DNA of 64,000 bases from Crambe crambe (Eukaryota; Porifera; Demospongiae; Poecilosclerida; Crambeidae): assembly GCA_963924555.1 (NCBI GenBank), contig OZ004583.1, forward strand, positions 6,958,582 through 7,022,581, in the 5' to 3' direction. Below the pieces are notes generated by a model, which saw nothing but the letters and a program-made list of their open reading frames with translations, searched no databases and was not told the DNA's origin. The translations under genes and the position numbers were made by a program. This document shows positions 1 through 64,000 of this stretch, one piece after another. The first letter of the stretch is position 1; the number at the start of each line of letters is the position of its first letter.

Positions 1-1008
1 CCTTGAGGAGTGTTCACAAAACAGAAAATTGTGAAGGATCAGCAGTTGTAAATTGAATATTAGCCACCATTATAGCATATATTCAGCCCCCCTGTGTAGC
101 CTCGGCCCCAGGCACTCTTTTGCGACCTGTTTAAAAGAGAGCCTTGTATCAGTTGTTTACATTAGCCTTAGGCTTAATTCTGTATTATTCTTCATACACT
201 CTCCATAAATCATTGAACAAATAATCTGAGCACAAAACAATAAACCAGCCTATAAAGACAGTCATAAGTAGCTACTGCAGTAGCAAATGGTACAAAAAAA
301 CTGGACAATAAAGAAAAGGAGAAGGAATCTCACTCAGTAAACTTTCAGGTTATTGCCTGTATACTTCACGCATAGAAACCAGGCTCTATTTTCAATAGAG
401 CCTGGGGATGAGGTACCCCCCTGTGGTACTTTGTTTTTGATTAAAAAAAATTAGACACTTCAATATTGTGATGCCTTCATTTTATATAGGGATGGAAAAT
501 TGGATTCTTCATGATCCTTTGCCTATCAGTGTGCACATTCATCTTCATCCTGCCGATAGCACTCTTCATAAAATGTGATGTTATATCTATAGCTAGTGTC
601 TTAATGCAGTTACAGAAGATTCTGGCCATATGGGGGCCCAGTAAAGTCCTGATTATCAAAGTAGCCTCACTTTAGGAGTTCAAATCAGAGGGAGCTCATT
701 GCATACTTTAATATTGCTGACTGACACAATTTTATTTTTCAGATAAAAAGAAACTCAACCAAAAAAAGATCATTCAGTTGAACAGATTTGGAGAGGCTGT
801 TACATCCCACCATCCTTGTATGCAAAGCATAGGTTCATCTTTATCTCCAAGGCACGTGACTACGACTGAGTCTAAAACTGTGGAGTTACAAGAAAGGCAC
901 ATTTATAACACTCCTCGAATTATACATTATGAGAACAATATCAGCAAAAGAAAGCCCGAGTTGGCCATAGATAACATAGCACACTATAATCTGAAGCACA
1001 ATACATAG
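1..1008 (+). CDS. G0: 3' end of an Ig/FN3-family receptor (5' part outside window)
   Basis: Three exons are visible. Exon 1-47 is the end of the juxtamembrane ectodomain (HKTENCE, matching G1). Exon 490-574 encodes a transmembrane helix (GFFMILCLSVCTFIFILPIA). Exon 743-1008 encodes an 88-residue cytoplasmic tail ending in TAG. Splice sites are GT/AG and the phases (0, then 1) equal those of G1. The tail has tyrosines in HIYNTP, IHYENN (YxN, a Grb2-SH2-type context) and AHYNL, but no perfect ITIM. The ectodomain lies left of the window. By homology this is a type I single-pass receptor. The 442 bp intron 48-489 and the 168 bp intron 575-742 hold nothing else that I recognise. Confidence 0.7.
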
Positions 1009-1176
1009 TGAGCTAGCGCTACATACACACTGTCATCTGCACAATTTATTTTAATTTTTTGTAGAAAAAATACATTCGCGCGCGCTAATTCTAGACCCCA
1101 CCTAGTACCTACGGCCCAGCCAGGTGATGCATCGATGATCTGCAGTACAGTTAGTGCAATGCCAATAACTGATGGA

Positions 1177-4024
1177 ATGATGAGAAGTTCCAAGAGTTAT
1201 CATATAGTTAAGCTTATAGTCATGCTACTCTTCCTTGACTTGAAAGAAAAAATACAAGGTAAGGAGCTAGCTATATAGTTACATGCCATCCAGTGGTGAG
1301 CATGCGATTAGCTACTGCAGTATAAAAATGCTCTGTTTTGTATATTTTGCAGCTCGTCCTATTTTAGTCTTGAATACTATATCTTCTCATGGAATGGTTT
1401 GTCCTCAGGCAACTTTCAACTGTACTGCTATAGACTTGCCATCCACCACACTGAGGTGGTTCATCAATGATGACATCATTGCATCCTATCCATATGATCC
1501 CAGTCACCAATTCCCACGAGATATCCAGTCAATGTCGACCCATGGAGTGACAATTCGCATACTTCAAGCATCCTTCAGTGCTTCTAGCATGGACACTGCT
1601 AACTTTCACTCGACTCTGAGTGGTAATCTATCAGTGATCAGAGAGATGGGAGGACACAGCATTAGTTGTGGTAGTACAGGCACTAAAAGTAATGCTGTCA
1701 ACTTGGATTCAGTACATATTAGAGGTATAGGTATAATAGCTAGCTATATAACTTTCATGGAATCTGATAAAGTTCTTCCTAGCACTAGTGTAGCTAATTA
1801 GCAACCTACATTGGGCCACAAAATTGCATGCCAATGGATATCTCTCTCACGATATAACAGAGTTGTGCATTATCTATTATAGTTGTATTTCCCCACAGTC
1901 CCTCCCCCTGCACCTTCCATCTCCTGTTTCCTTTCTTTCGTCACTCGGAATTTAATAATATCCTTCTCATGGTCTCCTGGATTCACCTCCCGACATGATG
2001 TTCAGAGGTATCATGTTGAAGTGAGCCCGAATCCTTGTCCCCATCAAGATCCTGATTCCATCAGAGAATATAGCTGCTCTGGACTACTTTTAGGGATGAA
2101 TTATTCCTTCACAGTCAGTGCCTTCAACTGTGAGAACCAGGAGGGGATAAGGGATACATTCATCATCCAACCACGAGGTAAAGTCATGGATCTCCAGTAG
2201 CTAGTAAAAATATAATGTTTAACTTTTATCTCAGTGACTTCTTTACCGACATTTACCAACATCCGAACGAGTTTGTTATACCCTGACACTCCTTTAAACT
2301 TTTCACTCTCAGTTTATTGGGATCTCAGTCGGAAAGTGAGTTAGACCCATTGCGTGATTCACACAATAAATCATTACAAAAAGTAAATTAAATCCTTTTT
2401 TTTTTTTTTTCATAACAGCAACATCAGAATCCCAATATGATTGAGAGATGTGAGTATGTTATGCTCTATGATGTGATACTATTAGAAAGTGAAAGAAACA
2501 GTACAGTTTACTCCAAACAATTCTCTTCCACGTCAAGGAGCTGTAGTGATGGGGAATGTTTAGTTTCTCTTTCCTTGTCTACCTCCAGTGGACACTACTC
2601 ACTGATATTTCGTCCCAGTAATGAGTTTTATCAGTCTCTTACAACTGTTATTCCCACAACATCCATTGGTAAGCATTACTTCCTACAAAGCTTCTTAATT
2701 CATTGATAAGGTATACATTATAACACACAGCAGTAATTTATGATTGTTATCAAAAGAACAGACCAGTGATATTTCATTGACAGCTTATATATAGGGATTA
2801 GCTATACAGTATTATTGAGAACTGTAATCATTGGGAAATAATGATTGATTACGGATCGACAGCTAAAGCTTCTAGCTATAATCACATAACTTGGCTTATT
2901 TTGTCTGATATTATCTACAATTTGAAATTAGAGTACATACGTAGCTAGCTGTATATTATTGTCTTCATGCATGCATGCTCAATCATAGGTGGTTCAAGTC
3001 ATTATTACTTGACGTATTATTACCTAATGGAGAGGACAAGATGTATACCAATCGCCATATGTTCCAGTCCTATGGAACTAGATGGATGCACCATTCAGTA
3101 TGGAACTAATCCATTTTATAACATGTTGAGTCAACCCATTCAGGCCACCCTCAATTCCCCAAAAGTCTTGCCAGTAATGAAGGAGAATACGACATACTAT
3201 CATCATGTGACTTTAGTTGACAACTCCACTACAGTTACCGTGAAGAGCATTCACAAAACAGAAACTTGTGAAGAATCCACTACAGAAATAGCAGTAAAGT
3301 TTCATATTGCTTTTAGCTAGTGGTTATAATAATTATGAATAGCTACATCTACGTAGTAATGATTTGGTTTTTTTCATGAGATAGTCACAGGCTAACAGCA
3401 ATTTTTCTATCACATGCAGGGACGGTACAGAATTGGATTTTTTGTGAGCTGTGGTCTATTAGCATTTGTAATGCTCATATCTGTCGTATTGTTATCTCAG
3501 CTTATAAAACGTAATGGTGTGCTTTGAAAAATAGCTACTAGCTAAGAGAATACTTATGGGAATGATTATATTATATTTTAAAAAACAACAACAAAACATC
3601 AGACATCATTATTAGCATGAAATTTCCCAAAGCACAGTTCACTATAATGATAGCTGTTATAACTGCATGCTGAGGAAGGATTCTTTAAGTTTAATATAGT
3701 TTGTGATTCTTATTGTTGGGACTGTTTAGCTATAATCATTGCTTCCATCAAATAGACAAAAGGAAACAAAGAAGGATTCTTCGACCAAATATAACAAGGG
3801 GTTCCATCGTGCTAGAAAGACATTCTTATGAAGAAAATGTCAGGATAAGAAACACTGCTGCCACATCTTTACCAGTAAAACCTGTTGCCATAACAGAGCC
3901 GAAAAGAATGGAGCTGGAAGAGAAGAATATTTATGCTGAGATTGCTGATAATCCTGAAGTTGTGCGCTATGAAAACTCAAATTGTTGGGCAGTGCAAGAC
4001 AACGTATCCTACAAAGAATTATAA
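1177..4024 (+). CDS. G1: complete Ig/FN3 single-pass receptor with ITIM-like tail
   Basis: The eight-exon model is 1177-1258, 1353-1724, 1899-2177, 2235-2335, 2419-2668, 2989-3293, 3420-3510 and 3756-4024. Exon lengths sum to 583 codons in frame (582 aa). Domains: signal peptide 1-27; Ig-like 28-151 (FNCTA, LRWFIND, ISCGS give the C-W-C pattern); FN3 152-244; second FN3-like 245-361, split by a phase-0 intron; cysteine-bearing juxtamembrane domain 362-463; transmembrane helix about 468-488; cytoplasmic tail. Tail tyrosines are Y518 (YEEN), Y553 (NIYAEI), Y565 (RYENS, YxN) and Y579 (VSYKEL, which fits the ITIM consensus). The start at 1177 gives a hydrophobic leader, but a small upstream first exon as in A and B is possible. 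Its 3' end converges with A1, separated by 272 bp containing a (TTTG)n run. Ligand unknown. A truncated copy lies at 18916-19970. Confidence 0.8.
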
Positions 4025-4296
4025 TTAGCTAGAGTGTGATACATGTAGGCTCTACAATTCAAGTGCTGTGATTTTGTTGACTGTTTTGTTGACTGTTTTG
4101 TTATTATTATAACATTTCTTCTTATTTAGCTTTTAAAATTCATTTGTTTGTTTATTTGTTTGTTTGTTTGTTTGTTTTTCAAAAAAGGAATCAGCCTAGC
4201 TTAATATTGAAATTTAAGATTCAAAAAAAATTTTCAGCAAACATTAGTAGCTAATTTTTGTCATGGCTAATAGCTAGCTGTTATCTTATTCTATTC

Positions 4297-7200
4297 CTAC
4301 TTTGTGAAAACAGGAATCGCATAATTTTCCTCTGATTGAGCAGTAACCTTTTTGGTTTCACTGTGTTCATCAGGTATGCATCTGTGACTGGAAATAACAT
4401 GCTGTCTTCTCTTGGCTTGCAACACAATGTTCTGATAGTTGGTATGATTTTCATGAGAATTTTTCTAGGGAAAGATAAAAAGTGTGTAAGCATATAATGG
4501 CTCCATGGCTATGATGCATTCATGTGTAGACTATTGAATAGTTAGTATAATAACTAACTACCACTGTAGCCTGAAACCTGTAGGAAACCTGATATAGGAT
4601 ACACAAGGGCATGGCAAATTTCCTTATTTCCCATTCAAAATTAATGCCATGTCCTTGTGTATCTTACACTGTTTACTACAAAAAAAACACAACAACATTG
4701 TGTTTCCTTCAGAAAACACAAGGAAGTGTACATAATTATAGTGACTCGAGTGCGGCACAGTCTTATTTTAATGTTTAGCTATCTACAAATTCGAGCTAGT
4801 GTAAACCAGCAACTAAACAACTGAAAAATAATGGTGATGAATATAAGTTTAAAATGATTACTGTGCACATGCAGGAAATACAAATAACCCAACAAACAAG
4901 ATGACATAACCATACAAATACAAATCATGCATTACATAAACCTGCACATACCTCGTGGTCTATATCGGCATAGACTAAATCTTGATCCAAGTTTTCCCCT
5001 TTATCCTTCACTTCTTCCAGTTCAGTGCTCTCAGAGTTTTTGTACCCTTGTAACTGTGACTAAAGTATAACGTGCATGATTTGAAAATATTATATTGGGA
5101 TAGCTTAGCTACTCTGCATTTCCTCACTTGATAGCTATGGCTGTGATTGATATGCATTATACACTCTGCCTACGTATACTAATTAAGGTGATATGCAACA
5201 TTTGAGACAGTGAGCAAGCAAGCAAGTATTCTTTAGTGCTTTAACTCGATTTTGCTGTTGAGTTCATATGTAACAAAGCACTTAGATAAGCCTAGAGCCT
5301 CTACAACTACAACTGTAGCAATGTGCAGCATAATTTTGACAGTGTGAGCAAGTGAGCAATTAAAGTAGTTGATAAGCTCAAGTACTTGATATTCCTGTCA
5401 GAGACAAAATTCATGTTAGTGCCTGGTGGTTTCAACGAGGAAGCTCCATACATAGAAAACTGTAAATATAGGCACTTAAATAAGCCAAGCACCTAGCTAC
5501 AATCCACTTTGCCCCTCTATGACAAAAGGCTGTAGATAACAATATGTGCATTATGCATGTGCAGCACTAAGGACACATACATACCGTACATACGCCTGGG
5601 GCATTTTGGAGTGTAGACATAAATATATTTACAATTCAATGAGTCGTGACCTGAGAGTCAGCTCGCTTGCTCGCTGAACTACATCTTGTGGTTATCATGA
5701 ACCTCTCACAAGTATAACAGCTATACTCTATGCATAACTATAGATTGGAGGCTCAAATTAAGGATTATAGCCACTTTCCACCTTGTAGATGTACTTACAT
5801 GGCATTTATTTTGTCTGTTTTTCTTATGTTTCTTTGAAGAGCAAGCAAAAGCTTTCGCCTTTATGGCCTCTGCAATAGGAAGAACATTCGGCTCATCTCT
5901 CCAATCTGATTGTGTAACTAATCAGCCACTACATATACATACCTAGTTTCAAAAACTCCTCATAGCAGGGGTCACACACCTCTCTCTTACTATTCAAGTA
6001 TGGAAGATAAACTTCGTTTGTGGAACACAGCCTGCAGACTGCCTGCAAAGTTGAGCAACTATTCAACAATGAAAGTGTATAATTATGTGTAAAATTCATT
6101 AATTTTAAATCCAATGAAGATATTTCCCCATTTACGTATCTGTCAGCTATGTACGTATTATATGTTACCAGTAGCATCAGTTCTCACCTTTCCACATGCA
6201 CTGCAGTGCTGACCTCCTGCCAAGAAGATGTTTTCCGATTCACAAATTTGACAATTGTACACGTCTGACATAAAGGTTGGCTTCACACTTCCAAACTCAT
6301 ATCCAGCATCAAGAGTTTGCTGATTGAATAACAAAAATAATTCCACAGAGGAATAACCCATTCATATCATACAAATGATTGATACATAAACGGTACAATA
6401 GCTGCTTCTTTCTTTTATCTCTTGAGATTTCATTCAGAATCTCTTGCTAATTGACAAGTACCTTATTAACAGAATTGTCACATGGTACACATCACATGGT
6501 AATCAAGTACCTTATCAGCAGAGTTGTCACATGGTACACATTGGAAACAATCGAGTCTTGAATACTTTTTCAGGTACACAAAGATGAACGCTGTTGGGAT
6601 GATGGCAAGTGTGAGGGATGTGGATGACAGGGCAAATGCTGAAGTAACTAGAAATTCTCTACTGGATTGCCAGTTCAAATCACATGTATCTGCAGAGGAG
6701 GAGTGACAGTGATAATCAATGTAGTTTGGTATTGAAATGAGGTTGAATAACTATGTACATAGGTCCATCCCAGGCCCAGGCCCATACTTACTTTTTTGTC
6801 TTGCAATATGGACACCAACTACAATCCAAAGAGAGGAGGACACTATGATTGCACAGAGAGCTACTATGAAGAAGATGAATGATAATGTCCGATAAGTTCT
6901 TGATGCTAATACTGGAAGACGAGTATAAAATCAAATATCTTGATCCAAGATCGTAATTATTATTACCTGTGAATTCATGATGCTTCTTGATGTAGAATGC
7001 CATCGTTAACCCACTGTTTATGATGGCAAGGAGCAAGAAAACCAGACCCATAATTAGAAATCTTCCATTGGAGTCAGTGAGACGAAGAGCAACTGCAAGA
7101 AAAATATATAAGGTTGTTATAACTATGTCCTAACTTTAGCATTGCAACATTGCATTAATACATAAGTTCTAGGATTATCCTATAGGGTCGTAAGGTCATG

Positions 7201-10200
7201 CAGCTAAAAGTACGTGTAGCCTTGGGAGAGTAGCTAATTAAATGGTGTATGTGCAGCAAGCACAAAAATACGTAGCCACGTAGTGTGACCTACATATGTT
7301 GCTAATAATTATTATGGTGATCTCTTGCCATACGTATAGCTAACAGCTAGTACGTAGAACACGGTGCATTTGGTTTTCATACATAACATGCATGGAATGG
7401 TCATTAGTGTCTGTACATTTTCCAGTTGTAAAACTCGTCCTTAGCTGGTATAAAGTGGAATTCACCATCAGTCCAGTCTGGAAGTAGTACTGAGTCTCTT
7501 CATCCATTAAGGGTAACAAGGAGGGTGAATTCAGTGATCCATTCAAGATGTCATCAAAATTCTGGTAGGAGGGGTCACGGCCATATTTAATATAGCAGAT
7601 TTCTTCATCGTCCAGGAGGGATGAGCAGAGAAATGTAGTGAAACAGTCTCCAAATGTCAGATTATTATCAAGCACTGTTGGCTGAAGAAAGTGATCTGCA
7701 ATGGAAATAGTAATCAAGTAGCTACATACAGTACAATCATCCCTAAGTAGAGTAGCCTAGCTCTATAAGTTATAGAGTGTATCCATGGGGAATTGGGGGT
7801 TATGCATGGGCATGATCGAGGCTATTGATCTAGTGATGAGATAACCTGATACTAACTACTCTCATGGCCATACACAAGTGCATCACTATAGCTACATAGC
7901 TAGCTAATCATGTCAAGAATGCATGCATCCTCATGATAATTTTAGCCGGGAGCTGCATGCATTGCTTTAGATATGTACTAGTATAATTGTTATAATCTTT
8001 CACCAATATCAATGGATTAGGAGGCAGTATCATTGCCAATGGATTAAGTGGCAGCTGCATTGCATTAAGACATACAGTACATAGCTAGCTAATCTTTTAC
8101 CAATATCGATGGATTGGGTGGCATTAGACTCCCCTAAGGCATTGGCAGCACTTATGCTGACACGATAGCTTTGGATTAAAGAAGAGAAGGAGAAGAAGGA
8201 TGTAGAACAGAGTCCACTTGTGCAGTTGGTGCTGTCAGAACTGATCGTCCTTTGCTCTACTGTTTCATTGGAGTCGCCCTCCAGGACAACCGTGAAGTTG
8301 AGGAATCCTTCAAATGAACACTTCTCAGAAATAGACAGCGGCTAAGAGGAAAATCAGTACAATAGAGAACTATAGAGAATAGCCATTAATTGTGTTCACT
8401 TGGAGTAATATTATTGGGACATGTATACACTACTTTACTTTTCTACTGATATGAATAAAGCCTTATTAAAAAATTAACGCTTTGAAATTAAGGGAGCTAC
8501 GTAGCTATGTACGTAGTTAAGACCCAAGTGAACATTAAGTAGACTTTATTATACGTAGATTGGATACCGCTGCTCTCCATTCCACTTTCAGCTGATTCAG
8601 CTCTGACTCTTCTCCATAAACAGGAAAAACCACAATCTTAATAGCTGCATTAAGAAGTCAGAGAGTATAGCTTCAAAGCTTTATAACATGCAGAGTCTGA
8701 GCTTTAGCAACCTTGTGGGTGGACAGTGAAAGTATCTTTGGTTCCTTCTTGATTTCCACAGTTGATGGCACTGATGGTGAAGGAGTAGTACGTTCCCAAG
8801 ACCAGTCCAGAGTAGTTATAATCCTCACTGGGTCTCACTAGCTGATCACTGGGACATGAGGAAGTGGTGGAGTTTATTACTACATGATATGTAGTAATAT
8901 TGTGATTCAAGGAAAAGGAAGGGGACCACTTCAATAACACTCCAGGATCATCAGGGGGAAGAAAGAGAGAACAGTTGAAAGCAGGTGAAGGGGAAGGATC
9001 TATACACATTTTAAAATTATAATGCTGTTATCTAATAGCTATAGCTATAGCTAATATACCTTTGAAATTGAAATTAAGTTCAATGGTATTACTTTTGGTG
9101 CCTGCGCTCCCACATGTGACATTTTCCCCTCCTAATTCTCTGACTGCAGAAAGATTAGTTGTTAAAGTTGATTGAAAATTTCCTCTATCATGATTATTAT
9201 CATTGTAGGAGGCCTCCACTATCTGAATCATCACCACATCTCTCCAGGGGGATGACATAGTGGTTATGGTATGATCCTTAGGAAACTGATGGTTTGAGTC
9301 ATATGGATAAGAAGCTATTATGTCATCATTGATGAACCATCTCAGTGTTGTGGATGGTATGTCCACAGCAGTGCAGTTAAATGTTACTTGAGGACAAACT
9401 CCGGCCAATAAAGTGACATTTGACATCAACTTAGGAGAAGCTGGGGGAAAATGATGTATAGATACTGATAGAGCTGCACACTGATATGGAGTGTGTACTT
9501 ACCTCTAACAAGTTTTGAAATCAGCATCGTCATTCCTAAAATCACTATGGAGAAGGACCTCTTTTGAAGGAATAAATAACATGATAACTAAAAAGATAAC
9601 TATCTTTGCAATATAGTAAACTAATAAGTTGTGAAAGTATGAAGCTAAGAGACTTTTAATTGATTATGAAATAAACTTTGGGAATCCAGTAGGCAATAAT
9701 ATCTACATAGAGAATCATTATATCAAAGTAAATACTTTTAGCTAATTACTGGTGTAATGAACTTTGGGATTTCAGAATCTGCTTTGATCCATCAATGATT
9801 CATGATTACATAGAGAATCATTGTATGATGTGTAAGGTAAAGCGGGGCTATTTCGAACGGCGGGTAATTCCGTATTGTTCAAATATTTCTGAAACTACTC
9901 GGGCTTCTGAGCTCAATGTTGGAGGATATAATTTACCATAATAGTAGAATATACCTTTCAAAATAGAGCTCATAAGCTCGAGGAGTTTTGAAAATATTTG
10001 ACCCTACGGAATAGCCCCACCGTTCGAAATAGCCCCGCTTTACCTTACCAACATGTCAAGGCCATCCAAGTGAATAGTATAAGCTATAAATAATGTTGAG
10101 GAATTGGGTTCTGATTCATGATAATAACCAGTGTCTAGCTACATAGCTAGCTATATACATAGCTAGTAGTAATCAAAGAGCTACTGGCCAATAGACACAT

Positions 10201-10357
10201 AGCTCTTAATCTGCCATACCTCCTGACCTGGAACACTCCTATAATTATTAACAACTACGTATCAGCTAATCCTCTGTAATCATCAATAATTTATACATCT
10301 CGCTATTATTTTCATGAAAGTGTTTATACCTACACAACTTACTTTATTCAGTAGCAT
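4297..10357 (-). CDS. A1: Ig/FN3 receptor with three TM helices, FYVE-type finger and ITIM-like tail
   Basis: Fifteen-exon model, 5' to 3' on minus: 10343-10357 (MLLNK), 9503-9560, 9060-9440 (Ig), 8712-8999 (FN3), 8568-8644 and 8101-8341 (second FN3), 7417-7695 (juxtamembrane), 6967-7092 (TM1), 6792-6905 (TM2), 6511-6689 (TM3), 6188-6319 and 5943-6042 (zinc finger), 5799-5917, 4952-5059, 4297-4464. The lengths sum to 795 codons (794 aa) and every junction keeps phase. TM1 and TM3 end in IKK and LKK, so the N-out/C-in topology puts the zinc finger in the cytosol. The tail holds GYKNS, LVYADI (an ITIM match) and NYAIPV. The intron 5918-5942 would be only 25 nt. In intron 1 a TA-flanked MITE (9835-10045) is absent from A2. 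Roles in adhesion or recognition are inferred, not shown. Confidence 0.8.
4465..5798 (-). other. Large introns of A1 with dispersed repeats
   Basis: Intron 4465-4951 contains a small hairpin (4598-4663) that is also present in A2 at 20604-20664. Intron 5060-5798 contains, between about 5200 and 5690, sequence that recurs in reverse orientation in the element at 31916-32499, including runs of GAGCAAGCAAGC and GCTCGCTTGCTCGC. No coding exon other than 4952-5059 was recognised here. Confidence 0.5.
4598..4663. repeat. Short hairpin repeat, also at 20604-20664
   Basis: Inverted arms begin GATACACAAGG and end CCTTGTGTATC, with ATGGC/GCCAT extending the stem. It is conserved in both copies of the tandem duplication, so it pre-dates it. 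It sits in the last intron of A1 (and A2). Confidence 0.6.
5943..6319 (-). other. FYVE-type zinc finger exons of A1
   Basis: Two exons (6188-6319 and 5943-6042) encode four Cys pairs: CQIC, HCSACG, CRLC and CDPC. Spacing is CX2C-X12-CX2C-X4-CX2C-X16-CX2C, which is the FYVE arrangement, and the last pair lies in REVCDPCYEE, like the conserved FYVE C-terminus. The PI3P-binding basic patch R(R/K)HHCR is replaced by GGQHCSACG, and the N-terminal WxxD motif is not evident. Zinc binding is therefore likely but PI3P binding is doubtful. The finger follows the third TM helix after a Cys-containing linker (CFQCVPC). Confidence 0.75.
9835..10045. mobile_element. TA-flanked MITE (211 bp) in A1 intron 1
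   Basis: Terminal inverted repeats of about 26 bp start AGGTAAAGCGGGGCTATTTC, and the right end is the complementary sequence. TA dinucleotides flank both sides (9833-9834 and 10046-10047). The paralogous intron of A2 (near 25525) lacks it and shows an apparently intact site. TA duplication plus simple TIRs fits a Tc1/mariner-type non-autonomous element. It inserted after the tandem duplication, or was lost from copy 2. Confidence 0.8.
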
Positions 10358-10861
10358 TATTGTGTCTCGTAAGTAGCTCCTGCTGCCAGTTCAGAGCCGC
10401 ATGTATGCCTGCAGTCTAAACCACACCCACAGGATAGCAGTCTGGTGAACCATCCCCGGCCACTTCATCAATGCAGCGGAAGTGGCCGGAGATGGTTCAC
10501 CAGACTACTACCTTTGAGTCAGTAGCTTGTGGACAACTGCCCATAGATAGTGAGGCAAAATACATAGGCCAAAACAATTTTTACTGTCATATTGAAAAAG
10601 AAACTTGATCAACTAGAACTGTTTTGCTTAGGAGAATTAAAATGTTAGTGACCATTCAATACCTAAATAACTAGCTAAGCTTGTAGTTCAGTGGAATCAG
10701 TGCATGTATGGATCTGCACTTAGATATTGATTATATAAAAAAAAAACAACTGTTAAACATTCAGTTAGTAGCTAGCTATATACAGTTACAAGAATAACGT
10801 TATACAATGCTAACTCAACTAGCTAAAAAAAAATGTTTATGCCAGAAGTCTAATGTGTTTC
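10358..10861. other. Spacer between A1 and B1 with a hairpin repeat
   Basis: Holds no exon. It contains a GC-rich inverted repeat, 10439-10466 paired with 10479-10506 (AGTCTGGTGAACCATCCCCG and its complement with minor mismatches). Related copies lie near 25925-25985 and 26725-26805. The sequence around it is about the only GC-rich stretch in the spacer. It is also the 5' flank of A1, so promoter elements may lie here, but none is recognisable. Confidence 0.5.
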
Positions 10862-13800
10862 CTAATCCGAGTTTTGCAACTTTGATAGTGCATAAGCATT
10901 ATTTGCAGTCAGATCGAAATAATTTGTCCCTGGAGGAAGTTTTAGGCATCTTCTGTTTAGCATTGATTCATTGATTTCATCATACTCAACCGAATCAGTT
11001 TCAAGATTATCACCGGCATTGCCAACTGTGACATTGATATATTGTGGTGTGTCCTGTACCTTGGGAATCGAAGATCGATTTTGGGAGTTGGAATTCTTTT
11101 GATTGTTCACTATAATGATATATTAATTGTGTTTTCATTAGCAATATGTACGTAGTTATTATTACATACCTTTCTTATAAAGTATTATGATCACAATGAT
11201 AGCTGCTGCTAATAAGAACAAAGCAGGAGCCAGCATTATTAGTCCAAACTGATAACCCTCTAATATTATCGAATTTGAAGTGCTCTGCATGTTGGGGGCA
11301 TCTGGATATGCTGTAGTTGAGACAAAATCTTGATGTTTTGTTTTGTTTGGGGTGGCTATTGTGGTCATTGAGGTGGTGATTGATGAAACTTCCATGCCAT
11401 AATATATTTGAAGCATATCTGATGACTGCACTGTGAAATTCAATGTAGAGTTGGCAATAACCGAGACTTGATGATAGAGAATTATCAATTCAGCCATGAA
11501 GACGTCTGTTTCATTTATAATCGGGAAAGGAGTATTAACGATTCCTTTAACTTGAGAACTAGTATTTCTGTGTGCAGAACAAGGATCCATATCATATTGA
11601 ATGAAACAACTCCCTATACTTTGCAGTGGAGAGCTGCACAGAGCATAAACTATATCATTGGTGAAAGAGATTGAGTAGTTGAGCACTTGATGGGAGAAAC
11701 CGGCTGTTGTGAGAAAAATAGATAGTAAACTTCACATTAAATCATCTGTATGTATATGAACAGTTACTATTGTACATAGCTATACATGTAATTATACGTA
11801 ATCACTCATAAATTACACTGGAACCTCTGAATAATGGACCAGCCTTTTTTCCTTCATAGAGAGGTTGTCCTCTTTTGGAGACTACAGTAGCTATTTTGTA
11901 GGTTTGGAGTGTCCTGTATCAGTGGTTCCACTTCTTTCCATGCAGTACTCACGTATGATCCCAGGGTAGGAGAAGGAAGGGATGTCTTCTCCATGAATAT
12001 CAGTTGAGCTAATATGAATAGTGTAATGATCTTGAGGTGAAGGTATTATGAAGGATGTGGAGTGAATCTGTGAGGCATTGTTGTTCGCAAGTGATGGAAT
12101 GTGATCTTCTTTCCTCCTCCCGGTTGAGTCTTCTATGATTACTGTAGTGCTATTGAAATATGATGTGCCTTCTGAACACTGAATCCCCATAGCTTCAGCC
12201 TGAAAATTATTATAATGTGCGCATGATTATAGCTGCTATAGGTTTGTGGAGGGGATTGGGCTAGCTGGGAGGAGAGACTCGGGTTTGCCCATTTTTGAAC
12301 ATGAGTATGTCCTAATATTGATGTCCTAAGTCCTCTCAATTTTATGGCTTAAATGGTCAGCTAGGTATATAATCCTTGCTGGTATCTATGTAGATGTAAC
12401 TATAATAGTTCTCATAGTCTTGTTTTCATAGAATTCCCGTTCAACTTATCAATTCATGGATGTAGAAAATAACATGTAGTTAGAGTACCAGTATAGTTTC
12501 ATTCCATTTCACTTCTATTAGATCAATCAAGGAAGTATGACCATCATAAATTGCAGTGATGTTTAGTACTTCACACAGAGATTCTGTTTGATAATGATAA
12601 AATAATCATATCTGTGGTGCAGCTATAATATAAAGTTATTACAAGAATTGGTAGCTTATTGTATGTTCCAATTTTTATCACTAACTTAGAAGCATGATCC
12701 TGAAATTGCTGCTAACCCCATCTTGATTATGGCAGTTGATTGCACTGACAGTAAAGGAGTAATTCTGTCCCAGAGCTAGTCCAGAGCAAGTGAAGTCATC
12801 ACCAGGACTGACAAGCTGGTCAGTGGAGCAGGAAGAAGAAGAAGAAGTAGGATTCATTCGTACGTGATATTTCTCCACATTGTGAAGAGCTGTGAAGGAT
12901 GAGGACCACATGAAGGTGATCCCTGGACCTCTCAAGCCATGGATGAAGGCACAATAGGAGTAAGAGGGTGATGGAGGAGGAGCTGCATGAGTAAGATATG
13001 CTAGCCATATAAACCTTTAATTTAGCAACTTAGGAAACTGCAACTTGTTCTTGAGTAAAAGAAGTAAATAATCAGAGGCATAGCTATAGCTAGCTAACCT
13101 AGTTACTATGTATCTCTATAACCATTATTAAATAACTACAATTAGCTATTTCAAATTTACCTTTGAAATTTAAATTAAATTCAATGGCATTATTTTTGGT
13201 GCCTGGGCTCCCACATGTGACATTTTCCCCTCCTAATTCTCTGACTGCAGAAAGATTAGCTGTTAAAGTTGATTGAAAACTTCCTCTATCACGACTGCTG
13301 TCACTGTAGGAAGCATTCACTATCTGGATCATCACCACATCTGTCCAGGGGTGTGACACATAGGTGAGATCATAGGGAAACTGATGGCTTGGGTCATATG
13401 GATAAGCAGCTATTGTTACATCATTGATGAACCATCTCAGTGTTGTGGATGGTAGGTCCACAGCAGTGCAGTTAAAAGTCACTTGAGGACAAACTCCGGG
13501 CAATAAGGTGACATTTGATATTAACTCAGGAGAAGCTGAAATAATAGCACATAATTTATCACTCTTTGTATTGATTATTTGGTTGGGAATAATCAAGCAA
13601 CTAGCTATAATATGATGTCAATTCAGCTTGTCATTAGGGGAGGCATGCATGATGCACTGGCCTTCCAATGAAATGAGCGAGCCACACACACTTGTGATGG
13701 AAATTGGTACGTCAATAGCTAGTGGCATGCTCCAATAGTTAATAATACCCATGCGCATACATTCATTTGACCTTTGGCCCCACAAATGAAACATGCCCAT

Positions 13801-15415
13801 AGCACTTAGAACAAACAGCTAGAGCTTATTGCTTTCTACAGCATTTTGTTAGAGGTGCTAAGTGGATTGTAGGCCTTGGCTTTCTATAAGTGCTGGTAAG
13901 CATTATACAGCCTCCTGTGTATGCAGCTGCCACAACCACTGCAATATCTTAGCCAAATAAGTTTAAGTACAAATGACTTTCACCAACTGCTTCGCTGGCT
14001 GATTGAATATTATGTTACATGAACATACCCTAGTTATAGCAGCAACCTGTGAATCACTACTACAGTAGGTATACGTACCATAATTATAGCTAGATAATAG
14101 CTACTTTTCCAGTTGTCACAAGCATGGATCTTAGACATACAATGAATCTGAAGTAGAACCATAAACTCATGTGTGATCTTTAGCAATAGCTAGTTGGTTA
14201 GCTAGTACAATGAGATTCTTTGAGTGATTTAATGGCATCATTCTGGCTAGCTAAACATAGAGCTATCTAGATAGCTTTTTTTTTATGTACTCACATGTCA
14301 CATGTCCTCCATTTGCTACAATGATCATTAAAAGTATGAATAAGGAACTCTATAATAAACAACAACAAAAATAATAATAATTAGGTACAATTCAACATTG
14401 GAGCTAAAATACAAAAATACTACTTCGCTTTAAAAGGGTGATTCTTCTCTGTTAGCTAGTTACAGCAATCTATGTAGCTATAACTCCTCCATGGGGGATT
14501 GAGTTTATAACTTGCTGTAAATATTGATAGAGCTTGTTAGCCAACAAATTATTCTTAGAAATAATTTCCCAGTAGTTACAGTAATAATAAACCAAATTCG
14601 TAGCCAAAACTCTAGGTACTTATCTATAGCTAATTCTGTATACACATGCAGTTCATAATCTAACCACAGCTAGCTGTAACTGGTTACCACTACAAACTAT
14701 GTACTTAAGCTGTCAGTCTTAGTACACAAGTAAGGTATAAGGGAAAGAGACTGGCAGATTTTCTCAGTATTTGAAGATAAGTTAAATACATAAATATATG
14801 GCTACATTGAGAAACCTCCAATAAAGGACACTCTGAAAGAGGACAAACCTCTCAACAAAGAACAACCTTAAAGCACCTTTGTATAATTGCACACTCTATA
14901 CATTATAACCTCCAAAAGAGGCCTGCAACCTCTCTACAAAGGACAAAAGGCTGTGTCTATAGTTATAGCTATTTGGAGGTTCCACTGTAAACTGATGCAA
15001 TATCACAGCTGTTATGAAGATCTATTTGCTAGCTTGTTAGCCATACAAATCTGTGGTTAATAATAGTGAATTATTTGTTATGGATAACAATTCCTTAGAA
15101 AAGATTTCCCAGTACAGTCATGCTATCTACCATTCTATTATTTCTGCATACACAGTCGTCATTTAACCACAGCTTTATTATAGCTATCTAACTGCCATTA
15201 TTCAGCTAAGAACCAGCAGTAATTATAGCTATCAGTCTTAGCTAGTGCAGGCATGTTACTAAGCACATGCATCATGTGACTAGCTACCCGGCGTACGTCA
15301 TGTACATAGTTAGCAGCAGCTTACATTTCTATAACTTTGTTAGCTACATGCATGATCTTGACTTGAGAGGTAGGTAATTATGGCATACCTTTTTGGAATG
15401 AAGTATCGGCGACAT
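10862..15415 (-). CDS. B1: Ig/FN3 single-pass receptor with stalk and ITIM-like tail
   Basis: Eight exons: 15389-15415 (MSPILHSKK), 14295-14349 (SSLFILLMIIVANGG), 13161-13535 (Ig), 12686-12982 (FN3), 12489-12568 and 11953-12199 (second FN3), 11170-11703 (juxtamembrane, stalk, TM), 10862-11109 (tail). The sum is 621 codons (620 aa), all in frame. The first 27-nt exon and the next exon together make a textbook signal peptide. The juxtamembrane exon adds a Ser/Thr-rich stalk before TM 510-535 (ALFLLAAAIIVIIILY). Tail tyrosines: Y562 (QYINV), Y581 (VEYDEI, an ITIM match), Y602 (NYFDL), Y611. It lies head-to-tail downstream of the decayed cadherin and upstream of A1, all on minus. It has a near-identical partner, B2. 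Confidence 0.8.
13536..15388 (-). other. First and second introns of B1 with a dispersed repeat
   Basis: Intron 13536-14294 carries a dispersed repeat at about 13620-13980 that recurs at about 29890-30250 (the duplicate) and at about 51610-51865 (a separate locus). Shared words include GTCAATAGCTAGTGGCATGC-like and CATTATACAGCCTCCT segments. Intron 14350-15388 holds no recognised gene. Its sequence includes the exact empty site for the LTR element that occupies B2: the junction in copy 2 corresponds to about 14640-14650 here. Confidence 0.5.
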
Positions 15416-16017
15416 GTCTTCACACAGTGCTGCAAAATCGATTATGCCAGCCGTATGCGTATCTCTGTATCCGCGCCCACCAAGAAAATACGGATAACAC
15501 GTGGTCTGGCTGAAGCCTCATATTTTCTATAAGGACTGATTCATAGCCTTCCAGTAAGTACCTTAGGCCAAGCAAACTTAATACTGACCTCCCTCATCCA
15601 ATTTTGTCTGAATAAAATTCAAAACTGATGTTAAATATTAATTGACCTCCCTTCCTCATGAAAATCTGAAAATCTTATGATTAGCAAAATTTTTGTTTGT
15701 GTGGCCTTATAAGGATCATCAATATTTTGTCTACTTCAGTTTCACTGTGAAATAATTATAGCTAGCTACTTACTACATTACATGTACAGTATATCACTTG
15801 AAGTTGTATTGAATACGTACGTACATTTCACAGGATCTCTGCTTTAGAGCCTTAAAAGTCAACGAATTCATGGTTTGTAATGAGTTATTGTAGCTTCATA
15901 AATCTGACTGAAATCTCTTTTGTCTTATAATGTAGAACATGATTGTACAAGCATTGGCTAATACAGAATAATAATTACATGATTCATTGGATACCTACGT
16001 ATAATAGCTATCTAGCC
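15416..16017. other. Spacer between B1 start and decayed cadherin stop
   Basis: About 600 bp with no exon recognised. The corresponding spacer in copy 2 (38701-39447) is highly similar but carries an extra MITE (38981-39099) and about 50 bp that are missing here. Confidence 0.5.
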
Positions 16018-18751
16018 CTATCTCCATGTTTTCCAAATGGACAGACCATTTGTACTGACAGGGTTTTTTGGTCTTGTCAGAGGAAAAGCAGCAATAGAGT
16101 CCTCTTCACAGTCATCTAGTCTCAGCTCATCTCCTAAGCTCTGTGAATGATCCAATGCCTCACTAGAGATCCTCCGTGGTGAGCCACCACTTCCACCTCT
16201 GCTGTCATTATTGTCCATGGAAATATCAGTGATTTCGGAAGTGTCTGATGGAGTCATCATGGCATTTGCTGTATCACATGATCCACTGTTAGTATTCTCT
16301 GGAGTCATGTGTCTCGTGAATACATTAGCCAAAGATGTTCTATTTCCATTTTGTGATGGTGGGCTTGCTGCTAGAGCTTGTACATTTTTTGGTTGGTGGA
16401 CTTTTTTGAATTTATGAAGGGCACCACTTTATTCCTGGACCTGATGGAATATCAAAACAATAATACAGCCACACTTAGTTACTCATGTATACAGTGGAAC
16501 CATCCCTTCAAGGAAAGGACAACCTCCCAACAAAGGATGCTCTTTTGGGCCTTTCTAGTACATTTTAACCTCCAAGAAAAAAGGACAACTTCTCTGAAAA
16601 GGACAAAGTAGCTGACCCCAAAGTGTCCTTTAACTACTTGGAGGTTCAACTATAATTATTAGTATTCCCCAATATCTCATCCCAGATATATTGGTAAAGG
16701 GTCATGACTGTGTCCAATATCTATTAAGGCTCTTGAGAGCTGTTTGTTACATTATACTCCACCCACAAAACTAATCCAATTCTCTTGCCTAACAAAACTA
16801 GATGATGGCTGATAGAGTATACATAGCTATATAGTTGTGACAGAAATCGAACTTTATTCACACTTTCTACTTTTGAAAAAAAAAGTTCGAATCAGCCATG
16901 ACAAAAGTAAACTTTAACTATAATGTTTGATTTCTACCCTCGACTGTCACAGTTGCTAATGAATGATTTGGAGCCAATAATAAATTATTGGAGGACTTAC
17001 AACTGTTTATACTTGTGAACTCTGAAGACGACCAGGAACACAATAGCCACGATGACTTCTATAGAGAGCAAGACTATGCACACAGAAGCCAAAATCATCC
17101 AGCCACTAAGATTAGTGATAGTTAGAGGAGGGGTGAGCGTGTTCCTCACCACAGCTCCTATGATTTCCTTGTCCTGTTCCACTATGCAATCGAGAGTGAG
17201 TTTGGGGACGACATAATTGGTGGCTCTGTTTGGCAATCGGCTGGCATCCTCAGGAAGCCTGACATAGAACCGGAACTGAAGTGTTAAGGTTGATGTGACA
17301 TGGCATCAGATGGGTTGATTTCTGTGGTGTAGTTAGGAAGGATTATTATGTATGGTTGGCATAGTTGTTGGTCTCGTCAGTGCTTCGTCTTCGTCTGGTG
17401 AGTGAGGATGTCACACTGTGAATAGAGAATTAGAGTTACCATTATCCAACACTGACTTGCACATGTAGCTAATAATTATGTGATGTATTATTCTTACGTA
17501 CCCAAAGAAATGGGCACATCCAGATATGAGTGAACAAGTTTCAGGAAAAATTGCACAGTGACTGGTCACACTTCGAGCAACAGCTTCACTGAAGTTTATT
17601 TGAGCTTTACTGCTTCCATCCCACTGAAAAATAGCAAAAAAAGTAATAATTTGGCTATAGTATTTACTTAAAATTACTTACTATTGATTTTGATACATCC
17701 TTCAGTTGTATCCTAATAGAGTTCTTAAGACCTTCTGCTTCCACCAAATACAGGTACTTGCTAGGGCTCTGATCAAAATCCCCTGATATTTGAAGAGGAA
17801 GTGCCCGAAGATCCACAATGACCAATAGGGTGATGGAGAGGGAGGGACTTCCCGAGTCGCTCACTATAATCGGAAGACGATATGCCACAGGATCCTCGGG
17901 ATTCAGCAAGCTAGTAAGCTGCAGTTCCCCAGTGTTACTGTCCAATGAAAACAAGTTATTTAGTTCTCCCAAACTGTAGCGTAATAGTGAATTAAAATCA
18001 ATATCTCTGTCAGTACATTCAGCATTGCTGAATATGACCAGCAGGAGGTCTGGTTTCAGGTGATAGGTGAATGTGGAAGACAGTTCTGTTGCACATGGGC
18101 CAGTTATCATTATCATCTTGAACTCTTATCACAATTTGCATGCTACTAGAACGAACTAGGGATCGGTCCACTGGGTTATCTTGAGCTGTAACTATCAGTG
18201 TGAGAGTCTCGAGATGCTCTCTATCCAATTCTCGCATGAGGAAGATTTCGCCGGTAATGTGATTGATGAGAGCTGTGTTGGGTTCTTGTATGGTATAAAC
18301 AACATCTCCATCTCTCCTCGATCGCTATCCAAGGCTTGAATGACACCAAGCAAAACACTCTCAGAAATATTAAAGATGTAAGAAGTTTGTCTAAATATCG
18401 GTGAATGCTCATTGATTGGTAGTATGGACACATGCACACTCAGATCAGCATGGACCATCCGTGAATGATTAGGATCAAAGCATCGCACATGTAGATGAGA
18501 AGTCGACTGCTCATTGTCAGGAGGATGTTGTACGGTGATCTCTCCAGATAAAGCATCTACTTGGAATACATCTGATCGTTCTATTTGGGGAGGATGCCAT
18601 TAGTTGTTCTATTATGGAGTCCAATTGAATGTTGTCAGGAATCATGAAGGTGTAGCTTTGATGAGGAAAACAAGGATATTCTGAGCAGGAGACATCACAT
18701 GTTGCAAGGATAGACTGAACTACAGTATAATAAGAAAGGGAGAATGAGTCA
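16018..18751 (-). pseudogene. Decayed cadherin copy (internal deletion and frameshifts)
   Basis: Homologous to the intact cadherin at 39448-45102. Tail exon (16018 upward), TM exon (about 16999-17415), a short exon near 17520-17625 and part of the big ectodomain exon (17690-18751) remain. At about 18585 the sequence jumps from the penultimate part of the ectodomain to the N-terminus, so about 2.87 kb encoding most cadherin repeats is missing. The breakpoints match about 42056 and 44929 in the intact gene and share a few bases (ATT). Further small deletions (for example 11 bp in the tail exon, 7 and 9 bp in the TM exon) break the frame. Homology ends a few bases upstream of the start codon at the duplication junction, so this copy also lost its promoter. 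Not expected to make a functional protein. Confidence 0.85.
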
Positions 18752-18763
18752 GCCATGATTGCG
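18752..18763. other. Junction of the large tandem duplication
   Basis: Left of 18751 the sequence matches the cadherin 5' end (copy-2 counterpart ends near 45101). From 18764 rightwards it matches the intron of G1 beginning at 2809 (GTATTATTG). About 12 bp of filler separates them. The arrangement is a head-to-tail duplication of a unit of about 16 kb. Confidence 0.8.
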
Positions 18764-18915
18764 GTATTATTGTAGTAATCATTGGGAAATAATAATTGAT
18801 TACTGGTTGACAGCTAAAGCTTCTAGCTATTATAGTCACATAATTTGGCTTATTTGTTTATCATCTGATATAGTTCACCAAACATAGTATTGTCTTCATG
18901 CATGCTCAATCATAG

Positions 18916-19970
18916 GTGGTTCAAGTCATTATTACTTGACGTATTATTACCTAATGGAGAGGACAAGATGTATACCGATCGCCATATGTCCCAGTCCTAT
19001 GGAACTATTCAGTATGGAACTGATCCATTATTATGACATGCTGAGTCAACCCATTCAGGCTCACCTCAATTTCCCAAAAGTCTTGCCAGCAATGAAGGAG
19101 AATACAACATACTATCACCATGTGACTTTAGTTGACAACTCCACTACAGTTACCGTGAAGAGCATTCACAAAACAGAAACTTGTGAAGAATCCACTACAA
19201 AAATAGCTGTAAAGTTTCACACTGCTTTTAGCTGTAGCAGTTACTATAATTAGCTACGTAATCTAGTAATGATTTTTTTTTTCATGAGACTGTCACATGC
19301 AGGGATGGTACAGAATTGTTTTTTGTTGTTGTTTTTTGGGAGCTGTGGTCTATTAGCATCTGTAATGCTCATATCTGTCGTGTTGTTAAGGTGTGCTTTG
19401 AAAAATAGCTATGATTAGCTACTAGCTAAGAGAATACTTATGGGAATGGTTATATTAAAACAAAAACAAAACATCAAACATTTACGGTGGCCGGTAGCTA
19501 AGGGCCACTCAAACTTGATATTTTCCATTTCCAAACTTAAATGTTTAATTTGTCAAAGCACTACAGGGGCATCATTATTATTATTATCATGAAATTTTCC
19601 AAAGCACAATCACTAGCTGTTATAACTGTATGCTGAGGAAGGATTCTTTAAGTTTAAAGCAAGTGTGTATAGCTTACGTATGTGATTCTACTTAATTTAA
19701 TTATTGGGACTGTCTTTCCAATAGACAAAAGGAAACAAAGAAGGATTCTTTGACCCATGACAAGGAGTTTCACCATGCCAGAAAAACATTCTTATGAGGA
19801 AGATATCAGGATAAGAAACACTGCCACATCTTTACCAGTGAAATCTGTTGCCATAACAGAGCCAAATAGAATGGATGGAAGAGAAGAATATTTATGCTGA
19901 GATTGCTGATAATCCTGAAGTTGTGTGCTACGAAAACTAGACAACTTATCCTACAATTAAACAAAAAGAA
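18916..19970 (+). pseudogene. Truncated G1 copy
   Basis: It carries counterparts of only the last three G1 exons: juxtamembrane (from 18916), TM (from about 19303) and tail (about 19725-19970). The Ig and FN3 exons are absent because the duplication breakpoint lies in the preceding intron. A 13-bp deletion after MEL in the juxtamembrane exon, a T/G-rich insertion in the TM exon and small indels in the tail exon destroy the frame. The VSYKEL motif is gone. No promoter or signal peptide exists, so it is a dead duplicate. Confidence 0.85.
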
Positions 19971-20267
19971 TAGTGTGATACATGTAGGCTCTGTCTATAT
20001 AGAATTCAAGTGCTGTAATTTTGTTGACTGTTTTATTATTATAACATTTCTTCTTATTTAGCTTCATTGTTTGTTTGTTTGTTGTTGTTTTGTTGTTGTT
20101 GTTTTTTCAAAAAATAGGAATCAGATAGCTATTATCAACCATAGCTAAAAGCTATATTCTTGAAACTCTTATCCAAAACTTAATATTGAAATTTAAGGTT
20201 TAAATTTTTCAAACATTAGTAGTTATTAGTCATGGCTAATAGCTATAGCTGTTATCTTGTTCTATTC

Positions 20268-23200
20268 CTACTTTGTGAAAACAGGAGTCGCATAATTTTC
20301 CTCTGATTGAGCAGTAACCTTTTTTGTTTCACTGCGTTCATCAGGTATGCACCTGTGACTGGAAATGACATGCTGTCCTCTCTTGGCTTGCAACACAATG
20401 TTCTGATAGCTGGTACCATGATTTTCATGAGAATTTTTCTAGGGGAAGATAAAAAGTGTATACGTAAGATGTATAAGCATATAATATAATGTCTCCATGG
20501 CTATGATGCATTCATGTAGACTAATGAATAGTTAGTATAATAGCTAACTACCACTATGAGATATCCTAGCCTGAAACCTGTAGGAAACCTGATAATATTA
20601 TAGGATACACAAGGGCATGGCAAATTTCCTTATTTCAAAAATTAATGCTGTGCCCTTGTGTATCTTACACTGTTTGCTACAAAAAAAAATATAATAATTA
20701 TTGTGTTTCCTTCAGAAAATGTACATAATTATAGTGACTCGAGTATGGCATAGTCTTATTGTACTATAGTATTTGGCTAACTACAAACTCGAGCTAGTGT
20801 AAACGAGCAACTAAACAACTGAAAAGTAATGGTGATGAATATAAGTTTAAAATGATTACCGTGCGCATGCAGGAAATACAAATAACCCAACGAACAAGAT
20901 GACATAACAAATCATGCATTACATAAACCTATCTCTACACTTATTATATGCACATACCTCGTGGTCTATATCGGCATAGATTATATCTTGATCCAAGTTT
21001 TCCCCTTTATCCTTCATTTCTTCCAGTTCAATGCTCTCAGAATTCTTGTACCCTTGTAACTGTGACTAATGTATAATGTGCATGATTTTAATAGCTTACT
21101 CTGCATTTCCTCACTTGATAGCTATGGCTGATACACTCTACCTATGCAACATTTGTGACAGTGAGCAAGCAAGCAAGTATTCTTCAGTGCTTCAACTCTT
21201 TAGAAGGTTTTGCTGTTGAATTTATATGTAACAAAGCACTTAGATAACCCTAAAGCCTCTACAACTACTACTATAGCAATGTGCAGCATTTGATAGTGAG
21301 CAAGTGAGCAATTAATGTAGCCAGTTCTTGATATTCCTGTCAGAGACAAGAGTCATAGTGCCTGGTGGTTTCAACCAGGAAGCTCCATTGTAAATACAGG
21401 AACTTAAACAAGCCAAGCACCTACAATCCACTTTGCCCCTCAGGTATAACAGCTATATTCTATACATAACTATAGATTAGAGGCTCAAATTAAGGGTTAT
21501 CGCTACTTTTCACCTTGTGCATGTACTTACATGACATTTATTTTGTCTGTTATTCTTATGTTTCTTTGAAGAACGAGCGAAAGCTTTTGACTTTATGACC
21601 TCTGCAATAGGAAGAACATTCGGCTCATCTCCCCAATCTGATTGTGTAACTAATCGGCCACTATCACTGTAAAAACAAAAGTGTTTACTGCACACCATTT
21701 TGTCCCAATGCACACACTGTTTTTGTTTTTGGTGTGTGTATTGGGACAATTTAGTGTGCAGTGCACACTTTCATTTTTACAGTGTACATACATACCTAGT
21801 TTCTCAAACTCCTCGTAGCAGGGGTCACACACCTCTCTCTTACTATTCAAGTATGGAAGATAAACTTCGTTTGTGGAACACAGCCTGCAGACTGCCTGCA
21901 AAGTCGAGCGATTATTCAACCCATGAAAGTGTGAATCTTATACATATATTTTTAAAAAAATTTATTAAATCCACAAAGATATTTCCCCACTTACGTATCA
22001 GTCATGCAGCTATGTATTATGTTACCAGCAGCATCAGTTCTCACCTTTCCACATGCACTGCAGTGCTGACCTCCTGCCAAGAAGATGTTTTTGGATTCAC
22101 AAATTTGACATTTGTACACGTCTGATACAAAGGTTGGCTTCACACTTCCAAACTCATATCGAGCATCAAGAGTTTGCTGATTGAATAACAAAAATAATTC
22201 CACAGAGGAATAACCCATTCATATCATACAAATGATTGATACATAAATGGTATAATAGCTTTTATCTCTTGAGATTTCATTCAGAATCTCTTGCTAATTG
22301 ACAAGTACCTTATTAACAGAATCGTCAGATGGTACACATCACATGGTAATCAAGTACCTTATCAGCAGAGTCGTCACATGGTACACATTGGAAACAATTG
22401 AGTCTTGAATACTTTTTCAGGTACACAAAGATGAACGCTGTTGGGATGATGGCAAGTGTGAGGGATGTGGATGACAGGGCAAATGCTGAAATAACTAGAA
22501 ATTCTCTACTAGATTGCCAGTTCAAGTCACATGTATCTGCAGAGGAGGAGTGACAGTGATAATCAATGTAGTTTGGTATTGAAATGAGGTTGAATAACTA
22601 TGTACATAGGTCCATCCCAGGCCCAGGCCCATACTTACTTTTTTGTCTTGCAATATGGACACCAGCTACAATCCAAAGAGAGGAGGACACTATGATTGCA
22701 CAGAGAGCTACTATGAAGAAGATGAATGATAATGTCCGATAAGTTCTTGATGCTAATACTGGAAGACGAGTATAGAATCAAATATCTTGATCCAAGATTG
22801 TTACCTGTGAATTCATGATGCTTCTTGATGTAGAATGCCATCGTTAACCCACTGTTTATGATGGCAAGGAGCAAGAAAACCAGACCCATAATTAGAAATC
22901 TTCCATTGGAGTCAGTGAGATGAAGAGCAACTGCAAGAAAAAAATATAAGGTTGTTATAACTATATGTCCTAACTTTAGCATTGCAACATTGCATTAATA
23001 CATAAGTTCTAGGATTATCCTATAGGGTCGTAAGGTCATGCAGCTAAAAGTACGTGTAGCCTTGGGAGAGTAGCTAATTAAATGGTGTATGTGCAGCAAG
23101 CACAAAAATACGTAGCCACGTAGTGTGACCTACATATGTTGCTAATAATTATTATGGTGATCTCTTGCCATACGTATAGCTAACAGCTAGTACGTACGTA

Positions 23201-25850
23201 GAACACGGTGCATTTTGATTTTCATACATAACATGCATGGAATGGTCATTAGTGTCTGTACATTTTCCAGTTGTAAAACTCGTCCTTAGCTGATATAAAG
23301 TAGAATTCACCATCAGTCCAGTCTGGAAGTAGTACTGAGTCTCTTCATCCATTAAGGGTAACAAGGAGGGTGAATTCAGTGATCCATTCAAGATGTCATC
23401 AAAATTCTGGTAGGAGGGGTCACGGCCATATTTAATATAGCAGATTTCTTCATCGTCCAGGAGGGATGAGCAGAGAAATGTAGTGAAACAGTCTCCAAAT
23501 GTCAGATTATTATCAAGCATTGTTGGCTGAAGAAAGTGATCTGCAATGGAAATAGCAATCAAGTATGTAGCTACATACAGTACAATCATCCTAGCCTAGC
23601 TATGTGTATAAGTTATAGAGTGCATCCATGGGGAATTGGGGATTATAGGCATGATCGAGGCTATTAATCTAGTGATGAAATAACCTACTCTCATGGCTAG
23701 CTAATCATTATCATGAATGCATGCATCCTCATAATAATTTTAGCTGGGAGCTGCATGCATTGCTTTAGATATGTACAAGTATAATAGTTATAATCTTTCA
23801 CCAATGTCAATGGATTAAGTGGCAGCTGCATTGCATTAAGACATACAGTACATAGCTAGCTAATCTTTTACCAATATCGATGGATTGGGTGGCATTAGAC
23901 TCCCCTAAGGCATTGGCAGCACTTATGCTGACACGATAGCTTTGGATTAAAGAAGAGAAGGAAAAGAAGGATGTAGAACAGAGTCCATTTGTGCAGTTGG
24001 TACTGTCAGAACCGATCATCCTTTGCTCTACTGTTCCATTGGAGTCGCCCTCCAGGACAACCGTGAAGTTGAGGAATCCTTCAAATGAACACTTCTCAGA
24101 AATAGACAGCGGCTAAGAGGAAAATCAGTATAATAGAGAACTATAGAGAATAGCCTTGGAGAATATAATTATTGGGACATGTATACATTTCTACTTATGA
24201 ATAAAGCCTTATAAAAAAATTAACGCTTTGAAATTAAGGGAGTTAGCTATGTATGTAGTTAACATAAATATATTATAGTAAATTGGATACCGCTGCTCTC
24301 CATTCCACTTTCAGCTGACTCAGCTCTGACTCTTCTCCATAAACAGGAAAAACCACAATCTGAATAGCTGCATTAAGAAGTAGCTTCAATGCTTTATAAC
24401 ATGCAGAGCCTTAAATCCATTGAGCTAGCTATAATAAATTATAGCAATTAACCTTGTGGGTGAACAGTGAAGGTATCTCTGGTTCCTTCTTGATCCCCAC
24501 AGTTGATGGCATTGACGGTGAAGGAGTAGTGTGTCCCAAGGACCAGTCCAGAACAGTTATAATCATCACTGGGACTCACCAACTGGTTACTGGGACATGA
24601 GGAGGGGGTGGGGCTGGCTACTACATGATACGTAGTAATATTGTGATTCAAGGAAAAGGAAGGAGACCACTTCAATAACACTCCAGGATTATCAGGGGGA
24701 AGAAAGAGGGAACAGTTGAAAGCAGGTGAAGGGGAAGGACCTACATATTTATAATGCTGTTATCTAGTAGCTGGCTACAGTTATATAGCTATACCTTTGA
24801 AATTGAAATTAAATTCAATGGTATTACTTTTGGTGCCTGTGCTCCCACATGTGATATTTTCCCCTCCTAATTCTCTGACTGCAGAAAGATTAGCCGTTAA
24901 AGTTGATTGAAAATTTCCTCTATCACGACTGTTATTACTGAAGGAAGCATTCACTATCTGAATCATCACCACATCTCTCCAGGGGGGTGACGCAATGTTA
25001 TCATCATAAGGAAACTGATGGCTTGGGTCATATGGATAAGAAGCTATTATGTCATCATTGATGAACCATCTCAGTGTTGTGGATGGTATATCCACAACAG
25101 TGCAGTTAAATGTTACTTGAGGACAAACTCCAGGCAATAAAGTGACATTTGACGTCAACTTAGGAGAAGCTGGGGGGAAATGATGTATAGCTACTGATAG
25201 AGCTGCACACTGATATAGAGTGTGTACTTACCTCTAACAAGTTTCGAAATCAGCATCGTCATTCCTAAAATCACCATGGAGAAAGACTTCTTTTGAAGGA
25301 ATAAACAACATGATAACTAAAAAGATAACTATCATTGCAATAGAGTAAACTAATAAGTTGTGAAAGTATGAAGCTAGGAGATTTTTAATTGCCTATGAAA
25401 TAAACTTTGGGAATTCAGTTGGCAATAGAGAATCATTAAGCTATAGTAATTACTGGTGTAATAAACTTTGGGAATTTAGAATCTGCTTTGATCCACCAAT
25501 GTTTCACATCTAGATAGATGTACCAACATGTCAAGCCCATCCAAATGATAAATATCTACATAGATAATAGTCACAGATGCTAGCTATATACATACGTAGC
25601 TAGCTAGTAATCAAAGAGCTAGCTAGCTACCATTTCTAATTGATGCACAACCCTAATTTAAGGTTCTGGCCAATAGGCACATAAATTTTCGCATATTAAT
25701 CTGCCATACCTCCTGACCTGGAAGTATTTTTTCCTGGCTCTTTATTCAATCTAATATTGACACTCCTATTATTAACAACTATCAGTTATAAATCTCGCTA
25801 TTATTTTTATGAAAGTGTTTATCTACACAACTTACTTTATTGAGTAGCAT
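20268..25850 (-). CDS. A2: Ig/FN3 receptor with three TM helices, FYVE-type finger and ITIM-like tail
   Basis: Duplicate of A1. Exons: 25836-25850, 25232-25289, 24795-25169 (Ig), 24453-24740 (FN3), 24291-24367 and 23872-24112 (second FN3), 23262-23540 (juxtamembrane), 22805-22930 (TM1), 22639-22752 (TM2), 22358-22536 (TM3), 22045-22176 and 21796-21895 (zinc finger), 21531-21649, 20958-21065, 20268-20438. The sum is 794 codons (793 aa), fully in frame. Signal 1-24, Ig 25-149, FN3 150-245 and 246-351, juxtamembrane 352-444, TMs about 456-479, 493-518 and 536-560, Cys pairs at 607/610, 623/626, 631/634 and 651/654. The tail has GYKNS and Y731 in IIYADI (an ITIM match). Both copies being intact while the junction copies of G1 and cadherin died suggests selection on A. 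The intron 21650-21795 is mostly MITE. Confidence 0.82.
21665..21784. mobile_element. CACTG-end MITE (120 bp) filling an A2 intron
   Basis: Begins CACTGTAAAAAC and ends GTTTTTACAGTG-like (TTTTTACAGTG). The interior is a near-palindrome built on GTGTGTATTGGGACAA. It lies inside the intron between the second zinc-finger exon and the next exon. The corresponding A1 intron has no insert and is only 25 nt. A sister copy is at 38981-39099 in the opposite orientation. Confidence 0.75.
21796..22176 (-). other. FYVE-type zinc finger exons of A2
   Basis: Exons 22045-22176 and 21796-21895. Same CX2C-X12-CX2C-X4-CX2C-X16-CX2C frame as A1, with conservative changes (YKCQICESKN here, YNCQICESEN in A1). 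All eight Cys are retained in both copies, consistent with constraint on the metal site. The basic patch of classical FYVE domains is missing here too. Confidence 0.75.
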
Positions 25851-27168
25851 TATTGTATCTCGTAAGTAGCTCCTGCTGCCAGTTCAGAGCTTAGAGCCGC
25901 AGTCTAGACCACACCCACAGGATAGCGGCCACTTCCGCAGCACTTCAGTGCAGCGGAAGTGGCCGGAGATGGTTCACCAGACTACCTTTGAGTCAGTAGC
26001 TTGTGGACAACTGCCCATAGATAGTGCAGCAAAATACCATCATAGCTAAACAATTTTACTATCATATTGAAAAAGCAACTAGAGCTGTTTTGTTTGGGAG
26101 AATTAAAATGTTAGCGACCATTTTTTAAAATACCTAAATGACTAGTTAAGCTTGTAGTTCAGTGGAATCAGTGATCTGCACTTAGATAGCTAGCTATGTA
26201 TTATCAAATAAAGGTATTGATAAAAAAGCTGTTATATAGCTAATGATGTTCAGTTATATTAGCTAGCTAGCTAGTTACAAGAATGTTATACATGCAGTGC
26301 TGACTCAACTAGCTAAACAGTAAAAGATTAGCTACATAAAAATGTTTATGCTAATGTGTTCCTAATCTGAGTCTTGATAGTGCATAAGCATTATTTGTCA
26401 TGTGGTCAGATCGAAATGATTAGTCCCTGGAGGAAGTTTTAGGCATCTTCTGTTTAGCATTGATTCATTGATTTCATCATACTTAACTGATTCCAGAATC
26501 AGTGTCAAGATTATCACCGGCATCGCCAACTGTAACATTGATCATATCGTGGTGTATCCTGTACCTTGGGAATCGAAGATCGACTTTGGGAGTTGGAATT
26601 GTTCACTATAATGTGTTTTCATTAGCTAATTTGCAACTTTCAATATAAGTAGCTCCTGCTGCCAGTTCAGAGCTTAGAGCCGCATGTATATATGCCTGCG
26701 GTCTAGACCACACCCACAGGATAGCAGTCTGGTGAACCATCCCCGGCCATTTCCGCAGCACAGCACTGCATCAGAAGTGGCAGGAGATGGTTCACTAGAC
26801 TACCTTTGAGTCAGTAGCTTGTGGACAACTGCCCATAGATACATAGTGCATACAGCAAAATAACATCATAGCTAAACAATAATTATATTGAAAAAGAAAC
26901 TTGATCAACTAAGAGCTGTTGTTTGGGAGAATTAAAATGTTAGTGACTACCTAAATGACTAGCTTGTAGTTCAGTGGAATCAGTGATCTGCACTTAGATA
27001 CCTGCACTATAGCTAGCTATGCATTATTAAATAAAGGTATTGATTAAAAAAACTGTTAGCTAAAGATGTTCAGTTAGTAGCTAGTTACAAGAATAGTGTT
27101 ATACAGTGCTAACTCAACTAGTTAAACAGTAAAAGATTAGCTACATAAAAATGCTTATGCCAGAAGTC
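25851..27168. repeat. Local tandem duplication between A2 and B2
   Basis: About 780 bp starting TAAGTAGCTCCTGCTGCC at 25863 is repeated from 26646. Each unit runs from the A2 5' flank through the GC-rich hairpin and into the B-type terminal exon. It exists once in copy 1 (from about 10372). The right-hand unit carries the working terminal exon of B2, and the left-hand unit carries a decayed version (26362-26605). Confidence 0.75.
26362..26605 (-). pseudogene. Decayed extra copy of the B-type terminal (tail) exon
   Basis: Similar to 27169-27416 (B2) and 10862-11109 (B1), but with small insertions and deletions that break the frame (for example around the AACTGATTCCAGAATCAG region). It is a by-product of the local tandem duplication, lying downstream of the live exon. 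Confidence 0.7.
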
Positions 27169-30100
27169 CTAATCTGAGTTTTGCAACTTTGATAGTGCAT
27201 AAGCATTATTTGTGGTCAGATTGAAATGATTTGTCCCTGGAGGAAGTTTTAGGCATCTTCTGTTTAGCATTGATTCATTGATTTCATCATACTCAACTGA
27301 ATCAGTGTCAAGATTATCACCGGCATCGCCAACTGTGACATTGATATATTGTGGTGTGTCCTGTACCTTGGGAATTGAAGATCGACTTTGGGAGTTAGAA
27401 TTCATTTGATTATTCACTATAATGATACGTATAATTGTGTTTACATTATTATATGCAACTTTCAATACGTAATTATTATAACATACCTTTCTTATAAAGT
27501 ATTATGATCGCGATGATAGCTGCTGCTAATAAGAACAAAGCAGGAGCCAGCATTATTAGTCCAAACTGATAACCCTCTAATATTATCGAATTTGAAGTGC
27601 TCTGCATGTCAGGGGCATCATACGTTGTAGTTGAGACGAAATCTTGATGTTTTGTTTTGTTTGGGGTGGCTATTGTGGTCATTGATGTGGTGATTGATGA
27701 AACTTCCATGCCATAATATATTTGAAGCATATCTGATGACTGCACCGTGAAATTCAATGTAGAGTTGGCAATAACTGTGACTTGATGATAGAGAATTATC
27801 AATTCAGCCATGAAGACGTCTGTTTCATTTATAATCGGGAAAGGAGTATTAACGATTCCTTTAACTTGAGAACTAGTATTTCTGTGCGCAGAACAAGGAT
27901 CCATATCATATTGAATGAAACAACTCCCTATACTTTGCAGTGGAGAGCTGCACAGAGCATAAACAATGTCATTGGTGAAAGAGATCGAGTAGTTGAGCAC
28001 TTGATGGGAGAAACCAGCTGTAATAGAAATAGATAGTAAACTTCACATATATACCAAAAATCATCTGCATGTTATAATAAGTAAAGCAGCAGAGGCTGCT
28101 GAACAGTTACTATTGTACATACATATAATTATACATATGAACTACACTGGAACCTCTGAATAATGGACCAGCCTTTTCTTCCTTCGTAGAGAGGTTGTCC
28201 TCTTTTGGAGGCTATTCTGTAGGTTTGGAGTCTCCTGTAGCAGAGGTTCCACTTCATTTCCATGCAGTACTCACGTATGATCCTAGGGTAGGAGAAAGAA
28301 GGGATGTCTTCTCCATGAATATCAGTTGAGCTAATATAAATAGTGTAATGATCTTGAGGTGAAGGTATTATGAAGGAAAGTGATGGAATGTGATCTTCTT
28401 TCCTCCTCCCGGTTGAGTCTTCGATGATTACTGTCGTGCTATTGAAATATGATGTGCCTCCTGAACACTGAATCCCCATAGCTTCAGCCTGAAAAAATAA
28501 TGTGTGTATATACCGGTAATTAATTTTAATTTTATAGCTATAGCTAATTATGTTTGTGGAGGATTGGATGGGAGGGTGATTCAGGTTTTTGAACATGAGT
28601 AGCTATTATTGTGTTCTAAGTGTCCTCTAAGTCCTCTCAATATTTTATGATTAGCTAGGTGGGTGGGTATAATTCTGCTTGTATCTAGATGTAACTATGA
28701 TGTTCTCGTAGTCTTGTTCCCAACCCTTCCTCTCTCCTTGCAAGGAAGGGCTGGGAACAAAGCTAATGTTCTCATAGAATTCCCCGATTCATGGATGTAC
28801 CAGTATAGTTTCATTCCATTTCACTTCTATTAGATCAATCAAGGAAGTATGACCGTCATAAATTGTAGTGATGTTCAGTACTTCACACAGAGATTCTGTT
28901 TGATAATGATAATAACAATAATCATAACTGTGGTGCAGCTATATATAAAGTTATTACAAGAATTAATAGCTTATTGTATGTTCCAATTTTTATCACTAAC
29001 TTAGAAGCATGATCCTGAAATTGCTGCTAGCCCCCTCTTGATTCTGGCAGTTGATTGCACTGACAGTAAAGGAGTAATTCTGTCCCAGACCTAGTCCAGA
29101 GCAAGTGAAGTCTTCACCAGGACTGACAAGCTGATCAGTGGAGCAGGAAGAAGAAGAGGAAGTAGGATTCATTTGTATGTGATATTTCTCCACATTATGA
29201 AGAGCTGTGAAGGATGAGGACCACATGAAGGTGATCCCTGGACCTCTCGAGCCATGGATGAAGGCACAATAGGAGTAAGAGGGTGATGGAGGAGGAGCTG
29301 CATGAGTAAGATATGCTAGCCATAGAAATCTTTAATTTAGCAGCATTGCAACTTGTTCTTGAAATAAAATAATAGAATAAATAAATAAATAAAATTAATA
29401 AATTATTACAATTAGTTATACTTTCAAATTTACCTTTGAAATTGAAATTGAATTCAATTGTATTACTTCTGGTGCCTGTGCTCCCACATGTGACATTTTC
29501 CCCTCCTAATTCTCTGACTGTGGAAAGATTAGCAGTTAGAGTAGAATAGAAGTTTGCTCTATCACGACTGCTGTCACTGTAGGAGGCCTCCACTATCTGA
29601 ATCATCACCACATCTGTCCAGGGGGATGATGCTAATGTCTCATTGTATGGAAACTGATGGTCAGGGTCATATGGATAAGAAGCTATTATGTCATCATTGA
29701 TGAACCATCTGTGTTGTGGATGGTAGGTACACAGCAGTGCAGTTAAAAATCACTTGAGGACAAACTCCGGGCAATAAGGTGACATTTGACATTAACTCAG
29801 GAGAAGCTGAAATAATAGCACATAATTTATCACTCTTTGTATTGATTGTTTGGTTGGGAATAATCAAGCAACTGGCTATAATATGATGTCAATTCAGCTT
29901 GTCATTAGGGGAGGCATGCATGATGCACTGGCCTTCCAATGAAATGAGCGAGCCACACACACTTGTGATGGAAATTGGTACGTCAATAGCTAGTGGCATG
30001 CTCCAATAGTTAATAATACCCATGCATACATTCATTTGACCTTTGGCCCCACAAATGAAACATGCCCATAGCACTTAGAACAAACAGCTAGAGCTTATTT

Positions 30101-30638
30101 CTTTCTACAGCATTTTGTCATAGAGGTGCTAAGTGGATGGCCTTGGCTTTCTAAGTGCTTGTGGTAAGCATTATACAGCCTCCTGTGTATGCAGCTGCCA
30201 CAACCACTGCAATATCTTAGCCAAATAAGTTTAAGTACAAATGACTTTCACCAACTGCTTCGCTGGCTGATTGAATATGTTACATGAACATACCCTAGTT
30301 ATACCAGCAACCTGTGAATCACTACTACAGTAGGTATACGTACCATAATTATAGCTAGATAATAGGCTACTTTTCCAGTTGTCACAAGCATCATACAATG
30401 AATCTGAAGTAGAACCATAAACTCATGTGTGATCTTTAGCAATAGCTAGTTGGTTAGCTAGTACAATGGAATTCTTTGAGTGATTTAATGGCATCATTCT
30501 GGCTAGCTAAACATAGAGCTATCTATCTAGCTAGCTTTTTTTTTTTTATGTACTCACATGTCACATGTCCTCCATTTGCTACAATGATCATTAAAAGTAT
30601 GAATAAGGAACTCTATAATAAACAACAACAAAAATAAT

Positions 30639-31692
30639 CAGAGAGTGCGCTAGCACTCTCTAAGTAGGGATGGCAGGTCAAAGGTCATAAGACTGTATAA
30701 ACTACAAACTCTTCTTTCTCTTCTACCCTTACTCTACAGGTTCTCAGAAGGCTACAGTGAATTATTACATCTACAAAGAAGAGAGGAGAACATTCAAAAA
30801 TAAAAAATTCATTCGCTAACATAAGAAAAAAACGAGTTCTAAAATTGACTTTTGTTCTTTTTCTTTATAATAATAAGATCGACGTACCGACTTACTGGCT
30901 ATAGTCATCAAAATTCTGCTTTGGCCATCTGTTAGAGCGGCACCTAGAGGCTGATCTTTTGCTATTAGTTTTGACTAAAGCGCTACTTCATAAATCAGTG
31001 ATATCGATAGCACTCGGCTAATCTTTCTACGCCATTTTGAAGCGTACGTCAATAGGGGGCGGAGCGTATGGGCGGGGCCACGTATAAGTCCACATGTGGC
31101 TACAGTGCAGCCTAATCAGTTCAGTTTAGGTCTTCAGTTTAATCGTTTAGCTAGCTATTTATTCTTATCTGATGATCTTCCTGACACTCCTTTCTGCATT
31201 GCAGTACAGCCTATAGTAGTATTATAGCCAGTACTTGGCTGTAGTGTAGTCAGCTCACTTTACCATGCCATGCATTTACATTGCTGTTGCTGTAAAGTAC
31301 TGTAGCCTCATGTCAAATAATTATTAATAATCACTGTATACTCTCAGTTCAAGTGACGATCAATACTGCCACCCTCAATTCTTTACTTACACAAACTTAC
31401 TTTCAACTTCAAGCACTAAAAAAAAAGGATAGAAACAAGTGAGCGCAAAAAATTTCTTCTAAATAAAAAGTTAAGTAGGGATAGCCTAAAATCTAACTGG
31501 GCTGTATAATGTACTGCAGCCTCGTATGAAAACAATCCCTACTACTTTTACAACGGCCCATAGCTAGCTGTAGGCAGTGGATGTAAATGTAGGGATTGTT
31601 TTCATACGAGGCTGCAGTACATTATACAGCCCAGTTAGATTTTAGGCTATCCCTACTTAACTTTTTATTTAGAAGAAATTTTTTGCGCTCAT
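30639..31692. mobile_element. Composite fold-back insertion in B2 intron 1
   Basis: About 1.05 kb present in copy 2 but not at the corresponding (TAA)n site of B1 (near 14365). The left end is the small palindrome AGAGAGTGCGCTAGCACTCTCT. The right end is a 250-bp perfect fold-back (31441-31690). No long ORF. A similar architecture in the opposite orientation lies at 53413-54479, but the middle parts look unrelated. Probably a non-autonomous DNA transposon family. Confidence 0.65.
31441..31690. repeat. Perfect 101-bp inverted repeat with 48-bp loop
   Basis: Arms 31441-31541 and 31590-31690 are exact reverse complements as read here. The outer ends begin GAGCGCAAAAAATTTCTTCT. The loop is 31542-31589. 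The absence of mismatches implies recent formation or gene conversion between the arms. Confidence 0.9.
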
Positions 31693-31915
31693 AATAATTA
31701 GGTACAATTCAACATTGGTGGTATAGGAGCTAAAATACAAGTAATTAGCTAAAATACTACTTCGCTTTAAAAGGGTGATTCTTCTCTGTTAGTTACAGCA
31801 ATCTATGTAGCCATAACTCCTTCAGGGATCGAGTTTATAACTTGCTGTAAATATTGATAGAGCTTGTTAGCCAACAAATTATTCTTAGAAATAATTTCCC
31901 AGTAGTTACAGTAAT

Positions 31916-32499
31916 TACAGCGAGCGAGCTGACTCTCGGGTCATGACTCATTGAAATTGTATATATATATCTAGGTTTACACTCCAAAATGCCCCAGCAA
32001 TAGTAGCGCCCCTGCGCCGTGCATTTATGCCATGCTCCAGTTGTAATTGCTTGATTGATTTCTACATCGCTTTGTTTATAGCATGGTGGATAGTAGGGCT
32101 AGGCTTATCTAAGTGGATTGTAGGCACTAGACATATCTAAGTGCTTTGTGGTAAGTACTTAGCTTTCTATGCATGCAGCTGCCTGCCACTTAGCTACATA
32201 ACACAACAGCAAAGCACATAATGAACTATCAGCTCAACATTTCTACAGCCTTTTGGGCAGCAGGCACAAGAGGCTTATCTAAGCAGCTTGTAGGCACTAG
32301 GCTTATCTAAGTGCTTTGAGGTAAGCATGTATGCAGCTGCCGGCCACCACTTACATGACTCTAGCGATATCAAGCACTGAAGCCTATCAGCTACTTTAAT
32401 TGCTCACTATCAAATGCTGCACATTGCTACAGATACTCAACAGCAATCGTTGAAGAATGCTTGCTCGCTCGCTGTCAACTGAATGTTGAACATTGCCCT
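31916..32499. mobile_element. TIR element (584 bp) in B2 intron 1
   Basis: Absent from the paralogous B1 intron. Flanked by AGTAAT on both sides (31910-31915 and 32500-32505). Ends carry inverted CAGCGAGCGAGC / GCTCGCTCGCTG. The interior repeats segments (AGGCTTATCTAAGTGCTTTG) and matches, in reverse, part of the A1 intron near 5200-5690. No coding capacity seen. Confidence 0.7.
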
Positions 32500-32556
32500 A
32501 GTAATAAACCAAATTCGTAGCCAAAACTCTAGGTACTTATCTATAGCTAATTCTGT

Positions 32557-32931
32557 TGTGATGGACTCATTGACAGTTTGTATGTGTGTAAGTGTGAGTT
32601 AAAATTATTATTCTGTAGTGTGGTTTAATTAGTTGTGCATGTCTAAACCTGTTCTGTATTCTGCTGTCCTGTCATCTGTGTGGTTGTAATTTGTGTGCGA
32701 GAATTTTCCTGTTTTTCTGTATCAATGCGTGTTTTTTCATGTTAGTTGAGTTTTGTATAAAAGTAGAGTTCTAGAGTTTGTTTTTTGAGAGTTGTTTCAG
32801 AGTTTTAGAGAGTTTTAGTGAGAGAGTTTTTTCTAGCTAGTTGAGTTTTGTTAGCCCTTTGATTAAAATAGTTACTAATCTGATTCTGGGTAGTCTAGAT
32901 CTCTAGTTGGTAGCATACTCGGTCTACTACA
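32557..32931 (+). repeat. 5' LTR (375 bp)
   Basis: Begins TGTGATGGACTCATTGACAG and ends GGTCTACTACA. It contains a TATA-like TATAAAAG at about 32756-32763 that could be the promoter. It has one extra 10-bp GAGTTTTAGA-type unit compared with the 3' LTR. Confidence 0.95.
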
Positions 32932-32933
32932 CT

Positions 32934-32951
32934 TGGTGGCAGCGGTGGGAT
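32934..32951 (+). promoter_or_regulatory. Primer binding site, tRNA-Leu type
   Basis: The 18-mer TGGTGGCAGCGGTGGGAT starts 2 bp after the 5' LTR. Its complement equals the 3' end of a metazoan leucine tRNA (CCCACCGCTGCCA plus CCA). It would prime minus-strand synthesis. Confidence 0.8.
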
Positions 32952-33005
32952 ACATCGACGACTAGTTTGGGTCAGGATCCCGCAAAAGAAAGTCTACGAG
33001 ATTGG

Positions 33006-36000
33006 ATGACTACAAGACCAGGAAGAGGCTACAGACCAGAGACAATGGCAAACGAAGAAACTGGATCGATGGACATGGCTCAGATGGTACGAGTCCTGCT
33101 GGAGGATCGGCAGAAGCGTGACCAAGAGCTAGCTGAACAACGCAGGCTCAGAGAAGAGGAAAATGCTAAACGCGAGGAGGAGATTCGCGAAGAACGCCGA
33201 CGACGTGAGGAAGAGACGGCTAAACGTGAGGAGGAGATCCGTGAAGAACGTCGAAGACGTGACGAAGAAGCGGTTAAGCGGGAAGAAGAGGCTCGAATGC
33301 AAATGGAGCTACTTCGAGGTCTTCTAGAAGGAGTGCAGAGACAAGGAGAAGCCGCAATGACAAGAGCTGAGCGGGAAAAGGACGTCAAACTTACGAAATT
33401 GACAGAAGATGACGATATCGAGGCGTACCTTACGACCTTCGAGAGGTTAATGAGGGCCTACGAAGTGCCTGAAGTACGCTGGGCTTTCAAACTCGCCCCA
33501 CAGTTGGTGGGAAAAGCTCAGCGAGCATATGCTGCTCTAGCTGTAGCTGATGCTGGTGACTACAAGAGAGTCAAAGCTGCAATATTGAAACGTTACGACA
33601 TAACAGATGATAGTTATCGTCGAAGATTTCGAGCTGCGGCACTGAAGCCAAAGGAAACGTACAAAGAGTTACATGTGAGAATGGAGGACCTGGTAACAAA
33701 GTGGCTGAAGACGTATGAGACTGTAGAGAAGATCAAGGATCAGATCATTCTCGAGCAACTTTTGAATACCTTTGCTGAAGACACCCGAGTGTTCGTGAAA
33801 GAGCGGAAACCAAGAACAAGTGAGGAAGCATGTAAACTAGCAGATGATTTCATGACTGCAAGAGAAGAACTTAAGAAGGAGAGAGGCCGGGAGAGTGACA
33901 AGAAGCCTCAAGGAGACAGGCAATCTATTCGATGCAACAAATGTAAGAAACTGGGACACATTGCACGAGACTGTCGACAGATGCCTAATGGAAAGCCAGA
34001 GGTAAAGAAAGAGAGAGAAGATGCTGAGAAATCCCTGAAGCCGAAACGAGATCTGAAGGATATCGAGTGTTACAATTGTCATCAAAAGGGCCATTATTCA
34101 TCCAACTGCCCGAAGAATGCTCTGTTTTGTCATGATCCGCTCAATCGGAGAAAGATCTTGCAGACTTGTCTGGAGAAAGCTGGATCTGTTGAAGGGAAGC
34201 AGGCTGACAACATCCTACTGGATACTGGCTGTGGCAGATCCATGGTTCGAAAGGACCTAGTACCAGAAGAGAAAATTTTGGAGGGGGAAGCCGTTGCTAT
34301 ACGATGTGCTCATGGTGATACTGTCCTTTATCCTTTAGCACAGGTTGAAGTCACTGTGGATGACCAGACCATTGGGATCAAAGCAGCTGTAGCTGGTTCT
34401 CTACCCATGGACGTTTTGCTGGGGACAGATGTACCTGAGTTGGGAGAACTACTGGGACTTAATCTACAGCCATCCAATGTCCTCGCTACTACTACCCGTT
34501 CACAGGCAAAGAAGCAGATGGAGCAAGAGCTGGACTTACAACAGAAGGATGAACTCTCTGGAGCCAAGCTAACTAGTTTGGGAGCCGCCTGCGATGCAGA
34601 AGAGGAGCCATTTCAAAACTTGGACGACGAGCTCTTTGGAACCAGTCGAGAGAAGGTGTACCAAACTCGGAGCAAGAAGAGACATGACAGACACAAGCAC
34701 TGGGAACCTGGTCAGGAGCCTGAAGCAGAGCAACTGGAGGAAGAATTGATACCCCATGCTATGGATATAGCTACTGGTGAGATGAAAATTTTACAAGAGT
34801 CTGATACCTCTCTAGATACAGTGAGAGAGGCGGCCAAGAACCAACCATGTGGATCTGGAGTAGGATTTTTTGAGAGAGACGGACTACTCTATCGTCGGTG
34901 GATTCCAGCAGGCCGAGACAAAGAATGTATGGCAGTGGATCAACTGGTGGTTCCAACACAGTGTAGGAAAACTATACTTAATCTTGCTCACAGCATTCCC
35001 CTTTCAGGACACCTGGGAAAGGAGAAAACCACCAGACGGATCCTTCAACGTTTCTACTGGCCCACCCTCTACCGAGATGTAGCAGAATATTGTCGATCCT
35101 GTGGAGCTTGCCAGAAGACATCACATCGCCGACCACCGAAGGCACCGCTAGTCCCTCTACCTATCATCGATGAACCGTTTAGTCGGATTGCAATGGACAT
35201 TGTTGGTCCGTTACCAAGAAGTCGATCTGGAAACAAGTACGTTTTAGTGCTATGTGACTATGCCACACGGTACCCTGAGGCCATTCCTTTGAAAAGCATT
35301 GATGCTAGTCATGTGGCCGAGGAATTGGTAAAGCTATTTGCCAGGGTTGGAATCCCGGAGGAGATACTGACGGATCAGGGGACAAACTTCACCTCGCAAC
35401 TCTTGACAGAAATCTACCACCTACTGCATATCCACCCCATCCGGACCACCCCCTATCATCCGCAGACGGACGGATTAGTGGAGCGCTTTAACCAAACTCT
35501 CAAAGGAATGCTCCGGAAAGCAGCAGTGAAAGAGGGTAAAGATTGGGATAAACTTATTCCTTATTTACTTTTTGCATACAGGGAAGTCCCTCAATCTTCA
35601 ACTGGTTTCTCACCTTTCGAACTCCTATATGGCCGGACAGTCCGAGGACCACTAGACATTCTCCGAGAATCATGGGTAGCGGATAAGAAGAGCGATGAGA
35701 GTGTGGTATCTCATGTACTTGCAATACGGGAGAAGATGGAGAAAATGACAGAGATCGTGAAGGAGAAGCTCACTTCATCCCAACGTGTGCAGAAGCAATG
35801 GTATGATCGAAATTCCAGGGACCGGACATTTGATCCAGGTGACCAGGTTCTAATTCTACTACCAACTTCAAGCAATAAGTTGCTGGCCCAATGGCAAGGT
35901 CCCTACGAGATAATCAAGAAGATGGGGAAAGTTGACTACATGGTCAAGCTTCATGACAGAAGAAAGAAATTCAAGGTTTATCATGTCAACATGTTACGAA

Positions 36001-37499
36001 AATGGCATGTTCCAATTGCTACAGCTTGTTACTCTGAAGAGCTATCAGAGGATCATGAGGATATACCTACTTGGGAGGAGATCAATCCAGTTGGGGTTGG
36101 CAATGTCAAACTGGGGGAGAAGTTAACTGACAAACAAGCAGAGCAGATACAGAAGCTGCTAGGAGAGTACTCAAGAGTATTTCAGGCTAAACCTGGATGT
36201 ACACACCTTGCAGAACATCATATCCGAACAAAAGATGCAGTTCCAATCAAACTCCCACCATATCGTCTCCCACATGCTTATCGCGAAACCGTGAAAACTG
36301 AACTAGACGAGATGTTGAAGGATGGCATCATAGAACCCTCTCGAAGTGAATGGAGTTTTCCACTTGTAATCGTGAAGAAGTCAGATGGATCATTGAGACT
36401 CTGTGTGGATTACAGACGACTTAACCAGATATCTGAATTTGATGCATATCCAATGCCCAGAGTTGAGGATATAATCGATCGAATAGGAAGATCCCAGTTT
36501 ATCTCTACCATGGACCTGACTAGAGGATATTGGCAGGTGCCTGTGGCTGTGGAGGACAAGCCGAAAACTGCTTTTGTGACTCCTTTTGGGCTCTTTCAGT
36601 ACAACGTGATGCCATTTGGATTGAAGGGAGCTCCAGCGACCTTTCAAAGGTTAATGGATCAAGTGCTACATGGACTGGAGTTTGCAGGAGTCTACATTGA
36701 CGATCTGATTATATTCAGTGAAACTTTGGAAGAACACCTCACCCATCTCAAGACCGTATTGGACAAGCTCAAAGAAGCTGGGCTCACTGCCAAAGCGACG
36801 AAGTGTACATTTGGTGCTTCACACTGTACGTATCTTGGACATATTGTTGGAAGCGGATTCGTAAAACCAATCGAATCGAAGACAGCAGCTATTGAATCTT
36901 TCAAAGTCCCTCAAACGAAGAAAGACCTCCGAACATTTCTGGGAATGGCGGGTTACTATCGGCGTTTCATTCATGACTATTCAGCGATAGCAGCACCCCT
37001 CACTGATCTGACAAAGAAATCTCAGCCAAGCAAAATTTCCTGGACTCCAGAATGCGACACAGCATTCAAAGAGCTAAAGAAGCTCCTTTCTTCATCTCCT
37101 ATCCTGAGAAGTCCAGACTTCAACACACCCTTCGTGCTACAGACAGATGCATCTGATCTTGGGATCGGGGCAGTATTGAGTCAGAAAACTGGGAATGGAG
37201 AAGAGCACCCAGTTGCCTATTGGAGCAGGAAACTTCTACCTCGGGAAAGGCGTTACTCTACCATCGAGAAAGAGTGCTTAGCAATCAAGTTAGCCGTACA
37301 AGCCTTCCAAGTGTATTTATTGGGAAAACCGTTTACCATTGAAACTGACCATCATGCATTGGTCTGGATGGACAGACTAAAGACTTCGAACAATCGTTTG
37401 GCTCGATGGAGCATTGCACTCCAACCCTTTGATTTCACAGTAGTACACAGATCTGGCAAGAAAAATGCCAATGCTGATTCGCTAACCCGTATGCAATAA
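33006..37499 (+). CDS. Retrotransposon Gag-PR-IN-RT-RNaseH polyprotein
   Basis: Single uninterrupted frame. The open frame extends back into the LTR, so the first Met after the PBS (33006; alternative 33045) is the likelier start, giving about 1,497 aa. In order: coiled-coil of REEEIREERRRR repeats; Gag core; two CCHC knuckles (starting about 33933 and 34068: CNKCKKLGHIARDC and CYNCHQKGHYSSNC); aspartic protease LLDTG (34221); integrase zinc region HSIPLSGHLG...CRSCGAC (34989 on); integrase catalytic D (35196), D (35373), E (35481), with exactly 35 residues between the last two; GPY/F module (QGPYEI); reverse transcriptase with YIDD (36693); RNase H with QTDAS (37146) and ETDHH. All catalytic residues are present, so the element may be active. 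Confidence 0.95.
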   Translation: MTTRPGRGYRPETMANEETGSMDMAQMVRVLLEDRQKRDQELAEQRRLREEENAKREEEIREERRRREEETAKREEEIREERRRRDEEAVKREEEARMQMELLRGLLEGVQRQGEAAMTRAEREKDVKLTKLTEDDDIEAYLTTFERLMRAYEVPEVRWAFKLAPQLVGKAQRAYAALAVADAGDYKRVKAAILKRYDITDDSYRRRFRAAALKPKETYKELHVRMEDLVTKWLKTYETVEKIKDQIILEQLLNTFAEDTRVFVKERKPRTSEEACKLADDFMTAREELKKERGRESDKKPQGDRQSIRCNKCKKLGHIARDCRQMPNGKPEVKKEREDAEKSLKPKRDLKDIECYNCHQKGHYSSNCPKNALFCHDPLNRRKILQTCLEKAGSVEGKQADNILLDTGCGRSMVRKDLVPEEKILEGEAVAIRCAHGDTVLYPLAQVEVTVDDQTIGIKAAVAGSLPMDVLLGTDVPELGELLGLNLQPSNVLATTTRSQAKKQMEQELDLQQKDELSGAKLTSLGAACDAEEEPFQNLDDELFGTSREKVYQTRSKKRHDRHKHWEPGQEPEAEQLEEELIPHAMDIATGEMKILQESDTSLDTVREAAKNQPCGSGVGFFERDGLLYRRWIPAGRDKECMAVDQLVVPTQCRKTILNLAHSIPLSGHLGKEKTTRRILQRFYWPTLYRDVAEYCRSCGACQKTSHRRPPKAPLVPLPIIDEPFSRIAMDIVGPLPRSRSGNKYVLVLCDYATRYPEAIPLKSIDASHVAEELVKLFARVGIPEEILTDQGTNFTSQLLTEIYHLLHIHPIRTTPYHPQTDGLVERFNQTLKGMLRKAAVKEGKDWDKLIPYLLFAYREVPQSSTGFSPFELLYGRTVRGPLDILRESWVADKKSDESVVSHVLAIREKMEKMTEIVKEKLTSSQRVQKQWYDRNSRDRTFDPGDQVLILLPTSSNKLLAQWQGPYEIIKKMGKVDYMVKLHDRRKKFKVYHVNMLRKWHVPIATACYSEELSEDHEDIPTWEEINPVGVGNVKLGEKLTDKQAEQIQKLLGEYSRVFQAKPGCTHLAEHHIRTKDAVPIKLPPYRLPHAYRETVKTELDEMLKDGIIEPSRSEWSFPLVIVKKSDGSLRLCVDYRRLNQISEFDAYPMPRVEDIIDRIGRSQFISTMDLTRGYWQVPVAVEDKPKTAFVTPFGLFQYNVMPFGLKGAPATFQRLMDQVLHGLEFAGVYIDDLIIFSETLEEHLTHLKTVLDKLKEAGLTAKATKCTFGASHCTYLGHIVGSGFVKPIESKTAAIESFKVPQTKKDLRTFLGMAGYYRRFIHDYSAIAAPLTDLTKKSQPSKISWTPECDTAFKELKKLLSSSPILRSPDFNTPFVLQTDASDLGIGAVLSQKTGNGEEHPVAYWSRKLLPRERRYSTIEKECLAIKLAVQAFQVYLLGKPFTIETDHHALVWMDRLKTSNNRLARWSIALQPFDFTVVHRSGKKNANADSLTRMQ

Positions 37500-37514
37500 A
37501 CAAGTTTATTGTCT

Positions 37515-37528
37515 AAAGGGGGGAGGAG
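37515..37528 (+). promoter_or_regulatory. Polypurine tract
   Basis: AAAGGGGGGAGGAG directly abuts the 3' LTR. It is the expected plus-strand primer site for reverse transcription. Confidence 0.85.
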
Positions 37529-37893
37529 TGTGATGGACTCATTGACAGTTTGTATGTGTGTAAGTGTGAGTTAAAATTATTATTCTGTAGTGTGGTTTAA
37601 TTAGTTGTGCATGTCTAAACCTGTTCTGTATTCTGCTGTCCTGTCATCTGTGTGGTTGTAATTTGTGTGCGAGAATTTTCCTGTTTTTCTGTATCAATGC
37701 GTGTTTTTTCATGTTAGTTGAGTTTTGTATAAAAGTAGAGTTCTAGAGTTTGTTTTTTGAGAGTTGTTTCAGAGTTTTAGTGAGAGAGTTTTTTCTAGCT
37801 AGTTGAGTTTTGTTAGCCCTTTGATTAAAATAGTTACTAATCTGATTCTGGGTCGTCTAGATCTCTAGTTGGTAGCATACTCGGTCTACTACA
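37529..37893 (+). repeat. 3' LTR (365 bp)
   Basis: Same ends as the 5' LTR. Differences seen: one base (GGGTCG versus GGGTAG) and absence of the 10-bp unit. Followed by CTGT, the target duplication. Confidence 0.95.
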
Positions 37894-38700
37894 CTGTATA
37901 CACATGCAGTTCATAATCTAACCACAGTTAGCTGTAACTGGTTACCACTACAAACTATGTACTTAAGCTGTCAGTCTTAGTACACAAGTAAGGTATAAGG
38001 GAAAGAGACTGGCAGATTTTCTCAGTATTTGAAGATAAGTTAAATACATAAATATATGGCTACATTGAGAAACCTCCAATAAAGGACACTCTGAAAGAGG
38101 ACAAACCTCTCAACAAAGAACAACCTTAAAGTACCTTTGTATAATTATACACTCTATACATTATAACCTCCAAAAGAGGCCTGAAACCTCTCTACAAAGG
38201 ACAAAAGGCTGGACCCCAAGTGTGTCTATATAGTTATAGGTTCCACTGTAAACTGATGCAATATCACAGCAGTTATGAAGATCTATTTGCTAGCTTGTTA
38301 GCCATAAATAATCAACAAATCTGTGGTTAATAATAGTGAATTATTTTGTTATGGATAAAAAGATTTCCCAGTACAGTCATGCTAGCTATCTAAATTAATA
38401 ACCATTCTATTATTTCTGCATACACAGTCGTCATTTAACCACAGCTTTATTATAGCTATCTAACTGCCACTATTCAGCTAAGAGTCAGCAGTAATTATAG
38501 CTATCAGTCTTAGCTAGTGCAGGCATGTTACTAAGCACATGCATCATGTGACTAGCTAGCTACTGTACGTCATGTACATAGCTAGTTAGCAGCAACTTAC
38601 ATTTCTATAACTTTGTACATGTTTATACATGCATGATCTTGACTTGAGAGGTAGGTAGGTAATTATGGCATACCTTTTTGGAATGAAGCATCGGCGACAT

Positions 38701-39447
38701 GTCTTCATACAGCTACAGTGCTGGAAAATAGATTATGCCAGCCGTATGCGCATCTCTGTATCCGCCCACTAAGAAAATACGGATAACACGTGGTCTAGCT
38801 GAAGCCTCATATTTTCTGTAAGGACTGATTCATAGCCTTCCAGTAAGTACCTTAGGCCAAGCAAACTTAATACTGACCTCCCTCATCCAATTTTGTCTGA
38901 ATTTTGATGAGGCATTTCAGGAGAAATTGGTAAAGGTCTCAGCATTTTGCCCTTAAAATTCAAAACTGATGTTAAATATTCACTGTAAAATGAAAGTGTA
39001 TACTGTACACTAAATTGTCCCAATACACACACCAAAAACAAAAAAAGTGTGTGTATTGGGACAAAATGGTGTGCAGTAAACACTTTCGTTTTTACAGTGT
39101 TGACCTCCCTTCCTCATGAAAATCTGAAAATCTTATGGTTAGCAAAATTTTTATTTGTGTGGCCTTATAAGGATCATCAATATTTTGTCTACTTCAGTTT
39201 CACTATGAAATAATTATAGCTAGCTACTTACTACATTACATGTACAGTACATCACTTGAAGTTGTATTGAAATACATTTCACAGGATCTCTTCTTTAGAG
39301 CCTTAAAAGTCAACGAATTCGTGGTTTGTAATGAGTTATTGTAGCTTCATAAATCTGAAATCTCTTTTGTCTTATAATGTAGAACATGATTGTACAAGCA
39401 TTGGCTAATTACATGATTCATTGGATACCTATAATAGCTATCTAGCC
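38701..39447. other. Spacer between B2 start and cadherin stop
   Basis: No exon recognised. It contains the MITE 38981-39099. It corresponds to 15416-16017 in copy 1. Confidence 0.5.
38981..39099. mobile_element. CACTG-end MITE (119 bp), sister of 21665-21784
   Basis: Starts CACTGTAAAATGAAAGTG, ends TTTTTACAGTG, with the same TGTCCCAATACACACACC core in reverse orientation. Copy 1 lacks it at the equivalent site (about 15638), so it also moved after the duplication or was lost from copy 1. Confidence 0.75.
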
Positions 39448-42400
39448 CTATCTCCATATTTTCCAAATGGACAGACCATTTGTACTGACAGGGTTTCTTG
39501 GTCTTGTTAGAGGAAAAGCAGCAATAGAGTCCTCTTCACAGTCATCTAGTCTCAGCTCATCTCCTAAGCTCTGTGATTGGTCCAATGCCTCACTAGAGAT
39601 CCTCCGTGGTGAGCCACCACTTCCACCTCTGCTGTCATTATTGTCCATGGAAATATCAGTGATTTCGGAAGTGTCTGATGGAGTCATCATGGCATTTGCT
39701 GTATCACATGATCCACTGTTAGTATTCTCTGGAGTCATGTGTCTCGCGAATACATTAGCCAAAGATGTCCTATTTCCATTTTGTGATGGTGGGCTTGCTG
39801 CTAGAGCTTGTACATTTTTCGGCAGTTTTGGATTGGTGGACTTTTTTGAATTTGTGAAGGGCACCACTTTATTCCTGGACCTGATGGAATATCAAAACAA
39901 TAATACAGCCACACTTAGTTACTCATGTATACAGTGGAACCTCCCTTCAAGGAAAGGACAACCTCCCAACAAAGGATGCTCTTTTGGGCCTTTCTAGTAC
40001 ATTTTAACCTCCAAGAAAAAAGGACAACTTCTCTGAAAAGGACAAAGTAGCTGACCCCAAAGTGTCCTTTAACTACTTGGAGGTTCAACTATAATTATTA
40101 GTATTCCCCAATATCTCATCCCAGATATATTGGTAAAGGGTCATGACTGTGTCCAATATCTATTAAGGCTCTTGAGAGCTGTTTGTTACTTTATACTCCA
40201 CCCACAAAACTAATCCAATTCTCTTGCCTAACAAAACTAGATGATGGCTGATAGAGTATACATAGCTATATAGTTGTGACAGAAATCAAACTTTATTCAC
40301 GCTTTCTACTTTTGAAAAAAAAGTTTAAATCAGCCATGACAAAAGTAAACTTAATTTGACTATAATGTTTGATTTCTACCCTCGACTGTCACAGTTGCTA
40401 ATGAATGATTTGGAGCCAATAATAAATTATTGGAGGACTTACAACTGTTTATACTTGTGAACTCTGAAGACGACCAGGAACACAATAGCCACGATGACTT
40501 CCATAGAGAGCAAGACTATGCACACAGAAGCCAAAATCATCCAGCCATTAAGATTAGTGATAGTTAGAGGAGGGGTGAGCGTGTTCCTCACCACAGCTCC
40601 TATGATTTCCTTGTCCTGTTCCACTATGCGATCGAGAGTGAGTTTGGGGACGACATAATTGGTGGCTCTGTTTGGCGATCGGCTGGCATCCTCAGGAAGC
40701 CTGACATAGAACTGGAGCTGAAGTGTTAAGGTGGTATGTTGATGTGACGTGGCATCAGATGGGTTGATTTCTGTGGTGTAGTTTGGAAGGATTGTTATGT
40801 ACGGTTGGATGAAATTGGCATAGTTGTTGGTCTCGTCAGTGCTTCGTCTTCGTCTGGTGAGTGAGGATGACACACTATGAATAGAGAATTAGAATTACCA
40901 TTTAATTATCCAACACTTGCACATGCAGCTAATTATGTGCTGTATTATTCTTACGTACCCAAAGAAATGGGCACATCCGGATATTAGTGAACAAGTGTCA
41001 GGGAAAATTGCACAGTGACTGGTCACACTTCGAGCAACAGCTTCACTGAAGTTCATTTGAGCTTTACTGCTTCCATCCCACTGAAAAATAGCAAAAAAAA
41101 GTAATAATTTGGCTATTTTGCTGAATTAAAATTACTTACTATTGATTTTGATACATCCTTCAGTTGTATCCTAACAGAGTTCTTAAGACCTTCTGCTTCC
41201 ACCAAAGACAGGTACTTGCTAGGGCTCTGATCAAAATCCCCCGGTATTTGAAGAGGAGGTGCCTGAAGATCCACAATGACCAATAGGGTGATGGAGAGGG
41301 AGGGACTTCCCGAGTCGCTCACTATAATCGGAACACGATATGACACAGCATCCTCGGGATTCAACAGGCTAGTAAGCTGCAGTTCCCCAGTGTTACTGTC
41401 CAATGAAAACAAGTTATTTAGTTCTCCCAAACTGTAGCGTAATAGTGAGTTAGAACCAATATCTCTGTCAGTACATTCAGCATTGCTGAATATGACAGCA
41501 GGAGGTCTGGTTTCTGGTGATAGGTGAATGTGGAAGACAGTTCTGTTGCAAATGGGCCAGTTATCATTGTCATCTTGAACTCTTATCACAATTTGCATGC
41601 TACTAGAACGAACTAGGGATCGGTCCACCGGGTTATCTTGAGCTGTGGCTATCAGTGTGAGGGTCTCGAGATGCTCTCTATCTAATTCTCGCGTGAGGAA
41701 GATTTCGCCGGTTATGTGATTGATGAGAGCCGTGTTGGGATCTTGTATGGTATAGACGACATCTCCATCTCTCCCTCGATCACTATCCAAGGCTTGAATG
41801 ACACCAATTCTACTTCCAAGAGAAACACTCTCAGAAACATTAAAGATGTAAGAAGTTTGTCTAAATATCGGCGAATGCTCATTGATTGGTAGTATAGACA
41901 CATGCACACTCAGATCAGCATGGACCATCTGTGGATGATTAGGATCAAAGCATCGTACATGAAGTAGATGAGAAGTCGACTGCTCATAGTCAGGAGGACG
42001 TTGTACGGTGATCTCTCCAGATAAAGCATCTACTTGGAATGCATCTGATCGTTCCATTAGCATGTAGTTTGGGTTGACAACAGACACAGTCCTTGAACTC
42101 GTACAAGACACAGTCAATACTGATGTCCCAACAGGGGAGTTTTCAGTCACGTCACCGACATACACATCTGAAGCAGGTACAAGCTCTTCCAAGTGACACT
42201 GGTTGATTGTTATTATGATTTCCACACTGGACTGCCTAGGAGGTGCACCGCCATCGCTTGCAAGTGCTTGAAATGAGTATCGAGTAGCCAAATGACACTG
42301 AAGTTGTCCCACAATGCTTATCACGCCCGACTGGGGATTAATCCAGAAAGGTACAGCTCCGGGCATATCTATGGAATATCGGATCTCACCGTGTAAGCCA

Positions 42401-45102
42401 GTGTCATCATCTGTTGCCGTTACACTCAAGATGGACGATCCAAGAGCAGAGTTTTCAGGTATCGTTGCTTCATACCTAGCTTGAGTGAATGATGGGGTGA
42501 ATTCATTCATAGGGGCAACTTGGATATGAACAGTGCTGGAAGTAGCCAGAGATGGCACACCTTGGTCACGACAGACTGTAGACACATGGTATCGTTGAAT
42601 CATTTCATAATTCAGTGGTCCATTTACTGTCAGTTCGCCACTTGTTGGATTAACAGAAAACAAAGGTGTTCTCAGGACTGACAATGACCCATCTTCGAGC
42701 TCTTGCAGGACATTCATAATCTGTAATTGAGTGTTGGAATTTGGTGAGTTCATTTGATCGGGATCAGTACACGTCAGAGTCGCTACAGATGACCCCATGG
42801 GAGCATTTTCCGGAACTGAAATGAAGATGTGGGCATCCATTCGAGGACTGTTGTCATTCACATCAAGTATTTGTATAGTAAGCATCACTTCAGTATTCAT
42901 CGCTGGAGTTCCTTGATCAGATGCTCTCACTGTCAAGACATACTGACTCACAGTCTCCCTATCAATTCCTCCAATCATGTATACCAGTCCTGATTCATGG
43001 TCTATATCAAATTCTCCACTTGGAGTTGTGATCTCAAAGTCCACGACTCCATCACTACCAGCATCTGCATCTGAAGCTTGTAATGTGCAAACAGTGCTCC
43101 CTAGTAGTGCATTTTCAAGTATGGAACAATCTGGCAACGGTGAAAAGATGGGTGCATATTCATTGAAACCAACGACAGTTAAGTAGATTGAGGTGTTGGT
43201 TGAGTATTCTCCATCAGACACTGTTACTTGAATTATGTGTAATGACTGTGTTTCGAAATCAAGCTGCTCCCTCACTGACACCTCTCCGCGCTGGTTTAAA
43301 TTGAATTTTGTGATCGTCTGATCGGTGAATGAGTAACGTAGATTTGTGGAGTCAGGATCTCTGCAAGATAGTGTTAGGAAGTTGCGTCCGACTGGTACAT
43401 TCTCAAAAATTTCAATCCTATGCACCTGTGGAGTACACACAGGCTCTGCGTCGTTGACATTGACAACTGCTATTGAGACTTCTTGCTCAGCAATGTGAAT
43501 TGGCGGTTCTGAGTCATAAACGGCTACTGTACACTCGTATATTCTACTTCCCATCTCATAGTCGAGAGCAGACATCAAATAGATCATCCCATTGCTGATG
43601 TCAATGAAGAGATTATCAGGACAAGATGGAAGATTGTTCTGATTCAGGAAATATCGTAGAGTTCCTGCTGGTCCGAAATCGCGATCTCTTCCTCTGATTT
43701 GAGTAATCACAGTTCCAGGCCGAGCATCTTCTCTCACTCTGGCTGTGTACCTGTTTCCAGGATCAGGACGATAGTCATTGTTGCTCGTAATCTGTATAAT
43801 GAAGAGGCTCTCAGCCATTGCACGAGGTGGCTGTACTTCTTGACATTGTACTCTCAATGTGAACTGTCTTGAATTATCAGGCATGTCATAACTCACTCTC
43901 TCAGCGAGTGTTACTGCACCTGTTGCAGTATCAATGGAGAATTCATTTCCATCATTTCCATCCAGAATAGAATAAGCCACTGCACTGTTGATACCGGTAT
44001 CCTGGTCACTACACAGGAGAGTGCCTACATTATGTCCCACTGGTGATGTTTCACGGACGACTGCTGAGTAGACAGCTCTTGTGAAGGTTGGAGAGTTATC
44101 ATTTGCATCCTGGATGTTGATCACTAGCACTGCTGTTCCTGACATGCGGGAGGCGTCATCCGCAGTGTTATCAGTTGCAGTAACAGTGAAACGATACATT
44201 CGTATGGACTCATAATCGAGCAGGTTAGTGAGTATCACGTTGCCTGTATCAGAGTGGACGAAAATGACGTTCGTGGTAGGTTGAACTTGGGAATACGAAA
44301 TGATACCATCACTACCACTGTCTCGATCAGTAGCTACAATTCTTCCCACTGTTGTTCCGATACCAACAGTTTCCAGAATGGGAACTTGGATTGGATCAGA
44401 GCTGAAAATGGGAGGAAATTCATTGACTGGGAGTACTCTGATAATTGCTGTGAGAGTGGTTCCACGTGGCGGCATTTCAGAGTTGGTCACATCCAGAATG
44501 AGGTTGTGGATTTCTTGACTTTCATAATCCAATTGGACAGTATTGGAGATGGAAGGAGTAGAAGTGACCTCAAAGAGTGAATTTGGATCACCACTTGATA
44601 TTGTATTCGTCAAGTCAGTGTGTGAAGCAACAGACCCATCACCATTAAAACAATTGGGTAAAGGTACATTAAGACCAAATTCTCCCTCCAATAATTCACC
44701 TCGTATAGAAACAGTAGTACAGACAAGAGAATTGCCAATAGAAGCAATCTGTATAAGACTGATGGTCACAGAAGCTCTTCCTGTGTTTGTTCCATCGTTT
44801 GCTTCGATTGAAAGAGTGTATGAAGACATTGACACATAGTCTAAAGTTCTTGTTGTTGTTATTATACCAGATGAACCATCAATAGCAAAATCGGCAGAAC
44901 CTGTTAAGGAGTAAGTTAGAGTTAGGGAATTTGGGGAGGATGCCATTAGTTGTTCTATTGTGGAGTCCACTTGAATATTGTCAGGAATCGTGAAGGTGTA
45001 GCTTTGATGAGGAAAACAAGGACATTCTGGGCAGGAGGCATCACAAGTTGCAAGGATAGACCGAACTAGTAACAGTATAATAAGAAAAGGAAAATGAGTC
45101 AT
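39448..45102 (-). CDS. Cadherin: large type I cadherin with about 12 ectodomain repeats
   Basis: Four exons: 41140-45102, 40959-41080, 40443-40874, 39448-39874, summing to 1,648 codons (1,647 aa) in frame. The start at 45102 (MTHFPFLIILLL) gives a good signal peptide; an earlier Met at 45135 does not. The first exon encodes about a dozen cadherin repeats, recognisable by calcium-site linkers such as DANDNSPTF, DVNDNSPRM, PVNEFPPIF, PINEHSPIF and DDNDNWP. A non-cadherin juxtamembrane region follows, with RRRRS (1369-1373, possible furin site), then TM 1474-1498 and a tail of about 149 residues rich in Ser/Thr/Asp with no beta-catenin-binding motif that I recognise. It would mediate calcium-dependent adhesion; partners are unknown. 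It is the intact member of the duplicated pair. Confidence 0.9.
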
Positions 45103-46321
45103 AATAGCTAGTATATTATAGCTAGCTACATACATTTAATAGTGACTGCATGGTACAGCTAAGTATGGACTGTCAATGATTATTACATTTGTCTGAGTCA
45201 TGTGCATACATAGGTGACTAATAACATTGTGAATATTATGAATTCAGTGTCAGCCATGAAGTCTCCAGCTTGGTTTTAATGATATTCATACACAGAGTGT
45301 TGATCATAACTTCATTCATAGTTAATTGCTCCAAGTGCTGGCTATAGCATAGCTAGCTAGATACGAACCAAAGTGGTTACATGCAGGCCACTGAAGGTTG
45401 TTTCAAAAGTCTTTGACATGATTCAATGGCACTTAGTACTATGTGCCTATGTTTATAGCTGGGAACTAAGAACATGAACACTTACTGTTTATAATAAAGA
45501 AGAGAGTCCATAAAATAAAACCATTCAGAGCAGTAGCCATTACTCTCTCATTCCACCATCATCTGATGAGCAAGATAATAAATGGTTTGAAGCATTAGCT
45601 TACTGCTATGTAGCTAATTTTGGTAAGTAGCTATCACCATCAAGTAATTCTTCCCTCAGACTTCTCACCCCCTCTGATTCTAGCTAACTAGCAAGACATC
45701 AAAAAGTCTACTGAGGACAGGTGAAAATAATGTATGGTAAGCTGCTAGCTAAAGCTGATGCACAAAAAAAAAACAACGAACAACTACACAGTTATACCTA
45801 CCAGGTAAGGCACAAATTCGATAACTACATGTACATATTAGTAATGTAGTAGCTAGCTACAGTAACTAAACACTAGCTATTATACTCATTGATGTTTTAT
45901 TAATGAAGTTGGCTTGTAGTTACCCGCGCGCGCATAGGGCTTAGCACCGGTAAAGGACGTTTATTCATAAATAGCACCAACGATCTTTTCCTAATCTAAG
46001 CAGCCAAATCCTTATAACAACAAACAACATAAAAATTTCTCTATACAATTAATGTTCTGAAAACATATGAGAGTTTGTCTTCTCTATAGTGATTGGTCGA
46101 GCCTCCCTAAATCAGAAGAAACAATAATAAAACTGAGATATCAGTATTATGTGGCTACAGCAGAAATTTTCAATTTTATATTCTAGCTCATTGACTTTCA
46201 CAGTTCAAAATGGGAATTAGCTAACTAACACCATACAGAACTGTGGGGTGGTTCCTCAAGGTTTGTGGGATTCATTGCATAGAAAAAAACAGGGTATCTT
46301 AATGTTTAGCTGATTCTATAC
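45103..46321. other. Spacer between cadherin start and D4 stop
   Basis: No exon recognised. From about 45930 to 46210 it resembles the 3' flanks of the other D-type loci (about 50020-50350, 51870-52130, 59920-60160). Shared landmarks are TTTTCCTAA, TTTCTC(C)ATGCAA-like words, CTAAATCAGAAGAA and CTTTCACAGTTC. It is probably old 3' UTR/flank of the D family. Confidence 0.45.
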
Positions 46322-46920
46322 CTAATTTTTGTTAATGACACTGTATTCTCCTTCACTTCCCTTCTGAGAACTGTCTTTACATCCACTTCTGTCTCCCTTC
46401 CCATGGTCCAGTGGGTGGTAGTGCTCACCATCCTCTTTATGTAATTGGGAAGGTGAAGGTTTTGCTGATTTCCTACCACTCTCCTGCATGGATGATACCG
46501 TACAACAGCATTATCATTGGTTGGGGTTTTCCTTACCTTACTGTTACCCAGAGCACTGTATTCTCCCCTACTTCCACCCAGGGTACTGGAGAGTTTGTCC
46601 TTATTTCCAGCCCCTTTACCTCCCTTCTTGTGGTCTAAATGGTGATAGCACCTGTCCTTCTCCTCATTGCGATGTACTTGGGAAGGTGAGGGTCCATCAC
46701 TTGCCTGGAGTACATAATAATTATGTAGGTCCCCCATGGTGATTTCAACATCCTGTGCATCACTTACTTTGCCACTATTGAGAGCACTGTATTCCTCTCC
46801 TCTTCTTCCACTTTCTCTTGCTGGTTTGTCCTTATATCCACATCCTCTTTTCCCATGGTCTAGGGGACGGTAATGAGAGTCCTCACCCTTACCCTTGGAG
46901 GCAGGTTCCTCTCCTTTAGA
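46322..46920 (-). other. D4 tail: three tandem YxxL/YSAL exon units
   Basis: Exons 46768-46920, 46537-46704 and 46322-46483 are related, phase 0 at each internal boundary, about 51-56 codons. Each has a first tyrosine motif (HYRPLDH, CYHHLDH, HYHPLDH) and a second (EEYSAL, GEYSAL, GEYSVI) separated by a Lys/Gly-rich spacer. YxxL/I motifs are SH2 or endocytic-adaptor contexts. The gap between the pair (about 20 residues) is too long for a standard ITAM. Confidence 0.7.
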
Positions 46921-48497
46921 CTACATGATGAAAGAGTGGGACTAGCTACACTGTCACTACAAATGACTCTACATACTCCATCAGTTGGAAGTTCATCCTT
47001 GTATTCCCAATATAATCTTTCTTGTGTCTCCAGTTTAGCTTCCAGATGTGATTGTCCTGGTTTTCTGAATCCATCTGCATTGAGATCTTCCAACTCCTTC
47101 ACTCTCCCTCCAGCACCAACCTCCAACTTTTTATTTTTCTGTTTAACATAGTCACAACAATCAATGGCATAACTAAACGATTTTAGAATACTTGCCGGCT
47201 TATTTGCTTCCCAGTCTTTCTCTCTTGGTTGGTGCTGAATACTATTTGATAAACTTCTATGCAAACATTTCTGCCAGAAACTCATTTGCTACAGTCAAAT
47301 GTATTACATGCCATCTTCCTGATTATATATACATTATAACTAGCACAGCATAAGAATGGATCAAAGAACAAAATGCATGCAGCATGCAATCCATACCTCA
47401 CTGCTCCTCTTTTTGTAGTTGGCTAAACCTGTGTAAGTACAGAGAGAAAGAGATTCATTCTGCTTGTTGACTCATTGACAGTGTTAGTTAAAATTATTAT
47501 TTCTGTTGGTTGTGTGGTTTAATTATTTGTGCACGTCCAAACCTGTCCTGTATTCTCATCTGTGTGGTTATATTGTGTGTGAGATTTTTCCTGTTTTTCC
47601 GTGTTTTTTCATGTTAGCTAGTTGAGTTTTGTATAAAAGTAGGAATTTTTTGAGAGTCTTTTGAGTTAGAGTTTGCAAGTTTTGTTAGCCTGTTGATTAA
47701 GTTGAGTTACTTAGTTATTAATTGGTAGTCTAGATCTCTTATTGGTAGCATACTCGGGTCTACTACAATCTGATAGGCCAAGTGTTGTGTGCATGTATCC
47801 TAATAATTATTGTACAAATCTCTTACTGATATAATCCACAGCAAAATATATTCCAGCAGCCACAAATATTAGGAGACTGACGTCTGAGATAACATGTGCT
47901 GAAATTATGAGACCATCTCTAGAAGACTGCCAAGTAGGATCACATGTATCTGCATGTATACAAAATTATTGATTATTATAACCTGAGAGAATTCTTACTT
48001 ACTTTTTTGCAGTTCAATATGAAATCCCACTGCCACCCACAACACAAAAGATATAAATGCTGCAACAAATCCTGTCACAGAGTGACCCAGAGATAGCCAT
48101 GGTCCTAGAGGAGAAAACAAAATAATAACAAAATAAGGAAATTTTGTCAATGATACCTTTCTTAAATACCATCCAAGTAATGATCACTCCAAGTACAATG
48201 GCCACACTTAATACTATCACACCCACAGCCAGCAGACCTTGATTTGCAGATGTCAACCGTGCACCTACACACATAATATACTAACATGCCAACACACTTT
48301 AAAAACAAACTAATTTACCTTCACCAGAAGTGAAGTTTCCTCTGACCTGAAGGTTAAGGGAAGAAGTGTTGATGGTCACCTGATAATAATGGATTGTAGA
48401 AACATTAAAGAAAATTAGTTGGAGAGGGGAATTGAGGGAGGTAGACAATGAAGGGCTGAGGTCCTGGTAAGAGGAGTCATGGCCATATAGTGAAAAG
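46322..48497 (-). CDS. D4: 5'-truncated three-TM receptor with YxxL-repeat tail
   Basis: Exons: 48319-about 48497 (end of juxtamembrane domain), 48157-48264 (TM1), 48003-48104 (TM2), 47827-47949 (TM3), 47397-47428, 47196-47288, 46977-47138 (charged segment KELEDL...), 46768-46920, 46537-46704, 46322-46483. Splice phases equal those of D5. The tail ends in EYSVINKN then TAG. Upstream, the juxtamembrane exon runs into a (CTT)n-type tract at 48507-48567 and no Ig or FN3 exons follow, so the ectodomain is missing. The tract ending CTTTAG could act as a splice acceptor for an unknown upstream exon. Intron 47139-47195 starts with GC instead of GT. A solo LTR sits between the TM3 exon and the next exon. 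Either a rearranged gene or a pseudogene. Confidence 0.55.
47465..47767 (+). mobile_element. Diverged solo LTR of the 32557-37893 element family
   Basis: About 303 bp aligned to the LTR (GACTCATTGACAG, TTTTTCATGTTAGCTAG, TTGTATAAAAGTAG, GGTAGCATACTCGG.TCTACTACA) with many substitutions and gaps. No clear target duplication. It is much older than the full element and lies in a D4 intron. Confidence 0.85.
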
Positions 48498-48506
48498 AAT
48501 GCTCTA

Positions 48507-48567
48507 AAGAAAAAGAAGAAAAAGAAGAAGGAGGAGGAGGAGGAAGAGGAGAAGAAGAAGAAGAAAA
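48507..48567. repeat. Purine-rich microsatellite (GAA/GGA)n
   Basis: A 61-bp run of only A and G on the plus strand. It exactly truncates the D4 juxtamembrane exon. On the coding strand it makes a polypyrimidine tract followed by TTTAG. Confidence 0.85.
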
Positions 48568-48733
48568 TGTCAACAACCCAAAAAACAAGGAATCAATAGC
48601 AAACATTAACTAATTCAGGCATGGCTACATGATTATGTCCAGCCACATTAGAGTATGTTCCGGCTATTATGCTTTTGCCATGTAAGCTAGGTAGTCTCGT
48701 ACCCAGGCTCTAAATTATGTGGGGAAGGGAAAG

Positions 48734-49198
48734 AGAGCCTGGTACCCAGCATTTGCACATGCGCTAAAATTTCCCTGAATTCTGGGAAATTGTAAACTCC
48801 CAGTATTCTTCCTTGACAGAGATGATGCAATAATGCTGAGTAGGCATATTTTCAGCCCTGCAAAAGAATGGCAGTTTCCACATCTTCTAATTTTCTAGTC
48901 TACCTTCACGGATGGTGTTAGGTACGCTCTGTCTCAGCTAGGGAAGACAGACCTGAACTTAAGAATGAGCAAGCAGCAAGCCATTGCTGCTGGTACAGTG
49001 GACAAAATGTCTTCATCTTCTAGGTCGTTCCTTTTCTCTTTGACCACAAGCTAGGCCTCGCTGGTTGTCAGAAGAGATATGCTTACATCAGCTGCTTATT
49101 CGTTGAACCATGCATTCATCATGCATCATCATTATTAATTTTGTGCAAAAATTGCGAATTACTGTTGGCGCATGCGCAAATGCTAGGTACCAGGCTCT
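48734..49198. mobile_element. TIR element of about 465 bp
   Basis: The left end AGAGCCTGGTACCCAGCATT and right end AATGCTAGGTACCAGGCTCT are inverted repeats of about 30 bp (also sharing GCGCATGCGC-like words). No ORF of note. A further CCCAGGCTCTAAA just left at about 48700 may be a remnant of another end. Confidence 0.65.
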
Positions 49199-50214
49199 AA
49201 TGCAGTTCATAAGTTCTAGATGATAAAAGCCTACGGGAATTAGCTATAGGAACCCATGCAAAGGAACCTTCAAACATAGAATTCTAGTGTGTCCTAAGTG
49301 CCACATGACTTTTGACTGTCAAACCACATTACTGAAGCCAAACAAGCACTGATGTGCAGTGTTATAGCTACCAAGTCTGGCATGCTGGTGGAGTAGCTAC
49401 CCATCTCACATGTCATAACAATGCTAGAAATCCAAGGATGCTTCTCACACTCGGGGATATTATCATACATCACTCCTAGGAATAGTGATGATTTCCTCAC
49501 AGATTCAATAACACCACAAGCTATGGCATAGCTATCCTGACAAAATTAAAGAGCAGTATGATTGTTCAAATGAAGCCACAAGGGCTGAAGGTAATGAGGG
49601 ATAATACTTTAAACTGCTACCTTCTTGGGGTTAGCTATAACTTATTCCTCGTCGTATGTGAGAAGAGGGAAAGAGAGGTGGAGGGAGAGGAGAGAGAGAG
49701 AGAGAGAGAGAAGAAAGGAGGCAGAAGAAGAGAGAAAATGTGTCATTAGAATTTAAAAATCAAAATCAACCTCTCTCCTTCCTCATTAGCTAACTGTTTA
49801 ACACTATCCTCCATGCAATTCTATTACCACTAGATCAAAAGATCTAGAGCAGGATTAGTGCTTTTACATGCACATTCCTTACTCATCTAATCAGGTTACA
49901 TCCATTGTTTTAATTAAGAGAGGCATGACTTATTGGTGCTGCTGTATATTAGCTATATTATTAACAAGAAGTTAGCACTTGTACCTGTACTGTAGCCTGA
50001 TGGAGCAGAACACAGCCAATCGTAACTGGTAAAGGTCGTTATTACAGGCTAGGTACTAGGTACGTACGTATATAAGACCTTAGTAAAGCTTATAGCACCG
50101 ACGACCTTTTCCTAAGCTAAGCAGTGAACAATAATCATGATAACAACAACACAATAGCCAATATAAAAAAGTTTTCTCCATGCAAATGATCTGTACTCAT
50201 AATTGAGTCAAAGT

Positions 50215-51176
50215 TTATCCTTGCTTCCTTTTGGTAGTAGGTTGGCCACCTCTCCCTTCCTAAATCAGAAGAAAGAAAAACTGTCTAAGAGATTGGAATT
50301 CCTAGCTACTTTTACAGTTCAAAATGGGAATACAGAGCTGTGGAGAATGGTTCCAAAGACACTAAGCTTTGTGGGACTCATAATTAAAAGATACAACAGA
50401 ATGTTGTATATTTATTTATACTACATAACTGCATACACAATTACAGTGCAGATTGAGGGGGTCCATGCAGGGGGAAATGGATCATTTGCCCTTTTTATGT
50501 TTGAATACTTTCCTCATCAAATTAATTCATGGTTTGGTTTGGTGGGGGGGGGGGGGGGGGGGGGGGGGGCATAGCCCCTATTCCTACACAATGAAGAAAA
50601 ATAGTCGGAGAGGGGAATTGAGGGAGGTAGACAATGAAAGGCTAAGGTCCTGGAAAGAGGAATCATGGCCATATTGGAAGAAGCAATCTCCTCTTCTCAT
50701 AGGGTAGGAACAAAGGATAGAGATCGCACAGCCCTCAGAGGAGAAGGAAACATCAAAGGAAGATGGAAAAGAAGCATCTAAATCAATAGTCGACTCACTT
50801 AGAGATGTGGAAGTACTAGTTGACCCAAAGGCTCCTGTAGCATTAACACTGACAAAATATATAACTTTGGTCTGGTGAGGAGAGGGGGAAGGATATGGAG
50901 CAGAGGTTATCACTGCAGTTGTCAGAGTTGATCATCCTCTGATCCACCCTCTCCCTTGTGTTGTCCTCCAGGACCACTGTGTAGCTTAGGAATTGATGAA
51001 AGGAACATCTCTCAGATGGAGATTGAATCTGGAAGACAAAAATTATTGATTAGTTGCTATTAAAATAAGTTAGTTTCACAGCAACTTGTTGCATCCACTG
51101 CACTGTTGTTGATTCAGTCGTAGTCGTTCATTCTGATCATACACTGGCAAAAGTGTAATATCAGGAGTGCTGGGAA
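50215..51176 (-). pseudogene. Shattered D-type receptor fragment
   Basis: Contains counterparts of the second FN3 (about 51091-51176 and 50799-51028) and the 5' two-thirds of the juxtamembrane exon (about 50590-50780), then jumps at a poly-G tract (50544-50569) to a D-type terminal exon/3' flank (from about 50260 down). TM and tail exons are deleted. The FN3 exon is 230 instead of 226 nt (a frameshift from an extra ATAA). No Ig or first FN3 exon is found upstream. A non-functional remnant. Confidence 0.7.
50544..50569. repeat. Poly-G tract (26 bp)
   Basis: An uninterrupted run of G on the plus strand at the breakpoint of the shattered D fragment. Two more runs of at least 20 lie at 58415-58435 (C) and 58736-58757 (G). 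They may be real quadruplex-prone tracts or assembly-sensitive sites. Confidence 0.9.
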
Positions 51177-51986
51177 CTTCATGTTTTAAAATATCAACTA
51201 ACTGCATGCACTCTTGGAACTGTCTATGGAGCTTATTTTATGTCAATATTCAATGGTAGAATTCAGTGGTATATTTCTATGATTTTTCTATCCTACATTC
51301 AATACTACATTCTATCCTGTTACTTCTATCCTATTATTTCTATCCTGCATGTTACTTTTATCCTTACTTCTATCCTGCATTTAATACTTCTATCCTGCAT
51401 TAAATGTTACTTCTTTCCTGTATCTAATGTTACTTCTATCCTGCATTCAATGTTACTTCTATCCTGCATTCAATGTTATTACTACTTTCCTGTATTCAAT
51501 GTTACTTCTATCCTGCATTCTATTCAATGCAAGTATGCACTGAATATAGTTGCCGGGACAATGGCCCACACCAAAGCCACTCTCTGGTCAGGTCAACGGG
51601 AGCTCGAGATATACGTACGTCATGTCAATAGCTAGCTAGCGGGCATAGTTAATAATACGCATGCGCATACGTTCGTTTGACCTTTGACCCCACAAATGCC
51701 ATAGCACTTGGAACAAACAGCTAGAGCTTATTGTTTTCTACAGCATTTTGTCATAGAGGCGCTAAGTGGATTGTAGGCGCTTGGCTTTCTAAGTGCTTGT
51801 GGTAAGCATTATACAGCCTCCTATGTATGCAGCTGCAATATCTTAGTAAAGTCAAAGTACAAATGACTTTCCTTTCCTAAACTAAGCATACAATAATTAC
51901 AAAACCAGCAATTTTAATACATAAAAAGTTTCTCCATGCAAATGGTCTGTAAACTTATAACTAATGAGTGATAGTTTGTCCTTTGC
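51177..51986. other. Spacer with minisatellite and dispersed repeat
   Basis: No exon recognised. 51284-51533 is a minisatellite. About 51610-51865 is a diverged copy of the dispersed repeat found at 13690-13980 and 29970-30250, and 51870-51986 is D5 3' flank. Confidence 0.55.
51284..51533. repeat. Minisatellite, period about 23-24 bp
   Basis: Degenerate repeats of TTCTATCCTGCATTCAATGT (roughly ten units). The open frame across it on plus merely reflects the repeat. Confidence 0.8.
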
Positions 51987-54900
51987 TTAGCCAGTGCCAC
52001 TGGAACCTCTTCCATCCTAATCAGAAGAAAGAATAACCAAGAGATTAGTTATAATAGAAACATAGTCCTACTCATCCACTTTCACAGTTCAAAACTAACA
52101 CCATATAGAGCTGTGGGAAGGACTTGCAGATTGGTAGCTGATGCCTAATGCTATGAGGAAGTATTCATGTGCAAAACTTTGTGGGATTCATAATTGTCCT
52201 AATTAAAAAGAATGTTGTATCATCTGTATCTTACTTACCTCCTTTTTAAGTGGTTGGGAAGATGAAGGTTTTGCTGGTTTCCTACCACTCTCCTGCATAG
52301 ATAATATGATTGCATACAATGGCATTATCATTGGTTGGGTTATTCCTTACATTACTGTTACCCAGAGCACTGTGTTCTCCTCCACTTCCACCCTGGGTAC
52401 TTATCTCTCCATTCCCATGGTCCAGTGGAAGGTAGTACTCACCCTCCTCATTACGTGCTTGGGAAGCTGAAGACTTTGCTGGTTTCCTACCACTCTCCTG
52501 CATGGATGATATGAAATTACTACTGTACAATTACATTATCATTGGTTGGGTTTTTCCTTACCTTACTGTTACCCAGAGCACTGTATTCTTCCCCACTCCC
52601 ACCCTGGGTACTGGATGGTTTATTCTTATTTCCAGCCCTTTTACCTCCCTTCTTGTGGTCCAGTGGGAGGTAATGTTGATCTTTTTTCTCCTTATTATGA
52701 TGTACTTGAGAAGGTGAAGGTCCACCACTTACCTGGAATAATAATAATACCATGGTGATCTAGTTACTTTCATCAGCCACTTACTCTGAGAGCACTGTAT
52801 TCCTCTCCACCTCCTCCTCTACTTTCCCTTGCTGGTTTATCCTTATGTCCACGTCCACTGCCTCCTTTCCCATGGTCTAGGGGACGGTAATGAGAGTCCT
52901 CACCCTTACCCTTGGAGGCAGGTTCCTCTCCTTTAGACTACATGATGAAAGAGTGGGACTAGCTACACTGTCACTACAAATGACTCTACATACTCCATCA
53001 GTTGGAAGTTTATCCTTGTATCCCTGATAATATCCTTCCTGTATCTCCAGTTTAGCTTCCATATATGATTGTCCTGATTTTCTGAATTCTCCAACAGCAA
53101 TATCTTCCAACTCCTTCACTCTCCCTCCTGCACCAACCTCCAACTCTTCTAGTTTTTTTTCTTTCTGTTAGAATATAGTCACAACAGAGGAATAATCAAT
53201 TGAAATGACTAAAAAGATTAATGAAATACTTGCCGGTTTATTTACTTCCCAGTCTTTCTCTTTCAGTTGGTGCTGATTACTATTTGATAGACTTCTATGC
53301 AAACATTTCTGCCATGAACTCATTTGCTACAGTCAATAAACATAGTATATAATTAATGCCATCTTATGCCCGCATCTTCTAGCTATAATAATTATGATTA
53401 TAGATACAAGTGAGAGTAAAAACATTTCTTCTAAATGAAAGAGTGATGTAGGCTTGAGTACATGACTATAAAAAGTACGGAAACAAGGTGCTGGCTATGT
53501 ACTTCATAGGCTCTACAGAATTGACAATTGACATAAACCCTACATCGCTGCAAGGTGTAGCCAAAAGGATAATATGGCAGCAGCGATGTAGGGTTTATGT
53601 CAATTGTCAATTCTGTAGAGCCTATGAAGTACATAGCCAGCACCTTGTTTCCGTACTTTTTATAGTCATGTACTCAAGCCTACATCACTCTTTCATTTAG
53701 AAGAAATGTTTTTACTCTAACTTGTTTGCATACTTTTTTCAAGGGGTGTGGCTAAGGATGTCAAGAACGACCCTTTACCAAATAAGCTTACCACGCCCAC
53801 CGCAACTCAGCAAGACAGTTTTTTTCTCAATGTATATTGCTAACTGTGTCTACGAAGCGTTTTAGCATTCTAATGTTGTCTACGTAGCGTCTACGAAGTG
53901 TATAAACTAACTGTGCTGTCTACGAAGCGTTCGAGAATTTGAGTCGTCCACGAAGGCATTCGAACGGCAATTGACAGGACTTGAGCTGTACTTCAATTTG
54001 AACGATACCATTCCTTACCTGAGGTGTAGAGCTTCAAGATGGTACCAAGATCGTAGATATAGGATGAAGCAATCGGGAGTTATGGCTGTCAAGCGTCCAC
54101 GAAGGCACTCGAACGGCAATTGACAGCTAGGACTTGAGCTTTACTTTAATTTGAACAAGACCATTCCTTAGATCAGGTGTAGAGCTTCAATATGGTACCA
54201 AGATCGTAGATATAGGATGAAGCAGTCGGGAGTTATGGCTGTCAAGAAGAAGATTATTATTATTATCTTATTATTATAACGAGCGTAGCTATATTATAAG
54301 GACGTTTCTGTGTGCATTTTTTTGTATCACCCTGATGAAGGCTAGAGTATTCTGGTCGAAACGTTGGTGGTTTGTTTCATAAGCTAATTTTATGAGAACT
54401 AATTCTATTGAATCTTATTATTAATGAGCGTGGGCGTTTTGCGTGTCAAGCCTACATAGAGAGTGCTACCGCACTCTCTGATAAGCAAAATTAATACATG
54501 CAATCCATACCTCTTTGCTCCTCTTTTTGTAGTTGGGTAAACCTGTATAAGTAGTCATAGAAGGAGAAAGAGTGATTCAGAATCCTCCCATTTATAAGCA
54601 ATGACTATGTACATAAGCTATGTACTGTATGTATCCTAATAGGATCCACATCTATAGTGGAACCACTGAAAGAACCACTGAATAAAGGATAACCTCTAAA
54701 TACAAGACACTACTTATTCATTTAACGTCTGCATAAAAGATACCTCTCCACAATGGGCAAAATGCCTATCCCGAATTGTCCATTATTGAGAATTCATTCA
54801 CTATTGTACATGTCACATACTGATGTAATCCACAGCAAAATATATTCCAGCAGCCATAAATATTAGGAGACTGACATCTGAGAAAACATGGGTTGAGATG

Positions 54901-57900
54901 ATGAGATCATCTCTAGTAGATTGCCAAGTAGGATCACATGTATCTGCATGTATACAAAAATGGAATTAATTATCAACTGAGAGAATGCTTACTTTTTTGT
55001 AGTCCAACATGAAATCCCACTGCCACCCACAACACAAGAGATACAACTGTGACAATGAATCCTGCCACACAGAGACCCAGAGATAGCCATGGTCCTAGAG
55101 GAGAGAAAAAATGTAACAACAAAACAAGGAAGTGTTGGGAATGATACCTTTCTCAAATACCATCAAAGTAATGATCACTCCAAGTACAATGGCCACACTT
55201 AATAGTATCACACCCACAGCCAGCAGACCTTGATTTGCAGATGTCAACCGTGCACCTACACACATCATATACTAACATGCCAACACACTTTAAAAACAAA
55301 CTAATACCTTCACCAGAAGTGAAGTTTCCTCTGACCTGAAGGTTAAGGGAAGAAATGGCAATGGTCGCCTGATAATAATGGATTGTAGAAACATTAAAAA
55401 AAATTAATCGGAGAGGGGAATTGAGGGAGGTAGACAATGAAGGGCTCAGGTCCTGGTAAGAGGAGTCACGGCCATATTGGAAGGAACAGTCTCCTTCTCT
55501 CATAGGGTAGGAACAGAGGACAGAGGTCACACAGCCCTCAGAGGAGAAGGAAACATCAAAGGAAGATGGGATAGAAGTATCTAAATCAATAGTTAATAAA
55601 GGAACATAATAGATAATGAATCAACTCACTTAGAGATGTGGAGGTACTAGTTGATCCAAAGGCTCCTGCAACATTAAGAGTGACAAAATATCTTTGGTCT
55701 GGTGAGGAGATGGGGAAGAATATGGAGCAGAGGTTATCACTGCAGTTGTCAGAGTTGATCATCCTCTGATCCACCCTCTCCCTTGTGCTGTCCCCCAGGA
55801 CCACTGTGTAGCTTAGGAGTTGGTCGAAGGAACATCTCTCAGATGGAGATTGAATCTGGAGGACAAAAATTATTGATGAGTTGCTATTAGAGTACGTAAG
55901 TTAGTTTGACAGTAACTTGTTGCATCCACTGAACTGTCAGTTGAGATAGTTGTTTATTCTGATCATACACTGGCAAAACTGTAATTTCAGGAGTTCTGGG
56001 AACTTCATGATTTACAAATGTCAATAATTATTGTACTATTAGGAAATTGTTATTACTTTGTGGTTGGATAGTGAAGGTGTCTCTGGTTCCTTCTTGGTTC
56101 CCACAGTTGATGGTACTGACATTGAAGGAGTATCGTGTCCCCAGAACCAGTCCAGAGCAGCTATAATCTTCACTGGCACTCTAATGCTATGTCGTAAGTG
56201 GCTGATATTAATTTTACTATAACAGACTCACTATCATCTGATCACTGGGACAGGAGGGGGTGGCAGGGTTCACAACTACATGATACATCTCCACAACTAC
56301 ATGATACATCTCCATATTATACTGAGAGGTGAAGGAGGGGGACCACTGGATGGAGACCTCTGGACCTCCAGTAGTGTGAACAAGAGAACAACTTACATTG
56401 GTAGATGGAGGGGCTGTTAATGATACGTAGTATAACAAGTTATTCCATGGTAAAGTTATGATTAATTTTCTCTACCTGCAATAGCTCTGACATGAACTTT
56501 ATTGGAGTCAACTTCCAAAGCACTGCATTGAATCATTGATCCTGTCAGGACAGAAACATTACTTCTCAATGTTGATCGGATATCAATTGTAGCATTATTC
56601 TCTTGATTAACAGAAACACTGTTGACCATTACTGGTACTTCCAAACCAGATAAGAGAGGATTTTTAATAATTCGTGGGACTAAGGTGGTCCCAATAAAAG
56701 TGACTGTAACTGTTGCATAATCTGATCCATTCACTCTCCACATCAACCCATTGCCCACTTCAGTGCCCATACAAGTGAACTGAATGGGTCCAGGACAAAT
56801 AGATTCATTAGTGGGAGGAGAGGAGGTCAGGAAAAGTTGTGGAGCAGCTAAAAAAAGGAAAATATTGTAAAGCATTTTACGTGCATGAGCACAGGAGCTT
56901 ATTAAAAACCACCTGGAGTATTACATACTACCCTCACTAGTTATCAATTCAGCTAGCTCTCAGCACAAGCTATCAGGATGAATACAGGTTGGTTTGTGGC
57001 TCGGAATGAGGCTATGGACTGACTAGCCATAGCTATAATATAGCTATGTGGGGTGAGTATTTGTGATCAATTTACCCATGAAAATAAACCACATGAGTAA
57101 ATTGATCGTATGCACTAGCTAGCCAACAATGCTTCCATCCTACTCCCTAGTGAGTAGCTATGAATGAGGCTCACTCGCTTCACTTGCTTGCCCCAGTCAT
57201 ATAGGAATATGAGGGAAAAGGTACACACATTATTATGATGTAAACTTACACTCAACATTCCTAATCAACAAAATACAGCTAATGAAAAGAATATTGTTGC
57301 ATCTCTGAAGGAAAAAAATACACATGATAAAAATATAAAATGATATAACTAGCTAGTCCAATGCAGATAGTGGAACGACACTCTGAAAGAGGAAAACCTC
57401 ATAGCTACACTCTATAATAACCTCCAAAAAGGACGAAAGGCTGGGTGTCCATTATTTGGAGGTTCCACTGTATTAGAGTGGCTAAGCTATAATGAGAAGC
57501 TCCCAATGCTTACCATTATTCTTCCAGGTTCTTATCTTCACAATAGTAAATGAATGGTCAGTGCTACAATGTTTTCCAGATAGCTGTTAACTTTAAATTG
57601 AACCATGCATGTGCGACAGTCGAGGGTAAAAATCAATTAAACTTTATTCACGCTTTCTACTTTTGAAAAAAAAATTTGATTTCTACCCTCAACTGTCAGA
57701 TGTGTAGCCAAGATTCATGCCGTGAGGAATAGCTATAGCTAATGAATAAATAATTGGTGACATAAAAGGCTACGTAGATTGCATTAGGGTGGGGCATGCT
57801 TTAATACTATGCACATCACTCCTAAAAGAGTGTAAAAAGATGATCATAAGTAGCTGAGTTTACATGCTATTAATTAAGCTAATTATTATAATGACCTCTG

Positions 57901-59838
57901 CTAGCAAAGAGAACAAAGAGTGATCAGAGTGATAATGGTCCAAAAAGAGTGACTGTCACTCAATAAAGGTATGAATAATGCAAACCCCTATGTGGTACTA
58001 GATGTAACTTGGACTAGATTACAGTCATGGTCATAGCTATGTAGCAAGTCTAGGTGCCAACATTCGAAAGTTCTGCCTTTTCTGCCTTTTGTGGCTTAAA
58101 GAGTGCCTTTGATAACATGGAACAAGCTAATCTGGCGTAGCCAGCCCCGAACGCCAAAGGCACTCGGGGCTTAAGGTCGGGCCCGCGAGGCTACTCGGGG
58201 CTGGCTAAGCCAGATTAGGAACAAGCCATAAGTTTATCCTCGTCATTAATGCTAGAGTACATCAAGTTTTCCTCAAGGGAGGCGTACCTTATGTCGCACA
58301 CATCAAATTATTACTTACCAAGGAAATGAACTATTGATACAGGGGGCCGGGGTGACACTCCCACTGATACAGAGTCGCGCGCGCCATAGATAATAGAAAT
58401 CTATTATCTATGCGCCCCCCCCCCCCCCCCCCCCCACGAAAAAATTAAACGCCGCGGTAAAAATCCTGGAATGATGATAATTTTTCCTGGGCACAAGAAA
58501 GATGTGGTAAGCTAGCATGTTCTGACAATTAATTATTAGCTAGCTGTGTATGTAGCTCATGGTCAGATGCTTACAACCTTCACTATGGTCAGTGATGTAA
58601 TTCTTAGCTAATAAAAAGGGGTGTGTCTCTTGAGTTATTAATATGCGAATAATGTCTTCCAAGTAGAGCTAGCAATTAAATTGAACCATGTCATTGTGTT
58701 GCTGAGATTCATGCTGTGACAGTGGCAAAGATACCGGGGGGGGGGGGGGGGGGGGGGCCCACTTTTTGACAGTTGATAATTGAAAAAATAATACTAATAC
58801 ATTGTGGTAATGTGCCACCAGCCCCCCAACTTTTGTTGTGGTGTTTCTGTCCCTGTGTGAGGAATAGCTATAATGAATAACAAAATTGCTGATGACATGA
58901 TCCAATGGAAGGCTGAAGGCAATCTATAGGCTTCCTGGCACTAGATATTACCTCTCAAGCTTGAGGTAGCTAATGGCCTTTAATCAATTTATTGATACGA
59001 AGAATGATGTGGCATAACTATTTTGGTACATAAATGGGTGCCACAATCCATGGCTGTAAGAAAACATCATTTTGATATTTAGGGAAAGTCACATGACTGA
59101 CGAAGCAAACAAGAACCTGAGTTGGCTTTTGATCCCCATGGCTGTGCAGACTCTGGTTTTGTTACAACTATCCAACTTTGGCCATGGTAAATAAATTACT
59201 TGTTTCTCAGGCAAAAAACTGTCAAAAATTTGAGTAGGTAGGGAGGCAATTTTTAATAATAATAAGGGGATGTTCCCAAACTTATATTAAGGCCATGGTG
59301 ATTTAATTCCTTGTTTCTCAGACGAAAACTGTCCACAAATTGAAGGGAGGTATAAATAAATTAAAAGGGTGTAGTCAAAATTAATGCCTAACTTTGACCC
59401 TAATATTTTTTCTTGGTCACATAGTCATTATTTTAAGCCAGCCACTAAATTTTAAAAAGATGTGCAAGAAAATAAATGTTCTATTAGGCCACAGTAATTT
59501 TTTCTCAGGCTTATGGGGTTGGGGGAGGGGGCAGAACCATAAACAATGACGTTAAAAAATAGTTTGGAGACACCCCCTAAGGTACACACTGCAAGTATTG
59601 TAGTATTGTGACATTGATAGACTGAATCTATGTTAGCTATTATTGCATGCCCTCGAATTCCTGCAAATCCAATTGAATGGATTAATCTTATGAATGGATG
59701 TAGCTAAACGCCCACAATCGACTTCATCTCATCATTATTAGGGAGGCTTACCGAAATTTATGATGTCGTACATCACGCTATACTTACCAAGTTCAAGCGG
59801 ATAGCCATAACAATGCTTACCTGCACTGTAGTAGACAT
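51987..59838 (-). CDS. D5: complete Ig/FN3 receptor with three TM helices and tandem YxxL-repeat tail
   Basis: Exons: 59821-59838 (MSTTVQ, tentative), 57250-57304 (leader), 56476-56847 (Ig), 56232-56413 and 56057-56180 (FN3, split by a private intron), 55917-56002 and 55630-55855 (second FN3), 55308-55580 (juxtamembrane), 55148-55255, 54993-55094 and 54821-54943 (TM1-3), 54511-54542, 53234-53326, 52994-53164, 52785-52937, 52562-52732, 52351-52497, 52239-52292, 51987-52016. The sum is 840 codons (839 aa), in frame. The FN3 exon also has a 27-nt internal tandem duplication (EMYHVVV twice). TM segments resemble those of A1/A2 (shared TCD..WQSSR before TM3), but FYVE is replaced by a charged segment (KEKKLEELE) and YxxL units. 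Intron 53165-53233 uses a GC donor. The first exon lies 2.5 kb upstream and is the weakest part. Confidence 0.75.
52239..52937 (-). other. D5 tail: tandem YxxL/YSAL exon units
   Basis: Units 52785-52937 (HYRPLDH, EEYSAL), 52562-52732 (HYLPLDH, EEYSAL) and 52351-52497 (YYLPLDH, but EHSAL: tyrosine lost), plus a short 18-codon remnant 52239-52292 with no tyrosine. All are phase 0, so units can be added, lost or skipped without a frameshift. Order and sequence imply tandem exon duplication within the gene. Confidence 0.7.
53413..53718. repeat. 139-bp inverted repeat with 28-bp loop
   Basis: Arms 53413-53551 and 53580-53718 are reverse complements, so both strands encode the same short open frame. 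The ends AGAGTAAAAACATTTCTTCT resemble the ends of the 31441-31690 fold-back (TTTCTTCTAAAT shared). Confidence 0.9.
53946..54246. repeat. Two tandem copies of a 149-bp unit
   Basis: Units start GTCCACGAAGGCA at 53946 and 54095 and share GAACGGCAATTGACAG, TGGTACCAAGATCGTAGATA and GGGAGTTATGGCTGTCAAG, with roughly ten differences. Likely the core of a non-autonomous element. Confidence 0.85.
56181..56231 (-). other. Private 51-nt intron inside the D5 FN3 exon
   Basis: On minus it starts GTGAGTCTG and ends GCATTAG. Removing it joins SDQMI to SASEDYSCSG, which aligns without gap to D6 (SDQLVSPSEDYNCSG) and to the A2 FN3 exon. Left unspliced it shifts into stop codons. No other paralogue in the window has an intron here. 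Confidence 0.75.
57615..57697. mobile_element. Small TIR repeat, family also at 16849-16948 and 40278-40390
   Basis: Ends GACAGTCGAGGGTA and TACCCTCAACTGTC. The interior ACTTTATTCACGCTTTCTAC is shared with the copies near the cadherin TM exon. The copies at 16849 and 40278 are the two duplicates of one older insertion. Confidence 0.65.
58127..58217. mobile_element. GC-rich 91-bp TIR element with 8-bp target duplication
   Basis: Arms CTAATCTGGCGTAGCCAGCC and GGCTGGCTAAGCCAGATTA. Flanked by GGAACAAG on both sides (58119-58126 and 58218-58225). An 8-bp duplication is typical of hAT-like elements. Confidence 0.75.
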
Positions 59839-60030
59839 TATAGCACGATGGCGGAGGTACTGTACTCACATCTCATATATTAAACAGGTAAAGAATAATA
59901 TTTTTTAGCACCAACGACCCTTTCCTAAAGTGAGCACAAACGAATAATTTTTTTTTCAAATACATAAAAAGTTTCTTCCATGCAAATGGTCTGTAAACTT
60001 ATAGCTAATGAGTGATAGTTTGTCCTCTGC

Positions 60031-63000
60031 CTAGCCAGTGCCATTGGAACCTCTTTCATCCTAAATCAGAAGAACAAGAATAACCAAGAGATTGGTTAGA
60101 AACATACATAGTTATACTCATCCACTTTCACAATTCAAACTAACACCACATAGAGCTGTAAGAAGGAGTAGCTAATGCTATGAGCATAACTTTGTGGGAT
60201 TATACAATGGCAATATGGTAGGGTTTTTCCTTACACTGTGTCTACTGCACCGTACGGAAGTTTTAACTTTTGCAATACCGGCTGGACACTAGCCCCTAGC
60301 CGCTACTTTTTAAACATTATTATACAATACATAGGCCAGCTTTGTTGGCCTATGTAGTTATATTGTCATGCCGGTACTGCAAGAGTTAAAACTTCCGGTC
60401 CAGTAGACACTGCGTTTCCTTACCTTATTGTTATTCAGAGCACTGTATTCTCCTCTGGATGGTTTGTCTTTATGTCCACTTCTGTCTCCTTTCCCATGAT
60501 CCAGTGGAAGGTAATGCTCACCCTCCTCTTTAGGTGCTTGGGAAGGTGAAAGTTTTGCTGGTTTCTCCTGCATGGATGATATGAAATTACTACTACATGG
60601 TTGGGTTTTTCCTTACCTTACTGTTACCCAGAACACTGTATTCTTCCCCACTTCCACCCTGGGTACCAGATGGCTTGTCCTTATTTCCAACCCCCTCGCC
60701 TCCCATCTTGTGGTCCAGTGGGAGGTAGTGTTGATCTTTCTCCTTATTTGGTCCACCAGCGGGTTCCTCTCCTTTAGACTACATGATGAAAGAGTGGGGC
60801 TAGCTACACTGTCACTACAAATGACTCTACATACTCCATCAGTTGGAAGTTTATCCTTGTATTCCTGAAAATATCTTTCTTGTGTCTCCAGTTTAGCTTC
60901 CATATATGTTTGTCCTGGTTTTCTGAATTCTCCAACAGTAAGATCTTCCAACTCCTTCACCCTCCCTCCTGTACTAACCTTCAACTCTTCTTCTAGTTTT
61001 TTATCTTTCTGTTAGAATATAGTCACAACAGAGGATAACTAACTGACATAACTAATAGATAAGAATTCATATTGGTGGGAGTTTTATTTGGCATTTGTAC
61101 CAAGGAAGGCCTTTGGTGGACATTATTATTGACAGTGGCGCATTACTATTAAAAAAAAATTTTTTTTTGGCTGATAGTTTGCTCGGTCCTCTTCACTTCA
61201 CGATCTATCTCTTTTTGACTAAGCTTCTGTCAAGGAAACACCCCCTTCTTCGTTTTTCAAAGAGCCTTTACGATCGCAAAACAGCAGGAAACGGAACTAG
61301 CTAGCCAATCATGTAGTCTTGATCTTCCACATGCAGCTCATTGTTCACTGTGTGTGTGTGATACACTTGAGCCCCACCTTCCATAGCTATAGATATTGGC
61401 GGACATTCGGTTCCACCATACCGTCAAATTTAATACAACACCAAATTTAACTCATATACAGTAGCTACTCACCAAATTATCTTTCCAGTCTTTCTCTCTT
61501 TGTTGGGCCTGAATACTATTTGACAAACTTCTATGCAAACATTTCTGCCAGAAACTCATTTGCTGCAGTCAATATAGTACATAATTAATACCATAATCCT
61601 GATGACAGCATAAGAATGGATGAAAGAGCAAAATGCAGCTTGTGATCCATACCTCACTACTCCTCTTTTTGTAGTTGGGTAAACCTGTGTAAGTACAAAG
61701 AGAATGAGATGAGTGATCCAGAAGCCTTCTATTCATGATATCATCTGGTATAAGCAATAGCTATACACATGTATGTATCCTATCCCTTACTAATGTGATC
61801 CACAGCAAAATATATTCCAGCAGCTGCAAAGATTAGGAGACTGAAGTCTGAGAAAACATGTGCTGAAATTATGAGACCATCTCTAGAAGACTGCCAAGTA
61901 GGATCACATGTATCTGCATGTACAAAATTATAAAGTAGTCAATAATAATATTAGCAAAAATTTTACTTTTTTGTAGTCCAACATGAAATCCCACTGCCAC
62001 CCACAACACAAGAGATACAAATGTAACAACAAATCCTGTTATAGAGAGACTCAGAGATAGCCATGGTCCTAGAGGAGAAAATAAAACAAAGTCTTAGCTA
62101 GCTTGTGAATGATAGAATGATACCTTTCTTAAATACCATCACAGTAATGATCACTCCAAGTACAATGGCCACACTTAATAGTATCACACCCACAACCAGC
62201 AGACCTTGATTTGCTGATGTCAACCGTGCACCTACACGCACCAACATGAATGTTATTGTACTTCAAGAAACATACTAATTCACCTTCACTGGAAGTGAAA
62301 TTTCCTCTGACCCGAAAGTTGAGGGAAGAAGTGTTGATAGTCACCTGATAATAATAGATTGTAGCAGCATCTGAGACAGTTAATTGGAAAGGGGAATTGA
62401 GGGAGGTAGATGATGAAGGGCTCAGGTCCTGGTAAGAGGAGTCACGGCCATATTGGAAGAAGCAGTCTCCTTCTCTCATAGGGTAGGAACAGAGGACAGA
62501 GGTCACACAACCCTCAGAGGAGAAAGAAACATCAAAGGAAGATGGAAAAGAAGTGTCTAAATCAATAGTTAATAAGGGAACATAATAGACTATGAATCAA
62601 CTCACTTAGAGATGTGGAGGTGCTAGTTGACCCAAAGGCTCCTGTAACATTAACACTGACAAAATATCTTTGGTCTGGTGAGGAGAGGGGGAAGGATATG
62701 GAGCAGAGATTATTACTGCAGTTGTTAGAGTTGATCATCCTCTGATCCACCCTCTCCCTTGTGCTGTCCTCCAGGACCACTGTGTAGTTCAGGAGTTGGT
62801 TAAAAGAACATACCTCAGATAAAGATTGAATCTGGAAGACAAAAATTATTGATGAGTTGCCATTAAAGTAAGTTAGTTTCACAGTAACTTGTTGCATCCA
62901 CTGAACTGTCAGTTGTGATAGTTGGTTGTTCTGATCATACACTGGAAAAACTGTAATTTCAGGAGTTCTGGGAACTTCATGATTTAAAAATGTCAATAAT

Positions 63001-64000
63001 TATTTTACTATTAGGGAATTGTTATTACTTTGTGGTTGAATAGTGAAGGTGCCTCTGGTTCCTTCTTGGTTCCCACAGTTGATGGCACTGACATTGAAGG
63101 AGTAGCGTGTCCCCAGGACCAGTCCAGAGCAGTTGTAATCCTCGCTGGGACTCACCAGTTGGTCACTGGAACAGGAGGAGGGAGTGGGGCTCAGTACTAC
63201 ACGATAGTTTGTCACATTATTCCCAGAGGAAAAGGAGTCAAAAAGTACCGTTACATCTCCAGGAGAGAAGACAAGGGAACATTCCTGTAAAGGACGTGTG
63301 GGAGGAGCTGTACAACAAGGGAACATGCAATGTAAGGGGGAGAAGCTATAAAGATTATAATTATAGACTCGACATAATAAGGATGTTAAATACAACCCAG
63401 AAAGTTGGTCAGGGTGATCACCCTGTTTTATGATAACAATACCCAAATAAGGTTATAAATAGGTTATACCACAACCACTTAGGCTGTATGGTTTATATTG
63501 TGCGGGCTCAGCATACAGCCTTCGTGATTATGGAATAACCTATACGTACATCCTTATCATCACCACACCCTTAATTCATACACCAAAAGGTTCCCACCAA
63601 TGGTTCCTGACCTATGCATAAATACAGTAACCCTTATTCCACTTTTTGCATGAAGGGTGTGTCATATGTGAGTGTAGGGAGCAGTTTAGTACCAATGATA
63701 TCAATGCGATAGTCAGTGCTATTCATATCAGCTCCATCAGCACACTGGATGGTAGCTCCATCTACAAGTGTTGCAGTAGTAGTCAATGTAGATTCAATAT
63801 TTATAAGATTTTGGCTGCTGCTGCTTTGAGATGCATTGATGACTAACACCTCAATGCCAGGCAGGGAAGGGATGCTTCTTGGGAAATTATGTGACGGATT
63901 AAAGGCATACCCACGAAGATCAGTGTCATTCACTCTCCATATAAGTGTATTGGGTATATCAGTTCCCACACAAGTGAACTGGATTGGTCCTGGACAGTTC
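60031..64000 (-). CDS. D6: Ig/FN3 receptor with three TM helices and YxxL tail (5' end outside window)
   Basis: Exons: 63693-64000+ (Ig, runs off the window), 63029-63307 (FN3), 62889-62974 and 62606-62831 (second FN3), 62284-62556 (juxtamembrane), 62124-62231, 61967-62068 and 61791-61913 (TM1-3), 61653-61684, 61473-61562, 60835-61008, 60617-60778, 60424-60567, 60031-60060 (tentative terminal, DERGSNGTG stop). Phases are identical to D5, except that the FN3 exon is uninterrupted and the exon 61473-61562 uses an ordinary GT donor. The exon 60617-60778 looks like a fusion of two D5-type tail units by deletion. Tail motifs: HYLPLDH, EEYSVL, HYLPLDH, GEYSAL. The signal peptide and start lie beyond 64000. 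Intron 61009-61472 holds nothing recognised. Confidence 0.75.
60235..60414. mobile_element. 180-bp TIR element beside a D6 splice donor
   Basis: Ends ACTGTGTCTACTGCACC and CAGTAGACACTGCG, with inner arms GGAAGTTTTAAC/GTTAAAACTTCC. TTTCCTTAC occurs on both sides (60226-60234 and 60415-60423), and the paralogous D5 region has it once, so it is an 8-9 bp target duplication of hAT type. The duplicated target contains the 5' splice site of exon 60424-60567. Confidence 0.75.
60424..60778 (-). other. D6 tail: YxxL/YSxL exon units
   Basis: Exon 60617-60778 (HYLPLDH...EEYSVL) begins like the first D5 unit (SKGEEPA) and continues like the second (NKEKDQHYLPL), showing loss of one unit by deletion. Exon 60424-60567 has HYLPLDH and GEYSAL. 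D6 therefore carries four tyrosine motifs, against six in D4 and five in D5. Confidence 0.7.

Follow-up and report, generated by a model that had tools for sequence, protein, structure and literature searches.

FYVE domains are textbook endosome-targeting modules that reside mostly on peripheral proteins, and the canonical endosomal FYVE proteins (ZFYVE16, FGD5, RUFY1, EEA1, Hrs and Vps27) are soluble. Two genes, A1 and A2, in a 64,000-nucleotide stretch of DNA from the sponge Crambe crambe (hereafter, the window) raise the question of whether a finger of this kind can also form part of a cell-surface-type receptor and, if so, what it might do there. We find that the combination of receptor and finger holds, and that it extends beyond A1 and A2.

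Architecture of A1 and its tandem copy

A1 was assembled from the DNA as 15 exons on the minus strand (10357..4297) specifying 781 amino acids; all junctions are GT-AG, the phases are consistent, and one stop is present at the end.

10343..10357, minus: exon 1 (MLLNK), putative start of the signal peptide; ATG, donor GTAAGT; MLLNK recurs in A2 (25850-25836)
9503..9560, minus: exon 2, putative remainder of the signal peptide; in-frame hydrophobic stretch by eye, weak acceptor
9060..9440, minus: Ig-like exon; C..W..C by eye, Ig_3 sub-threshold at 14.8 bits (cut-off 30)
8712..8999, minus: FN3 domain exon; PF00041 31.3 bits, cut-off 25
8568..8644, minus: second FN3-like domain, exon 1 of 2; homologous in cluster relatives, no Pfam match
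8101..8341, minus: second FN3-like domain, exon 2 of 2; homologous in cluster relatives, no Pfam match
7417..7695, minus: D4, the fourth, membrane-proximal ectodomain unit; 112 genome matches, no Pfam match
6967..7092, minus: helix 1 exon, by hydropathy
6792..6911, minus: helix 2 exon, by hydropathy
6511..6689, minus: helix 3 exon, phase 0 at its end, by hydropathy and the assembled reading frame
6188..6319, minus: F1, first half of the FYVE finger, phase 0-0, ends CGK; PF01363 E 9.6e-9 in the 723-aa model
5943..6042, minus: F2, second half of the FYVE finger, phase 0-1; PF01363 profile match
5799..5905, minus: tail exon, polybasic KKHKKNRQNK; A2 in the same frame
4952..5059, minus: tail exon, ITIM-like LVYADI; A2 counterpart IIYADI
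4297..4431, minus: last exon and stop; A2 equivalent 20402-20268
25850..20268, minus: A2, tandem copy of A1, 15 exons, 779 aa, same exon layout as A1
22045..22176, minus: A2 FYVE first half; PF01363 41.2 bits for the joined finger
21796..21895, minus: A2 FYVE second half; PF01363 41.2 bits for the joined finger

In both genes, a single frame runs from the Ig-like exon through FN3 and three hydrophobic helices to an eight-cysteine finger, in agreement with a sequence-only reading of this DNA. That reading also described the ectodomain as Ig/FN3. The FN3 part stands, with PF00041 exceeding its cut-off for the first FN3 exon of A1 only, but the Ig part is a pattern seen by eye plus a sub-threshold Ig_3 score in A1; Ig_3 matches of E <= 0.5 occur in three of six window members, the best having E 0.032. 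Neither the second FN3-like exon pair nor the fourth ectodomain unit of A1 has a Pfam match at E <= 0.1. The putative signal peptide of A1 was recognized by eye and fell short of the hydropathy threshold applied to the helices, and exon 1 and the acceptor of exon 2 are similarly provisional.

N-glycosylation sequons of A1 are confined to the predicted outer side, with 15 within the 431-aa ectodomain and none beyond helix 3, as counted on a 737-aa model lacking the last exon. The finger sits ∼43 residues inside the membrane in the receptor model. The ITIM consensus is (S/I/V/L)xYxx(I/V/L), and LVYADI in the A1 tail and IIYADI in the A2 tail fit it as motifs. Among the open stretches after F2 in four relatives elsewhere in the cluster (L030, L034, L037 and L039), no tail exon could be assigned.

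The finger belongs to the FYVE family

The finger has the spacing C-x2-C-x12-C-x2-C-x4-C-x2-C-x16-C-x2-C, which in A1 a phase-0 intron divides into two parts (6319-6188 and 6042-5943). Coordinates, frame and the 12, 4, 16 spacing expected of FYVE domains are as first reported for A1 and A2. PF01363 scores 35.7 bits (E 9.6e-9) in the 723-aa A1 model, and all eight receptor fingers read, when isolated, surpass its cut-off of 27.8 bits (range 31.3 for L053 to 47.2 for L052). A profile built from these eight places FYVE structures at the top (RUFY1, FGD5, ZFYVE16, Hrs, Vps27 and EEA1, from E 2.3e-12 down), and in a single-sequence comparison with the PDB the A1 finger matches ZFYVE16 best (E 1.1e-9). 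The eight-ligand zinc finger is shared with these canonical proteins. RING, PHD, zinc ribbon and FYVE_2 were rejected as the family, since none exceeds its own cut-off on any finger; closest come FYVE_2 on A2 (E 0.00085), the PhnA zinc ribbon on L053 (E 0.0058) and, on L034, a RING model (E 0.013).

A chance origin was likewise discarded: the two-exon pattern occurs twice in the window, in A1 and A2, versus 0 of 60 simulated windows with the first-order base transitions of the real one. The same pattern search revealed no fingers in the window past A1 and A2, although an F2 look-alike without a first half lies at 51396 on the plus strand; the other three-helix receptors of the window, at ∼48, 55 and 62 kb, have no adjoining finger by this pattern.

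It had been noted that A1 and A2 both keep all eight cysteines. This is true but carries little weight, because the two genes are young duplicates. Their introns are 80-100% identical (12 compared) and the dN/dS of 0.65 for their fingers is uninformative (p 0.5), and we dropped their agreement as support for the finger.

Physical linkage of receptor and finger across the family

More informative comparisons come from the rest of the genome. Nine receptors of the A1 type, A1 and A2 included, are each followed by the same two finger exons in the same order, all within ∼0.3 Mb; the fingers were read in eight (A1, A2, L030, L034, L037, L039, L052 and L053). A related array at 8.1 Mb yields no finger match.

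Splice phases are common to A1, A2, L030, L034, L037, L039 and L052: helix 3 ends in phase 0, F1 is 0-0 and F2 is 0-1 (the helix 3 phase of L034 was read by eye, and L053 contributes F1 and F2 only). The end of helix 3 and the start of F1 therefore agree in phase in seven of seven genes in which both were read, across distances of 181-886 bp. Such regularity weighs against a very improbable arrangement in which receptor and finger are two neighboring genes, or alternative transcripts, with small FYVE genes situated downstream of the receptors. Consistent with that arrangement, the cluster contains finger pairs for which no receptor helix was detected (e.g. L033 and L035), helix 3 and F1 are 3.8 kb apart in the ninth gene, outside the eight that were read, and an in-frame ATG lies 14 codons upstream of F1 in A1 and A2, from which a separate short finger transcript is formally possible. 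In L034, L037 and L039, however, an in-frame TAG directly precedes F1, which has no Met, such that no possible start codon exists between this stop and the finger. We therefore argue that the finger in these three genes is joined to some upstream exon, although a separate start could come from a small undetected exon within the 593-886 bp that precede F1. Because splice phases are kept in eight genes and stops precede F1 in three, joining of helix 3 to the finger is the interpretation we adopt.

The zinc core is kept and most of the PI3P signature is lost

All eight receptor fingers read retain the eight zinc-ligand cysteines as four CxxC pairs. The classical PI3P-binding motifs are WxxD, R(R/K)HHCR and R(V/I)C (PMC3017826). 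WxxD is kept in none of the eight (FMSD in A1), and neither is R(R/K)HHCR (GGQHCS in A1); the absence of the classical basic PI3P patch, noticed earlier in A1 and A2, is confirmed. The C-terminal site reads RVC in three fingers (L037, L039 and L053), KVC in three, and EVC in A1 and A2. For comparison, seven further fingers from this chromosome were read, of which five have (R/K)RHHCR and four have WxxD, and the basic HHC motif is present in four aligned canonical FYVE domains. Variant FYVE domains of Arabidopsis class V are also altered in WxxD and the central motif, which there is the still basic (K/R)(R/K)HNCY (PMC3017826); the sponge fingers differ in having lost most of these basic residues and in being encoded together with membrane helices.

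With R(R/K)HHCR and WxxD gone in eight of eight, classical recruitment to PI3P and endosomes is less likely than was earlier proposed, and we infer that the receptor fingers have probably lost PI3P binding. It is conceivable, though we consider it unlikely, that the finger still reads PI3P weakly and gains avidity by clustering, in which case the receptor would sense its arrival on early endosomes and then signal or be sorted. The retained FYVE profile and zinc ligands fit this idea, as do the hydrophobic residues that persist in the loop ahead of the third Cys pair (IFL, SII and SFL), the three RVC sites, and the net basic cores (+3 to +7) of all fingers except those of A1 and A2; moreover, the affinity needed would fall at a membrane-proximal site. 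Conversely, the missing motifs argue against it, as do the core charges of A1 and A2 (−2 and −1, versus a range of +4 to +8 across six RRHHCR-type fingers).

Selection on the finger and its phylogeny

Eroded PI3P motifs might also mark the finger as a decaying relic, retained only through recent duplication. The differences between A1 and A2 are few, and dN/dS exceeds 1 for some close pairs (1.66 for L030/L034 and 1.29 for L030/L052), suggesting that parts of the finger may be relaxed or adapting. Moreover, two of the 12 type-A receptors in the cluster lack a finger match, and the L038 receptor yielded no F2 belonging to it. We nonetheless consider decay improbable. The eight cysteines and 22 invariant columns persist in all eight fingers, despite only 39-48% identity between A1 and the six cluster fingers. 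In these six comparisons dN is 0.47-0.54 while synonymous sites are saturated or nearly so, and replacement changes are constrained in each (one-sided Fisher p <= 1.4e-5 in six of six).

In a tree of 20 fingers, the six receptor fingers of the cluster group as a single clade (99/96) that adjoins a local finger, L033c (89/90). A1 and A2 are placed elsewhere, and all eight group together in 8% of 200 bootstrap trees; the receptor and local fingers separate from the rest at 55/76. The receptor fingers may have a single origin, or may derive by capture from a neighboring RRHHCR-type finger; since the best tree does not unite all eight, repeated fusion is also possible.

A putative membrane-proximal role

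The reading that we favor, with a probability of roughly 0.6, is that these genes encode a family of cell-surface-type three-helix receptors whose FYVE finger would act as a membrane-proximal scaffold or an altered lipid reader and not as a classical PI3P sensor. Each protein would comprise a signal peptide, an Ig-like domain, FN3, two more ectodomain units, three helices and the finger, followed, in A1 and A2, by a polybasic tail with a tyrosine motif. Because the helices would already anchor the protein, high-affinity PI3P binding by the finger would no longer be needed, and the finger may have turned into a scaffold. It might dimerize or recruit partners beneath the activated receptor, or might read another acidic lipid, as is reported for protrudin. 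Finger and tail could then steer internalization and signaling once the ectodomain has recognized its target.

Among the arrayed recognition receptors of colonial animals, those of the Hydractinia Alr type are encoded in tandem, change fast and are Ig-like transmembrane proteins with tyrosine motifs; they have one helix and are not known to carry a FYVE domain. The sponge genes resemble them in their arrayed Ig-like exons and, in A1 and A2, in a tyrosine motif, and differ in having three helices and a finger. The family also points to a large arrayed Ig-like receptor locus in a sponge, an animal in which molecules for self/non-self or microbe recognition attract interest.

Protrudin (ZFYVE27) likewise unites membrane helices and a FYVE finger in one protein, but it is not known to have an Ig/FN3 ectodomain or a signal peptide, or to belong to a receptor array. 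Its solved FYVE domain (1x4u) matches the receptor-finger profile weakly (E 0.029). PMC9692390 lists it as the single human transmembrane membrane reader with a FYVE domain and assigns that domain PIP2 and PIP3; four membrane segments are given there, versus three in PMC7645621. Protrudin is located in the ER, unlike proteins of the cell-surface type. In the open-licence literature we found no description of a FYVE-bearing cell-surface, Ig/FN3 or sponge receptor. A FYVE domain just inside the membrane, multiplied over several genes with its zinc core kept and its lipid signature lost, would demonstrate a second use of the fold, and the series offers natural material for asking what FYVE domains do besides binding PI3P.

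Some loci in the cluster hint at further variation. We regard as a long shot the idea that FYVE fingers are interchangeable cytoplasmic cassettes, such that alternative splicing could switch a receptor between endosome-sensing and PI3P-blind forms. It is prompted by L038 and L033, where finger halves of more than one kind occur in compatible phases. In L038, the receptor F1 ends in phase 0, and after it comes a second finger with an F2 that begins in phase 0; L033 has RRHHCR-type finger exons without a start codon at least 9 kb downstream of a receptor.

Predicted receptor genes A1 and A2 encode a FYVE-type zinc finger

The window contains two tandem duplicates of a predicted Ig-like/FN3 receptor gene with three helices:

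4297..10357, minus strand: A1, 15 exons, 781 aa
20268..25850, minus strand: A2, repeating the A1 layout, 779 aa

The A1 assembly has GT-AG junctions, consistent phases and one stop, and runs from a signal peptide (putatively MLLNKRSFSIVILGMTMLISKLVRA, by eye) through one Ig-like and one FN3 exon, two exons of a second FN3-like domain, D4 (the fourth, membrane-proximal ectodomain unit) and three helix exons to two finger exons (F1 and F2) and three tail exons. The Ig-like exon matches the Ig fold below the Pfam threshold, and the twelve introns compared are 80-100% identical between A1 and A2. The sequence YSRL directly follows helix 3 of A1, and the tail carries a polybasic stretch and an ITIM-like LVYADI (IIYADI in A2). 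Intron 1 of A1 holds a MITE-like element of ~217 bp (9832-10048) that matches its own reverse complement at 80%, with gtaaggtaaagcggggctatttcgaacgg at both ends.

As read from the sequence, a FYVE-type finger lies ~43 residues inside the membrane in the three-helix receptor frame. The spacing of 12, 4 and 16 proposed in a sequence-only reading was confirmed in the A1 assembly, and the eight cysteines noted there in both duplicates are present in all eight receptor fingers read (A1, A2 and the C5 cluster loci L030, L034, L037, L039, L052 and L053). The finger's two-exon pattern, with CGK followed by a donor, is found twice in the window and in 0 of 60 simulated windows. Assignment to FYVE also held: PF01363 (cut-off 27.8 bits) scores 35.7 bits (E 9.6e-9) on a 723-aa A1 model lacking exons 1 and 15 and part of exon 2, 42.0 and 41.2 bits on the isolated A1 and A2 fingers, and 31.3 to 47.2 bits across all eight, with no rival Pfam family above its cut-off on the A1 and A2 fingers. 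The nearest single solved structure to the A1 finger is the FYVE of ZFYVE16 (E 1.1e-9). A profile of the eight fingers finds RUFY1, FGD5, ZFYVE16, Hrs, Vps27 and EEA1 at the top; the first non-FYVE zinc finger follows at E 8.6e-5.

The finger recurs in a receptor array on C5

We searched the 143-Mb genome (119 contigs) from which the window, C5:6958582-7022581, comes; at the level of sequence, this decides whether the finger belongs to the receptor type. Its gene content suggests a sponge. At E <= 0.01, the search gave 112 matches to D4 of A1, two on C9 and 110 in the 6.6-8.15 Mb interval of C5; A1 thus belongs to a very large receptor array. This Ig/FN3 array includes members with one helix (by eye) and members with three, some bearing the finger and some lacking it. 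Twelve matches at >=56% identity, counting A1 and A2, lie at C5 6.63-6.99 Mb. By match position, which gives lower bounds, F1 then F2 follow downstream in at least nine, F1 only in one (L038) and neither in two (6.638 and 6.668 Mb); no finger exon occurs in the 4.3 kb read downstream of the 6.638 Mb gene. Eight of the nine are the fingers read; for the ninth (6.747 Mb) the evidence consists of match positions only. The 19 D4 matches at 8.08-8.15 Mb have no F1 or F2 match, and in 2 kb read at one of these loci (L051) the next Ig exon comes after helix 3, with no finger pattern between them.

In all eight fingers read, F1 has phase 0-0 and ends in CGK, and F2 has phase 0-1. Helix 3 ends in phase 0 in the seven genes where it was read (all except L053), 181-886 bp upstream of F1. 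Because an in-frame TAG stands immediately 5' of F1 in L034, L037 and L039, and F1 contains no Met, these fingers must splice to some upstream exon, for which helix 3 would be the simplest reading. An in-frame ATG precedes F1 in A1 and A2, and L030 has two candidate F1 acceptors. Open stretches downstream of F2 in L030, L034, L037 and L039 gave no tail exon that could be identified. At L038 1055-16 (C5 ~6.834 Mb), no F2 was found that belongs to the receptor F1, and a second finger (RNNCRACGK and then VVCKKC..) lies downstream; the phases would let either first half join the same F2.

The lipid-site motifs have changed while the zinc core is held

Classical FYVE domains are described in PMC3017826 by WxxD, R(R/K)HHCR and R(V/I)C motifs. 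The receptor fingers have these in 0/8, 0/8 and 3/8 cases, respectively, bearing out the claim that the basic PI3P patch is absent. Seven other C5 fingers, for which no receptor part was detected, served for comparison: five (L032, L033a, L033b, L035 and L041) keep (R/K)RHHCR, four have WxxD, and two (L033c and L038x) have neither. The five (R/K)RHHCR fingers have a net core charge of +4 to +7, versus -2 in A1, -1 in A2 and +3 to +7 in the other six receptor fingers; since these ranges overlap, the groups are separable by motif and not by charge alone. The RRHHCR/KRHHCR-type finger exons of L033, L032 and L035 (C5 6.709-6.783 Mb) have no Met before the finger in the open frame, and so are probably internal exons of genes with further 5' parts.

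The A1 and A2 fingers (dN/dS 0.65, p 0.5) are too similar to be informative about selection. Between A1 and the six cluster fingers, dN is 0.47-0.54 and synonymous sites are saturated or nearly so (p <= 1.4e-5 in 6/6). Some close pairs exceed a ratio of 1 (L030/L034, 1.66; L030/L052, 1.29), and L037/L039 differ by three replacement and no silent changes. The receptor fingers hold the zinc core, and other positions change fast.

Origin and possible role

In a tree of 20 fingers (200 bootstrap trees), the six cluster fingers form one clade (99/96), adjoined by the local finger L033c (89/90), and the A1 and A2 fingers are placed elsewhere on a long branch. All eight group together in only 8% of bootstrap trees; the split between receptor plus local fingers and all remaining fingers has support of 55/76. 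This pattern could reflect one fusion and later divergence, or two separate fusions.

With the helices supplying the membrane anchor, selection for PI3P affinity probably lapsed, and the FYVE fold was probably retained as a membrane-proximal scaffold, a dimeriser or a reader of another lipid. We give the overall reading, a surface-type receptor with a FYVE finger turned to such a use, a probability of about 0.58, slightly lowered since the receptor fingers do not form one clade and the majority still carry a net positive charge. The nearest precedent is protrudin, likewise a transmembrane protein with a FYVE, but ER-resident. PMC9692390 lists it, with PIP2 and PIP3 as its lipids, as the one human membrane reader that is transmembrane and has a FYVE.

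Other FYVE-like frames and window elements

A different FYVE-like finger is repeated at four places on C1, towards the N-terminal end of long open frames of 407 to 1454 aa, among them L047 641-5005 (minus strand) and L048. The L047 finger scores 27.0 bits, slightly below the Pfam cut-off of 27.8, with no other domain at E <= 0.01.

Two further long frames lie in the window:

32907-37499, plus strand: single 1530-aa open frame, LTR-retrotransposon type
41113-45135, minus strand: cadherin-repeat-like frame (by eye) without introns, 1340 aa

The former shows, by eye, CCHC knuckles, protease, integrase and reverse transcriptase; integrase precedes reverse transcriptase, an order known from Gmr1-like Gypsy elements. 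Pieces at ~16018-18599 and 39448-40888 resemble copies of parts of the cadherin-like frame.
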